The position numbers and the translations under genes were made by a program. The notes below the pieces were generated by a model. The model was not told where the DNA came from, ran no database searches, and saw nothing but the letters and a program-made list of their open reading frames with translations. From positions 29,492 to 93,491 of the forward strand of contig JBBHKE010000556.1 in the NCBI GenBank assembly GCA_037447655.1: DNA of 64,000 bases, given 5' to 3'. Every line of letters begins with the position of its first letter. Position 1 is the first letter of the stretch. Positions 1 through 64,000 of the stretch are shown here, in pieces. The DNA comes from Zygnema cylindricum. Its lineage: Eukaryota; Streptophyta; Zygnematophyceae; Zygnematales; Zygnemataceae.

Positions 1-3000
1 TATTCAATCAGGAGCTCTTATATTTCAATGTTTAAATGTTTGACGGGATGCGTCAGTTTAATATCAAGAATATGATACTTTTAAGATGTTGCAGCATAAT
101 TTGTTTCATGACGCTATTAAACATCAAAACAAAATATCATCGTTGTAATAGGACACGGTGTTTGACTGCCTTGTACAAATGCTTGTTTTTGTTATTGGAT
201 CTGGCAATGGAAATTATTGAACCTTGGGTGATGTAAAGAGATCCATTGAGTTTTGAATATATTTTAACAGCGGTGCTGTGTCAAGGCAGTAGAAAAACAA
301 AAATGGTGGGTTCTCTTTTCATCAGAAGAACACCATACTTCCCATGGTGAAATGTATATATTCTTGGCGATTGGCCCGGGATTCTGTTGACAATCCTTTC
401 TATGTGAGTGATACGGAATCTCCTCCGTCGGCTCCCTCTGATCCAGGAACAGCGAGAGGGATAAATTTTAGATGGAAAAGTAGAGATAAAGCAAAGACGA
501 TTTCAAATTTCTTTCTTAATTTTTTTAATTGTCATTTTCTGTTAAATGCACTTTATTTTATTTTCACTCTCAACTACGCTTCTATTCAGGTATGAGAAAA
601 CGAAACTCCCTTATAATTTCATTTACTCTTTGCTTTGCACTCTTTGTCTCCATAATGGATAATTCAAGCCATCAACGCTTCTTCTCCTTTTAATTCCTAC
701 TCATTTGAAAAAACGCCGTGCTTGGCCAAACTCTATATATACACAAGTTATCAGTGATGGCGTCCTCTACACTTAACAGAAATGTCAGACAACTTACCAG
801 TGCCCTTGTAATAGTAGTAATTTCAATTTGCTCATGAAGGTGCTATTGACCTCAAATTGAATGGAAATAACACAATTCATGCTGGAGAGAAAAGAAAAAT
901 ACTCCCAAAATGCACCCTTTGCAGATTTTGTCATACTCGTTTACTTCACAAGTAAATGTTTGAGGACCAAATTGCACACATTAAAAACAAACATCGAACA
1001 CGAAAGAGCTAGGTTTATACAGGTACATAGGTAGAGGGATTTCATACATGCACAACTCGGTGAATTATGTACTGTTCCGAAAGGTAAAGCGACTTACATG
1101 GGGACTGATCCAAACTCAATCAGATTGGCTCCACTTAACTTTGTAAATCGGAACTACTAAAAACTATCAAAACTACGTAGTTGGCGTTAATCCTCTTAAA
1201 GCCACAAACCACAAAACATCCCTCCTCGAATTAACCATGTTAAACTGATCATACAAAATGCACATGAAGACTTTATGCCAGTAATAATCATACAAGCATC
1301 AATGAGCTGCTGCTTTTATATCACTGACTCACGAATCAATGATCATTACATAATTTGGATGACCTTCGTCTTTGATAGATGTTTCAATATCGCTACAAAA
1401 CTAATACTAAACTGTATCAAAACTAGAACGAACTCAAACTGAGAAGTCAAACTGAGAAGAACTGGACGTAGAATGAACAGAACATAATGAACGGAGCAAA
1501 CCTTTAGGAGCTAGTTATGTGCACATGTGGCCCTGTTTTATTCAACATCAAGACAAAGTAAAGCTTTTCCTAAATAAGGATCACCTTGGACATGGTACGA
1601 AGTAACAGACGGGTGATCTCCCCCTCCCTGAGACACCATCGACTCGCGTTTAACTTCCCAGAAAAAAATAATCCAAAATGACACGTTCGATGCTGTTAGG
1701 TGAATATCGATACGAGCGGATTTCCACAAGATAGTCTCTGAAAGCAAAAAGATTCATAAATAGGAATAAATTCAGTTCCCCAATTGTCCCAAAACAGCAC
1801 TTTCCCAGCAATATCGACATGGTAAACACTTTCATGTTCGTATTTAGTTGAAAAAACACTCGACGTGCAGACATACTTGACACAGAGCCCTTCAGTTATG
1901 GCTTTTTCCAGTTTTTTTAAACCACGTAGTAAATTCTGTAATTTCATAAATGGCTCATATATCCACTATTGAGGTTTACCCGTCAATGGATAACGTGGAC
2001 ACCCCAGTTGCTCTCTCCTCTTTTTTACCTACTTTCTTTACCTTTCTTCTCACCAACATATTCGCATAGCCATCTCTCTCACAGTACAGCTCCCCACCAT
2101 TTCCCTCAGTTTTCCCTCAACTCCCTTACTTGTCCTCCATACTTAAAAATTTATTTTCATGCAGTCACCCCCTCCCTTTTCTCGTCTCTCTTTTTCCACA
2201 CATCTTTCCTGCTGGCCAATGTCCCAGTCGAAACCTCTGATTCTTAAAAAAAAGTAGATAAAGGTAGTTGTCGACGTACAAATTTGGAAGAAACACAACA
2301 AGAGGTGAAAACACTAAACTTAGCCAGATTTGGTCCGCAGGGATTAAAAAAGGTGTAATAAAAGTTGAGTTTACTCATTGCTCTTCTGCTTCCTGATATA
2401 TTCATTTTGAGTTACCTGCATTCCATAACTCATTACTAGATATCCAGCTTGTCTGTCATTTTAATGGGTGTCTCAGATTGTACCGATTCGGTCCCCAATT
2501 AAAAGTTGTCATCCATACAAAACCAAACAACCTTTCTATTTATCCATCAACTAACTCAAAGTAACTCTTACAGTTGCACAGCTGAATTGTTTATGCACTA
2601 AACTTAGCGCTAAAAAAATCCTTTAAAAATCAGAAAATGAGCATGTGAGAGGCCATTCCATGACTCGTTGGTTGGTACCTTTTTTCAATCCTACCACTCA
2701 TTTTACGCCACATTAAACTTATTGAGTGCCCACTTTGCTAAAGCACAGCCACTAAACGTTCCTTCCATGTTGTGGCATTTAATGGCACTGGCGGTCACCG
2801 ACAAATGATACATAGTTATGATACGGATCAGCGACAACAATACATTGCAGGCCCCTAAATGTACACTTTTTTGGCATACTATAAAATTATTTTGCGGGAT
2901 TGCAAACGTAGACAGAAATCATGTAAATTCAATGACGAGTACAACAAATAATGGAGCATGCATATAATTGTCGGTCCAATGAAAATTATGTCTATGTTCT

Positions 3001-3138
3001 TGCACATAATTCTTGGAAGTTCTTCGCTTTTAGCTACTCAACATAGTGATTGGATCACGAAAAGTCTCCAGATTTAATTGATGAGCTTTGTAAAACTAGA
3101 AAGTTAAAAGAACTCCACAAAAATGTGTGCATGATGGC
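1..3138. other. Gene-free flank downstream of EXO70
   Basis: I see no coding exon, RNA gene or mobile element here that I can support. The open frames are short (up to about 90 codons), AT-rich or low-complexity, and do not join through splice signals into anything recognisable. The right edge abuts the EXO70 stop codon, read on the minus strand, so the 3' untranslated region and poly(A) site of EXO70 should lie in the last few hundred bases. Confidence 0.5.
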
Positions 3139-6100
3139 TTACTTATGAGGCAAAAGAAAAGAAGCGTAGGTGTCCTTCAAAGCTGCAGACCATTCATGTC
3201 GCATTCTTCGCCTTCGCTCCTCGTCAACTACCACCCATGTGCCTTGTTGAAGGGCTAATTCTTCAAAAGCGTCGTTAAATTTTCTTAACCTGCTTTAGAA
3301 GACCATGTTAGCGTTAATCATGTCAACTTCCTCATCCAGATTCTTCTAATTTTTTCTGTTATGTAAAATACCAAAACATAAAGTAGCTATTTTTGAATAC
3401 CGAATGAAAGAAACGAGGGATTTTATTGATTTTCCTAAGTAGCATGGCCTTGAGCCAAAGGTTCATGTATTATTCAGAAAAGCATAAGACAACTTGCGAA
3501 CAGTTACTATCTATTTAACAACCGATCTATGACATTGAGGCAGCATGTTCCTGCGGATTCAGAAACACCAATGAATGTGAGTTGCAATCACATAAATGAA
3601 AAGCAATTAAATGGAAAGGACAAGTCCACGAACTTAAAAAGCACGTTGTAGACTTTAGGAAACATCATATTGGGCATGACTTCCTTCAGTGGCAAGCATC
3701 TTCTTTCAAATTGATAGGTATCCTGTTCCATTCATACCACACATTTGGAGACATTGTGTATATGCTGAAATCTACCTTGGTTCCTCTGTCAAAACTTTAA
3801 TTCCATGTGCGGAATCGATATGCAAAGCAAACGGAAGAAGTATCGAGCCTTCCATTGTCACATTTTTAGATAGTAAAAGAGTCCACTATAGAGGAACGAG
3901 AGGCAAAATCTAACAAAGACATTGCCTTATAAATTTCCTCCAAAACACCAAATGGAAAAGAAACTAGTTGACACACCCTTGAATGGATGGTCCCTGAAAC
4001 ACATGTCCACTCCAACAAGCAGCCACTGGATCAATATTCGATCCAAGGGAAATTTTCTTGCGGAGTTGGTGTTCTCTGGATGCTTTGACACATACGCCAG
4101 TTGAACGCATTCCTTTTCCTAGTGAATGCCGAAACCAAAAGATTTTGTGCCATCTATGTTTGGCAAAAGGTAAAACAGGCTCCATAGAAGCCTTACGAGC
4201 GGTGGGCAATGCCCAGTTGCAAGCCGAAGCATCCACCCCCTGTGATGTGGCACCTTCCTAGGCGGCGCTTTAATTTCACGTCACGGGCAGGGGACGCAGC
4301 TGGCTTAGAAAGAGTTGGAGGATGCAGTCTGCAGCGAAACGAGGGAAACCATAGTCACAACTTCGAAACTTGGTTTATACACGAAGTTGGTATGACATTG
4401 TGTGCAAACGAATTTATACACAGAGAATCGGAATATTTACTATGAAATAACTATGCAAAGTCTGGTTAAAATTGCAATTTCTGGGCTGCGCGCCAAACAA
4501 CTGACAATAATGTGAGAGACTTTGGTAGGGATGCAGAGTGAGAAAGAATGGAAGCACGCTATAGTGATTTCAAACAAAATCACATGTTCACAAAACAAGT
4601 GAGACTGCACTTCACATAAGGAAGAGTCAAGTCAAAAGTTGAAGGAATATAAAAGCAAGGAAACTAGCGCAGGTATGCTTCTGACTGAGGCCTCGAGCGA
4701 ATTCCCAAGATATTACTAATGGAAAGAGGAACAATAATGAAAGCGGACAGATGACAACGAAGAAGAATGGTGGAAAACAATAACACAGGTACTTCTACAT
4801 CTGTTTGTAACTATTGCATAAGGACCTGTGCTTCTGCGTCTATGTGAACAGGTACTATCTGTTCACGTGCTCTCCTCTCATACCAAAGTAGGGGAACTCA
4901 CACGAGTATAGACACAGTTAAACCAAACCTAAACATGTTTAAAGTGGTAAACTTGAAGAACAGACCAGAGACGAGCAAAGTCTTGGACTAAATCCGATCA
5001 GCAACCTTTAGTGCCAGTACAGGCCAAGAGAATATGGAAAGTGATCAATTTCATCCGCCTCTATACCGATAAAATCCGCAATGTCTTCAGACTAATGAGG
5101 AAGATATGATGTATCGTGAAATGCCCCGCCAGCAAAGCATGGTATCTAAGGCTAAACTGAAAATTTTGAATTTCCAGGTTTTTCTGTGTTTCTAAGAAAC
5201 CGAGCAAGCATTCTGCACAGATACACTACCCAACCAAGCTCCAGTTTGAGGTGAAACAATCAAAGAGACTGCCGAGTAATAATCCTACATAAGTAGCTTT
5301 TCCTCAGCTGTTCCTTCTTTGTGTTTCCCTCCGCTTGAGGATCTTCAGGAGAAAAAAATGTTCACTGCAGAACATTAATTTAAATATTTTTTTAATGCTT
5401 CTGCTTGTGCAATAATCGACTCTTCAACAGCTTCTTTAGATTCAAGAACGTTTTTTTTGCTAAATCAATTGCTATCAATATTCTTTTCTAGAATCAATTT
5501 TCTATTTGTTATTTGTGAGTAACCGTCATTAATAACTACATAATTTTCAAAAGAATGAAAGTTTTTAACTTTCTTTTCTATAAATTTTTGCTTAACTATA
5601 AAGCAGTATAGTTGGAAAAAAGAATATTAGTAACAGGAAGAACCAGATTAAGCGTTGTAAATATTTTTCTCCTACTATAACTTCACATTCTTCACAAACT
5701 TCATTTTTTTTACCAGAGATTTTACCTCGATATTTGCCACAATAACATTCGTAATATACTGCTGGACCAAATATCTTTGGATCAAATAACCATCTAATTC
5801 ACATATAAGTTCTGCTAGATACATTCCTCCTGTTGCCAAGGCAAATCGTTTAGACAGAAAACAGATTGAGCACCTTCTCTTGCAGTCTTGTCGCGCATCA
5901 GACAGCCCAGCCAAAAGACTTTGATGAGATTCAGTTAGTATTGCCGTCACCTGCTACACATCACAATATCAGAAACAAACATATATCAGCAAAAAATCGA
6001 ATGAACATAAACCATTAAGAAAACAAAATTAGAATCAACACACATTTTGTATTAATTAATGATTATTGAGCAACAAAAATATATAAACGTGCCAATAATC

Positions 6101-9100
6101 ATCAGCTGTCAAAAATCAAACTGCAGGGAAAAAACTACATTGACAGTTGCACTTCCACAAGCAGCTCTGAGATCAGACATGGAAAAAACAGGAAAGTGCA
6201 ATGTCTAGGACAAAAAAATGAATCAATACAAAAAAAATTGCTGGGTGTGGATGCATTACAAAACTGTGCAATATTTGCCTAGGAGCACCCTCACAAACAG
6301 AGATGAATGTCCATCAAACATACAAATTCCATACATTTCTGTAAATGACTGACAAACTTGTAGACTATGCGCAGTTCACCGTAGGTCTTCCTTTCTGCAA
6401 CAGCTTTATGCAGTAACTCTTGCTTCAAATGGAAGATGCGGTAAGTATATCAACTGAAGCATAAAATAAGACTTGCCCTGTGCAGAAATTTTCAAGAAGT
6501 AAACACACTAGTTTCGTCTTGCTGGATCCTCGGCAAAAGGAAACAGTAATAACACCACCTTTCTTTCATGCGGACAGGGTACATCCATGTGCCCTGGTGT
6601 GACATTGATGTTAAAAATACTAATGTAGAAGTATTCTTAATGTAGTAAATTTTCTTTCACATTGATACTAACGGCTGGTGTTAGTAAACTCTGCAAAGTG
6701 CAGTATCATGATCTACGCTGGCAACAGTGAAACCTGACTCAAACAATCCAGCTTCATCCCATGAACCAAAAATGAGCGCTAAAACTAAAAGTGAACCACA
6801 GTGCTAAGAAATCAAGGCAGTTATTGTCACTCCCAAGAATATCAGAATGGTCCCGCTGCCATGCACTCGACCGCTTTGTATTGTTCCCATGTCCATTGCA
6901 TACTTTCAGATGCAATTAACAGGTGAAACCAGGACTGGGGCAACTGTACCTTACCCCATCAACCTCCCTTTGCCATTTGCTCAACAAAACCTCACCTTCC
7001 CAAGTGCCGCCTTCCTAAATTTAATAGCATGTTCTTCAATGACTTCTGTCGATTGCCATTTCGACTGCAGAACATGAGATGCCCCAACGGTTAACCTGCA
7101 AACCATAGAAGAGTTGTCATCAGATTAAATAGCCCCCGAAAAGCACAATTGTCCTGTTATCACTGTTCTGCTCCTAACGGTGCATACAATTGCAGTGAGC
7201 ACGCACATAGATTGTTGCATGTAGAGAAGATTGTTCATCAGAAAAAGCTCTCTCAGCGGTGCATCCAGGCTGGAGGCAGCCAGACGGTGCAGAGAACGTT
7301 CCAGAGCCTCGAGAAGCTTCCCACACTGCTCAGCACCAGCCTTTGGTGAGCCCAACAATGAGTCCAGACAGGCACCATAGTCGCGGGTACTCCCTCTGCC
7401 AACCACAGACAGAAACTTGTAAGGCAGGTGTAAAACATCATTAAGATCAGAAGGTCCCAGGCTCAGAGGGAGCTGTAAGGCCGATTGCAGAACTTGACAA
7501 TCACACAAACATGCGAAGATCAGAGAGGTTTCTGAGGGGACTACATGACTTGGTTCCTCACACAAATACACCTATGCAGAAGAGAGCACTCACCTAATAA
7601 GCAGTGGCTTCACATAATTTACTACATAGCTCGTGGTGGCATGCACACTCCCGTCAGGAGGGAGAACTTCCTCTGCTTCAGAAACCTGAGCTCTCCAAGG
7701 AAATCTGCACCCAACAGGTGTCCCCAAAGTTGCAAATTACGGCACAATTACTAGTCCACGCAATACAGCAATCGCCCTTTCCTGTTCTAACAGTAAGAAG
7801 TTTCTACTTGAAATGGAAGATACAAGTTATTAAATACAAGGATACAAGGGGACAAGCAGACATCTCTGCTACGCCGCTCTGTCTTACCCCTATCTAACTG
7901 TCACTAACGCGACCATACAGGACATAGAATACAAGAAAAAAATATTGAACAATCTACACACAGGTTCACATGCCTGATGAAAGTCGATTGTCGAGCTGCA
8001 TTTGTGACATAACTGTCATCCAAAATGCGTCGAAATTCCTCAAATGTCCCGGATGCAGCCTCTGAGAGATATGATGGCAACCTTTTCAATAGATCTGTCA
8101 ATCGTGACGTTTCTGACTGGCCGGCCATGGATAGAATCTGAACGAGAAAACCAAAAAAAATGACTAATTAAATGGTCCATGCTGGTGAAAGTTTTGAAGG
8201 AAGGAAGATCCACACAAAAATGCAACCACCAAGTTTCTTTAAATCAAACTCTCCGCTTTTGAAGGTAATAACATGCAATTCCCACTTGATTTGTGCCACA
8301 CTGTGCAGCCTCTTAACCAGGAGTCTCCATAGTACACGGATATGAAACACTACAAACTACACAATGCTCAGGTTCAAATAACTGCATATTTACAACATAT
8401 TAGAATCAAAAAAGGATATAAAAATAATCACACCTTTATTTCCCATGAAAAAAAGGGGGAGGTTTAGGGTAAAAGAAATAAGCAAAACATCCTAATCTCC
8501 AAAAGAGCCATTTGTCTGTGCGAGTAACTGTGTCAGTTTGTGTTCTCCTCTCTCCATTTATGTCACTAAGACACTTCTGTGTCTTCTTTGTCATTTATAA
8601 AGATATTACATTCAGGCCGATTCAGTTCTTACAAGAGAACAAAAAGGAATAACATTGCTAAGTACCTTATGTCAAAATGTACGGAGTTGGAAAGAGGGAA
8701 TTCACTTTAAAAAAGTAAAGGACTTTATGCAATATTTCCAAGACGGTGTTTGGTTACTGTTAAGATTAAAAAAAATTAGCTGAATCAGAATCATCATAAG
8801 TCTGACAGTTAAATAAACGCTGACTTGATTATGCAACTGGTGAAGTGGATTAGTTGAAGTGTAACTCAAATACCTAAAGCTTCGATAAGGTATTGGTTGA
8901 AATAATTGCTCGTGTCAATAAATGCCATACTCTGGAATGCACGCCGTACATGGTTAGAATTGTAGCGCATGAATATCACTCCTTGTATAGACAAGAGTCA
9001 TCACCCTATAGATTTCACTGATAAAGAAAATTGAAACTCTCATAAAGAAAACACTATTTCGTTTTCTCCCAATTTCCATAAGCGTCTATCTCAACCTTCC

Positions 9101-12100
9101 TACGACATGCTCGCAAGCCAGTCGAACTCAAATTGCTATCTACCACGCTGGACCACTTGCACTTTCACTTGGCCCAAATGCCGCTTCTCTCTTCTTGTGC
9201 CTTTGCCTGTCGGCTTTTCCAAGAGACTCTCACCCTTGGTTCCACTTTTTGCAGAACGATGAACATGTCTAGCAAAGCAAAGATCCTCTCTGGAAGCTTC
9301 CGGCCACTAGCAATTGACCGGCACGCTCGAAGTAGCACAAGAACAAACTCATTAACTTTTGCTTGTTCATATAGCTCCTTCAAAGGTGTTTCCAGTTCAT
9401 CGGTAAGTCCATCCATTATGTGTCCAATCAAAGCAGCCTCCCCTGCCATAAGGACTTTCACCTGCGATAAAACTTACATAATTAGTTTTTACAAGCCGAT
9501 TAGAATGATAAAATTACAGCAAGCGGGTTTTCTTCATTATTGGAACTATACCAACGAAAACAAATTTAATAAGCAACACATTGTTCACTGCAGCGAAAAT
9601 CAGAATTCTATTTGTTACAATTAACTAAAGTTCACTATTGACAAAAAAATTAACTATGCTATCAGCTGGAAGGACTGACATACGTCATCCGATGACCTCA
9701 TAAACTAACCCTAAGAGATACTGACATCGCTGCATATAGAAGTTTAACATCGTTCTTCTATTGGCATATTTTTGGCACCTTCTTTCGCTCACCAATATAT
9801 TTACATTTCGCATCCACGACTTCATGATGGTCTCCATCTCAGACCACTGTACATCCTCAAGATCTGAAGCAGGCGGATACTTCAACTTCATATTTACCAT
9901 GCTCTGTTCCAATGCCTGAGCTCTTACTTGCCTGCCAACATGTGCAGCACCTCTGTCGGACAATACTTAAAAAGGAAACTCAAAGCAAGAAAGACAGTAG
10001 ATCGGGAAAACACTAATATCATAGAAAGGAGCTGACTGCCAAAAAGCAAGAAAAGGTCATAACCAACCCTTTAATCCCGAATAGAAGCCATAACAAGATT
10101 TCTGAAAATGACAAATGAAAGTAAAACCCAGCATTTTGTATTGGTAGATAATGGTGTACAATGTCAAATAGAAAGATCTTCTGACTGCCCAAATGGAAGG
10201 CAACAGCAATTTGGCTCAAATCTGTAGAACTTTCCTTTTGTGTAACAGCAGAAGACATAACCAATTTCTGGGGTCATTTACTAACACAAAGAAAGTCGCT
10301 GCTTGTTCAAAATGGGGGTATTTGGGATTGGTCGAAAAAATGCTTTGATCTCATGCGTAAACCAGCATCAGTAAGGTGAAATACTCAATACGGCTACCTC
10401 GATTGGCTCTACAATCAAATCGCATAAACAATAAAACACTAGGATTATTCGCATACTGGGTGCATATAATGGATGATTACCCATAAGCACCCTTCAACTC
10501 TCCCTCTTTTGGCACTTCTCCACTCATATGCTTCTTCTTGCATATCTTTGTAAATGCTTTTGTTTGCTCTTTTACTGATGAAATGTATGATAGCACTGAT
10601 ACATGAAGCTGCACGACCCTCGACATTAGTACGAATGTATAGATTTATGTGAACGATTTCTCACTCAGGCGCAGCCCATATTAAACAATATGTTCCATTT
10701 GGTTCCCTGACTCACTCCAAGCAAAATTACAACACGAGTGAACTGTTTTCCATGCTATAATAAGAAGGTTTCTTTCAGTCAAGTTTAGGTCTTCTAAGCC
10801 ATCAAGCAATTTCACTGTGCGAGGCTTTTACTAAAATGACCAAACATGAAAACATAGAAACCATACCAGAATCAAAATTTCACCTGTAAAGAGCAATGCA
10901 TCGCTCTTCAGCTCCCCTCTTATGCATCTCTTCCGCCATCTTGTGAAGATATGGCACTGCATTGGCTGGCAACCATTCCAGAAGTGCGGCCCGAGTAGGA
11001 CTTGAAATAGTTGCATCTTCCGATGAAGTGGGAGAAGCTGGAAGAGGGGAAGAACCCATCTCTATTACCTTAGAACCATCCAATATGGCCAACTCTTGTA
11101 GCTGGCTATAGCTCAGTGGCTTGCTGCAACAAGAATGAGCATTGTATAGCACCATTCAGTGCAAGCAATGGTTTTAACTACTGTTGTTTACAATTCAAAC
11201 AGCAAATGGTCCATTGAATGTGCAAGCTTTTTCTACTCCTACCCAGAGAAAGAAAAAAAAAAGCGATAAACGGATATACAACAGACACATATTAGTCATT
11301 AACCATGACCCTGCAACAGAGGAGTCATTCTAACTTCTGGTGCGCATTCAGATAGGGTCTTTAATCGAAGTGTTACATGAAAACAAGTCTGTGAATCTTG
11401 CAATGATCACCATCGTCCATCTGCACCTCGAAGAGATTTCATGATGAACCACATGTGATGAAAAGTTCCTTAAGCATCAATTCCATGACTAATGATTGCC
11501 TTGAGAATGGTCGGTTTACAATGGTTCGCTCACCTATGCTTTTTAAGAGCGTCACCAAACTCCTCTTCCAGGCTTGCAAGACCAACTTCAAGTTGCGTTC
11601 TTGCTATTTCCACCCCCTCCATACTTTGACATCTTGCTAAGATATCGTGTGCAATTGACAATTTGCTCATTGTTTCCAAAAAGCCTTCAAGATTCCATCG
11701 TGGACCTACGGCGATAGTTGCTTTCAGCTGCAAAAATGACAAACGGAATAACTAGGACAATTAGACCAGGCGGGGGAATGTCTATAATTTTTTTTGTGTC
11801 CATAGGGACATTTTTCAGCCACAGAATCCAAACAAAGAGAAAAACATTATAGCTATTCAGTGAGAAAAACAGGAATATAACAAATAAGCTAATTCCATTA
11901 CTACAGGAACCGCAACAAATCCACATCTGTCTCTCCTATCTCAAAAGTTTCATTTCTTTTTTTGAAAGCAATAAGAATATTCATAAATCACAAAATTTTC
12001 TTCCTTGCACAAACCAAGTTACACGAGACTTTCAATCAATCACAATTCATTGTTGAATGTCTTAACAGCAGATTACAATTTTCAAAACACATTTCCATCA

Positions 12101-13183
12101 ACTTTCTAGTCTATTAATTGCCAAAAACTATTTCCAATTCATGCTCAAATTCCCTTTCCTTTCGGGCAAAGGCATGAGCGGCGCTCCCAAAAAGCAGCAA
12201 GATTTATCTTCTTCTTGACATTTGCTGCTTTTTCGGACGAAGGAATGGAAAAGCAACAAGCTACAACAAAAAGCACAGTTTTGCTACTGTTCGCTCGAAG
12301 GTACATTCTTCAAACCTTTGTCACATGTCACATGAAAAAAACAGCGCTTTTCTTATCACTTCACTGCTTTGTTTGTATTGCTTAACTTTATACGCACAAG
12401 AGCTGGCGCGAAGACATATGACATATACATGATATTATGACACTTGCCAAAGAGAATCCGAAAACATTGCAAATTTTAAGCAATTAGCCACCAATCATTT
12501 CAAAGTTGAAATATTTCAACTTGACAATTCGATTTCGTATGAACATAATACAGCACAATTTTATACATGCAACAATTTCTGCTGAGTTTGCTATACATCG
12601 CATGCTATGGACTCGTGCTATAATGAATCGATAGCATCATGATGCTATGGATCAATTGTTTCACATGGATCCATAGCACAGCATGTTTCAAGTTAAGTTG
12701 CTTATACATTGACAGACTGCGGCCCAATCAAAACATTAACCATGGAACTCAAACGTAAGACCTTTAAAACACTTCTAGATAAGCCCGTGGCAGCAAAGAG
12801 CCAACGAAAACTGATTCTGAGGAGCTAAAATCAACAACACCATTGACCTTGCAATCTAGACAGGTGTTGAAAACCCCATCATAAAAATGTACGTAAAATT
12901 ATGCCTTCCGTCTTTTCTTATTATTAAGCATTTTGTCCACTTTCCATACATTGACACATACAACATTAAAAAAGGTGGGGCCCTCCACTCTGTCTTGGTC
13001 TTAAATTGGAAATAGACACACTCAAGCTTTGTGGTGTTGAACAAACTCACTGCTTGCACAGTGCACAGAGCATCCAGAACGTCATGTTTGGATTCCAAAC
13101 CGGAAGAGCTTGAAGAGTCCTGCCCCCCAGGCAAAAGCATCAAAGACACCTCTCCCTTCAAGGCGTCAAAACCTTGTTCGGAA
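3139..13183 (-). CDS. EXO70: Exocyst complex subunit EXO70 family (11 exons traced, first exon not found)
   Basis: EXO70 proteins belong to the exocyst, which tethers secretory vesicles to the plasma membrane. Exons read on the minus strand: 13183-13051, 11727-11534, 11123-10884, 9931-9793, 9461-9234, 8137-7970, 7685-7594, 7395-7179, 7064-6996, 5950-5874 and 3289-3139. Every junction has AG/GT signals and a consistent phase, giving 568 residues to the stop. Family landmarks appear in order: an N-terminal helical region with 'WNLEGFLETMSKL', 'RAQALEQSM', 'MAGEAALIGHIMDGL', 'GTFEEFRRIL', 'GSVHATTSYVVNYVKPLL', 'LFLMNNLLYM', and the C-terminal 'LRKFNDAFEEL' ending near 'YASFLLPHK'. Plant EXO70s are usually 600-700 residues, so roughly 30-60 N-terminal residues are missing from the model. 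Exon 13183-13051 needs two bases from an upstream exon, or translation starts inside it. The donor at 7178 could instead be at 7202, also in phase. Many plant EXO70 genes have few introns; this one is intron-rich like EXO70A. The subfamily is not assigned. Confidence 0.93.
3290..5873. other. Last EXO70 intron (2.6 kb)
   Basis: This is the gap between the exon ending at 5874 and the final exon starting at 3289 on the minus strand. It contains open frames of about 60-90 codons on both strands around 3690-4450. They overlap, are not bounded by splice signals that fit EXO70, and match nothing I recognise. They may be a decayed repeat. The open frame beyond 5874 on the minus strand is read-through past the donor. 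Confidence 0.55.
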
Positions 13184-15275
13184 CTTCAAAATTTAAACGG
13201 AAAACAGTAATGCAACCTCAACCTCAACTCCTTGGGTTTACCAGCTTCACCAGCATTTACAAGGGTAATGAGAAGTATGCGATGCTGGCCTGTAATCACC
13301 AATCGTACCAAAAAAAATGCACTTATTTTACAAAATTGTACAGGTTTCGATAAATTCTATGATTAATACGCCAGTAACACCAGTTACAAAGCTCGTACAA
13401 TTCCCCTGTGACTAAATAAGTTTCATTTTAACCATTTCCAGAACCTCCAAAATATCATCCCTAATCCAGTCCCAGACGCCACATGTCACATGTCACTCCC
13501 ATAGTTCAAGTCCTCATCCATTTCGACAATTTCTCCCCACCCTTCTCCACTCCACTCTGAACTCCCCCCTTTCTCATAACACTAACTGCTAACCCTCTTA
13601 GAACCTTCCCAAGCCACATAACAACAACCTTCACAATATGTCAATTCGAAATTTGAAGCACTTTCTTTTTTATCCCTTTCCGCATTGAATGAACCAGTTT
13701 CCATTTCCACTTAATCATCAAATTCATCACTCTCCTTCATCATGGTGTAGAGGTGCAAAAAGGGGGAGAAACGCTATATGTGGTCGACCCGTACTAATGC
13801 GTAATAAGCGCAAAAAGCCCGTATAATACACATGTAAGAGAGGGTCGCCGGAAACAGCGTTTCAGTGTGTTTTCACACTTTTGAAATATGGCTTTCATTG
13901 ATGACACACATCCACTATTTCCAGAAACTTTTAGGGTTTTCTGGTCCGCTCTCTGTTTTACCTCTTGGTCTTCAAAATCGGACGATTCCAAAGCTGAATC
14001 CATTCCTTCACGTTCCATTTTATCGATATTTGCTATGTCCTCCAGCATTTAACCAGCTTCATATACCATCACACATTTCATGAATTCCTGTATCACATTG
14101 GCCTTCTATACACCAAAAAACCAAAAATAATAACCCTTTCACACTCTCACTTGCACTGCTCTGCAATGAAAACGTAGAAAATGCTAATATGACGTATTAC
14201 TTAATGAAATAGAATCAAACTTGTAATTAAATTAGTAGGGGTTGACGAAGCCATAAAGTTAACGCAAACTACACTTTACATCACTCCAACAACGAAACTT
14301 TCTTTCATGTCCACCTTCCTGCAAAAGAACGCACACACCATATCTAAACTTAGTAAGATTCAGCTGATCAATCAGATACATATTTAAACCACACTTTGAG
14401 ATAAAAGTTGCAGATACAGTACCAGTTAAAGCTAAAGTTAAAGTCAAAGTTAGAGCTTCAATTGTTATAATTATCCTGATGTCCACATTATGTCGTCATA
14501 ATACAAGTGACATAAGGTTGCTTACACATTTTTTTACAGAGAAAAGTTTCTTGCGGTACAAAAATATAGATGGAAAACTCTCCTGATACGCTAAATGAAT
14601 ATTGGCTGACTGCATAACTACAGTACCCTGGAAGAAAACAAGTTACATAGCATTGACCTGTATTATTTGTTGACTGGGAGATTATATGAACAGAGGGGGA
14701 GATTTCCACTGACCGTTAGCAGGAGCATAAATCCATAATCCTTCCAAGGCTACAACCCAGCACCTTTACCCTTTCCTCCGAACTTCCCCCTTCTTTTCCC
14801 CTCTTTTCTTTCCTTTTCCAATCTTTTAGAATTGGCAGTTGCCACATCCGCGGACGGTGCAATCCGACATAAAAGTTACGCGTCAGAATTTTGACGGTTG
14901 ACATTTCTGCCGTCGAATTTTCTATTCCGATAAATCTGAGCGTTGTACACTTGTACGAGACCATCGCAAGGGTGAGAACGTACAGTGACCGTTTACACAG
15001 TTGCAACGATTTATCTCATGAGGTTTACAGAACAGACGGGTACGAAAATAGTACAGTACTGTAGTAAATTGCCACTCAAATATAACTTTCGTAAGGTGAA
15101 GTTCCATTACACGAAAAGTGAAGTTGTTTGCAAAAATTCGGACTCCTCCGTACTACATCGTACCTCTTATTTTGTTTTTATCCGAAAAACAACATTACAA
15201 AGAATCTCCAAAAGTTTGGGAGTTAACAATGACCGTTGGATATTTTTTCGTGAAGCATTCGCTTCGAAAGTTTTT
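13184..15275. other. Divergent intergenic region, EXO70 5' side
   Basis: This should contain the EXO70 promoter and first exon. One candidate first exon is 14048-13962 on the minus strand: an ATG opening a 29-codon acidic reading frame that ends at a GT donor. Its phase (0) does not fit the acceptor before 13183, and its residues do not resemble the EXO70 N terminus, so I do not join it. A short pyrimidine-rich stretch lies near 14755-14825. Nothing else is supported. Confidence 0.4.
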
Positions 15276-15315
15276 GTAATTGGTGATGTACCTCGCGAGG
15301 TACATCGCCAATTAC
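15276..15315. repeat. 40-bp near-perfect palindrome
   Basis: The arms 15276-15295 and 15296-15315 are reverse complements with one mismatch and no spacer, centred on CCTCGCGAGG. A shorter version of the same centre (CACCTCGCGAGGTG) occurs near 30746, in another copy of the neighbouring repeat material, so it belongs to a repeat family rather than to host regulation. It could extrude a cruciform. Its function is unknown. Confidence 0.8.
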
Positions 15316-15403
15316 AGAAAAAATTGAGTCGCGACACGTCGGATAATGAACATACGTGTCACGATGGCAACCAACGGAAATAAAAAAATTCGCACACGAT
15401 ATA

Positions 15404-16349
15404 GGGCGTGTGCCCATGTGTTCAAGTAAGGGTTTTTTCCCGTCGTTTACACAGAAAATGGGACTTCCAAGGAGAAAATATTACGCCGTACGAAAAATGG
15501 GCAAAAACACAAGTACATTTTGCGTCATCTTGGAACTTGGAAGGTACGGCAATTTGGCGTTATTATCAACGCGACCCATTTCCAGCTCATCTTCACACTT
15601 GCACTGGAATCAAATCGCGACCTGATTTTAATCAAAATAACATCCTATTGACGAATAGGAAACCTGGATTGCATGCGTCAAACGTTTTCAAAAAAAATTG
15701 CACGAAGGAAAGTACACGCTATTTTTTTCACTGCTCGTCACGAGCATGCACATAAGAAAATGACAAACTTGTACGGAAAAAAACTTGCAGGGGTCTCGGA
15801 CCTCCACTTTCCTTCATGGGTCCTTTGCAAAAGTTTACGTCGTCCTCGTCTCTCTTCCTCTTTCTCACTCGATCGCTCTTATTTCTCTCTCCCCTAAATG
15901 AAATGCGGCAATGATGGTTTAAAATGAAAGATATATTTTTTTATCTCTTTTTTGAATATCTTTGGTCGTAGTTTGACGGCATATCGAATGATAAAAGATA
16001 AATAAAAGAAATCGGAAGCCATGGCGGAATGTTTACGTACTAATGACGTCATAGCGTGGCGTGACTTCGCAATGTCAAAACCCGAAACATTTACGATGTC
16101 AGAAAAACCTCGACGTCTACAACCGTCGCCGTTTTTGTAGACGTCACTTATTTTAGGAAGTTTCGCAGTAATCTACATTTCGTTTCGTAGTCTGTCGCAC
16201 ATATTGTAGACGTCTACGACTGTCACAAATTTGAAGTAATGAAAGCGCAAGTAATGAATGACATAGGAACATTTTGAAAAGTACACCGTAAAATCTGCGC
16301 TAAATTCCAAAGTAACGTTTCAAAATTTCGGTTACATGGGCACACGCCC
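15404..16349. mobile_element. TIR element of 946 bp (non-autonomous DNA transposon)
   Basis: The left end GGGCGTGTGCCCATGT (15404-15419) and the right end ACATGGGCACACGCCC (16334-16349) are perfect 16-bp inverted repeats. They are flanked by ATA on both sides (15401-15403 and 16350-16352), a possible 3-bp target duplication. No transposase is seen inside; the small open frames are not coding. Related sequence recurs inverted at 29690-30090 and again at 30088-30997, so this is a multi-copy family. The 3-bp duplication would suit PIF/Harbinger or CACTA, but the superfamily is not established. Confidence 0.75.
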
Positions 16350-16352
16350 ATA

Positions 16353-17041
16353 CTCATTCAAAATCCAACAAAAAATACAAACGAAATGACGCTATTTCTG
16401 TTAGCGTCCATTCGTCCATTCGTCAAACTATTTCTGACAACGCTCATTCGTCGCGCGAAAAAATAGGAACCCTAAAATAATGAGGTGGTATCTGAACAAG
16501 GTGTCTCTGCAAAGGGTACAGAAGTTGTGTTGAACGATGACTTGGTAGTTGGTACGCAAATGAAGATTTTTGGTCGGTGTGAAAATCATTGACTATTTTT
16601 AAAATCCGATCTCAACTCACGTGTACCACTTAATTATGCACACGTGGATTGCAGACTTTGCGCAATGGAACTTCGTTCAAATTGTAGCATTCTGTAATGT
16701 TGGCCGTACAGAATGTCGTAATGGAACTTCACCCTTGCCATTTTCGAGATAATCAGCCTGGTTTATCAGGTGTTCGGGTACAACGACCCATAATTTCAGT
16801 AAATGACAAACACTTGTGGTGACTATAGCGATATATCATAGTCGATACGTGATACATCGATATCAATGAAACCCAGCCCGTAGAGTTGGCCGTACGATTA
16901 CAGAATTTCCTGATGGAACGCCACCTTAAGTCGGTCTAAGGGCAGTTATCATAGTTAGCTTCTGCTTACAATCTTTTGGTTTCTCCCTTTTATGTTATTG
17001 GAAATGGAATATGGAAATTTATAATTAACGACGATCTTGAT
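16353..17041. other. Upstream region of the 17042 gene
   Basis: This probably contains the promoter and 5' untranslated region of the plus-strand gene starting at 17042. A short CGATAT-rich patch lies at about 16826-16863, resembling the repeat clusters at 23.9 and 24.5 kb. I see no clear TATA box or other defined site. Confidence 0.35.
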
Positions 17042-20000
17042 ATGTCTTCACAGCACAATTATAGATCTGGCTGCAATGGTGTGGAGGAGAGTCGCTTGCC
17101 GACGTATCGCATCACATCTTTGCAAATTGGGTGAGTGTGGTGTCGTTTGAAGAATTTAAACGCTGTACTTTTGTTTTCCTACTTTTTGATCAACGCTCAT
17201 CTCTGTGATCATGAACCAGTTCTTGTGTGGAAAATAGGATTGTACCAGGTCTCCTCACAGTTATTTCTTTATCATGGATATGTCGGTACTCATGTATGTT
17301 TTGGTTTCACTGGCTCCCATCTAGAGTTAGCCAGACTCGTATGCTATTCAAAGGACTTGAGGCATTTGATGTAAGTTTTAGTGTGCTAGGTAAATTAATG
17401 GCGGAGAAAAAAGTTTTGAGCGCAAATGAGAGAACATGTATGCGGCTAATGCAGTCTCAATGTTTCTGGATGTTCGGTTGATATGGTAATGGCTCAACTC
17501 CTGTGTTACTTCTGAATGGATCTTGATGTCAGTTGTGTTAATCTTTTTTTGGTGAGCACATTTTGTTTCATTCCCTTCTGCGGACTGATCGTTTTAGATT
17601 CTAAATTTTGGGAGTGAAATTTTTAGATAAATTGTATTCTGGTTAATGCAGGGACATGCCTGCCTGTCTATCAATTGTATCCCTGCATGTTTCTCTCGAG
17701 ATGGGCAAGTTGGTCCTATTTGTTGACAACAGCCCTTGGACATCTGGTTTGCAACGTTCTCAATCAGCACGTCTCTGGCAACTCATGGTCACTCAGGTGC
17801 AACCTTTTTAGTTGTTTCAAGGACATGTGATAGAACTGGCATGACAACTGGTTTAATTTCAAGTTCTCTCTCTCTTACTTTTTTTTCTGGCATTTGATGC
17901 ATCTTGGTTTAATAGGTTTGCCAATGCCCAGAGAACCTTTCGGAAATCTGGGTCCTGTTCTGGTCATGTCTGGCACTTTGCTGTGTAAACTTTTGGCCTG
18001 TTTGTCAACATTTTTGGGACAAATAGATCATGTGATGATTTAAGGACTTAAGCTTACAAGCCTAGTAAATAATCTCTTTCTCAGGCAAACATGACAATTG
18101 CTTGCAAGTACTTCAGAGAGATAAGGTGCTCATCACCTACTTTGCAAAACATGCTTTCAGTTTAAGTTGCAAATATCTTTCTTTTCTTTCTTGGTTGTGC
18201 CATCTTGCATGCTAGTCCCGTGAGTCCCCTTTTACCAATCACAAGGAGCTCGCTCGTGCAAGGCGGAGATTGAACCTTGTGGAGGATTATTGTCAAGTAG
18301 AGCCAGCAACCTTTAGGTTAATCTTCGTAAACTCTTTGACTCCTGGGCTGCTTTATGCATTTGATTGATGTTTGGTAACCTTAAAGTAGTAGCTCAGTTG
18401 ATGTAGGCTCGAGAAATGAAGTATATAGCCAGGGCTGATTCGGTAATCTTCAGTCTGCACAGACACGTGATGATGTTTTACAGCACTTACTCATGCTATT
18501 CGTATAATTAGCGTATATATGCAATCTGCGGAATTTTCTTGAAATTTCAACTAGATCATTTGGACAGGCACATCTGTGTGGGGTCATGTCATGCTGTCAT
18601 ACGAGGTATGAATGTGTGTTGTGATGAAGGGCTGGCAAATAAATTGCTCATTACATTTTATTTTTTGTATTGGGCTGACTGCCATCATGTTTGTTGTCCA
18701 AGTATATGTGCATTGCAAAAGAGGGTGCCACAGTTTTGCCTTGTGGAAGTGTCAGCATTTGAATTGTGATGTGATTTTGCATTTAGCTAACCCTGTCTGC
18801 AGTTTGGTGGGAAGTCTCATTAAGGAGCCTGGCTGGCTGGTATTAGGAATCCTAATCATCGACATGAAAGGCAGAGTGGGCAATTGCGCCATCGCCGTAT
18901 GAAATGGCCGTCTCTTGCAGCCTTAGTCCGCCGTCTGCAGGCACGCAGGAAGGCTTCTGCTCGGGGGCACAATCCTCCTAACGGTCTCTATGGTTGCGTA
19001 ACCTTTGAAATATATTGGGTTGATGTGTGTGGGATAAGCTACATCAATGAACTCCAGGTGGGCCATGCCGGGTCATGCCCAAAAGTTGTTTATCTTTAAA
19101 CTTAGTAACCCATTTGGATACATGAACCTTTTTTTCAAACTTTAGGACAATATTAAGTAGGTGGTTGAATGCGGTGGAAGGGTAAAGGCCATTTTAGTGA
19201 TTTTCTGGGTAGTTTGGCAGGAATTTGAATTTCAATTAGTTGCGTGATGTAGCAAAAGTGTGGTAGTGTTGTTGCACACTTGACCAGTTAGTTGATAAAA
19301 GCTATGACTTTGGATGTGCAATCAATGTATACCGCGTATTTGTTTTTTGGTATTTTTGATCCCATGCAGGGAGCCACTATTGTGCAGGGTCAGCCATGGA
19401 TGCACTGACTGTAGTACTATACTCACTCATGTACCGATAAAAATATTTGTTTGTAATGGTCAGTGCGGCGAGTTGAATTCTTTCAAATTTGCCTTTTTGC
19501 AGTCACGTTTACATGCAAATTGAAGTCCAAATGGACTGCATTTTTTTCCATTAGAATTGTTTAATCTCATCATATTCAATTTCATTTGGCTGGTGCTCTA
19601 ATTTTGGTGTCTTATTGAAAAAGGTAAATGCTCCCCAAAAAATGGTTTTTTTGAAGCAGTTTTGTCTTAAAGAAAAAGCTAATCTATGGTTGAGTGTTGC
19701 AATTTGTATATTTTGTAAATGATTTATGGACTTTTGCTCTTTCTGAGTGGGCAAGGAGCTCAGATTGAAAGAGCCTCACCCCACCCTTTCTATTGCATTT
19801 AGTTAAATAGAAAAAACGTCAATTTTTGTATGGCAGACTTGGCAATATCATGTGGTGGAACAAATATTGATTATCGGGTCGCTCAATGTGCAATTCTAGT
19901 GAGAAACATGGCATTCAGATCGGCGTTCATAGGTTGCCAAAGTCAAGTATGCTAGGCCATCACCAGTAACCACCTGCTGAAGCAGTGTTAATGTTTGGTG

Positions 20001-23000
20001 TGGTTTGGCCTCACATTGACGTCAACCGGATGTTGCAAATTCTCGTTTAAGACGGATCAGACTATATTACGTCAAGAAGAAAAGTATTTCGATTATTTTC
20101 TTTATCCCTTCTAAGTATTGTGTCAGTATTCATGTTATACATTCATTATCCACACTTTTTGATAATGTACATTAGAGCTTGGTTCAGTCTTAATCCTCCA
20201 GGTGTATAAGATGCTTTGTTTTGTTTCTATCTAGCACTTTAAAGGTTCATGTCATGGCATTTTTTATGCGGTTTTCATCAACAACGGCGGATATTTTACT
20301 AGTTTGTTTAGAAGGGCCAAAGGCATCAGAGTAGCAGTGTATCAGTCCAAATTTGAACAGGTGCATATCTCTGTGCCATCCCGTATCATAGACAGTATGC
20401 ACATCATGGTGCTGACACTGTTCTTTGCCTTCTCTTCCAAAGCATCAAATGTTAGTAATGGTCTACAGTAACTTCAAGGTATCTCGACTAATTCTGGGTC
20501 AAAAAGTCAATGGGCCTTTTTATTTAATTTGCCGGGAGTTCTAACATGGATGATTTGCATTAATAATCGTGCCAAAGTCCATCTGTGGCATCCGATACAA
20601 CATAATGGGTTAATAAAATAAAGACACAGGATTGGAAATGTGTGTGGAAATTCCGAATGTTATTGCAGAAATTTCCTCACTAGTGCAGTTACCCCAGCAG
20701 ATGATAAGATGGTAACCGGAAGTTGCTCACATACTCCTGGATCTTTGGGTGGCGGGGATGGCCAATGACAGGTTGATACAAATCTTGCACTTGAAACACG
20801 AAAAATGATTAAACGGGAGTTTAAAAGTGTTGCTCAGGCACATGCATGGCATTTGTCAGAGTTAGGAACTCTGACTCTTGAGGGACGAACTGAGCGTAAC
20901 CCCCCTATTTGTGCAACTCTTCCTTCACCTATTAAAGATCCGACAGGGCTTGAAGCGGAGGTGTCCAAGAATGAATATGTAGTGGACAGTTTCAGTGAGA
21001 ATAGGTTGCATTCAAGTGATGTAGCAAATAGTGATTTGCGATCTGATGATGGAACAATGGACTATGCAGCTCCTACCTCTCCAATCCGGCGGCAGTTATA
21101 TGCATTTCATGAAGGTGCAAAGAGAACAGTCTTGAATTTTGAGTCTGTTGAAGACTGGAGTGTACAGAGTGGGGAGTGCAGCAATGAAGGGGAAGATGGC
21201 AAGATGAGCAACCATGTGCACGAGGTGTCTTGCTGGATGGAAGAATGTCATGACAAATGTGGTCCCTGGGAGTTACGAAGTAGAGGATTTAATGTGTTGA
21301 ACTTAGATGCTGTCAAGAATACAGGAACTGTGACTCGTGACCATTATATAGAGCATGCTGTTGTTTCAGACATGTGTGAAGAGAATGGAGGTAAGAGATT
21401 GGAAAAGTCCGTGGGGAGCGAGAATGCAACAGGAACTGTGACATGGCCGCTAATGTTGACTGACATATCTGACAGTCTTGAAGAGCCAGTTTACTGGGGC
21501 TCAAGGAACAATCTCCTAAATTGTGGGGTGGGGCTGAAACCACCTGTGAGTGCTTCTCTTACTAATGGAATACCCCCCCCTTTGCCAATCAGTGATTTAA
21601 GTTTTCTTGTAGATAAGCATGGAGTTAATCATAGGAAAGCATGCGTAGCAACTCAGAGCATGTGTTGTAGGGCAAGTGGTGCATTCAGCAACCATACGGA
21701 AGCTATTGAATCAACTGATGGATGCACTAACTCAGAAACAATGAATCAATCTGGTAGAGGTTACTACATGGAGGCAGTTGCAAGCAACGGCGTAACTTCT
21801 GATGATATAAATTTATCAGACTCTTTTCAATTACAGGGCCCAAACAAGCAGAGATGTAGCCACTCGTTGGAAATGTTTGTAGAAGGTGACTCCAACAGGC
21901 GGCAATCGGTTGACAAGAACGTAGCGAACAGTGAATTCAGCCAAGAAAGATATTCATACGGAAAGGAAACGTTTTTGTCAGCTATGTATAGTGGTGGACC
22001 TGGAGGTTTTGATTGGGGAAGGCCTCCTGGTATGGAGGAAAATTTTGCAGGGTCCATACATGCAGTGGAGAAAACTTGTGAAAAAGCTGGAAGGACCCAA
22101 CAAAGCAAATTAGTCCAGAGGATTGTCAATGAGGAACAAAGGGGAGAATGTGAGCCTGAAACATTAGATGAGGCGACAGTCAAAAGGAGGTTGGAAAGTG
22201 TAGATTTTGATTCGCTGCCAGCTACACCAGTTACAGATGGGCAGACAACCTTGGCGAGTTTAAATGTCCGACCCATTCATTACAGAGACAAGATTGTTAT
22301 CATACGCTTTAGAGATCTGGCCCTTCCTGGAGAGCTCCAGAAGATAATAACCGCAGACCTACGGCTTCTCAAGATGCTTGAATCTGGACTCCCGCCATGG
22401 GCTGTCTTTTGCCAATCCTGTCCTGTGCTATGCCATGTTTATCGACCATGGATGCGATCTTTGGCGCTTTATGTGTACTTTGGTGTGTCGGTTACTACGG
22501 TCTTAATTGGATTCTATGACCTCTACAAAAACGTTCCAGTATTGCGAGAAGCAATTGCCCGTTTGCTTGGGCCTCTGTCTGTGTGGATTGATGCATGGGG
22601 TGTGGGGTATCGCCTTAAATATTTAGGAACCATGCTTGTGCTTCAAAACCTACAACGGGCTTTGAAAGTCATCATCTCTCTTTTAAGGGGACTCAAACAT
22701 TTATTGAGCTTTATGTTGCAGCCTATATATACCCCACTACTATCAGCCATAGATTGGCTTTGGCCAATTCTTGGAGTAAAGTGGGTTATTTGTGCAATTG
22801 TTGTGGAAGCCAAAGCTGCACTTTGGAAGGTGGGGTGGAGTGTTGGTGCATTTTCTGGAGCCACATTGTCGGTTCTGGCTCATTTATTGATGCCACTATG
22901 GCGACTCTTTCTGCTCTGGTGGACTGTAGGTGAGCTGTTGAGAAGTTATTCTGATGGTTTTCACTTCTGAAATTACTTTCTTTAGGTGGTAATTTTAAAG

Positions 23001-26000
23001 GAGGAGAAAGGCAACCTAAGCACGTTTGCTTACTTGTGGCTTTCTTATTGCTGGGGAAAGGATGTGTGCGATTCTGGTCAATATGCTATCCATGATGCTG
23101 CCATTATTTGTCATTAGCACCATCAAGTGAGCTTGGGACTTTTGTGAAAAGGGGATGCTGACACTGCGAGTAGTGGGTGCAGTGTTCAGCTTCGTTTTTT
23201 CATCACTGGCGTTAATGCGAATGATTGTTAAGGCCCCACTGTGCCTTCTATTGTCAGTTCTTAGAGCCACTGCATTACTTTTCTGTCAGATGTGGGAAGT
23301 CATAGCTGTGGCAAACCATCACTGCATAGAAGCAGTGAAGCTTCTATGCGCAGCAAGAAGGCCCGTGGTTTCAGCCCTCACCGCGACATCACATGCTTCA
23401 CCATGGCCGTTGATATGGAGTGCTCTTTGGCATGATCTGTTCCACAAGGTGAGGGGAGGTGGGAGGGTCTGGAGATTTTTTGCTGGTGTCCTTGTAAATT
23501 TATATCTTTCCTCTGTAAAAGACTTTTCTGGTGCGTGTTATTGGCCCTTTCTGTGGTTTTTTAGAGTTTATGGTTTTAAGGGCTTTTTTGGATTTTTTCA
23601 TTTTAGAAGGATTGAGTATTCTATGGAGAAAAAGGATTTCCTTTTTCAATTAAAGCTTCACTTCTTAAAAAATATTATTTGCCATGTCAGAAGGGGAAAT
23701 TAATGGTATTGTAGGTATAGACGAAACCTTACTCCTGGAGCTTGGAGTGTGATCTTCGCAACTTCAAAGAAATATGCAGATGGACAATAGCAGATGCAGT
23801 AGCACTAGTACTGGCAGCAGCAGTAGTACTACCAGCAGTAGCGAGAATAGTTATATTTTTTTTTATAAAAAAGCCTCGATATATCGACGATACGATACAT
23901 CGGCGATATATTGGCGATATATCGCAATATTTAGCTTTTCAATATATCGAAGCAATATATCGATTGTCAGGTTCCTGAAATTCGATACATATCGAATATC
24001 GGCAAATGGTCCTTGATACCCAACACTAATAACAACCCAACGCAGTAACTCAAAGCGATTTTGGTGCGAGATGTGCCACAGAAACAGCTGCTGCTGCTGC
24101 TGCTGCTGCCAGTACTAGTGATACTGCAGCTGCTAGTACTAGCTACTGCTACTCCAAATTAATAAAAATAATAATAAACTTTCACATTTTGTACACTTCA
24201 ATTTTTTTTTTTTCAGATCATACTTTGACTAAATTAGTGTGAACTTTTCGTATGTGAAGTCCTCTACGTACTAAATTATATGAATTTCAGAATTAGTACT
24301 TTTTTGTCGGTTACAATTTGCGGCATCTACCTTTAAGTCACGGAACGAAAGTCACGTCGTACGGCGTATCAGACAATTTGTCTTTTTCGCTAAAATAACA
24401 TATTATATAAATATTAAATTTAAAAAATACTATATATCGCGATACATATCGCGATGATTTATGTTGGTCCCGGTACGATATATCGAGGAGTCTGCTCGAT
24501 CGATATTCGATATATCGAATATCGAAATTATTGCGATATGAATTTACCCGATACCCAACACTAGTTGTTATCATTCTGTTTAGACTACATTTCGTTAGGT
24601 TAGTGTGGCAAAGTGCATGTTATTTATGCTATCATGCACATTAATTACTATTGGTTTATTAAATTCATGTCAGCCTGACTAATGCACATTGAGAGATTAA
24701 AATTTATTGTTTATCATTGATTGTGGACTACACTATGAAATAATGACAATGGTTCAATTTGAGGACGAGTTGGTCCAATCTCCTGCAATTTTTTTCTTGT
24801 TCCTCATTTCTCGTCATGGTTTTCTAGTGAAAGGTGCAATGACTGGTGACGTGTAGTGTGCCTCCTTCACGCTGTTCGCGACGGGCGGCAGAATAGGTTA
24901 GCACTGGTGGATGTAGCGACAAAAATAGCGTGTAGGGCAATATGGCCCTATTATCACATTCAAGCCACTTTCTAGTGCGCCACAGAAGCGTATGGGACAG
25001 CAAAGTCAGTACAGGGACATGAAATGTATCAAAGATTATGATTTTGTCTCCCCCTAATTTGTACTTATGCCCCAAACAAGTGACTTTATTCACACATGTG
25101 CATGAACTTATAGATGCAATCTTGTGCCTTGAATATGTAATGTGATACACCACTTTCACTATGCCGTATGATTATAGCATGAAATTCGACACCCTCCTTA
25201 TTGCCCTCTCCAAACAGTGTGTCACTCTCGCTACTCTTTGGACCACAAGCAACAATCCCTGATATAATAGTTATCAGCTGGAGCAGTCAGAAACTTATCA
25301 GTTAATGAGTAATCCATGGCAAAAGCTGTAATAAAGAATTGCAGTTCTATACATCTGCATAGGTGCACATCTGAGAAATTAGCAAGACATTTGTTTTTGT
25401 AGTATATTGATGATTTTAATTGGCGTTAACAATCAAAATCAGGACTTTGACACCTGTGGGTGGGGTACGCACAAAATGGTTTAAATACAGTTTCTTCTTT
25501 CAGTAGGCTCTTCATTTGTTTACAGGACTGTGGTTCCGCCGTGACTCTGGAAATGAATGTTGTTGAACAAGTAGATTGGAAAAATCTCTTTAGGTGATGA
25601 AGTTCCGAAGTTGAGATTTTTTTTTTTTTTTGGCCTGTTGTTTGGCTTGTTGCAATTGGTGCAAGCTTGTTTGTTGTTGTGAAGCCGCACATGTTGATGC
25701 AAACTGACATGTTGCTGGGTTCTTACATTGCTATACATTTTTCAGCGCTAAATGTCAGAAATGCTGTTTTGGTTTTGTACAGCATGACTCGGTTGCAAAC
25801 CTTTGCTTGTTGTAGTGCGATTGCTGAAATCATGCCCATTGTCTGCTTATCGACTTGCTGGCGTTGTATGTTGTCAACATTGGCATGTACATGGGAGAGT
25901 GGGAGGGGCTGGGGCGGCTGCAAGATCCTCTGGCCTCTTATCCCTTCATTCTCTTAATAATTTGGTGGCCGTCCATTTAAATAATGTTTTGGCTACTTGT

Positions 26001-26422
26001 GTGGCTTTGGCACTTGCTATTCCTGCTAACTGTAGCTTGGATGTTTGCTAATTATAGCCGGTTGTTTTCTTCAGGGTGACATGTCAGATGTTGATGATTG
26101 TTATTGTTTGCCTTCTCTTTTTGCTGCAGGTGTTCCATGCGATTCGCAGAGTTGTGAATGGATTGGCACATTTTCTTCTCACCTGCAATAGGCACCGCTT
26201 GAGGTGAAGTTCTAGTTTCCAATGAAAGTTCTGGTTTTGGCTTGTGGCAGATATTCTCATTCCCTTTTCTTATTCACACCTCTCTTTCTCGGCTGCGATT
26301 CTTGAATGGGTCCACAGCCACTTGAGGAGTCATATGTAGAAGTAATTTGTAGTGTTTGTCTGGAAATTGCTTTCTACAGGCAACATCAGTCATATGTTGA
26401 TCTGGCTACCACTTTTCTTTGA
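17042..26422 (+). CDS. Plant-specific multi-pass membrane protein of unknown function, 8 exons
   Basis: Exons: 17042-17130, 17652-17796, 18216-18316, 18847-19057, 20772-22929, 23183-23448, 26130-26203 and 26380-26422. All junctions are AG/GT, the phases agree, and the total (3,087 bases) is divisible by three, giving about 1,028 residues. The start ATG at 17042 is in frame with 'LPTYRITSLQIGDMPACLS'. The N-terminal part has a basic patch ('ELARARRRLNLVEDY') and a conserved-looking block ('LYGCVTFEIYWVDVCGISY'). The middle, in the 2.2-kb exon, is acidic, polar and low in conservation. The C-terminal part begins near 'ITADLRLLKMLESGLPPWA' and holds several hydrophobic segments, continuing through 23183-23448 ('VVSALTATSHASPWPLIW'). 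I recall Arabidopsis relatives with uninformative names, some labelled neuronal PAS domain protein, but I see no PAS domain. Function is unknown; the last two small exons are the least certain. Confidence 0.82.
23875..24029. repeat. CGATATATCG-rich repeat unit, copy 1
   Basis: This is a dense cluster of short self-complementary motifs (CGATATATCG, GATACATCG, AATATATCGA) ending in GATACCCAACACTA. A second unit in the same orientation ends with the same 14 bases at about 24551-24564. It lies in the intron between 23448 and 26130. It looks like part of a repeat family; no protein is encoded. Confidence 0.65.
24087..24109. repeat. (CTG)n microsatellite
   Basis: About 7-8 CTG units lie in tandem within an intron of the 17042 gene. 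Short CAG/AGT-type runs also occur upstream at about 23800-23840. Confidence 0.85.
24425..24564. repeat. CGATATATCG-rich repeat unit, copy 2
   Basis: This is a second copy of the 23875-24029 type, again rich in ATATCGCGATA, CGATATATCG and ATATCGAATATCG and ending in GATACCCAACACTA. The about 390-bp segment between the copies is ordinary AT-rich sequence. The two copies may be the ends of one element, but they are direct rather than inverted. Confidence 0.65.
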
Positions 26423-28972
26423 TAGGAAATCTTTCAGGATCTCCTTACATTGGACATTTAGTGGCTCAAATGAGGAGTTTCTTTTAGTTCTTATGCTTCT
26501 GACATTCTATTGGATTTTTAATTTCGGAAGTGCTAGCTGGTCCCTTTATACCTTCCAGTGTGACACACTAAAGTTACTTTGGGACATCCATTTGTTGTTG
26601 TAGCTGGCTGAAATCTTGTTTTATCAACTGGGAAAAACCAAAAAAAAAAAAAAAACTGTTTAAACTCGTATGGCTATAGAAAAAAAAGAAAAAAGAAAAA
26701 TAAGTGGAGAAAAAAACGAACACCGTCTTTAATCTCAAATCACAACTTCCGAAAAACTCCAAAAAAACCTCGAAAAATTCCCCGAATATCTTCCGTTCGA
26801 CTTCCGTTTGACTTCCGTTGAAGTTCCGTTCCGGTTTGTTTTTTTTTTTTTTTTTTTTTAAATTGTCCTGGACTTTTCAATCAGACAAGAGGTTTGGAAC
26901 GTCTAGCTCCTTGCCTTTTTTTTAGTTTTACAAGGAAATGGAGGTATGGCATAATACTTGAGCAATGGCTGCATAGTTATGGTAACAGCAAAGAAGTTAT
27001 TTGCTTAAGTTGTTGAAATGGCGGGTAGCACTTGCAACAGGGAAAATTATTCCTTTTACTGCTACACTGTCCAACAACGTCGCTATGGATGTTTGTATTT
27101 CTGTTTCAAGAGTTCACACTGATTCATACAGTTTTTACCAATGAACATCTTTTCTATGGTTATGCAATGTCAACTGTAATTAGGGTCAATACTTGCGATT
27201 TGACCATGCAAGCTAGTTTCCTTGCAACCTGGTAAAAGTACAATTGTATTACTGAAATGAAGTATACACCGTTTGCAAGTGCTAAAGCACAAACTGAACA
27301 CTTAAAGAAACGATGACTGATTGTCTTAAATCAGAATGAAAAATTTGTTGCAATTATTACTCGAACTGGTGCCTGTTTGGTCGATGATGTTATGGTTTTT
27401 TTTGGGGAAGTTTCCGTCGTGACTTGCAACCGTGCTCATAGTGGATAGAACAAATTGTTGTTTATTGTAAATTGGTTTGGCTTCTTTGGCTGGTTGATCA
27501 TCTTCTTAAATGAATGGTTGGTCATTTCTCCCTATTTGAGGCAGAGATAAGTGTGCATTTAGAGTTTGATCAAGAATAGTTGGGTGCAAGCCTGTTTTGA
27601 CTCCTTTGGGCAGTCAGTATGGTAGTTGTAGGGTGATATTTAAGGAGTGTGTTTGGTATAAAACTGGTCCATAGTAATGACCACGTTCCTTGAAAAGCAC
27701 ATGCCAGGCAATTCAACGCAGATACAAAGCGTCTGCAAGATTCCACTCAGTACCTTTGACTTTATATATAGGAAAATGTGCAGCCATGATGTTTAAATGC
27801 TCATTCCCTTGTATTTGAAAGCCGTGAGCCACATATGGAAACCAGAAGAGTCCTGTTCTTGTCCTTACCCTCTTCCTTCAGAGAATACTACTGGATAGTC
27901 AGATTGTGGAAATGGATCTTTCGTAACTCGCTTATTAATGGGTTTTTCTTTGTTTCTCTTTTCATGGGGGGTATCGTCATTTGGAAAGCACAGCACATAC
28001 CGTTATTTTTCAGATCAATGGGCACATTTGCAGTGTCAGGTTTCACGTGTGAAAGGATTGCTACATGGAAAAGTCCTTGTCTTTGAGCGCCAAAAAGTTT
28101 CTTATATGCCCTCTACATTCACGGAGTCGAAGGTACTGTGTTTCTTCTTTGACCACCAGACTCTTTTCAGTAGTTTTACTTTTTCTAGGAACGAAGTGGT
28201 TCAGGTAGTCATGCTAATCTAGTTATGGAGGCAGCAGAAAGCTTCATTTAATGGCCTTAATGATTTAGTCTTGTTGTTTTGCACCTGTTAGTGTGTTTGA
28301 ACTGATCATTTCTAGTTACAGAGTTGTTAACTGTGGCATGGGGATGCGGTTGGGACTTTTTGTTGGCCTGACGTCTTCAGGTTCACCATCATGGGGCTTT
28401 CTCAAGGTGTGTCCTACATCTGTTTGTCCCCTTTTGGCTCCCTTCACAGAGCGTTGTTGTGTGTTTTTCACGTTTTCATGATGACTAATGCGAAAGAATG
28501 ATATAAAAACCTTAAATCATTTGGGGAAAGCCAAGTTAGTGTGACACAAGGCCAAAACTCACGAATCTTTCTGCTTCAGTATCATATCGATTAGGTCCAC
28601 TTATATTATTCAGGTCGATGGTCGACGCACAAACGCGAGTGAAACATTACATCATAATTGACATACAGAAAGATTCAACTTCAATATGAAGTCAATGGTA
28701 TGACATTGTGGTACAACAAGTTTCTTTGTTTTTTTTCTTTACATTTTTCTTTCTAGCTCCCATCACAACCTTTTCGCAGTTTATGATGCCAAGTTTCTTG
28801 CTGTCTTCTCGTCTTTTTCCTTTGTCTAAGCTATCCAATCTTTACCTCTCTACTTACCTCGTTCCTAAGCATTACTGTTATTTCTCTCTTTCAGGGTTTG
28901 ACTTTTATGAGGAGAGAAGAGACACTGAAATCTTTCTCTCTTTTTCTTGTTCGCTCTACTAGGTTTTCACTA
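26423..28972. other. Gene-free region with short simple repeats
   Basis: No coding exon is supported here. An A-run lies at about 26640-26654. A short array of CTTCCGTT-like units occupies 26790-26834 and is followed by a T-run to about 26860. Small open frames at 27.8-28.2 kb are not joined by splice signals to the upstream gene. This is probably the 3' flank of the 17042 gene. Confidence 0.5.
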
Positions 28973-29588
28973 CACCGCGAATCGTAATTAGAGAAAAGAA
29001 AAAATTAGAGTAAATAAACAAAAAAAAACATTTAGAGTTATGAACGCTAATTTATGTGATATAACTTTTTCACAGAGGAAGTTTACTCTAATTTATTTAA
29101 GTACTCTATATTGGGTTATGTCGGCAATAGTTACCCGCGCTGTAATTATGAACACTAAATTACGTAGACGTACAAAATCTGTCAGTCCGTATAGTTTGAC
29201 GTCATTATGACGTTAGTACTATTTGTCGCGCTGAATGTGAGTTAATGTTCACACTGACGACGATGCTGTCGACGGACGAGAGTTATGCGAACGACCTTTT
29301 TTCGATTAGATTGATTTTTTTGTTTAGTGCGATTTCACGTGCGAGCGCGATTCTATTAAATCATTATTTGTACCTTTTTACTTATAAAAGTACAAATTTG
29401 CACGGTCGGACGTCGTCCGTACGCCACACTATTTAAAACAAACGTATATTAAACTTTTTTACGCTAATTAAACCTTATCTTAAATAGTATAATGTAAAAT
29501 TTAGAATCATTTACTCTATTTAAGGTGATAGAGTCGAAATTTAGGGCGACCGAATTAGCGTTATTTACTCTAATTATGATTCGCGGTG
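28973..29588. mobile_element. 616-bp MITE with TA flanks (Tc1/mariner-like ends)
   Basis: The left end CACCGCGAATCGTAATTAGA and the right end are inverted repeats of at least 20 bp with one mismatch. The element is flanked by TA on both sides (28971-28972 and 29589-29590), the target duplication typical of Tc1/mariner elements. The interior is AT-rich and non-coding, so it would need transposase from elsewhere. A related right end lies at about 57128-57149. Confidence 0.75.
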
Positions 29589-29694
29589 TACTGTACATGC
29601 CATTTGTAGACGTAGGCGATTGCTTATGTTGTCCACGTGTGGGCGTCGACAAATGTCCGTAGTTTGTTGGCCTCTACACGTTTCGCAAGATATT

Positions 29695-29895
29695 GGCGAC
29701 GTCTACAACTGTCACATATTCGAAGTAATGAAGGCACAAGTAACGATTGACATATGCACATTTTGAAAAGTACACCGTAAAATCTGCGCTAAAATCCAAA
29801 GTAATGTTTCAAAGTTTCGGTTACATGGGAACACGCCCTATGTCAATCGTTACTTGCGCCTTCATTACTTCAAATATGTGACCGTTGTAGACGCC
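29695..29895. repeat. Foldback: about 56-bp inverted arms around a 86-bp loop
   Basis: The arm 29695-29753 is the reverse complement of 29840-29895 with about four mismatches and a short indel. The loop matches sequence from the right part of the 15404-16349 TIR element, and so do the arms. It is therefore a rearranged, inverted copy of that family. If transcribed it would form a long hairpin. Confidence 0.75.
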
Positions 29896-30087
29896 TACAA
29901 AATGTGGAAGTGGGTCAAAATGATAATAACGCCAAATTGACATATTTTCCAAAGTTCCAAGATGACGCAAAATGTACTTTGTTTATTGCCCATTTTTCGT
30001 ATGGCGTAAGATTTTATCGTTGCAAGTCTCATTTTTTGTGAAAATGACGGAAAAAAACCCTTACTTGAACACATGGGCACACACCCT
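29896..30087. mobile_element. Inverted end of the 15404 TIR family
   Basis: Read on the minus strand from 30087, this matches the left end of the 15404-16349 element, including the terminal motif (here ACATGGGCACACACCC at 30070-30085) and the following 'ACTTGAACAC'-type sequence. It joins the foldback at 29695-29895. The boundaries of the original insertion are not clear. Confidence 0.6.
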
Positions 30088-30997
30088 AAGGGTATGTGCC
30101 CATGTACCTGGTACTTTGAAGTGGTACTTTGGATTTTAGTGAAGATTCTCCGTACTACTTTTCAAAGCCTTCCAATGTGCGAAAATGTGACGGTTGTGGA
30201 CATGGGTACAACTTGTGACGATTGAAGACGACTACGAAACTTACGACAATTGGTGACATATAAAAAATTAGCAACGGTTGTAGATGTCTACTCTAGTTTG
30301 TGACATTGTAGATGTCTAGGGTTTCGTGACATTGTGACGTCATGTTCACTCATGACAACGTCGACATCATTAATTCAAGAACACTTCGCTATGGCTAACC
30401 GATTTTGGTTTTTCAACTTTTCTCACTCGACTTGCCATCAAAATATGCCCAAAGGTAGGCAAAAGAATTATTTCTCAAAGCTCTTTCATTTCATTCCCGT
30501 ATTGCCATATTTCATTCCGAAAAGTGCGAGAAGGAGAGGGAGAGGCGACGACAACGTAAACTTCTACAAAGGACCCATGAATGAAAGTGAAGGACCGAGA
30601 CCCCTACAACTTTTTTTTCGTACATGACGGGTACTAAAAAAATAGTGAGTACTCTCCCTTGTGCTAAAGATTTCCCACTTAGGTGGCGAATGCGTGGATG
30701 TTTTTTCATTTGTTGTTTGAGTGATACTTTCAATAAAATCACCTCGCGAGGTGGTTTTTGATAAAGTTTTTTGATAACCTAGATGCGCGTGCCCGTGGGT
30801 CGAAAAGAGAAAAAAACGCCAAAATAAGTACAAAAGAAGACAGAAATGGAGAACATTAAAAGTATCAAGGTCACATTCATTCTAATGTGTTAAAAACATT
30901 TTTTTCGTACTGTTAAAGATTTTCTTGTTGGGCATTGAAGTTCAGAAGAAAACGACAGAAAAAAACAGGATACTTTAACACAGGGACACATACCTTA
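30088..30997. mobile_element. Second TIR element, about 910 bp
   Basis: The left end AAGGGTATGTGCCCATGT (30088-30105) and the right end, which reads inverted as AAGGTATGTGTCCCTGTG (to 30997), are imperfect terminal inverted repeats related to those at 15404-16349. An internal stretch, minus strand about 30510-30650, resembles 15740-15860 outside the TIR family's core. No transposase is seen. Confidence 0.55.
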
Positions 30998-31194
30998 AGT
31001 ACTTAAGGAACTAATTGAAAATCAAAATACTAGTGTAGTTACTAATGTCGTTTTAATAGCTAAACATACATAATTTTGGGGTGTAACCATGCTATATGGG
31101 CAATGTGTGCGATTGACTTACAGTGTGGTTTGAGATGATAAAGACAAATTTAGTCCAAAAAGCGATTTAAGTTACTTTGTAATTGAACTGTTTC

Positions 31195-31275
31195 ATAGGA
31201 CGATTTCTTTTGCCTTTTTTCTAAATATTTCATAGGACGATTTCTTTTGTCTTTTTTCTAAATATTTTTTCAATC
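31195..31275. repeat. Short tandem duplication (about 45 bp x 2)
   Basis: The segment beginning 'CATAGGACGATTTCTTTTG' occurs twice in a row with small differences, each copy ending in a T-rich 'CTAAATATTT'. It is non-coding. Confidence 0.7.
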
Positions 31276-31699
31276 GAATGAGGACAGGAGGAAGCGCCAC
31301 CTTCAGTACTTACGTTTCAATATATTTTTTGTTGTTCTTTTTTTTCGCTTCTCTTGTCAGCCCCTTTGCCTTATTGTTTTAAGGTGCTGTATAGGTTTTA
31401 AGGTACGACACAGTATGCCCATACAATATGCATACACTGTACATTGTTGCACAATTTGCAACAAACCTTTATTGAATGGGCTCTAAAGATTTCAGGCTAA
31501 AAGTGAAATTGAGTTGCTCGTTAATAGATGGAGAACTAGATGGGCATTAAAATCAAAGACTTCTTTTGGGAACATAGAGTCTTTCAAAAGGGTCAAACGA
31601 GGGTTAAAGTTGTCTACAATTAAGGCTGTCTAATCTCACTAATATAACGACCAAAAATAGGTTCAAATAGTGAATGCTCACAAGGGAAAGGCACCACTC

Positions 31700-32745
31700 T
31701 GAAACATTGAGACCTCCATAGGTCCTCAGAATTGGACAGCTTGCAAGAAGCCTCTAGGATATCCCGGACCCCTTTGTGTTTCAACAAGAATAACTGCCAC
31801 CTTGGTAGACGAAAACTCTGACCACCTTCACCCTTGTGAAGAAAAGACTTCCCTGAGTCGATAACAAAAAGAATCTCTGAGTTTGCACCCTTGAGCAGTA
31901 AGTTATGGAGGGTCAAAGTTGACCTTTTGTACAGAAGCTCTCTGGGAGAGAGGGTCCTATCTACCAATTTTTCTAAGTCCTATCTCTCTCACAAACTCTA
32001 TCTACTGATGTACGGAACCAATCATATAACTCTTCCGTACACAAAAGTACAGCTGCAGGTGTACTTTATGTACTAATACTGTTCGACATCGCCTAAATGT
32101 CAACACGTGGTATATCCGGATTTGCTCCCTTAATCCCCGGGGATGCCACGATCCAATGTCATTCAGCCACGTGTCATCCGATGTGGTGATGACCAAAAAC
32201 CACCGAAATCCTCTTCCGCGATCTCGACATTCATTCCGGCCGTCCGATTAAATGCAAATTTCATCTTGCAGTAATAAATACATGCGCGGTATTCGTTTCG
32301 CTATCGAAACAAATGCGCGGTACTAGTTTTGTTGTCCGTACCCTAATCCGTACATTTACATAACCGAACCTATGTATCTTGTAAATAGTCCTGTTAAATG
32401 AATTTGTCAACGTAGTAATATTTAAGTATTTATGAAACACAATATGTTCTAACATTAGTCATAGACCAAATGGATAGAGCAACCAGCTATCGGCGGCTTT
32501 GACGGCCGGTAGGTACATGGAACAAATCCTGTATCCCACAGCTTTTCTTTTAGTAAATCAACTAATCTACTACCCGTATATCTCAGGATAGCATAGGCAG
32601 CCATGGCTCTAGCTTCATCTCCGACTTTCAGTGACTGCAACAAGTGTGGGAGTTGAAAAGAGAAGTTAGAGGCAGACTGCCTTGGCTTCTTTTCTGCATT
32701 TTATTTTAGACCTAGAAAATACTAAATAAACCATCAATTTCTACA
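31700..32745 (-). mobile_element. Solo LTR of the copia D family (1,046 bp)
   Basis: The sequence runs from TGAAAC to TTTCTACA and matches the LTR at 53346-54370 along its whole length. It is flanked by the perfect 5-bp target duplication CACTC at 31695-31699 and 32746-32750. No internal retroelement sequence adjoins it, so this is a solo LTR left by recombination between the two LTRs of a full insertion. Orientation is set by copia D, whose pol is on the minus strand. Like the other copia LTRs here it is rich in GTAC motifs. Confidence 0.92.
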
Positions 32746-32750
32746 CACTC

Positions 32751-33960
32751 AATGTAAAGTATAAACATTTATCTTATTTAAATCCCCTCGAGGTTAAAGG
32801 TAGTTTGGGAGTCCTCTCGCAAGAGTTTTTTTTAGTAGTCCTTCCCCATGAAATTTGTTTTTCTACAAGGAAAAAAATGTCGCTTGTCAGGGTTTAAAAT
32901 TGACGCATTATTAATGTTAGTTATTAGTTTTTGTAACTTTGGTGTACCCTTGTACACATATACAATTGCATATAACACGGTTAGGCTTGAAAAAAAAATG
33001 TTAGCATTAGACACACATATTATAGAGGTGAGAGCTATTTCACCATTTTTTTATTGTATTTTTGCATATTTTTGCCTTTTGTGATTCGTATGTGAATACA
33101 AAATAAACGTTACTTTCACTAGTGAACACCGAAAATTGTTGTTTTTGTAGGATGACTTACGGTATGGGGTATTTAAAGGCAAATGATTGAAGATTCAATG
33201 AACATTTTGTCAATAATAAGAAAATGGACTGCTCTTGCCACTTAAAACATCTTTTTTTGTTTGGGATTGTTAGTACGATGGTTGCTTTCCTATTAGTGGA
33301 CTTCAATTCGCATTCCCACAAGTGTGTATGGCATTCGTATGCGAGTATTAATTTACTTGCGTTGTATGATGGAAACTCGACCCGATAATTAACATTAGTA
33401 AAGGTCTTCTTACAATTACAAGCACCTCCTAATAGAGTGACAACTTTTAGGGTGAACCCCTCCTTAGTTTCTATTTTAAATCATTTTTATTATAAATATA
33501 TTATGGCTCTCCAAGTAATGAGGCGTAAACATTGACCGCCCGATGTATTTTTTTTTCGGCATCCTTGACCCAATAGCTCAATCCAACCAGTTTGTGGCTA
33601 CCACCTCTTTGGCTATAAATTGATCGTGTACAATATATACACCCGATAATTAAGACAAGTTCCACCATGGACGAGCAATGATAACTATACACATGATATA
33701 AGCGATGTGACATTGGACAAGGTGGATGTTAACGTAACAATAACAAAATATTTGGCGTGGGATCTCGCCATGGAGTGCTATCGATCGACCTTCGTCGAAG
33801 GAATTTCGGGTTTCAAACATTACATCACACTTCGTACAATGATATAGTATGCATACAAAGATGTTACACTTTACTACGTTTTGTTGAAATTAATAGATTT
33901 ATAGAGTATTTTCTAGGTATAAATATGTTAGTATAAAAGGAAAAAGAAAAGGACGGACAG
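32751..33960. other. Gene-free AT-rich stretch
   Basis: I see no supported gene, RNA or mobile element here. The open frames are under 80 codons and AT-rich. Confidence 0.5.
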
Positions 33961-34017
33961 CTTGCCTCCACCTCCTCTTTCTAGCCCCCATACTTGTTGT
34001 AGTCACTGAAGGATAGA

Positions 34018-34179
34018 GAGGGTGGTTGAACCATGGCTACCTTAGTTCAACAGGCAGTTATTTTTAGTAGGTTACTAAAAAGAAACCTGACGGACCCAGG
34101 ACTTGATCGAGGTACTTGCCGTCCGACAAGTTGGTCGGTAGAGGTCAACTTTATCCTGTTAGACTAGGACCAATGCTGT
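34018..34179 (+). mobile_element. Partial LTR related to copia A
   Basis: The order of blocks ('CCATGGCTACC', a GTTACTAAAA stretch, then a tRNA-like block on the opposite strand) parallels the first third of the copia A LTR that follows. It seems to be a decayed LTR fragment of a sister family, cut by or adjoining the copia A insertion. No internal region remains. Confidence 0.45.
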
Positions 34180-34855
34180 TGTTGAAAATAGGTAATTAAT
34201 AGTTCACTTCTAAATTTTAGTTAGAATGTAAAGAGAGAGAAAGAGAGAACCAAAGGCACGCCATGGCTACCGCGTCATTTAGAAGGAGGCAGAATGAAAG
34301 AGAAGGTATTTTACTATTTGTAGCAAAATACTACCTCTGACCGGATTTGAATCGGGGTCTCCAGCCTACTATTTAGACCTAAGCCTTATCAATTAAGGCA
34401 CTAGCGAAACGTTATACGTCCTACGTTTTACGCATATTCATCTATTTATTAAACGGACTAATTTACAGCAAACTAACGAAAACACGCATTAATAAATTCA
34501 TGTATGGAAGCGAATCGAAGCCGCATAAATACAAATGATCAGACGGCCATAATTGCACCCGCCACCCGCAATAAACTTTCGGCGGCCTTTGGGGATAGCG
34601 TCACGCAACGCCACGTGGCACCATACTATTCGATACCGGAGAAGATGGGAGGAGGAACCATGGCTCCCGTTTTGACAAGCGTCACTTTGAAAGCCATGTC
34701 GTACAATGGTCGTACAATAAGTACATCGCCTACTGTACCTTCTTGTACTATATAGTATTTTTATTGGACTAGGGTTTAGTAGTAGGCATTCGTAAGTAGG
34801 CAGACCAGGACTTAGTGAAATTTAGGTACCTCTCTCTAAGAGAGCTTGTAACTAT
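34180..34855 (+). mobile_element. Copia A 5' LTR, 3' end deleted
   Basis: It starts TGTTGAAAATAGG and matches 39118-39789 closely, up to 'GAGAGCTTGTAACTAT'. The 3' LTR then continues for about 227 bp more, so the end of this 5' LTR, the primer-binding site and the start of gag have been deleted. A TATATAGTA motif at about 34747 is a plausible core promoter. An antisense tRNA-like block lies at about 34335-34402. Confidence 0.82.
34340..34402 (-). other. tRNA-derived module inside the 5' LTR
   Basis: Read on the minus strand there is an A-box-like TGCCTTAATTG and, downstream, a B-box-like GATTCAAATCC. The acceptor stem is not conserved, so this is not a functional tRNA gene. The same block is in the 3' LTR (39271-39341) with a perfect B box, and a decayed version lies at about 34090-34170. 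Confidence 0.6.
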
Positions 34856-34860
34856 CACGT

Positions 34861-35634
34861 TTTTTTGGCACCTCCGCCTCTACAGTAGGTAGAACTGCTG
34901 CCACCATCCCTGAAGATGAAGACGAGGAAGGAGAGGAGATTGTCATAGAAGGAGAAAAGGGAGGAGTTGCAACTCAAGTGACACCATTGCCGAAGGCGAT
35001 AGCGACAGCAGCACCACCAGCAACGGCGATAAGGGTTCAGACCGAAAGATCAGAGTATGAAAAGTGGAACTACAAAGACAAGGTTGTTAATCTCTTAATT
35101 CTTAAAAGTGTAGCAAAGGGCATTGCCATTTCCCTTATGCATGTCAAATATTCATCTCAGATTTGGATATCACTAGTTAACAAATATAAGAGTGGATCAT
35201 TACAGCAGCAACAGTTGGCAGAAAACAAGATTGCAACTTATACTTATAAGGGAGGAAGCATGAATAATTATTGCAATGATTTAGGAGCATTATTTGGAGA
35301 GCTAGAGAGTGCAGGTAACTCATGGTATGAGAGACAAAGAGTGAACACATTAATGATGAAACTACTTGAAGAGTATGAGAATATTATTAATCGATTGCAG
35401 GACATAGGAGATAGCAATTGGGATTGGGATGACACAGTGGGAATGATTTTAGTGAAAGAAAGCACTATAGAGCTTAGGAGAGGGAGTCCAAGTGTTCAAG
35501 CATTGTCTGCAAGAGCTGATTGGCGTAAACGTGATGAGGAGAGAGAAAGATTCTTATCAAAACTTTGGAGGAAGAGGACAAAGAGGAGAGGAACTTTTCG
35601 AGGAGGATTATGTCACTTCTGCAAGAAACCGTGA
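34861..35634 (+). pseudogene. gag: Copia A gag, N terminus lost
   Basis: The reading frame is open from before 34978 and encodes the C-terminal two thirds of a copia gag. It includes 'KSVAKGIAISLMHVKYSSQI' and a basic stretch ahead of the zinc knuckle 'CHFCKKP'. The knuckle is broken by TGA at 35632-35634 where glycine is expected; the rest (H-x4-C) continues in the same frame after the stop. The missing N terminus matches the deletion that also removed the end of the 5' LTR. The element cannot make an intact capsid protein. Confidence 0.85.
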
Positions 35635-35640
35635 CACTAT

Positions 35641-38600
35641 ATGGCAGATTGTGGCAAACTTGCAGATCTTCGACTAAAAGATGGGCAAGGGACCTCAAGA
35701 AATGGAGGAAAGAAAAAGGCTTTCCTAACTCAAGTTCATGATGAGCAACAGAACGAAGAAACCGAACAGGAAGAGGAGCTTGAGGAGCTTGAGGAGCTTT
35801 TTCTTAATCCGAAAAACACTGAAAAACATGTTGACATTCCACGGAGACAAAAGTGTGCTTTCGGAGGTAACATGGATCCACCTGAAGATGGGTGGATCAT
35901 AGACTCAGGGGCTTCAATGCATATGTGCAAAGATAAAAGGTGGATCACTAAACTGAGAATGATCCCAACAGTTGAGATAGAGTACGGAGATGGTAGAGTA
36001 GAAACCACAAGTCTTGTTGGAACTGTTGACTTGAAGGTTCTAGTTGATGGAAAGGCCTCAATTGCAACACTCTTAGACGTTCTTTACATTCCACAACTTA
36101 GTAAGAACTTGGTCTCAACAGCTGTCCTAGATGAAAAGGAGTTTAAAACAGGAACTAGGAATGGAATCTTCACTACAAGCTTTGATAATAAGGTATATTT
36201 CATAGCTGAGAAAGGCAGTCAGGGAATGTTCAAAATTTTTCTTTGCAATGAAAAGAGTGTTCTCTACTCGTGTGCAAGTGTTAGATGATGCTTTTGCACA
36301 AAAGGTTGGGGCATGTGCATCTAGATAAATTAAAGAAAATGAAAAAAAAAGAATAGTGGAGGGTATTACTTTTGAGGATGATGAGACCTTTGATGATTGC
36401 AGTGGATGTGCCCAAGGGAAGATTCATAGACTTCCATTTCCAAAGGCAACCACATTTAGGAGAGAGAAAGTATTGGATCTAATTCACACCGATGTTTGGC
36501 GACCTGCTGGATATGCTTCACATGGGGGGAAGAGGTGGATGTTAACTATCACAAATGATTGGTCTAGATACACGAAGGTATACTTTCTCAGACATAAGTC
36601 AGAGGTATTGAGATGTTTCAAAGAGTATGAAGTATGGAGTGAAAAATTACACGAAACCTCAATAAAAGAGATAACAAGTGATAATGGGAAAGAATACACC
36701 TCAAGGGAATTTGAAGAATATCTTAAAGGAGAAGGAATTCATCATGAGAAAACTGTTCCCTATAATCCGGAACAAAATAGAGTCGCAAAAAGAGTGAATA
36801 GAAATTTAGGAGATATATCCAAAAGTATGTTAACTAATAACAGGATAGGGTTGCAGTTTTGGGCGGAGTCTATGAACTATGCTAATTTCATCAAAAATAG
36901 AGTCCTAACTTCAGCAAATAAGGAGGAAACTCCGTATGAGAGGTGGACAGGAAGAAATCCTGATTTGTCTTGTTTGAGAGTGTTCGGAAGTCAAGTCTAC
37001 AATTTGGATTCTGATAAGACTAAATGGAATTTAGAGGGGAGAGGGAAGCCAAGATATCTTGTAGGATATGATGAGAGCACAAAAGGATACCGAGTGTATG
37101 ACTTGAAAAAGAGAGATATAATTTTAGTAAAACACATAGTGGTGATGAATGAAAAGAAGTCCATTGATCCATTCAAATATAATAAGGAAGTCAAAATCAA
37201 ATTTGAAACGGATCAGTTTTCTGACTTTGACTTTGAAAATGAAGAGAAGGAAGAGGGAGAAAAAAAAATATCTGCAAATCTACTTAAGGAGAAGGAGGTA
37301 AGGACAACATCCGAGGCAACGCCACAATACGAAGTGGAAACAGATGAGGGACTTGATGAGACAGCGGAATTGGAAGATAGGGTAGCTGAAAATCTCCCTA
37401 AACAAAACCCAAGGATGCCTTCCAAACCGGCGTCCGATTTTGAAGGGGGAAGAAGAAGTAGTAAACGACTTCAAGAAAGACAAGTAAATAACCAACTCAT
37501 AAAGATGTCTCACCCAGATGAACCTCAAACATACTTAGAGGCCATAAACACTCCAGAAAGTAGCCGGTGGATCATACGTATAAATGAAGAAATGGCCTCT
37601 ATCATGGAAGCCAATACATGGGAGTTGGTAGATTGTACACCGGACCGAAAACGGATCGGATGTTAGTCGGTTTTTACACTTAAATTAAACCCGGATAATA
37701 CCATTAAGAGGTACAAAACTAGGTTAGTTGCAAAAGGATATACTCAGAAAGAGGGGATAGACTACGAAGAAACCTTTGCACATGTAGTCACATTTCCTTG
37801 TGTTAGAATCCTTTTAAGTATAGCCGTAGCGGAGGATATGAAAATACACCAGATGGATATTAAAACGACCTTTTTGCACGGAGAGTTGGAAGAAGAAATT
37901 TACATGAGGCAACCGGAAAGATTCGTGGAAAGTGGGGAAGAAAACAAAGTTTGCAAACTGATAAAATCACTCTATGGGCTTAAGCAAGCCCCGCGACAGT
38001 GGAATATAAAGCTCGACGAATATTTGACCGGTTTGGGGTATATCAGAATTAGTTCAGATCACTCCATATATTTATTTGAGGACAAGGATGGAGTGATATT
38101 TATTGCTATTTATGTGGATGATTAGTTGGTCTTAAGCAAGTCCTTAGATAAAATTAACAAACTAAAACGGGATATTAGAAGCCGCTTTAACATGAAAGAT
38201 CTCGGCGAAGCAAAGTATATTTTGGGAATTCAAATGGAGAGAGATAGAGGGAATAGAATTATAAGACTCACTCAAAAAAAACAATTAGTAATATGCTAGA
38301 AAAATTTCAAATAGTGAAAGCAAACTAATGTACTACTCCCATGGATTTGAAGAAAGTGTGTGAGGGGAGTAAACAGAGAGCAATATTGATCATTAATGAT
38401 GAGATAGATGCGATAGAGAGAAGATTTATGGAAAATATCCCTTATCGGCAGATTATAGGTAGTTTAATATATTTTATAAATTGTACCCGGCCGGATATAG
38501 CTGCAGCCGTAGGAGTCCTCAGCAAGAGTCTAAATGAACCAAGAAAGAGAGACTGGAGGCTGCCAAAAGGGTGATGAGGTATCTGGTGGGGACAAGGGAA

Positions 38601-39104
38601 TTATGGTTGCATTTGGGAGGGGAGCACACTGACATCACAACCTGGAGTGATGCCAGTTATGGAGATGTGCCTTTAAGGTGGTGTACGACAGGATATGTGT
38701 TGCAAATTGGATCTGGTGCATGCTGTTGGAGTAGCAAGCAACAGAAAGTAGTTGCTCAGTCCACTATGGACGCTGAATACATGGCTTCTTGTGCTGCCAC
38801 CAAAAAATTAATGTGGGAGAAATCTCTTCTCGAAGAACTTGGGTTCATGAAGACAAGAACTCAAAATGATTTTTGTGATAATGAAACTGCTATCTCTATT
38901 GCAGCTAATCCAAAACATCACTTCAAAGCTAAGCATATGGATATTAGACTAAGCTTTGTCAGAGAGAAGGTTGAAAATAAAATTATTAAACTGGTTTATA
39001 AAACTGATAAAGAAATGATCGCAGACATGATGACAAAACTAGTACCTTCCCCTAAGTTGATTTATTGCAGAGAAAACTGTGGATTAAAATTGAAAAGCGA
39101 CTAA
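35641..39104 (+). pseudogene. pol: Copia A pol: protease, integrase, reverse transcriptase, RNase H (broken)
   Basis: The domain order PR-IN-RT-RH is that of Ty1/copia. Protease: 'WIIDSGASMHM' near 35900. Integrase: the GAG-preintegrase Cys motif 'CSGCAQGK', then 'HTDVW' and 'SDNGKEY'. The catalytic Glu is replaced by Lys at 36788-36790 ('VAKRVNR', where 'VAERMNR' is usual). Reverse transcriptase: 'QMDIKTTFLHGELEEEIYM', 'YGLKQAPRQW' and 'IYVDD'. RNase H: 'WSDASYGD', 'STMDAEYMA' and 'KHMDIRLSFVREK'. Breaks: a frameshift at about 36286-36355, TAG at 37664-37666 and TAG at 38123-38125 directly after 'YVDD', with further breaks at 38290-38340 and 38571. The copy is long dead; its relatives B and D share the same domains. 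Confidence 0.93.
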
Positions 39105-39109
39105 GAATT

Positions 39110-39117
39110 AAGGGGAG
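39110..39117 (+). other. Copia A polypurine tract
   Basis: AAGGGGAG lies directly before the 3' LTR start TGTTGAAAAG and a few bases after the RNase H stop. It is the expected plus-strand primer for reverse transcription. Confidence 0.85.
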
Positions 39118-40016
39118 TGTTGAAAAGAGGTAATTAATAGTTCACTTCTATATTTTAGTTAGAATGTAAAGAGAGAGAAAGAGAGAACGCAAGGCACCCA
39201 ATGGCTGCCGCGTCATTTAGATGGAGGCAGAATGAAATAGAAGGTATTTTACTATTTGTAGCGAGTACTGCCTCTGGCCGGATTTGAACCAGGGACTACA
39301 ATATTATTTAGACCTAAGCGTTATCCATTAAGGCATTAGCGAAACGTTATAGTGCTACGTTTTACGCATATTCATCTATTTATTAAACGGACTAATTTAC
39401 AGCAGACTAACGAAAACACGCATTAATCAATTCATGCATGGAAGCGAATCGAAGCCGCATAAATACAAATGATCGGACGGCCACAATTGCAGCCGCCACC
39501 CGCAATAAACTTTTGGCGGCCTTTGGGGATAGCGTCACGCAACGCCACGTGGCACCATACTATTGGATACCGCAGAAGATAGGAGGAGGAACCATGGCTC
39601 CCGTTTTGGCAATTGTCACTTTCAAAGCCATGTCGTACAATGGTCGTACAATAAGTACATCGCCTAGTGTACCTTCTTGTACTATATAGTGTTTCTATTG
39701 GACTAGGGTTTAGTAGTAGATAGTCGTAAGTAGGGAGACCAGGACTTAGTGAAATTTAGGTACCTCTCTCCAAGAGAGCTTGTAACTATAAATGTCATCT
39801 TGGACCATCCATTACTTACTGCTTAAGGGAGCAAATTCAGTGATTCTTTTTTCGTTTGACTCAGGGGAGTCTTGTCCTTACAGGGGTGGGAGTGGTTAGA
39901 ATATTTGTGTGCCTGGGCGCCGCTTATTCAACGAGAAAGTAAAAGGGGCAAATATTATTATAGAGGCTTTACATAGGCTGCTCATTCTCTAGATCAATGG
40001 AGACCACATAATTGCA
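39118..40016 (+). mobile_element. Copia A 3' LTR (about 899 bp)
   Basis: It starts TGTTGAAAAGAGG after the polypurine tract. The first 670 bp match the 5' LTR. The end at 'ATAATTGCA' is inferred from the end of the copia B LTR ('ACAATTGCA'), which is followed there by a primer-binding site. No target duplication can be shown, because the bases flanking the two LTRs differ (GCTGT and GGTAT). An antisense tRNA-like module lies at 39271-39341. Confidence 0.75.
39271..39341 (-). other. tRNA-derived module inside the 3' LTR
   Basis: On the minus strand it reads A-box-like TGCCTTAATGG and then a perfect B box GGTTCAAATCC at the spacing of a tRNA gene. The anticodon and acceptor stems are decayed. 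It could recruit TFIIIC or be a relic of tRNA capture. Confidence 0.6.
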
Positions 40017-40021
40017 GGTAT

Positions 40022-40734
40022 GATAAATATATATTTATTTAAGAGTGAACAAATTTATTTAACTAAAATTGTATACGGCATGCATGGATACAATTTTGTA
40101 AGTACGATACTATTTCGAAAATGATGGCACGCATTTTGTTTCGATAGCGAAACGAATATTGCGCAAGTATTTATAATGGCTGAGATTGCATTTCGGTTCA
40201 TATCTAATGGCGCACCTCATCTTCGAAATTCCGGGTTGGTCACTTTGGCTTTTTGTGACATGGCATGACCGGGCGCCACGTGGAGAGATCACATTTGGTC
40301 GCGCGAATTCGGAGGAACCTATGGACGAGTAAAAAGAGGGCACGCGTCCACGTAATAGCATTGTCGTACATTTGTCGTACAAAAGGTACATCAATAGTAG
40401 TACTTTACGGTACAGTACAACAATATAATTGGTCCGTACTTCAGTAGATAGGAGTCATTAGAGGGAATCAGGACTTAGTGTTTTTCACAGTCACCTCTCC
40501 CCTTGAGGGTTTGTATAAAATGGGCATCTTTGCCACCCCATAACTTATTGCCTGGTTGGGCGATTTCAGAGATTCTTTTCCAACAGTCTTAGGGGAGTCC
40601 AAGCTACACAGGAGTGCAGTCAGATTGTCTGCTTGTCTGCTTGGGTAGCAGTGGTTGCCATTGGAAGTGAGTTAGTTATTAACTATCTAGAGGCTTCTTG
40701 AATTCTGTAGTCCAATGCAGGACTCACAATTGCA
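40022..40734 (+). mobile_element. Copia B 5' LTR (left edge uncertain)
   Basis: The right edge is firm: 'ACAATTGCA' followed at once by a primer-binding site. The middle parallels the copia A LTR ('GCCACGTGG', the GTAC-rich 'GTCGTACAAAAGGTACATC', 'CAGGACTTAGTG', 'GGGAGTC'). The left edge is a guess at the first TG after the copia A LTR. No 3' LTR partner is present, because the element is truncated at about 44915. Confidence 0.55.
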
Positions 40735-40744
40735 GGTTATGGGC
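40735..40744 (+). other. Copia B primer-binding site, half-tRNA type
   Basis: GGTTATGGGC directly follows the LTR end. It is complementary to the anticodon arm of initiator tRNA-Met (GCCCAUAACC). This is the priming mode known from Drosophila copia and yeast Ty5, rather than the 3'-terminal TGGTATCAGAGC site of most plant copia elements. Confidence 0.7.
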
Positions 40745-42380
40745 ATACCCTCTAGGGTGTCCATCTTCAATGGATCAAGATTCATCTATTGGGAAGCCAT
40801 GATGACAAGGGCTTTGTGTGAAAAACGATACTGGGGTATTGTTAGTGGACAAGTGAAACGTCCACCTCAGGGAACACCACCGAGATTTGGTGGAATAAGG
40901 TTTTCTGTAGCAACATGTGCTGTAGCAGAGGAGGCAGATGATAAGGACAGCAGCGTGTCCCAAAAGGGGAAAGATAAGGAGACACCTCTTACTGCTATTG
41001 CTCCTATTCCCACGACACCCGTAGCGGGGATCGTGAAGACCATGGAGACCGATACTCAAATGTGGGAAGATACCAACATGGCTGGCAAGAACTTCATTCT
41101 GAGACACCTCACACAAGCTTTTGCAACTCCTCACCTTCACGTTTTCAAGGTCGAGGAGTTGTGGGTTAGTTTGATAGAGATCTATAGAGCTGGTACAATT
41201 CAGGAGCTCTAGTTGGCAGAGCAAAAATTGGGAAATTATACTTACAAATGAGGAAAGATGTTAGACTACTGTAATGATCTTTCTTGTTGGAGGTCATGGG
41301 CATTTAGAATCTGCTGTGATCCACTCCCCAGTAGGAGTCACACTTGCACCAGCTGGGATATTCGTCCCTAGAGGAGCAGGTGGAGCACCAGGGCTAATAG
41401 GAGCACTTGCAAGAGGAGCTGAGCCATTATCATACATGTTAGCGGAAGCAAACCCAAAGATGAATCCCTATCAGACTAGATCAATACTGTAAGATATGTA
41501 ACTACAAATGAAAGAGGTCTTTCACCCAAACAAACATGTACTACAAGCAAATCAAATACAATAGAGCACAAAACACCTTAAATTGCACTTAGTGCTCTCA
41601 TTTATTTAAACTCTGTGTAGAATGTACATTCTGTATAGAATTGATCAATCATATTTGAACTAAATACTCAAAAGATGTAGAAAAAATCTAAAACGTATGT
41701 ACATGGTTCACCAGACAACCTACTGACAAAAATCTAAGTGTTTGGACCAGAATTGTCCACTAACAATATTTGTACCCTAAAAATCCGGGTGATTCTTATC
41801 ACGTCCACATGCATTGGCGGCTCTACACACTTATTTACTTAAAGATAACTATTCGTGTAGATACTACAAAAATTCCACACTAAATTTGGTCAATATTGAA
41901 CACTTGGTATTCTAAAAATATTCTAAGTCATGGACTCAAATTTCTAAGACTTACTAAAGCTTACTTTTGAATATTTCTTGTTTGTATATGGAGATGGAGA
42001 GTGCCAAATGGACAGGTACAATGAAGATGAAGGTTAACACTCTCTTCATGAAGTTACCCGACGAGTATGAAAATATAGTGTACACAGTACAAAAAATGAC
42101 TGATAGTTCATGAAAGTGGAATACAATGGTCCGCATGATTTTTGTGCAAGAGAACACGATTGAAATCAGGAGAGGAGGAAAGAGCGTTCAAGCTCTAGCC
42201 GCCGGAGGGGAGAGGTGGAAACCGGACCCGAAAAAACCATAGAAATGAGAAAGAGTTCAGCCTCGAGGACCGAGGCCCCCAAAGGGCCTATGTCATTTTT
42301 GCAAAAAGCCGAGACACTTTATCGCGGATTTTGTCAAGCTATCGGAGCTGAGGCTCCAAAAAAACCATGGAGGGGGTTCT
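40739..42380 (+). pseudogene. gag: Copia B gag, interrupted by an insertion
   Basis: The ATG at 40739 falls inside the primer-binding site and opens 'MGIPSRVSIFNGSRFIYWEA', a typical copia gag start (FNG...W). A TAG follows at 41210-41212 and another stop at about 41249. A 685-bp insertion (41289-41973) then splits the gene. Gag resumes with 'MEMESAKW' and runs to a damaged zinc knuckle 'CHFCKKPRHFIADF', in which the last Cys is Phe. It is non-functional. Confidence 0.85.
41289..41973. mobile_element. 685-bp insertion in copia B gag with 9-bp direct repeats
   Basis: TTTCTTGTT occurs at 41280-41288 and at 41974-41982. Removing the insert plus one repeat restores the gag reading frame as judged against copia A. 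There are no obvious terminal inverted repeats, no TG...CA ends and no poly(A) tail. A 9-bp duplication would suit a Mutator-like element, but this is not shown. No protein is recognised. Confidence 0.7.
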
Positions 42381-44915
42381 TCTGGAGGGAAGAAAAAGGC
42401 ACTTTTGGTCACAAAAATGACAAGAGAGACCGAGGACGAGTCCTCTGAGGAGGATGTGGAGCTTCTTCTTAACGAGAGCCTTGAGGAGAAGGAGATCCCT
42501 TGGAGACAGAAGTGTGCCCTTGGAGCAATTCGGGAAGCTCCACAGGAGGGATGGATCATCGACTCAGATGTATCCATGCATATGTGTCGTGACAAGGACC
42601 TCTTCACTAAGCAATGGAAAATCCCTACTGTAGAAATAGAGTATCGAGATGGGAGAGTGGTTACTACAGATCTAGTGGGATCAGTAGATCTGAATGTCTT
42701 AGTAGAGGGCAAGACTTCTACACTCACATTCTCAGATGTACTTTACATTCCTCAACTTAGTAAAAATCTTGTCTCTACGTCTATATTAGATGACAAAGAG
42801 TTTGATACCTTCACTAGAAAGGGAGTCTTTACTAATAAATATGGGGATAAAGTTTACTTCACGGTAGATAAGGGTAGCCAAGGACTGTTTAGGCTTAACC
42901 TGAGAAATGAAAAGAAGAATGCTTACTATGTTGGTGTTCCTAAGTTGATGATTTGGCATAAACGATTTGGGCATGTGCATTTTGATAGGTTGAGGGAAAT
43001 AAAAAAGCTTGGGGTAGTAGAAGGCATTCAGTTTGGGGATAATGAAATGATTAATGATTGTAGTGGTTGTGCTCAAGGTAAGGCTTAAGACTTCCCTTTC
43101 CCAAAGCCGCTATATATAAAGGTGAGAAAGTATTAGATCTAGTCCACACAGATATCTGGGGACCTGCAAAAGTGCCTTCGGTTGGAGGAAAGAGGTTTAT
43201 GTTGACAATAACCGATGACTAGTCTAGATACTCTAGAGTCTACTTTCTAAAAACCAAGTCTGAAATATCAACTTACTTCAAAGAATATAAAGCTTGGAGT
43301 GAGAAGTTGCATAGAACCCCCATTAAGAGGATAAGGAGTGATAATGGGGGGGAATATACCTCTAACCAGTTTTAGGAATACTTGAGAGATGAGGGAGTTC
43401 AGCACCAGAAAACTGTACTATATAACTTGAAACAAAATGGGGTAGCTGAGAGGATGAACAGAACACTAGGAGATAGTGCATGTAGTATGTTGGCCGAGAA
43501 GAAAATAGGAAAAGGATTTTGGGCAGAGGCCATGAACTGTGCCAACTAGATTAAGAATAGAGTCCTTACCTTAGCTGTAAAACGATTGACACCTTATGAG
43601 AGATGGGTGGGAAGGAAACCAGATATCTCTCACCTTAAAGTATTCGGTAGCCAAGTTTATAGTCTTGACATGGATAAGAAAAATTAGAAACTAGATGTTA
43701 AGGGAAAACTTGGATACTTTGTAGGATATGATGAGGATGTCAAGGGATATAGAGTATATATCTTAGCAAAGAGAGATATCATTCTCGTCAAACACCTAGT
43801 TTTCATGGATGAAGGGAAGTCATTTGACCCTTTTACATATACCGAAAAGATAAAAATCAGATTTGAGTCCGAAAATGAGGAGGACTCCATCCTTTCCGAA
43901 AGGGACATGAGTGAAACAAGGATTGCAAATTCAGGGGAGATCCAAGACATATGCAATCCACCGGAAACCTCACATATTCCTATAGACTTCGAGGAGACAG
44001 AAGAGGAGGAACCAGAACCGGCTTCCATGGATAGGGGAGCCGATGAGACAATAAGGAGAAATCCAAGACTTCCCTCCATCCCAACTTCGGAGTTTGACAG
44101 GGGGAGAAGGAGCAACAAAAGGATCCACGAAAAACAAGCGGCTCACAAGGAAACTAAGCTATCTAACCAAGATGAGCCTCAGTCATACTCGGAGGCACTA
44201 AACAGTCCGATGAAAGACAAATGGAGTAGAGCCATAAATGATGAGATGGCCTCTATCATTGAAGAAAATATTTGGGACCTAACAAACTATCCTCTTGACA
44301 GAAAATCGATTGGCTGTAAAAGGGTGTTTAAAATAAAACTGAACCTAGATAATACTATTGAGAGGTATAAGGCTCGATTGGTAGCAAAGGGGTTCACCCA
44401 AAAGGAGGGGATTGACTATGAGGAGACTTTTGCTCCAGTTGTTCGGTTCCCATCAGTAAGGATTCTCCTCTGTGTGGCAGCAGCGGAAGACATGGAAATA
44501 CACCAGATGGATATTAAGACTGCTTTTTTTAATGGTGAGTTAGAGGAAGAAATTTTTAGGAGGCAACCGGAGGGATTTGTGGAAGAAGGAGAAGAGAGCA
44601 AAGTCTATAGATCATAAAGTCCTTATATGGACTGAAGCATGCTCCTCCACAATGGAACAAGAAACTAGATGAGTTTCTCACCGGTCTGGGATATATTCAG
44701 AAAAGCTTTGACCTTTGTATCTATATGTTTGAAGATGACACTGGTGTCATTTTTATTGCAATTTATGTGGATGATTTGCTTGTGTTGAGTAAATATTTGG
44801 AAAAGATTAATAGGCTAAATAAAGATCTTAGAAGCGGATTTGATATGAAGGATTTAGGTAAGGTAAGATACACTTTGGGGATCCAAATGGGTGAAAAAGA
44901 TTATCTGACTTACTC
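42381..44915 (+). pseudogene. pol: Copia B pol, 3' truncated in reverse transcriptase
   Basis: Protease: 'WIIDSDVSMHM', where the catalytic DSGA has become DSDV at about 42561. Pre-integrase: 'HKRFGHVHFDRLREIK' with 'CSGCAQGK'. Integrase: 'HTDIWGP', 'SDNGGEYTS' and an intact 'QNGVAERMNRTLGD', but with stops at about 43218, 43373, 43548 and 43685. Reverse transcriptase: 'YKARLVAKGFTQKEGIDYEE', 'QMDIKTAFFNGELEEEIF', 'YGLKHAPPQW' and 'AIYVDDLLVLSK'. The copy breaks off after 'LGIQMGEKD' at about 44900-44915, so RNase H and the 3' LTR are absent. The sequence that follows belongs to the next element, and its insertion or a deletion may have removed the end. Confidence 0.9.
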
Positions 44916-44949
44916 AGAATGTCATGCCGCATGGTGTTGGTCGCGGGCA

Positions 44950-45160
44950 TGCACGATATTTTGCATGGGCGCACGATATATTGCGCATGCACGCATGATA
45001 TTGTGCACGCGCGAGCGATATTTTGCATGCGTGCACGATATTTCGCACGCACGCACGATATTGTGCACACGCACGCGATATTCAACACGCTCGAACGAAA
45101 TCATACACGCACGCACGATTATTTTTGCGCGCGTGCATGATTTCCGTTCGCACGTGCAAA
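44950..45160. repeat. 20-bp tandem array, about 10 units
   Basis: The units resemble GCACGATATTKTGCACGCGC and are degraded towards the right. The units are partly self-complementary (GCGC, TGCA). Overlapping open frames on both strands result from the repeat and are not genes. Tandem arrays of this kind are common in LTR U3 regions. Confidence 0.85.
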
Positions 45161-45349
45161 GGCACATCGGTTCACTTATCTTTGACGTGTACGCGATTCG
45201 CGTACACGTCTATTTGTATATGTACTAATTTCGTGCGTACTATTGTTTCGTTTCGTGCGCAGGTACACAATTTTGGAGTACATACGTGAAGTAGCGTTTG
45301 GCGATACAGCGCGATATCCGGGAGTACCATCGACGCTTCGATGTACCAT

Positions 45350-45360
45350 TATATATTTAA
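45350..45360 (+). promoter_or_regulatory. TATA-like box of the putative gypsy LTR
   Basis: TATATATTTAA lies in otherwise GC-richer sequence about 2.2 kb before gag. It is the best core-promoter candidate in the stretch. The call is based on sequence only. Confidence 0.4.
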
Positions 45361-47596
45361 GTCGCGAACCCATGTAGGTTCGCGCGTACATGTAGTTAGG
45401 GAGGGTTTTTACCCTCGGACGGTGGATTTTGTTAGGCGTACGGCAGACGATGTTGGTCGCCTATTGGCCAAACATCTTAAGTAGTTCATTCATGTGAACT
45501 AGCCTAGACTTAGGTTAGGGTTTGCGTAGGCGTAGCGTAGCTAATACTTAGTCTATTTTCAGACTTAGAATTTCTAGCTTTTGGACAAGAATTTTCTCTT
45601 GGCGGCGGAGCTTTTCTCTTGCTCTCTCTCTCACCGATTGCTCAAGTTTCTTCCTTTCTTTGCTAGCTAGCTGTAGAGGCTAGATAGTTTACGTACATTC
45701 TCCCTTGTAATTATGCCCACGCTTTTAATCCACGCGGCTCAAAGCCAAGTCCGGAAGGTTTCCCTCCAACTTGTGTCATTTTGGGAGGTGGTGGATTGGA
45801 GTTCGTGTGGAGAAGCATCCGGATCCGGCTGCCCTTCCCACGGACAGCTGAACGGTTTAGGTGTTTGTTTTTGTGTTGTTTGTATTTTCGGTTGGGAATG
45901 GAAGGGTGAATTTTGGCCGAATTTTGAGTTTTCCTTGTTTTTGGTTGGAATTATTTATTTTGCTTCGTTGCTTTCGTACGAGATAACTCTTGTAAAGAAT
46001 ACGTTGAAGACCTAAGAGCCTAGTGGCTACCTTGTGGCTGAGTATTCTTGTCCAAAAGAAAATAAAAATAAAAAATCTATTAAAAATATAAATTTTATTT
46101 TATATAAAAAAAAAATAACATTTTGTTTTTGTTTTCCGCTATTTCTTTCTTTCAATCTTTGTCTCTTATTTTGCTGCCACTGTATTTCTTGGCTTCGTGT
46201 GAAACCTAAATTTTGTATCGAATTTAGGGTTGATCTGCAAAATTAGGGTTAATCTACAGAATTAGGGTTCGGAGGCAGAATTAGGATTTTGGCTGCAAAA
46301 TTAGGGTTGCAGCATATTTAGGGTTTATTCCTTTTGATTCCAGTCCTTAGGTCAGTATCCTTTTATTCTTTGGCTGCAGATTTGGAGTCTTGGCCGTCTA
46401 GAATTAGGGTTTTCCTTTGGAATTAGGGTTTTCCAAGTGGAATTAGGGTTGACTGCTGGCTTTGGATTATTGTGGTCACAAGTTGGGCTGTATATCTGGA
46501 GTTTGAGCGGCCTCGTACTTTATTCTAACACACGTTCCCTATCTATCGTATTTGTTTGTCTTATTGTTTATTTTTCTTCCACCGAACGCTATCTTCCCTC
46601 CCTTCCATTGATCCCCTAACATTCCACGACATACATCTTCACGGTACAAACGGGTCTTGCGGAGGATTATTTTGGAGACGTTGCTCGGAGCGAATTTCGT
46701 GGAGTGAATTTTATCACAGGGAGCTGTGCAAAACCCGACTTGCTTCGAACAAGTTCGGTTCACCCTTAGTGCTCACCAAAGCACTAAAGGTGTCTGTAAG
46801 TAGCCGATGCCTTGCGGGTGCAAGAGCGTTCCGATTTAGTGTGGACACTCGTGTAGGGGATCGGTGTGGAAGGGTTCCATAGTGAACCTTTTTTATAGAG
46901 CATTTGCATTTTCCGGCTTTCCCTGCATGCTATCTGGCCCTAAGTGGCCTTGGATTTTCTTGTGACTATCTGGAGTGGGATTTCTTGCTAGATCTTGCCG
47001 TGGGTGGCACTTTGTAGACCTTTTCCCGGCTGTGTTCTTGTAGATCTGCACCCTAGGGTGCCTAGATAGCAATTTTCTTGTTTTTATAGATCTAGCCCTT
47101 TGGCCTTGCCAACTGTTTGCAGGGTAGAGGTTTTGGTAAACCGACTTCTTGCTAGATACGACCATCGGGTCTTGATAGTGACTGGTGTGTTGACTGGACG
47201 AGTGGATTAGTTTGACATGTGTTGCATCTCGATTAGGTCTTGCCAAACATTTCATTATTGTAGTCAGGGTTTTCCCCTTTGTTTGTGCCCACAGATTGGG
47301 ATAACCTTCATTATTTATCCGAGTCCACCCAAAGAGGTACACTGTATCGTCCTCCGCAGATAAATCCTTCGGATTTTCCCGAATCATGGACCACATCCGA
47401 TCCGATTACGAATCGCAGATCGTCGTCAGTGCGGTCTGGTCTCACATCTACGTCATCTGTGTCCTCGGTTTCATCTAGGTCACAACTAGAGGGGACCGAA
47501 GAAGACTTCCTAGAGGAAACCTTTCCTACTCCTCACACTCGTAGGTCCCCTATCAGCCCATCTTTGGCACAACCGGCCAATCCTTCCCTTTATGAC

Positions 47597-49169
47597 ATGG
47601 CTTTCTCTTCAGAGGGATCCATGGGAAGGATGCAATTCTGCTTTTCCAGATTAAAGGACACCATGTCCTTGTCGCATTTCCGTATGTTATACAATACGGA
47701 AATGAGGGATTTAGCATTTAGATATCAGGATAGGTTTGACCTCTGTGTCGCTTTTTCCCTACACGGTCGATACCTTCGTGGTACGGCCCGCACACTCTAC
47801 ACTCGCAAGTACAAGGATGTGCTTCCGATGACAAAGTACGTGGCTCCCTTTGCGGGGTTACCAGAAGTCTTAGGCCAAGTGGATATCCCATATCAGGCAC
47901 CAAGACCAGTAGTATTAGATGCCAATGGGGACCAGTTCTATCCAGCTATCCCCGAGTTTCCTCGTCAGTATGCACTGGCTGCCCGAGCGGCGGTCCCAGC
48001 TAGAGCGGGGGGCACCATTCCTTTACGTGACCCTCTTTCATTAATGTTTGATATCCTCCAAGAGGAGTACCGGATGCAAAATCCGGATCAGATCAAAGAG
48101 ATAATGAACTTCGAGCGTAGGACAGGTGAAACTGGCCTTGCCTTACGAGCTCGGATAGAAAACTCTGTAGGAAGCATTACCGGACCTCATGTCCGATGCG
48201 GAGGCTGTCCAAAAATTTGTGGGACAGTTTCCATGTCCATCAAAGAGGTTTATCCAAAACCACCTCAGTCAGATGTATGGACTGAAATTCACCTTTGAGC
48301 AAGCGGCTCAATACGTGGTAGAGTATGAGATGCAGACATCGTGGTGGGACGCCCATGAGCGTTCCAAACCTCCTTACAGAGAACCGGTCAATCCATCTCC
48401 TCCTCCACCTAAAAAGCCATGGCCTCCTAATAGGCCCCAGAAGACGCCGGCCATGGGAACTCCACCCGTTAGTCCCGGAAACCGAATGTGTTTTCGATGT
48501 GGAAAAACCGGGCACGATGCCCGCATGTGTCCGGACAAGGCGGCCACTTGCACTCATTGCCACCAAAAGGGACATTATGTCCATCGGTGCCACATCAAGG
48601 ACCCTAATTTCACCTATCAAAATCAGATAAAGAACGGTGGAATTCCGGCGCGTTCGGCGAAACTAGTCACTCCGTCTAAGGAGACCGAGAAAGAGGAAGC
48701 TCCCCCTAAGATCTCTCTTAGAGAGAGAGAAAAGGCCGAGCTTCAAGCCACAATGGCGACCATGATGAAAGAGCAATTTGCAGCTTTCATGGCGGAAATG
48801 AAACCCCAGTTTATTAAGACGGCTAGGACCGTTGTCCACATGCCGTCGTTGGTCGGGCGAACCCTTCGGGATTCCACCGTCCAACAACAGGTTGCCACAT
48901 TTGAAAAGGGCTCGAAAGACCATAACCGAGTGGGCAAATTACAAAATTCTCGTGTCCCACTCTCATTTGCGAAAGAGCATTTGCCTTCCCTACCGAACTC
49001 AGTTCATACCATCGCGGCAGAGGCACTGACCATATTGGAGGGCACTATTAATGAAGCTCATCGGGTAAAGGAGCGATTAAGTATTTATTCCATAATGTTG
49101 GAGGATGTACCGAAAGCCCTTCCCCTTGTTGATGCGGTCGCAGCAGCAGCCGCTTTGAGGGCTCTGTAG
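47597..49169 (+). pseudogene. gag: Gypsy gag with two zinc knuckles (one frame change)
   Basis: The frame is open from 47279; the first clear ATG after the Ser-rich leader is 47597. The capsid-like part includes 'RTLYTRKYKDVLPMTKYV' and 'PLSLMFDILQEEYRMQNPD'. At about 48190 the gag reading passes to the +1 frame (48189-49169) with 'DAEAVQKFVGQFPCPSKRF'. This second part has a Pro-rich linker and two CCHC knuckles: 'CFRCGKTGHDARMC' (48489-48530) and 'CTHCHQKGHYVHRC' (48549-48590). The C-terminal part is charged, with a long helix around 'EKAELQATMATMMKEQF'. The frame change may be a mutation or a programmed shift; one copy cannot tell. Gag ends at TAG 49167-49169. Confidence 0.88.
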
Positions 49170-49259
49170 TTAAACCACAGTCTCTCAGCGGTTCAACCCG
49201 TTACTACAAAAAAGCGTCGTAATCACGATCCCCATATCAGTATCTTGATAACTCACGGG

Positions 49260-49650
49260 GATCATTCTCAGTGAACGGTGTTCACCCCACTCTTCCTCTC
49301 ATTGACATTGGGGCCAAACCCGTGATCCTCGGATCCGGATTTGCGCTCAAGCTTGGTCTGACAGCAGACAAGCTTTAGGCGACTACTACCCGCCTTCTTA
49401 CTTCGGCTGGGACCACGGAGCCGGTCCTCGGAATCACAAAGGACCCGCTCATCTTTCGGTTTGAGACAAGAACCGAAAATGAGTCCGTTGAAATTGCTGT
49501 CAGAGTATTAGTCACTAAATGTGACGACTATAAGTGTTTGGTGGGTCAAGACGTTATATTCCGAATTGGCGGTGGTGTGGACATGCACGACCAAACATTT
49601 TCTTATCGACCAACACACTTTCCGGAGCACAAAATATGCCTCCCTCTCAC
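49260..49650 (+). pseudogene. Gypsy retropepsin-like protease
   Basis: The motif 'LPLIDIGAKPVILG' has the catalytic Asp at 49304-49306 (usually DSGA or DTGA; here DIGA). After an in-frame TAG at 49376-49378 the domain continues with 'CLVGQDVIFRIGGGVDM', which matches the C-terminal part of proteases in this gypsy group. The frame is the same as that of the methyltransferase that follows, so the two were one polyprotein. Confidence 0.75.
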
Positions 49651-49954
49651 TTCAGCCCGCCGACCTTTGCCCACTATGGCCCACTCGGCTACGGCTCTTC
49701 CTGCATTTTTGGGGAACTCCGTTGGAGAGGAAATTTTCCACTCTCTTTCAACCGAAGAAATTATATCGGATAGTTCTCCCTTACCCGAGCTCTTTGCGGA
49801 ACTAGGTTTTTTAATTAATTCTCACACCTTTGACAATATTTATAAGTCTGCATTATCTATTCAATTAACGACCATCCCTCCTATACCGACGTTTGCAACC
49901 GATCCTTCGGGTTTCGATCCAATCAGTTGGAAGCCGGTACAGCTGAGTCCTCAT

Positions 49955-50925
49955 ACGGACGGAGTCGTTATTCTAGACCTATTTGCTGGGATCGGAACTT
50001 CACTATTGTCATGTTTGCGGAATGGTCTCCTCATCCGTCACTACTACGCGGTAGAAATTGATGCATTAGCTAGAAAAGCACAACTGCATCACTGTAATCT
50101 CCTGCATACACAGTATCCACACTTGTTTCCAAAGTCAGCCTTTCTACACATGCACACTGCTCTGCCACAAGACATCCGCATCCTTAGTAATCATCATCTT
50201 CGGGATGTCGAACCGATAGACCTTGTTTTTGGAGGGTGGGAGTGTCAAGGCATGTCTCGGGCCGGCAAAGGTCTTGGTTTAGTGGATCCCCGTACCAAAT
50301 TGTTTTTTGAGCTTTTGAGGGTCCTTCATTTTCTTCAAACCATGGCGAAGCTTGTCGGATACATTTTAGAGAACGTCGCCGCTTATAATGATCCTTGACC
50401 AACAGTTTTGGCCGACTATAAGCGCATAGAACACCTTATCGGACCCTGCTAATTATTGATGCCGCTCGGCATGGGTCCTTAGCACATCGCGTTCGCTCCA
50501 AATGGACGAACCTAATCGATGTTGGTCCTCTTCGTGAGGCTAATTTGTTGGTACGACCTTCCACTATAGACATTACGACCGCTTTGCTTCCTTTCCACCT
50601 AGTCCAATCATGTGTCCAATCTGACTACCCTCCGAATTACAACATTAATGTAACGGGCCAGCCCCTCAAGGTCCTTCCTACTTTAGTGTCTTACCCTAAT
50701 TCCCATGCATACTCCCATAACGGTCTAGGCATGCTCTGGAATAATGTCAGTGGAGAGTTAGAGGAGCCTACGGCCACAGAACAAGAGCATCTCATGCATT
50801 TTATTCCAGGCACTACTGCGGCCGCCGACCTTACACATACACAGCGTTGCACTTTGTTGGGTAGGGTCATGGATCCTCAATCTTTATCATTTGTCTTAGG
50901 TCTCTGCCTTGCAGCTGGTCGCTAC
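49955..50925 (+). pseudogene. Cytosine-5 DNA methyltransferase domain inside the gypsy polyprotein
   Basis: The domain has C5-methyltransferase motifs in standard order. Motif I is 'LDLFAGIGTSLLSCLRNG' (49976 on), followed by an acidic cofactor motif 'YYAVEIDALA'. Motif IV is 'DLVFGGWECQGMSRAGKG', with the catalytic Cys at 50243-50245, then 'LVDPRTKLFFELLRVL'. Motif VI is 'YILENVAAYN' (ENV at 50369-50377). Motif VIII is 'LAHRVRSKWTNL' (about 50480-50520). The last motifs are 'NSHAYS', 'ELEEPTATEQEHLMHF' and 'RCTLLGRVMDPQSL'. The small recognition region and the AHR-R-W-NL pattern recall DNMT3-type enzymes. Two breaks kill this copy: TGA at 50396-50398 and a 1-base frame change at about 50450. 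The domain lies between protease and reverse transcriptase, in the protease frame. The usual Pro of the PCQ motif is Glu. The methyl donor would be S-adenosylmethionine; the target is unknown. Confidence 0.93.
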
Positions 50926-52794
50926 GCACAGAATCACCCCGTGCAACCAGCTGGGGGGGGGAATACAGCGGCTCCTTCACGGCTTGTTTCCTCTCGCACC
51001 TCTCCTAGTCTAAAGGGAAATCCATTTCAGTTTTTTCTCTTCCCTTCTCTCACACCGGCGGTTAAGGACATCTATGATTTCCTCAACCCCAGTCATATGT
51101 CTTGGGAAATCCCGGCCTATATAGCCGTTCAATCCACAATTTCATCGTTTCTTGGCCCTCCACCGCACTGGACAGCTGCATTTCCGACGCGTAGCTGGCA
51201 CCATTGGGTGAACTGCTTGCAGCAAACTCCGGTAAAATACGAGTTAGGCCACTCACTCATCGCCGATGAGCAAATTGCATTTGCTCAGGCCATGGAAGCT
51301 TTCACTATTAAGAGTCCCGAGACGCCCAAGTGGAAGTTCGGTTCCAGTCTCACAAAGGCGGAACAGGCACTATTAAGTGACACAGTCACCCGTCATATAG
51401 ATGCGTTTGCTTTCTCCATGAATGACCTTGGACGTCATTCTACTTACAAAATGTCAATCGACCTTGAGGACGATCGACCTATCTTTAAGCCGAAACACCG
51501 TCTCTCTGAAATGGAATGGGAGATGGTGGACAAAAGATGTGCAGAATTGGAAGAAGCCGTTCTAATCTATTGGTCGGATTCCACCTTTGCCGCCCCCACA
51601 GTCATGCCGAGGAAGAAAGATTCCGACGGAAATTTTATTGAGCGAAGAATGTGTGGGGACTATCGAGAGCTCAATGCTCGGACCGTTCAAGATCGCCACC
51701 CTATGCTTGTAGCGGAGGAAATATTTGACCATGTAGGTGGTGCAAAGTTCTTTAGCATTCTTGACTTACGTCAAGGGTTTAACCAAATTGAAATCGAGGA
51801 AAAAGATCGGCATAAAACTGCATTCTGGGGCAGTGATGGTCGGTGGGAATGGGCAGTCATGCCTTTCGGTCTTAAAAATGCACCCGCCGTGTTTCAAAAA
51901 TTCATGGATTGCGTGCTGGGTGGATGTAAATTTGCCCGGTGCTACATCGATGACTTGATAATCGCTTCCGCCACGGTTGAGGAGCACGCCCGACATATTG
52001 AGTGGGTTCTCACCGAGTTAAAGAAAGTCGGGCTGAAGTGTCACCCAGCCAAGTGTAATTTCGGTGCGGAGGGAGTGCCCTATCTCGGCCATTTTATTTC
52101 GGTTGAGGGCATCACTCCCTTGGAAGCTAAGGTAGAGGCGATCACCAAACTGCTGCCCCCCACGGATCTGACCAGTCTGAGGGCTTTTCTCGGACTAGCC
52201 AATTATTACCGTCGGTTTGTATTGAATTTTAGTACGATTGCTTCTCCCCTCAATGACCTTCTCAAAAAAGAAGTGCCTTTTGTTTGGGGATCCACACAGG
52301 TAGAAGCGTTTCAAAAACTAAAAACCGCCCTCTCCAGTGCTCCCATTCTTCGACCTCCTAACCACAAGCTTCCCTTTTGCCTACAAACTGATTTCGAGAA
52401 GCCAGACATTGTTGTTATTTTAACGCAAAGAGAGTTGAATGGAGAGGAATACGTAGTGGCATACACTACCCGGAGCAATAACCGATCTGAATCTAATTAC
52501 TGTAGTTACGAGGGTGAATGTCTTGCCGCGGTATGGGGTATTGTTCATTTTCGACATTATCTTTATGGCAAGCCATTCACGCTCCTAATTGACCATCAAC
52601 CCCTTCATTGGTTGATGACCAACGATAAGCTTTCAGGGAAGCTTACCCGATGGGCTTTAATTTTACAAAAGTATGCCGTTGAGATCATCCATCGGCCCGG
52701 TTTGTTAAGCTTGAACGCCGACGGGATTTCTCGGAATCCACTACCCCGGACCACCGATACGATGTCCGGCAAGATTTTGAAAAGACGAGGGTAG
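50926..52794 (+). pseudogene. pol: Gypsy reverse transcriptase and RNase H
   Basis: A linker of about 170 residues follows the methyltransferase. Reverse transcriptase then runs from about 51440: 'PRKKDSDGNFIERRMCGDYR', 'FSILDLRQGFNQIEIEEKD', 'VMPFGLKNAPAVFQKFMD', the catalytic 'YIDD' at 51943-51954, and 'GVPYLGHFISVEGI'. RNase H follows: 'LQTDFEKPDIVVILTQ' (TDAS usual), 'YEGECLAAVWGIVHFRHYL' and 'DHQPLHWLM'. The frame is open throughout 50545-52794, which makes this the best-preserved part of the element. It ends at TAG 52792-52794; the integrase is in another frame. Confidence 0.95.
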
Positions 52795-52799
52795 CGGCC

Positions 52800-53340
52800 A
52801 TGTCCGCTGTTTCCTATATCACTTACTATCTTTCTTCTATCCCTCACCCTTGGCTGGCCACAGATCCGTGGCGCGACGGCCCGTTAATCCTCTTCCTCTC
52901 CTCTCAAACCTTTCGGCCCGATACTACCGCCGAGGAGGAAGACCGAGTAAAGAAACGAGCCAAAAACTATCTGTGGCTCGACGGATCTTTAGTTCGATTG
53001 CTGGCGGACAGCAGTCATCGGCATGTCCCCCGGCCAACCGAGCGCTTGTCCTTGATTGAGCAGATACATGTCGAGCTTGGCCATTACGGAACCAAGCGTA
53101 CTTTGAGCCTTGTACAGGCACGCTATTGGTGGTCCGGAATGCAAGCGGATGTGGCGGCCATTCTCCACAAATGCCCCACATGCGACCGGTTACGCACCTC
53201 TTTCTCTAATCGGCAGGTGTCTCTACAGCCATTGCCCATGAGAGGATTCTTTTATTGCTAGTCCGTGGATCTCGCCGGACCGTTTCCCTTATCTCGGAAG
53301 GGGAAACAATAAATCATGATAATGATTGAAAATTTTAGCA
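52800..53340 (+). pseudogene. pol: Gypsy integrase, cut by copia D
   Basis: The zinc-binding domain is clear: 'HVELGHYGTKRTLSLVQARY' followed by 'CPTCDRL'. A TAG at about 53259-53261 interrupts it. The core begins with 'SVDLAGPFPLSRKGKQ' (first catalytic Asp) and ends at 'IENFSK', where the copia D LTR starts. The second Asp and the Glu are missing from the window. No gypsy sequence resumes after copia D. Confidence 0.88.
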
Positions 53341-53345
53341 AGTGT

Positions 53346-54370
53346 TGAAACTCTGTGACCTCCATAAGTCCTCAGAGTGGACAGCTTCCAAGAAGCCTCT
53401 AGGATAATGCTGACCCCTTTGTGTTTCAGCAAGAATAACTGCCACCCTAGCAGAAAAACACTCTGATCACCTACAGCTCTGTGAAGGCAAGACTCCCTCG
53501 AGTCGATAGCAAAAAGAAGCTCTGAATTTGCTTCCCTGAGCAGTAAGTTATGGAGGGTCAAAGTTGACCTTTTGTACAGAAGCTCTCTGGGAGAGAGGGT
53601 CCTATCTCCTAATTTTTCTAAGTCCTATCTCTCTCACAGACTCTATCTACTGATGTACGGAACCAATCAGAATACAGTTCCGTACGCAAAAGTACAGCTG
53701 CCGGTGTATTTTATGTACAGACATTGTACGACATGCCCTAAATGTTAACACATGTCATATCCGGATTTGGAGCCATAATCTCCAGAGATTCCACGATCTA
53801 ATGTAATTACGCCACGCGTCATCCGATGTGGCGATGGCCACAAACCGCCGAAATCTTCTTCCGCGATCTCGGCGCTAATTTCGGCCGTCCGATTAGAATC
53901 GAATTTAATCGTAGCCGTAAGAAATAAATGCACGGTATTGATTTCTTGCTCGTACCGTATTCCGTACTTATATATTACCAGATCTATGTATACCGTAAAA
54001 AATTACAGATAAATGATTTATCCTAGGTTTATATGTTTAATTAATTATCAAACTACATACTACGTAATGTTACTCCTAAAGTTAACGGCTAAGGCTACCG
54101 ACTACTTCCTGTCTGCCGGTCGGTAGGTACAACGATCAATTCCTGTCGCCGGCACATTCCTTTTAAATAAATAACCCCTAACTAATATAAATTTCCCGTA
54201 AACCTTTGGATAGCCTAGGTAGCCATGGCTCTAGCTCCCTCTTCAATTTCTCAGTGACTGCGACAAGTTTGAGAGTTTGGAGAGAGAAGTTAGAGGTAGA
54301 CTGCCTCGGCTTCTTTCTATATTTCTATTTAGACCTAGAAAATTCTAAAAATGGACCATTAATTTCTACA
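53346..54370 (-). mobile_element. Copia D 3' LTR (1,025 bp)
   Basis: On the minus strand it runs from TGTAGAAATT (54370) to GTTTCA (53346). It starts directly after the polypurine tract and matches the solo LTR at 31700-32745. The 5' partner LTR is absent because the element is truncated at about 56826, so no target duplication can be checked. It is rich in GTAC motifs. Confidence 0.9.
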
Positions 54371-54382
54371 CTCCCCTTATTT
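54371..54382 (-). other. Copia D polypurine tract
   Basis: On the minus strand AAATAAGGGGAG lies between the pol stop codon and the LTR start TGTAGAAATT. It resembles the AAGGGGAG tract of copia A. Confidence 0.85.
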
Positions 54383-54383
54383 T

Positions 54384-56826
54384 CTAGTCAATCTTTAATT
54401 TCAGACTGCACTTCTCCCTGCAAAAAATTAGCTTAGGGGAAGGAACAGGTTTGGTCATCATATCTGCTACCATCTCACTATCTGGTCTGTACTCTAAACT
54501 AGTTATTTTGTTTTCTACTTTCTCTCTAACAAAGCTGAGTCTGATGTCCATGTGTTTGGCTTTAAAATGATGTTTAGGATTGGCTGAAATAGCGATTGCT
54601 GCCTGATTATCACAAAAAAAAAATTGCACATCACATTAAGGTGACCAAGCTCACCAAGCAAAGACTTGACCCACATCTATTTTTTTACAGCAGAGCAAGA
54701 TGCCATATACTCAGCCTCCATGGTGGACTGAGCAATAACTTTTTGCTGTTTGCTACTTGAACAGCAAGCCCCATCATCCACATATAATACATATCTAGAA
54801 GTGCATCTCCTCATCGGAGCATCACCATAACTAGCATCACTCCAAGTAGTGATGTCAGTATTTTTCCCCACCCAAATGCAACCATAGTTCCCTAGTTCCT
54901 ATCAAATATCTAAGGACTCTTTAGCTGCCTCGCAATCTTTCTTAGTGGGAGCATTTAGACTTCTACTCAGCACTCCAACAGCTGCAGCTAAATCCGGCCG
55001 GGTACAATTGATAAAATAGATTAGACTTCCCACTACTTGTCTGTAAAGAATAGTCTGCATAAACTTCTGTTCTTCAGGAGATAATTCCTCGTCTAAGACT
55101 ATGACTCCTTCTTCCTCACTCCCCTCACTTCCCTTCTTCAACTCCATTGGAGTTGTACAACTATTAGCTTTATCCATTTGAAATTTTTCAAGCATGTTTC
55201 CTATTGCTTCCTTTTGAGGCAGTCTTATAATTTTCCTTTTTCAGTCTCTCCCTACTTCAATTCCCAAAATATATTTTGCTTCTCCCATATCGTTCATTTC
55301 AAATCTCCCCTTAAGATCAGTTTTCAGTTTATTAATTTTTTCCATTGATTTACTTAAAACAAGCAAATCATCAACATAAATTGCAATAAATATAAAACCT
55401 TCCACATCTTCGAAAAACATAGATTGAGTGATCTGAGCTGATCCGAATATATCCCAGACCGATAAGAAACTCATCAAGCTTCTTATTCCACTATCGAGGC
55501 ACCTGTTTCAAACCATAAAGAGATTTAATCAGCCGGCATACCTTACTCTCCTCTCCTTCCTCCACAAAACCTTCGGGTTGTCGCATGAAGATCTCCTCTT
55601 CCAATTCTCCATGCAAAAAGGCTGTCCTGATGTCCATCTGGTGCACTTCCATGTCTTCCACTGCTGCTAAACTGGAAAGTATGCGGAAGGAGGGTAATCT
55701 GACCACCGGGGCAAAGGTTTCCTCGTAGTCAATTCCCTCCTTTTGTGTAAATCCCTTTGCCACTAATCTGGCCTTGTAGCGCTCGATTGTATTATCTGGG
55801 TTTTAGTTTTAATTTGAAAACCCAATTACAACCGATTGGTTTTTGGTTAGGTGGACAATCCACCAGCTTCCAAGTATCGGCTGCGATAATTAAGACCATC
55901 TCCTCATTGATGGTTGTCTTCCACCGGTTTCTTTTTGGACAAGTCATCGCCTCTCCATAAGTTTGAGGTTCATCTTGATGAGATAGTTTAGTTACCTTGT
56001 TATTAACTTGTTTTTCTTGCAATCTTTTGCTACTTCTCCTCCCCCCTTCAAAATCTGAGGTCAGAATAGATGGTTCTCGTGGATTCTTTCGAACAAACTC
56101 GGCTTCTCCCCTATCCCTTGATTCTGAATCAATTTCCACCACGTCTTCTGCTTCGGGTAGAGTTGTCACTGGAGTTTCCACAGCCGAGTCCTTTTCGGTC
56201 TGATTTGTACCTGCAAGAATGTCATCTTCTCTAAAACGTGGATAGTTAGGAAGCTCAAAGTCATCGGAATTTTTTGACTCAAATCTGATTTTTACTGACT
56301 TCGTATATTTGAAGGGATACACACACGTTCCTTCATCCATAACTACTAGATGCTTTACTAAGATTATATCTTCCCTTTTTTGATCATAAATTCTATACCC
56401 TTTAACATCCTCATCATATCCTAATAAGTATCCTGGTTTTCCTTTAGGATCTAGCTTCCAATTGGACCGATCAGTATCTAAAATAAATACTTGACTGCTG
56501 AAAACCTTTAAGTGAGATATGTCCGGTTTTCGGCTTGTCTATCTCTCATAAGGTGTTTGATCTTTTACACCTGAAGTAAGAACTCGATTCTTGAGGTAAT
56601 TAGCACAGTTCATTCTTTCTGCCCAAAACCTTTTTCCTATCTTTTATCTGACAATATACTTTTAGCACTATCACTTAGTGTTCTATTTAACCTTTCAGCT
56701 ACCCCATTCTGTTCCGGATTTTTTGGAACTGTCTTTTGGTGTTAGACCCCATCTTCCCTCAAAAAATCCTCAAACTGGTTAGAATTATACTCTCCACCAT
56801 TGTCACTCCTTAAATTAGTTTTAGTA
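54384..56826 (-). pseudogene. pol: Copia D pol, 5' truncated and broken
   Basis: Read from 56826 down: integrase from its second Asp ('SDNGGEYNSNQF', 'QNGVAERLNRTLSDSAKS', Glu intact), then the linker with 'VVMDEGTCVYPFKYTKSVKI'. Reverse transcriptase has 'AKGFTQKEGIDYEETFAPVV', 'QMDIRTAFLHGELEEEIFM', 'YGLKQVPR' and 'FIAIYVDDLLVLSKSME'. RNase H has 'WSDASYGDAPMRRC', 'STMEAEYMASC' and 'KHMDIRLSFVREKVENK'. Gag, protease, the integrase N terminus and the 5' LTR are gone. Stops or frame changes occur at about 56740, 56640, 56540, 55791, 55485, 55240, 55200, 54900 and 54640. It is closer to copia B in wording than to A, but its LTR belongs to another subfamily. Confidence 0.92.
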
Positions 56827-58160
56827 ACCGCGGACGCATGAGAATGTGCGTTATAAAAAGGAAAAAAAACCAGGCCGTAAAAAATCCCGCTCGCACATAT
56901 TCGTCCGACAGCCGCGTTTCGACCGTGTGAATGTACGATTTGTGTACGATTTGTCAGATTTTGTACGGAAACCTATATTAGTGTAAGCATGTTTGCGACC
57001 GACATTTTTTTTTTCAAAGATCCAAATTACCATAATCAAACAATTAGAATGTATGATTTTTTCCAAAATTTTCAAATTCTTAAATAGCGTACACCACGGT
57101 AATTATTTGTATACGCTAATGAAACCTACACGCTAATAGCGATTGGCGGTGTACCGTGTCAGATTTGCGACGCTAATCATGATGCCACGTACTTTCACGA
57201 TACCAAAAGTGCAAAGAACAATAATGTTGGAAAAAAAAAGTACAAAATTTTCATTTTTTTTGGTTTTTTGTTTGACCGACCGTAACTGGCCGTTTTTTTT
57301 TTTCCTGGTGAGTCAACCGACCGTAACCGCCCGACCCCCAAAATTTGGCAGCCGAATCCGTTCCGGATCCGGCGCGGGCGGTCGGTTAACGGTCGGTCAC
57401 GGTTTCGGTTGACCGTTTGCGACCTCTGCAGTACAGTACAGTCCAGCATAGTACAATACAGTACAGTCACGTAAATTTCAAAATAAACTGAACTGTTTTT
57501 GAAATTTCGTAATTTCTTTGTTTTTGACTTTTTGCTCCTCTGAACTTTTTGCCTCCCCGCAAATGCACGGTTTTCTCAACGGCTTCTCACCGTGAATCGC
57601 TAATAGTGTTAATGTCTTTTTTCTCTTAAAACATTTTTTCTCCGTACACACTTCTCGGAATGTGGATCTGACGGTTGCGATTGAAAGGTAAAATTCTGAG
57701 CTTCCGATTGGCGGTCTCAAATTAAAAATGTTACAAGTGTGTATGGATAAAAGATGTTCTTAGAGGCGAAAAAGTTATTAACACTAATAGCGATACACGC
57801 TGTACAGTATGCGTGTGTGTATGGCATGCGCCGTTTACTCGGAGACGTCATGTCATCTCCCTCTTTCTCCCTCTTTCTCTCTCTTTCTCTCCCTGTCCCT
57901 CAGTTTGCCTAGTGTGCCATAGGCGTCCGTCCATAGGCGTGGATGACGACTGCTGCTGTCATACGATGCACCTCCGTCTTACGTAAAGAAAAGAAACCCT
58001 GACCTGCTCCATTTTCTTACACCATGACCTAGATGTGCATCCGACACGGCCATGGCTTGCAGCAAGGGATGGAGGAGGCCGTGATGTTGCTGGGTGGTCC
58101 GACATCGATGGCCAACAGCCGCCCCATCCTTTGCTTGAATCAGCAGCAGCGTTTATGGCG
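56827..58160. other. Non-coding region with MITE-like fragments
   Basis: No gene is supported. At about 57128-57149 the plus strand ends a block with TTGGCGGTG followed by TA, which is the inverted end of the 28973-29588 MITE type. Two further CTAATAGCGAT motifs lie at about 57131 and 57785. A short array of CAGTACAGT-like units lies at 57428-57470, and a CT-rich run at 57860-57900. Confidence 0.45.
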
Positions 58161-58194
58161 GCAGAGGAAAAATGAAAGGTGATTTGTGCTCTGC

Positions 58195-58262
58195 CAATCA
58201 TTGGCCGGCTTGTCTGCTGGTTAGGAAGTCATGTTATGGTCGGTTCGAACCCCTGGTGTCAC
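58195..58262 (+). other. tRNA-like / SINE-like fragment
   Basis: It has a B-box match GGTTCGAACCC (about 58242-58252) and, about 30 bases before, a weak A-box-like TTGTCTGCTGG. The whole is too short and too poorly paired for a tRNA. It may be the head of a SINE or a decayed tRNA gene. Confidence 0.3.
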
Positions 58263-58569
58263 GTCACGTCACTAGGACTAGAAGTGATCCGAGAAACATG
58301 CATGTGGTGGTACTGTTCGACGTTCTTCTGTGCATTCATAGTGTGGTTGTATTCTGTTGCGTTCTTCTGTTTATTAATGTTTATCGATGTTAATTTGTTT
58401 GGCAGAGAAGAAAAAACCGGGATCCAGCTGGCAGAAAAGACAAAAATGGGATCCAGCTGGCAGAAAAGAAAAAACCGGGATCCCGGCAGAAAAGCCAGAA
58501 TTAGGATCCTAGAAAAGAAAAATTCCGATCCAACCGGCAGTTGAGACAAAACCGGGAAACAAAAAATAT

Positions 58570-58880
58570 GAAAAAACAAAACTGGAAAAGACAAGGCCGG
58601 AAAAGACAAGGCCGGAAAAGACAAGGCCGGAAAAGACAAGGCCGGAAAAAACAAGGCCGGAAAAAACAAGGCCGGAAAAGACAAGGCCGAAAAAGACTTG
58701 GCCGGATAAGACAAAGTCTGAATGGGCAAGGCCAAAAAAGACATGACCCAAAAAAACAAGGCCAGAAAAGACAAAATTGAAAAAGACAGCCGGAAAAGTC
58801 AAAACCGGAAAAGACAAAACCGAAAATGACAAAACTAGAAAAGACAAAACAAGAAAAGTCAATCCTCTAAAAAACCTCAA
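58570..58880. repeat. 15-bp minisatellite
   Basis: The unit AAAAGACAAGGCCGG is repeated about 10-12 times, with drift to AAAAGACAAAACCGG at the right end. Milder forms continue to about 59060. Because 15 is a multiple of three, long open frames arise on both strands. They are repeats of one pentapeptide and not genes. Confidence 0.9.
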
Positions 58881-59109
58881 AAACCGGAAAAAACCAAACC
58901 GAAAAGGGACAAAACCCTAAAAAGACAAAACCCGAAAAGACAAAAACGAAAAAGAAAAAACCGAAAAAACTAAACCGAAAAAAAAACTAAAATCGGAAAA
59001 AAATCTGGAAAAGACAAAACCCTTAAAACAAAACTGGAAAAGACAAAATCGGGATCCAGCTGGCAGAAAAAGAAAACCGGGATCCAGCTGGCAAAAGTCG
59101 GTCCCGACA

Positions 59110-59470
59110 TACGAGGCGGTGAGTGGGGGAATAGGGAAGGGGAGAGGGAGAGGGAGGGGGAGCGGGACATGGGGAGAGAGCGGGAGGGAGTGAGCGAGAG
59201 GGAGGGGAGGGGCAGATGGAGAGGGAGGGGGAGAGGGAGGGGAGGGGCAGATATAGAGGGAGGAGGAGAGGGAGAGGGAGGTGGAGAGGGAGAGGGAGAT
59301 GGAGGGGGAGAGGGAGAGGGAGAGGGAGAGGGAGAGGGAGGGGAAGAGGGAGGGGGGTGGGAAAGGGAGGGATGGGGAGGGAGGGGGAGAGGGAGAGGGA
59401 GGGGGAGGGGGGGAGGGAGAGGGAGGGGGAGAGGACAAGGAGAGGGAGGATTAAAGGGAGCGAGAGGGGG
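59110..59470. repeat. Purine-rich (GGGAGA)n-type tract
   Basis: About 360 bases are almost wholly G and A on the plus strand, built from GGGAGAGGGAGG-like units. There are many G-runs of three to six. The long Pro/Ser/Leu-rich open frames on the minus strand are artefacts of this tract. Confidence 0.92.
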
Positions 59471-59714
59471 AGAGGGAGCGGGAGCACACTGCCTTAGGAT
59501 TAGGGAGAAATGATTGAAATGGTACAACTGGGTTTTTTGTGCTGCAGGTTCTCTCTCCCCTCCCTTCGGGCAAATAAAACTTTAAGGTGAAAAATCCTCC
59601 CTGGCCGAAGCAAGGCTGGCAAGAGCCAGAAAACCAGTACTGAAAAAGGAAAGGTGAGAGATAATAAAAAGGAACTGTATAGTTTTTGAGATGAAAAGGA
59701 ACGAAAGGGAATGA

Positions 59715-60190
59715 TATTCTCCTCGCTCTCCACCTCTCCCTCCCCACACCTCCCTCCATATCTCTACCACTCCGTCTATCCCTCTCCAGCTCTCTCCCTC
59801 CTCACTCTTTCCCTCTACGGCTCTCCAGTTCCATCTCTCCCATCCACTCTCTCCCTTTCCTCGTCTTCCTCTCCGTATTTTGCTCTTCTACTCATGCAAT
59901 CCAGCCCTTCCTCTTAGGCTCTCTTCTAATCCCACTTTATTCCCTTCCCTCTTCCTCTCCCTCTTAACCCTATTTCTCTTACTCTTCTGCCCACATTGCT
60001 ATCTCTTTTTCTTCTCTCCACCTTTCGTTCTCTCTAACTTTGCCTTCTCCCCCGCTCTCCCTCTCCCTCTCCTCTCCCTCCAAATCAACCTCTCCTCCCC
60101 CCTCTCTCTCTCCTCTCCCTCCGCCCCTAGACCGTCTACGTCCCAAAACCAACCCTTACCCCCCCCCTCTCCCTCCCCCTCACAGACTGG
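59715..60190. repeat. Pyrimidine-rich (CTCCCT)n-type tract
   Basis: It is mostly C and T on the plus strand (CTCTCCCTC units). It is therefore of opposite strand polarity to the tract at 59110-59470, about 250 bases away. Open frames in it reflect composition only. Confidence 0.88.
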
Positions 60191-61467
60191 CCATGGAGCG
60201 CTCCTTCCACTCCCTCCTGAGCTCTCTTTCCTACTCCCAGCAGTGGGTCTCTGCCTGGGAGGGAGTCACCTCCCGGGGGGGGCAGGGAAGAGCAGGGAGA
60301 CACGGGAGAACCTTAACCACGTTGCATGTGCTCTTATTGTGTTTCTTCTTCTTCTTCTCTTTCCTTGAAAAAATGTTTGTATTTCTTTGCTTGGTATCCA
60401 TTCTGTTCCCTGCACAAAGTAGATGATGTTTAATGTTTGAAATTACTAACCAGGTTTGACTCAATTATGTATTTTTTTTTTTTTTAAGGATGGAGCTTGA
60501 ATGTTTGTGGCCATGGTTTAGACGAGGCGCCTTTTTTCCCTCTCTTCTGCATCTGCAAGCTCAAGGAGTTCGGTAAGTTTCTCTATTTTTTTCTCATCCC
60601 TCAGTGGAGAGATGGCCCTTTTTTTGTGACTTGCCGGTAGGATACTGGTTTCAATGGAGTCAATTTAGAAGGAAAGCGATGATGTGGTAGGATAGGACAA
60701 TATTATGTGCGATAGGACGATATTATGACATATCACGAGAGGATAGGAAAATATTAGAATATGGTAGGACCATACTGTGGCAGATGTGGGAGCTAGTTTT
60801 CTGAAAATAAGAATAAATAAGGTTTGCGTCCGTCCGACATCTACCGGCTAAACCTCCTCCCTCTAAACCTTTTAGTTTTATGTTAAAACAGTCGAGAAAT
60901 TACGTCTGTTGTCGGTCTTGAAGTACTATTCCTTCTTCTTGTTCACGTAAAAAAAAAATAGGTAATGTAAAATTTTTGCATCTAGTGTAGAAAGAAATCC
61001 AATAAATTAACAACGTCGTAGGTTTTGTTTTAGAAATGTTTTTTTTTTGTTTTTTGTTATTGTGACGGGAAATTATAGTTTTGGAAATGCGATAGTTGCG
61101 GTACAAGTGAAAGAAATCAAAAGAATAATGCAGTTTAAATCCTTTCCTGGAAATGCTTATAAGGTTGTAACTTTTCTGGTTTTGGGTAGGAATCTACAGT
61201 TATGGGAATGCGATGGTTGGAGTTACAATAAAAGAAATTGACACGGCTTCAAATTGCAGTTCAGGTATGACTTTTGTTTTTCGTCTTTCTTATTTTTTTT
61301 CCACTTCAAATTTTTTGAAGCTTAAATGGCATATCGCATAGTGTTGAAAACCCTCCTATCATTGCTTCTTCTTTAAAAAGAATGCCCGTCCCTCTATCCA
61401 TCCTCCCTCCATCCCTCTTTTTCTCCCTCCCTCTCTGTTAGAGAGACACGGTTTTATTTTTTTGCAG
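60191..61467. other. Region before the PP4R3 exons; two weak exon candidates
   Basis: Two segments have splice-like edges: 60489-60572 (reads 'WSLNVCGHGLDEAPFFPLF') and 61190-61265. They agree in phase with each other but not with the exon at 61468, and I do not recognise them, so I do not join them. The 61190 segment has a diverged tandem copy about 121 bp upstream. The N-terminal exons expected for PP4R3 are not visible. Confidence 0.35.
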
Positions 61468-63056
61468 GATGTCATTCTTCCACAAGTTTTGGATGATCAG
61501 ACATCTATCACACTAAATTCCCTTATGTTTTTTAACAGCCTTCAGGTGAGACGAATTCCTCGCAAGAAAATTGATTTTGCTTACAATGGATGCTTATAAT
61601 GTGTTATTCTATGAAATATTATTTAAAGTCGTTGTGGATATGTTAGTTTCTCTTGTGCAGATGCTTATGCTCATCCGTGGCGTTTTGTTTCACATCGTTA
61701 CAAAATTGAACTTGCTTATAATGGAGGCTTATAATGTATTATTCTATGAAATATTATTTAAAGTGGTTGTGGATGTATTAGTTTCTCTTGTTTTCACATG
61801 CTTATGCTCATCCCCGGGATTCTGTTTCAGGTCGTTACAAGCCTCCATATTGATCTACCATTTATGACCGAGCTATTCTCCAGGCTTACAATTAGCAATC
61901 CTTCAAAGCAGAAATGGAAAGATCTGGTATTTCCCCTTAATCCCATCTAGTTGACAAGGTTTATTTACCATCCTTTTTGCCTTTTCTTTTTATGAGGAAA
62001 ATGTGATAAAGTTTCTCAGACGTAAGGTGGTCGACAGTCGATAAAGGACCTGAGCTGAACCTTTCATGTGGTTTTGCATATTTGCATGTTTTGTATGGTT
62101 AATGTGATGTACACCAGTTAGTTTATGATGTTTCACAGATTTGGTTTTGTGAAGTGACCATGGAAATCCTTTGGAAATTCCAGTTACTGCAGTTAGTTTT
62201 TTTTTTTATTTCTATGAGGCAGAGCATGTGGGATTTGTGGGATTTGTAAGAGTAGCATGTAATTGTTGGAGTTTTTGTATGATATTGGTCCTATTATTTT
62301 TTCTGGTCTAGTTTGGGGGCAACTACTGTGGATTTTATTTTTGTCGACTTGGGCTGTCTAGAATACGTTTTACAGGTATCTTTTTTGCAAGAATTTTGCA
62401 ATTTGCATATGCATTTGCCTCCAGCACCAGGAAACCAGTTGTTTAGGTGAGTTTTTTTCGGGAAAAGAAAAGAAATATATCCTCTTTTAACATCCAGAAT
62501 TAACTATCATGTCATTTTTTTCTTTTGTCCTGTTCTTATTTGCTTATTCGTCATTATTTTTCATGTGAGGGACATATAATGACTGGCATGTAGGTCCATG
62601 AGATATACCTCCTACCACTAATAGTGTAAATAGCCTTTACATTTGTAAAAATAAAAATAAAACAAACCTTTTTGGACTTTTTTTTGTTTTTTTTGGCTTT
62701 CAAGGTGGTTGTTTTCATTGGCCAATGGTTTGTTGGAGTGCGCCGATTAAAAGTTAAGACTGTTAACATGAAAATTCAAAATCTGACAACGTGCAAAGAT
62801 ATAAACCTGTAAAAAACTTGTTTATGTACCTATTTGTAAACCTGTGAGCTTGTTAGAAACCTTTTTTTAAATCAAGTGTATTGTTATAAACCTATTATTG
62901 TAAACTCGAAAGCAATCTTGTATTATCGGTAACAGCGAAAAGTCTATATTTTTCTGGTATTCGATGTGTGGTCCACAGGGACCTTATTGCCGCGGGTTTG
63001 TCTGGAATTGTCACGACTACTCTGCAGCATCCAGTCGAAAGTATACGCCTGAGTGG
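61468..63056 (+). CDS. PP4R3/SMEK-like protein phosphatase 4 regulatory subunit, partial (4 exons)
   Basis: Exons 61468-61545, 61831-61926, 62376-62446 and 62979-63056 have AG/GT edges and agree in phase, giving about 103 residues. They read 'DVILPQVLDDQTSITLNSL', 'VVTSLHIDLPFMTELFSRL', 'VSFLQEFCNLHMHL', then '(R)DLIAAGLSGIVTTTL'. This order matches the central armadillo-like region of SMEK/PSY2 proteins ('VLDD', 'LNS', 'F..ELF.RL', 'L..FL.EFC.L', 'LFRDL'). SMEK proteins target phosphatase 4 to substrates in DNA repair and meiosis. Similarity is moderate, and the usual N-terminal PH-like domain and preceding repeats are not found upstream. It may be a diverged paralogue, a 5'-truncated copy, or a gene with remote exons. 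No further exon is recognised before the window ends. Confidence 0.68.
61571..61840. repeat. Tandem duplication (about 136 bp x 2) over an intron-exon boundary
   Basis: The block beginning 'TTGCTTACAATGGA' and ending 'CGTTACAA' is present twice (cores at 61577-61703 and 61712-61840). The second copy ends in the used splice acceptor 'TGTTTCAG|GTCGTTACAA'. The first has 'TGTTTCACATCGTTACAA' at the same place, so its acceptor AG is missing. Confidence 0.85.
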
Positions 63057-64000
63057 GTAAGAGATCAATAACTTTATTCGGAAGAATCTCCAGACTGCTT
63101 TGTTTGATTACTATTGACTTCAGTTCATGGCTTAAGTGAAAAAAAAAAACGGTTGAGGATTCAAAAAAAAGAAAACGGCTGAGGATTTCAATTTTAAAAA
63201 CGGTTGAGGGTAAAAAAAAAAGAAACGGTTGAGGATTTAATTTTATGTATGCTGGTTAGTGGGTCTTTATAAACCAAACAAAATAGTTTATGTTTTTGAT
63301 AGCAAGTTGACTGGTTGAGACGACCCGGCAATGGAAGGTCGTTAATTTCACTATTGAAATTTTTCTGCGTTTTGTGGGTAATTGTACACTTATAAGTAAA
63401 CATACAATTAATCCATAATTTTAATTGTATAATCATATAGCTGTTCATACAATTACTCACGTTTTACCCTCGTAATTACCCTAATATCTTGACATTTTTA
63501 GGTGAACTCACTTTGCTAATATAGTTAATCATAGAGAAGTTATATGTGTTGTTAAACACTAACAGGCGGGCGAAGTAGGCAATAAATTCTATAAATTAAT
63601 TCTTTATAAATCAATAAATCCGTCTTTAGAATAGGTTTGTTTTTATATTCATGCATGACACAATTATTTGACCCAAAACCTGCAAGAAAAAAGCCTGTTA
63701 AGGGAAATGGAAGGGAAATGGAGTGTGCATAGGCCCTTCTCAAATGTTTCTTTTTGTATCTAAATCTGTTGATCAAGTGTTGTATCTGTTTGTTTGTTAT
63801 TTCTTGCAACTTTTTTTGGCTTATGCTTCGAAGAGATGTATTCATTGCTGAGTATTTAGGTTCATCAATTACTTCTTTTTATGCGGTGGCCTTAAGAAAG
63901 TAAGACTTATATAGAAAGTCCCAGTATTTCTTTTCCTTTGTCAACTTTTCTGCCTGTGCATCTTTTTTCTCTTGCGTTTTCCATTTGTTGTGTTTCATAA
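63057..64000. other. Window end, no further exon recognised
   Basis: This is probably intron or 3' flank of the PP4R3-like gene. Four copies of AACGGTTGAGG-like units separated by A-runs lie at 63148-63237. Nothing else is supported. Confidence 0.4.

Follow-up and report, generated by a model that had tools for sequence, protein, structure and literature searches.

A gypsy-type retrotransposon family of Zygnema cylindricum with a DNMT3-class cytosine methyltransferase in its Gag-Pol

Our analysis of a 64,000-nucleotide stretch of the Zygnema cylindricum genome (hereafter the window) revealed a gypsy-type element, almost certainly a dead member of a retrotransposon family that has many copies and carries a DNMT3-class C5-methyltransferase (DNMT) and a C-terminal PHD finger in its Gag-Pol. 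The many copies in the same genome, a 352.8-Mb assembly of 2689 contigs that contains the window, and the related elements in other green algae imply an element family and not an accident. Taken as a whole, the identity of the element together with its proposed way of working is the best explanation of these data, to which we assign a probability of roughly 75%. The leading idea for the enzyme is that it would mark the element's own DNA.

The damaged copy in the window

The element occupies positions 44920–53344 of the window on the forward strand and is a damaged copy of the DNMT-carrying family that we designate A. Its nucleotide identity to three other copies (L013, L020, and L027) is 92.6–94.0%, and alignment to the same three finds nothing further past 53344. 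The 5′ end at 44920 reads TGTCATGCC, the same as at the termini of three copies from elsewhere in the genome (L009, L014, and L018). It opens the 5′ repeat A1, perhaps together with the start of the leader (44920–46120, +), a region that is 96.9% (44920–45586) and 92.4% (45381–46120) identical to L013 and contains 20-bp sub-repeats near 44936–45137. A probable gag follows on the same strand in two parts: a stop-to-stop ORF at 47264–48298, recognized by alignment to relatives and with no match in a Pfam scan, and a second ORF at 48171–49169, assigned by its match to an L009 segment, with a CCHC zinc knuckle at 48432–48641 (PF00098, E = 0.0018, under the curated Pfam cut-off). The aspartic protease (49238–49690, +) is present in two pieces, 49238–49375 and 49382–49690, and was assigned by its match to the protease segment of L009, which itself falls under the Pfam cut-off (Asp_protease_2, E = 0.012). 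Further downstream on the forward strand, reverse transcriptase (RT; 51469–52251; PF00078, E = 6.2e-28) and RNase H (52264–52731; PF17917, E = 2.5e-29) both lie in the ORF at 50422–52794. The last feature (52998–53344, +) comprises the integrase zinc domain (52998–53210; PF17921, E = 1.6e-16), carried by the ORF at 52683–53261, and the very start of the DDE core, where the copy is truncated.

The earlier note on this DNA had placed a C5-methyltransferase between the protease and the RT, and this placement is borne out: PF00145 matches the ORF at 49379–50398 (E = 2.4e-10 in a Pfam scan of the window ORFs) and the expected motifs occur in order, flanked by the zinc knuckle and protease on the 5′ side and by the RT, RNase H, and integrase zinc domain on the 3′ side. 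The N-terminal half (49934–50395, +), supported by PF00145, homology, and motifs, includes motifs I (DLFAGIG, 49976–49996), IV (GWECQGMS, 50234–50257, which holds the catalytic Cys and has E-C-Q in place of the usual P-C-Q), and VI (ENV, inside 50366–50392). The C-terminal half (50449–51018, +), homologous to positions 173–360 of the 361-position L009 DNMT segment, includes motif VIII (HRVRSKWTN, 50485–50511), a PT motif (50674–50697), and an X-like motif (LLGRVMD, 50854–50874). The location first given for the domain was 49955–50925; comparison with the intact L009 sets its bounds at 49934–50395 plus 50449–51018. The domain had also been assigned to the protease frame, which is true of its N-terminal half but not of its C-terminal half, which lies in the frame of the RT. 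A stop codon at 50396–50398 splits the DNMT, and this stop, the different frames of the two halves, the two-piece protease, and the loss beyond 53344 indicate that the window copy is broken and dead.

The gypsy-type element is flanked in the window by two related copia pol stretches (43332–44891 and 55251–56812; 71–74% alike) in opposite orientation. Elsewhere in the window, positions 58405–59513 hold dense tandem arrays of approximately 15-bp AAAAGACAAGGCCGG and GGGAGA-type units, a 733-aa open frame at 20769–22970 (+) is without a Pfam or PDB match, and a possible host Exo70 exon is present at 7125–7571 (−; E = 3.6e-5, barely under the cut-off).

The presence in the assembly of a CP24 (Lhcb6) gene, with 78% identity (136/174) to the best solved CP24, points to a streptophyte host, CP24 being known only from streptophytes. 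The new lineage that the earlier note foresaw for a land plant or an unsampled alga would consequently be new no higher than genus or class, since at the broad level the host belongs to the same group as the Klebsormidium case discussed below. The host genome also encodes a CMT-like methyltransferase exon (L007), which scores 102 bits against the 4fsx chains, which we take to be maize ZMET2, and 51 bits against animal DNMT1. Weak PF00504 matches are clustered on several contigs, and the two such loci inspected by eye look like ELIPs; light-harvesting and ELIP-like gene arrays, on both strands, were observed on contigs C519, C2590, C1116, C610, C1077, and C889 of the assembly (G000). A search for the RuBisCO large subunit gave no match, so plastid contigs seem to be absent from the assembly. 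A search for the LFY C domain likewise gave none, but neither did its controls. For Zygnema cf. cylindricum SAG 698-1a_XF, PMC11096116 gives a Copia content of 29.8% and 35 ELIPs, figures with which the copia elements of the window and the ELIP-like arrays are in keeping.

A multicopy family with relatives in other green algae

A continuous polyprotein, which the earlier note had proposed to seek among other copies in the genome, is indeed present: L009 encodes a single frame of 2395 aa with a gag zinc knuckle (CCHC, protein position 449), protease (708), DNMT, RT (1496), RNase H (1739), integrase (1962–2128), and, C-terminal to the integrase, a PHD finger (2338–2382), the zinc knuckle and the protease both scoring under the Pfam cut-off. 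The DNMT of this family-A copy has at least 113 scored matches in the genome (from 1903 candidates), at least 21 of them with no stop in the matched part. The PF00145 profile has at least 123 (from 782 candidates), including the host CMT-like exon, and 20 loci picked among these PF00145 matches were retrieved for close study. Among them, L011 and L012 represent a second family, B, in which the DNMT is near the start of a pol frame of 1520/1525 aa that continues through RT, RNase H, and integrase to a PHD-like stretch (L011 protein 1472–1516). The PHD matches of this family score 17.5 and 21.5 bits against a Pfam cut-off of 24, and its pol frame yielded no protease.

A listed DNMT match lies just upstream in at least 60 of the 146 RT copies (147 rows minus one 35-aa fragment), the DNMT lists being incomplete. 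From the 86 RT copies with no listed DNMT match, 20 were drawn randomly and the first 10 inspected within 1.7 kb; five had a DNMT of at least 329 aa (several in pieces), one had 201 aa, and one a 21-aa remnant. In the other three no DNMT was found within 1.7 kb, although one of these (C1506) has a listed match further upstream, such that two of the ten were without any trace of the domain. The DNMT beside the listed and most of the randomly drawn RT copies implies that it belongs to the family as a regular component. Its status as a component of the element, as claimed in the earlier note, is thus upheld, and the contrary outcome, with the domain missing from the other copies, was not what the genome contained.

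A profile built from 13 element DNMTs scored 91.7 bits against DNMT3A among solved chains, versus 48 for DRM2, 46 for HhaI, and 34 for DNMT2. The nearest solved relatives are DNMT3A/B, and these scores place the element enzyme nearer to DNMT3/DRM than to the bacterial, DNMT1, CMT, or DNMT2 enzymes; the 57 chains retrieved at E ≤ 0.001 included none of DNMT1 or CMT. With DNMT3A ranked first, the profile scores do not favor an origin of the domain from DNMT1/CMT or from bacteria. A structure model of one relative (P0056; mean pLDDT 58.5, with 49–93 per block of ten in the DNMT part) was used for a fold search, in which the best 50 of 1508 matches were all DNMT3 entries, at modest target-normalized TM-scores of 0.31–0.62. 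Ks of the DNMT could be measured in 10 of 21 pairs, for which Ka/Ks was 0.12–0.39, and was saturated in the remaining 11; a few close protease and integrase pairs reach 0.3–1.3, values resting on very few changes. Between subfamilies, Ka was 0.12–0.19 for the DNMT, 0.15–0.18 for the protease, 0.03–0.05 for the RT, and 0.05–0.07 for the integrase, indicating that the DNMT evolves faster than the RT and at a pace like that of the protease.

When the broken window ORF served as protein query, only four bacterial-looking enzymes were retrieved, and an intact copy was required to find more: the L009 DNMT identified 45 relatives. Haematococcus lacustris accounts for two of these and Closterium sp. 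NIES-54 for one, four are EukProt entries, and the rest come from contigs. Two domain orders were distinguished among them. In type 1 (8 of 45, including Closterium) the protease and/or DNMT precede the RT, with P0012 and P0013 assigned from protease–DNMT alone, and in type 2 (35 of 45, including one Haematococcus protein) the order is RT–RNase H–DNMT–integrase; neither order was assigned in the remaining two, P0025 among these. A PHD match was found in 33 of the 45. The DNMT alignment as query gave a list of 120 proteins that opens with several dozen apparent fragments of such elements and goes on to bacterial-looking ones, with no named DNMT3 gene among them.

The two orders separate with support of 100/98 in an unrooted DNMT tree with 52 sequences (42 from the relatives and 10 from copies in the Zygnema genome), in which P0025 falls with type 2, and of 100/99 in an unrooted tree of 41 RT+RNaseH sequences (33 relatives and eight Zygnema copies). 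The Closterium protein groups with P0014/P0021 in both quick trees. This common split by domain order implies that the DNMT and pol travelled together, so a move within Pol, or a second capture, would be needed only once among the sampled elements. The position of the two orders on either side of one branch in both trees would also be consistent with related DNMT3 genes having been captured twice independently, before the RT in one case and after the RNase H in the other, in place of a single capture followed by a move. Against this, the element DNMTs cohere with respect to a single DNMT3A row and five bacterial rows (in an analysis with long-branch warnings), and PHD tails and the E-C-Q variant are common to both orders; we therefore consider two captures a serious alternative, albeit the less probable one. 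Type 1 was unresolved in the rooted quick DNMT tree, which had a single DNMT3 reference and long-branch warnings, and holding type 1 together was not rejected. Within type 1, the DNMT and RT trees disagree over P0050/P0052 and family B.

Split repeats and a possible circular route of integration

The Pfam matches of L009 follow the Ty3/gypsy order of gag, protease, RT, RNase H, and DDE integrase, the integrase core matching rve (PF00665, E = 1.7e-11), and no tyrosine recombinase, the hallmark of DIRS elements, was found in the L009 scan. Canonical identical long repeats at both ends are absent, and four copies (L009, L014, L018, and L011) have instead the split direct repeats that are a feature of DIRS elements. 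Because the repeats are split and do not have the canonical LTR form, we use the label gypsy-type, as has been done for KnitGypsy.

In the three family-A copies examined at both ends (L009, L014, and L018), the layout is A–coding–polypurine tract–B–GC–A–B. Repeat A measures 931 bp in L009 (two copies with 0 differences), approximately 1385 bp in L014 (99.64% identity), and approximately 1475 bp in L018 (99.5%), and repeat B measures 243, 190, and 192 bp, respectively. The element ends read TGTC...GACA in each, and all three are bordered by 4-bp target duplications (TTGG, AAGG, and CCCT). The inner B–A junction, GACA-GC-TGTC, is a perfect palindrome, and its GC is absent from the outer ends. 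The one family-B copy examined, L011, likewise has the A–coding–B–GC–A–B layout and the palindrome; its flanks are without a matching target duplication, and an extra 3.7 kb lies between two copies of the pol end. The family-B pol end and B repeat are duplicated there at G000:C1374:31308–31632 and 35349–35679 (L011, L047, and L048), and the region looks as if two copies had recombined. Across these four copies of two families the A2–B2 joint is slightly variable and the B1–A2 joint invariant, in agreement with end-joining. No tRNA primer-binding site was recognized by eye beside A1 at the A1/internal junctions.

The 4-bp target duplications and the palindromic GACAGCTGTC junction suggest that the integrase cuts a circular intermediate; foamy-virus and HIV integrases are described as cutting palindromic junctions (PMC1180852, PMC1905944). 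A possible cycle would begin with a single Gag-Pol, as the 2395-aa frame implies, that is subsequently cut by the protease. Reverse transcription, with the plus strand primed at the polypurine tract, which adjoins B, would then yield a cDNA with a long B–GC–A repeat, and this cDNA would be circularized by joining its A end to its B end. The DDE integrase would cut on both sides of the GC in the GACA-GC-TGTC of one repeat, with loss of this GC and a 4-bp duplication of the target, leaving the A–coding–B–GC–A–B layout; the end products are those observed, and to this route between them we would give even odds. Slightly less probable, in our judgment, is a final step in which the DNMT, borne in the particle, would methylate either the cDNA or the circle, at insertion or earlier, with the PHD finger helping to choose chromatin. 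The most likely benefit would be that the incoming DNA resembles host DNA or inserts quietly, such that the host tolerates the element.

The ratio of observed to expected CpG was 0.88, 0.89, and 0.94 in three family-A stretches and 0.63 in family B, with 0.51 in a copia stretch, 0.67 and 0.84 in two other window stretches, and 0.62 at a host-gene locus. The family-A stretches are not CpG-poor, and hence heavy CG methylation left no mark there; the youth of the copies or non-CG targets could be the cause of the missing depletion. The residue before the catalytic Cys is also unusual. A Pro at this position is near-universal in known C5-methyltransferases, and its replacement may indicate altered activity; of 52 element rows, 41 have Glu there, 10 have Pro, and one has Asp. 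The motif-I Phe is found in 44 rows (Cys in seven, a gap in one). Both the E-C-Q variant and the lack of CpG depletion in family A would be consistent with a domain kept for binding or RNA methylation and not for DNA methylation, as would the Klebsormidium enzyme, which gave no methylation in yeast in an assay that its authors call inconclusive (PMC5890265). Nevertheless, all 52 rows keep the catalytic Cys, the motif-VI Glu-Asn, and the two motif-VIII Arg, and P-C-Q is retained in 10 rows, including all four of family B, and we consider such a role improbable.

An outward action, in which the enzyme silences competing elements or changes the host methylome and does not act on the element's own DNA, seems more doubtful still: the family is numerous and the CMT-like exon means that the host could maintain such marks, but the domain is fused into Gag-Pol and would presumably enter the particle together with the nucleic acid of the element itself. 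That a methyltransferase gene of the host, a bacterium, or a contaminant landed by chance in a single gypsy copy, as the broken reading frame of the window copy might suggest, is refuted by the recurrence of the domain at the identical place in other copies and in elements of other algae and has a negligible probability.

The widest scenario would be that of an old green-lineage clade of gypsy-type elements that acquired a DNMT3 once and has kept it since. In this clade the domain would have moved within Pol as the elements divided into one branch known here from streptophyte algae and another from a chlorophyte, and a DDE integrase would be combined with a DIRS-like circular cycle, cutting the repeat palindrome and integrating a self-methylated circle. 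We advance this combination only tentatively, and it is unlikely to hold in every part.

Comparison with known elements

Chromoviruses are Ty3/gypsy elements that have a chromodomain, a chromatin reader, after the integrase. The Zygnema element shares with them the gypsy type and a chromatin reader C-terminal to the integrase, but this reader is a PHD finger, no chromodomain was found in our scans, and the element differs further in its DNMT and split repeats.

Our literature search on gypsy elements with a cytosine methyltransferase led, among the texts listed, to PMC5890265 and, in their accessible parts, to texts citing it (PMC6338049, PMC12344493, and PMC9861306). Nothing was found for Closterium in connection with a retrotransposon and a DNA methyltransferase, and no Haematococcus case was among the matches listed. 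According to the review PMC6338049, the hosts of methylase-carrying (DAM/DCM) Ty3/gypsy and DIRS elements include green algae and charophytes, and presence in green algae is thus not new as such. The available text of that review lumps adenine and cytosine enzymes and names no element like that of Zygnema; a 2025 survey (PMC12344493) repeats the streptophyte and dinoflagellate cases.

Among the dinoflagellate elements, SymbioLINE-Dnmt is also a retrotransposon with a cytosine methyltransferase, but it is a LINE with an orphan DNMT lineage (PMC5890265). SymbioDIRS-Dnmt3, active in Symbiodinium, shares with the Zygnema element a DNMT3-class domain in Pol, A–coding–B–A–B repeats, and two domain orders; it has a tyrosine recombinase, whereas the Zygnema element has a DDE integrase and 4-bp target duplications (PMC5890265). 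The closest counterpart is KnitGypsy-Dnmt3 of Klebsormidium nitens, described by de Mendoza et al. 2018 (PMC5890265), which resembles the Zygnema element in its DNMT3-class enzyme within a gypsy Pol ORF, its DIRS-like repeats, its streptophyte host, and purifying selection on the domain. Compared by description, the two may be kin, although domain order, a PHD finger, target duplications, and a palindromic junction are not given in the accessible description of KnitGypsy-Dnmt3 (PMC5890265). None of the hits of our protein searches bore the name Klebsormidium. The study attributes the enzyme to an acquisition by the K. nitens lineage (PMC5890265), whereas homologs of the Zygnema element reach Closterium and Haematococcus.

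Relative to these systems, the new features are the retention of the enzyme across a family, the kin in Closterium and the chlorophyte Haematococcus, the two domain orders with matching trees, the frequent E-C-Q active-site variant, the PHD tail, and the details of integration. The split repeats, palindromic junction, and 4-bp duplications provide a checkable model of a DDE integrase that uses circular DNA, and the question of why a transposon carries an enzyme that normally silences transposons becomes testable. The one gypsy-DNMT case described in detail in the literature consulted is thereby widened to a many-copy family in one genome, which includes a seemingly recent copy and has kin in further green algae.
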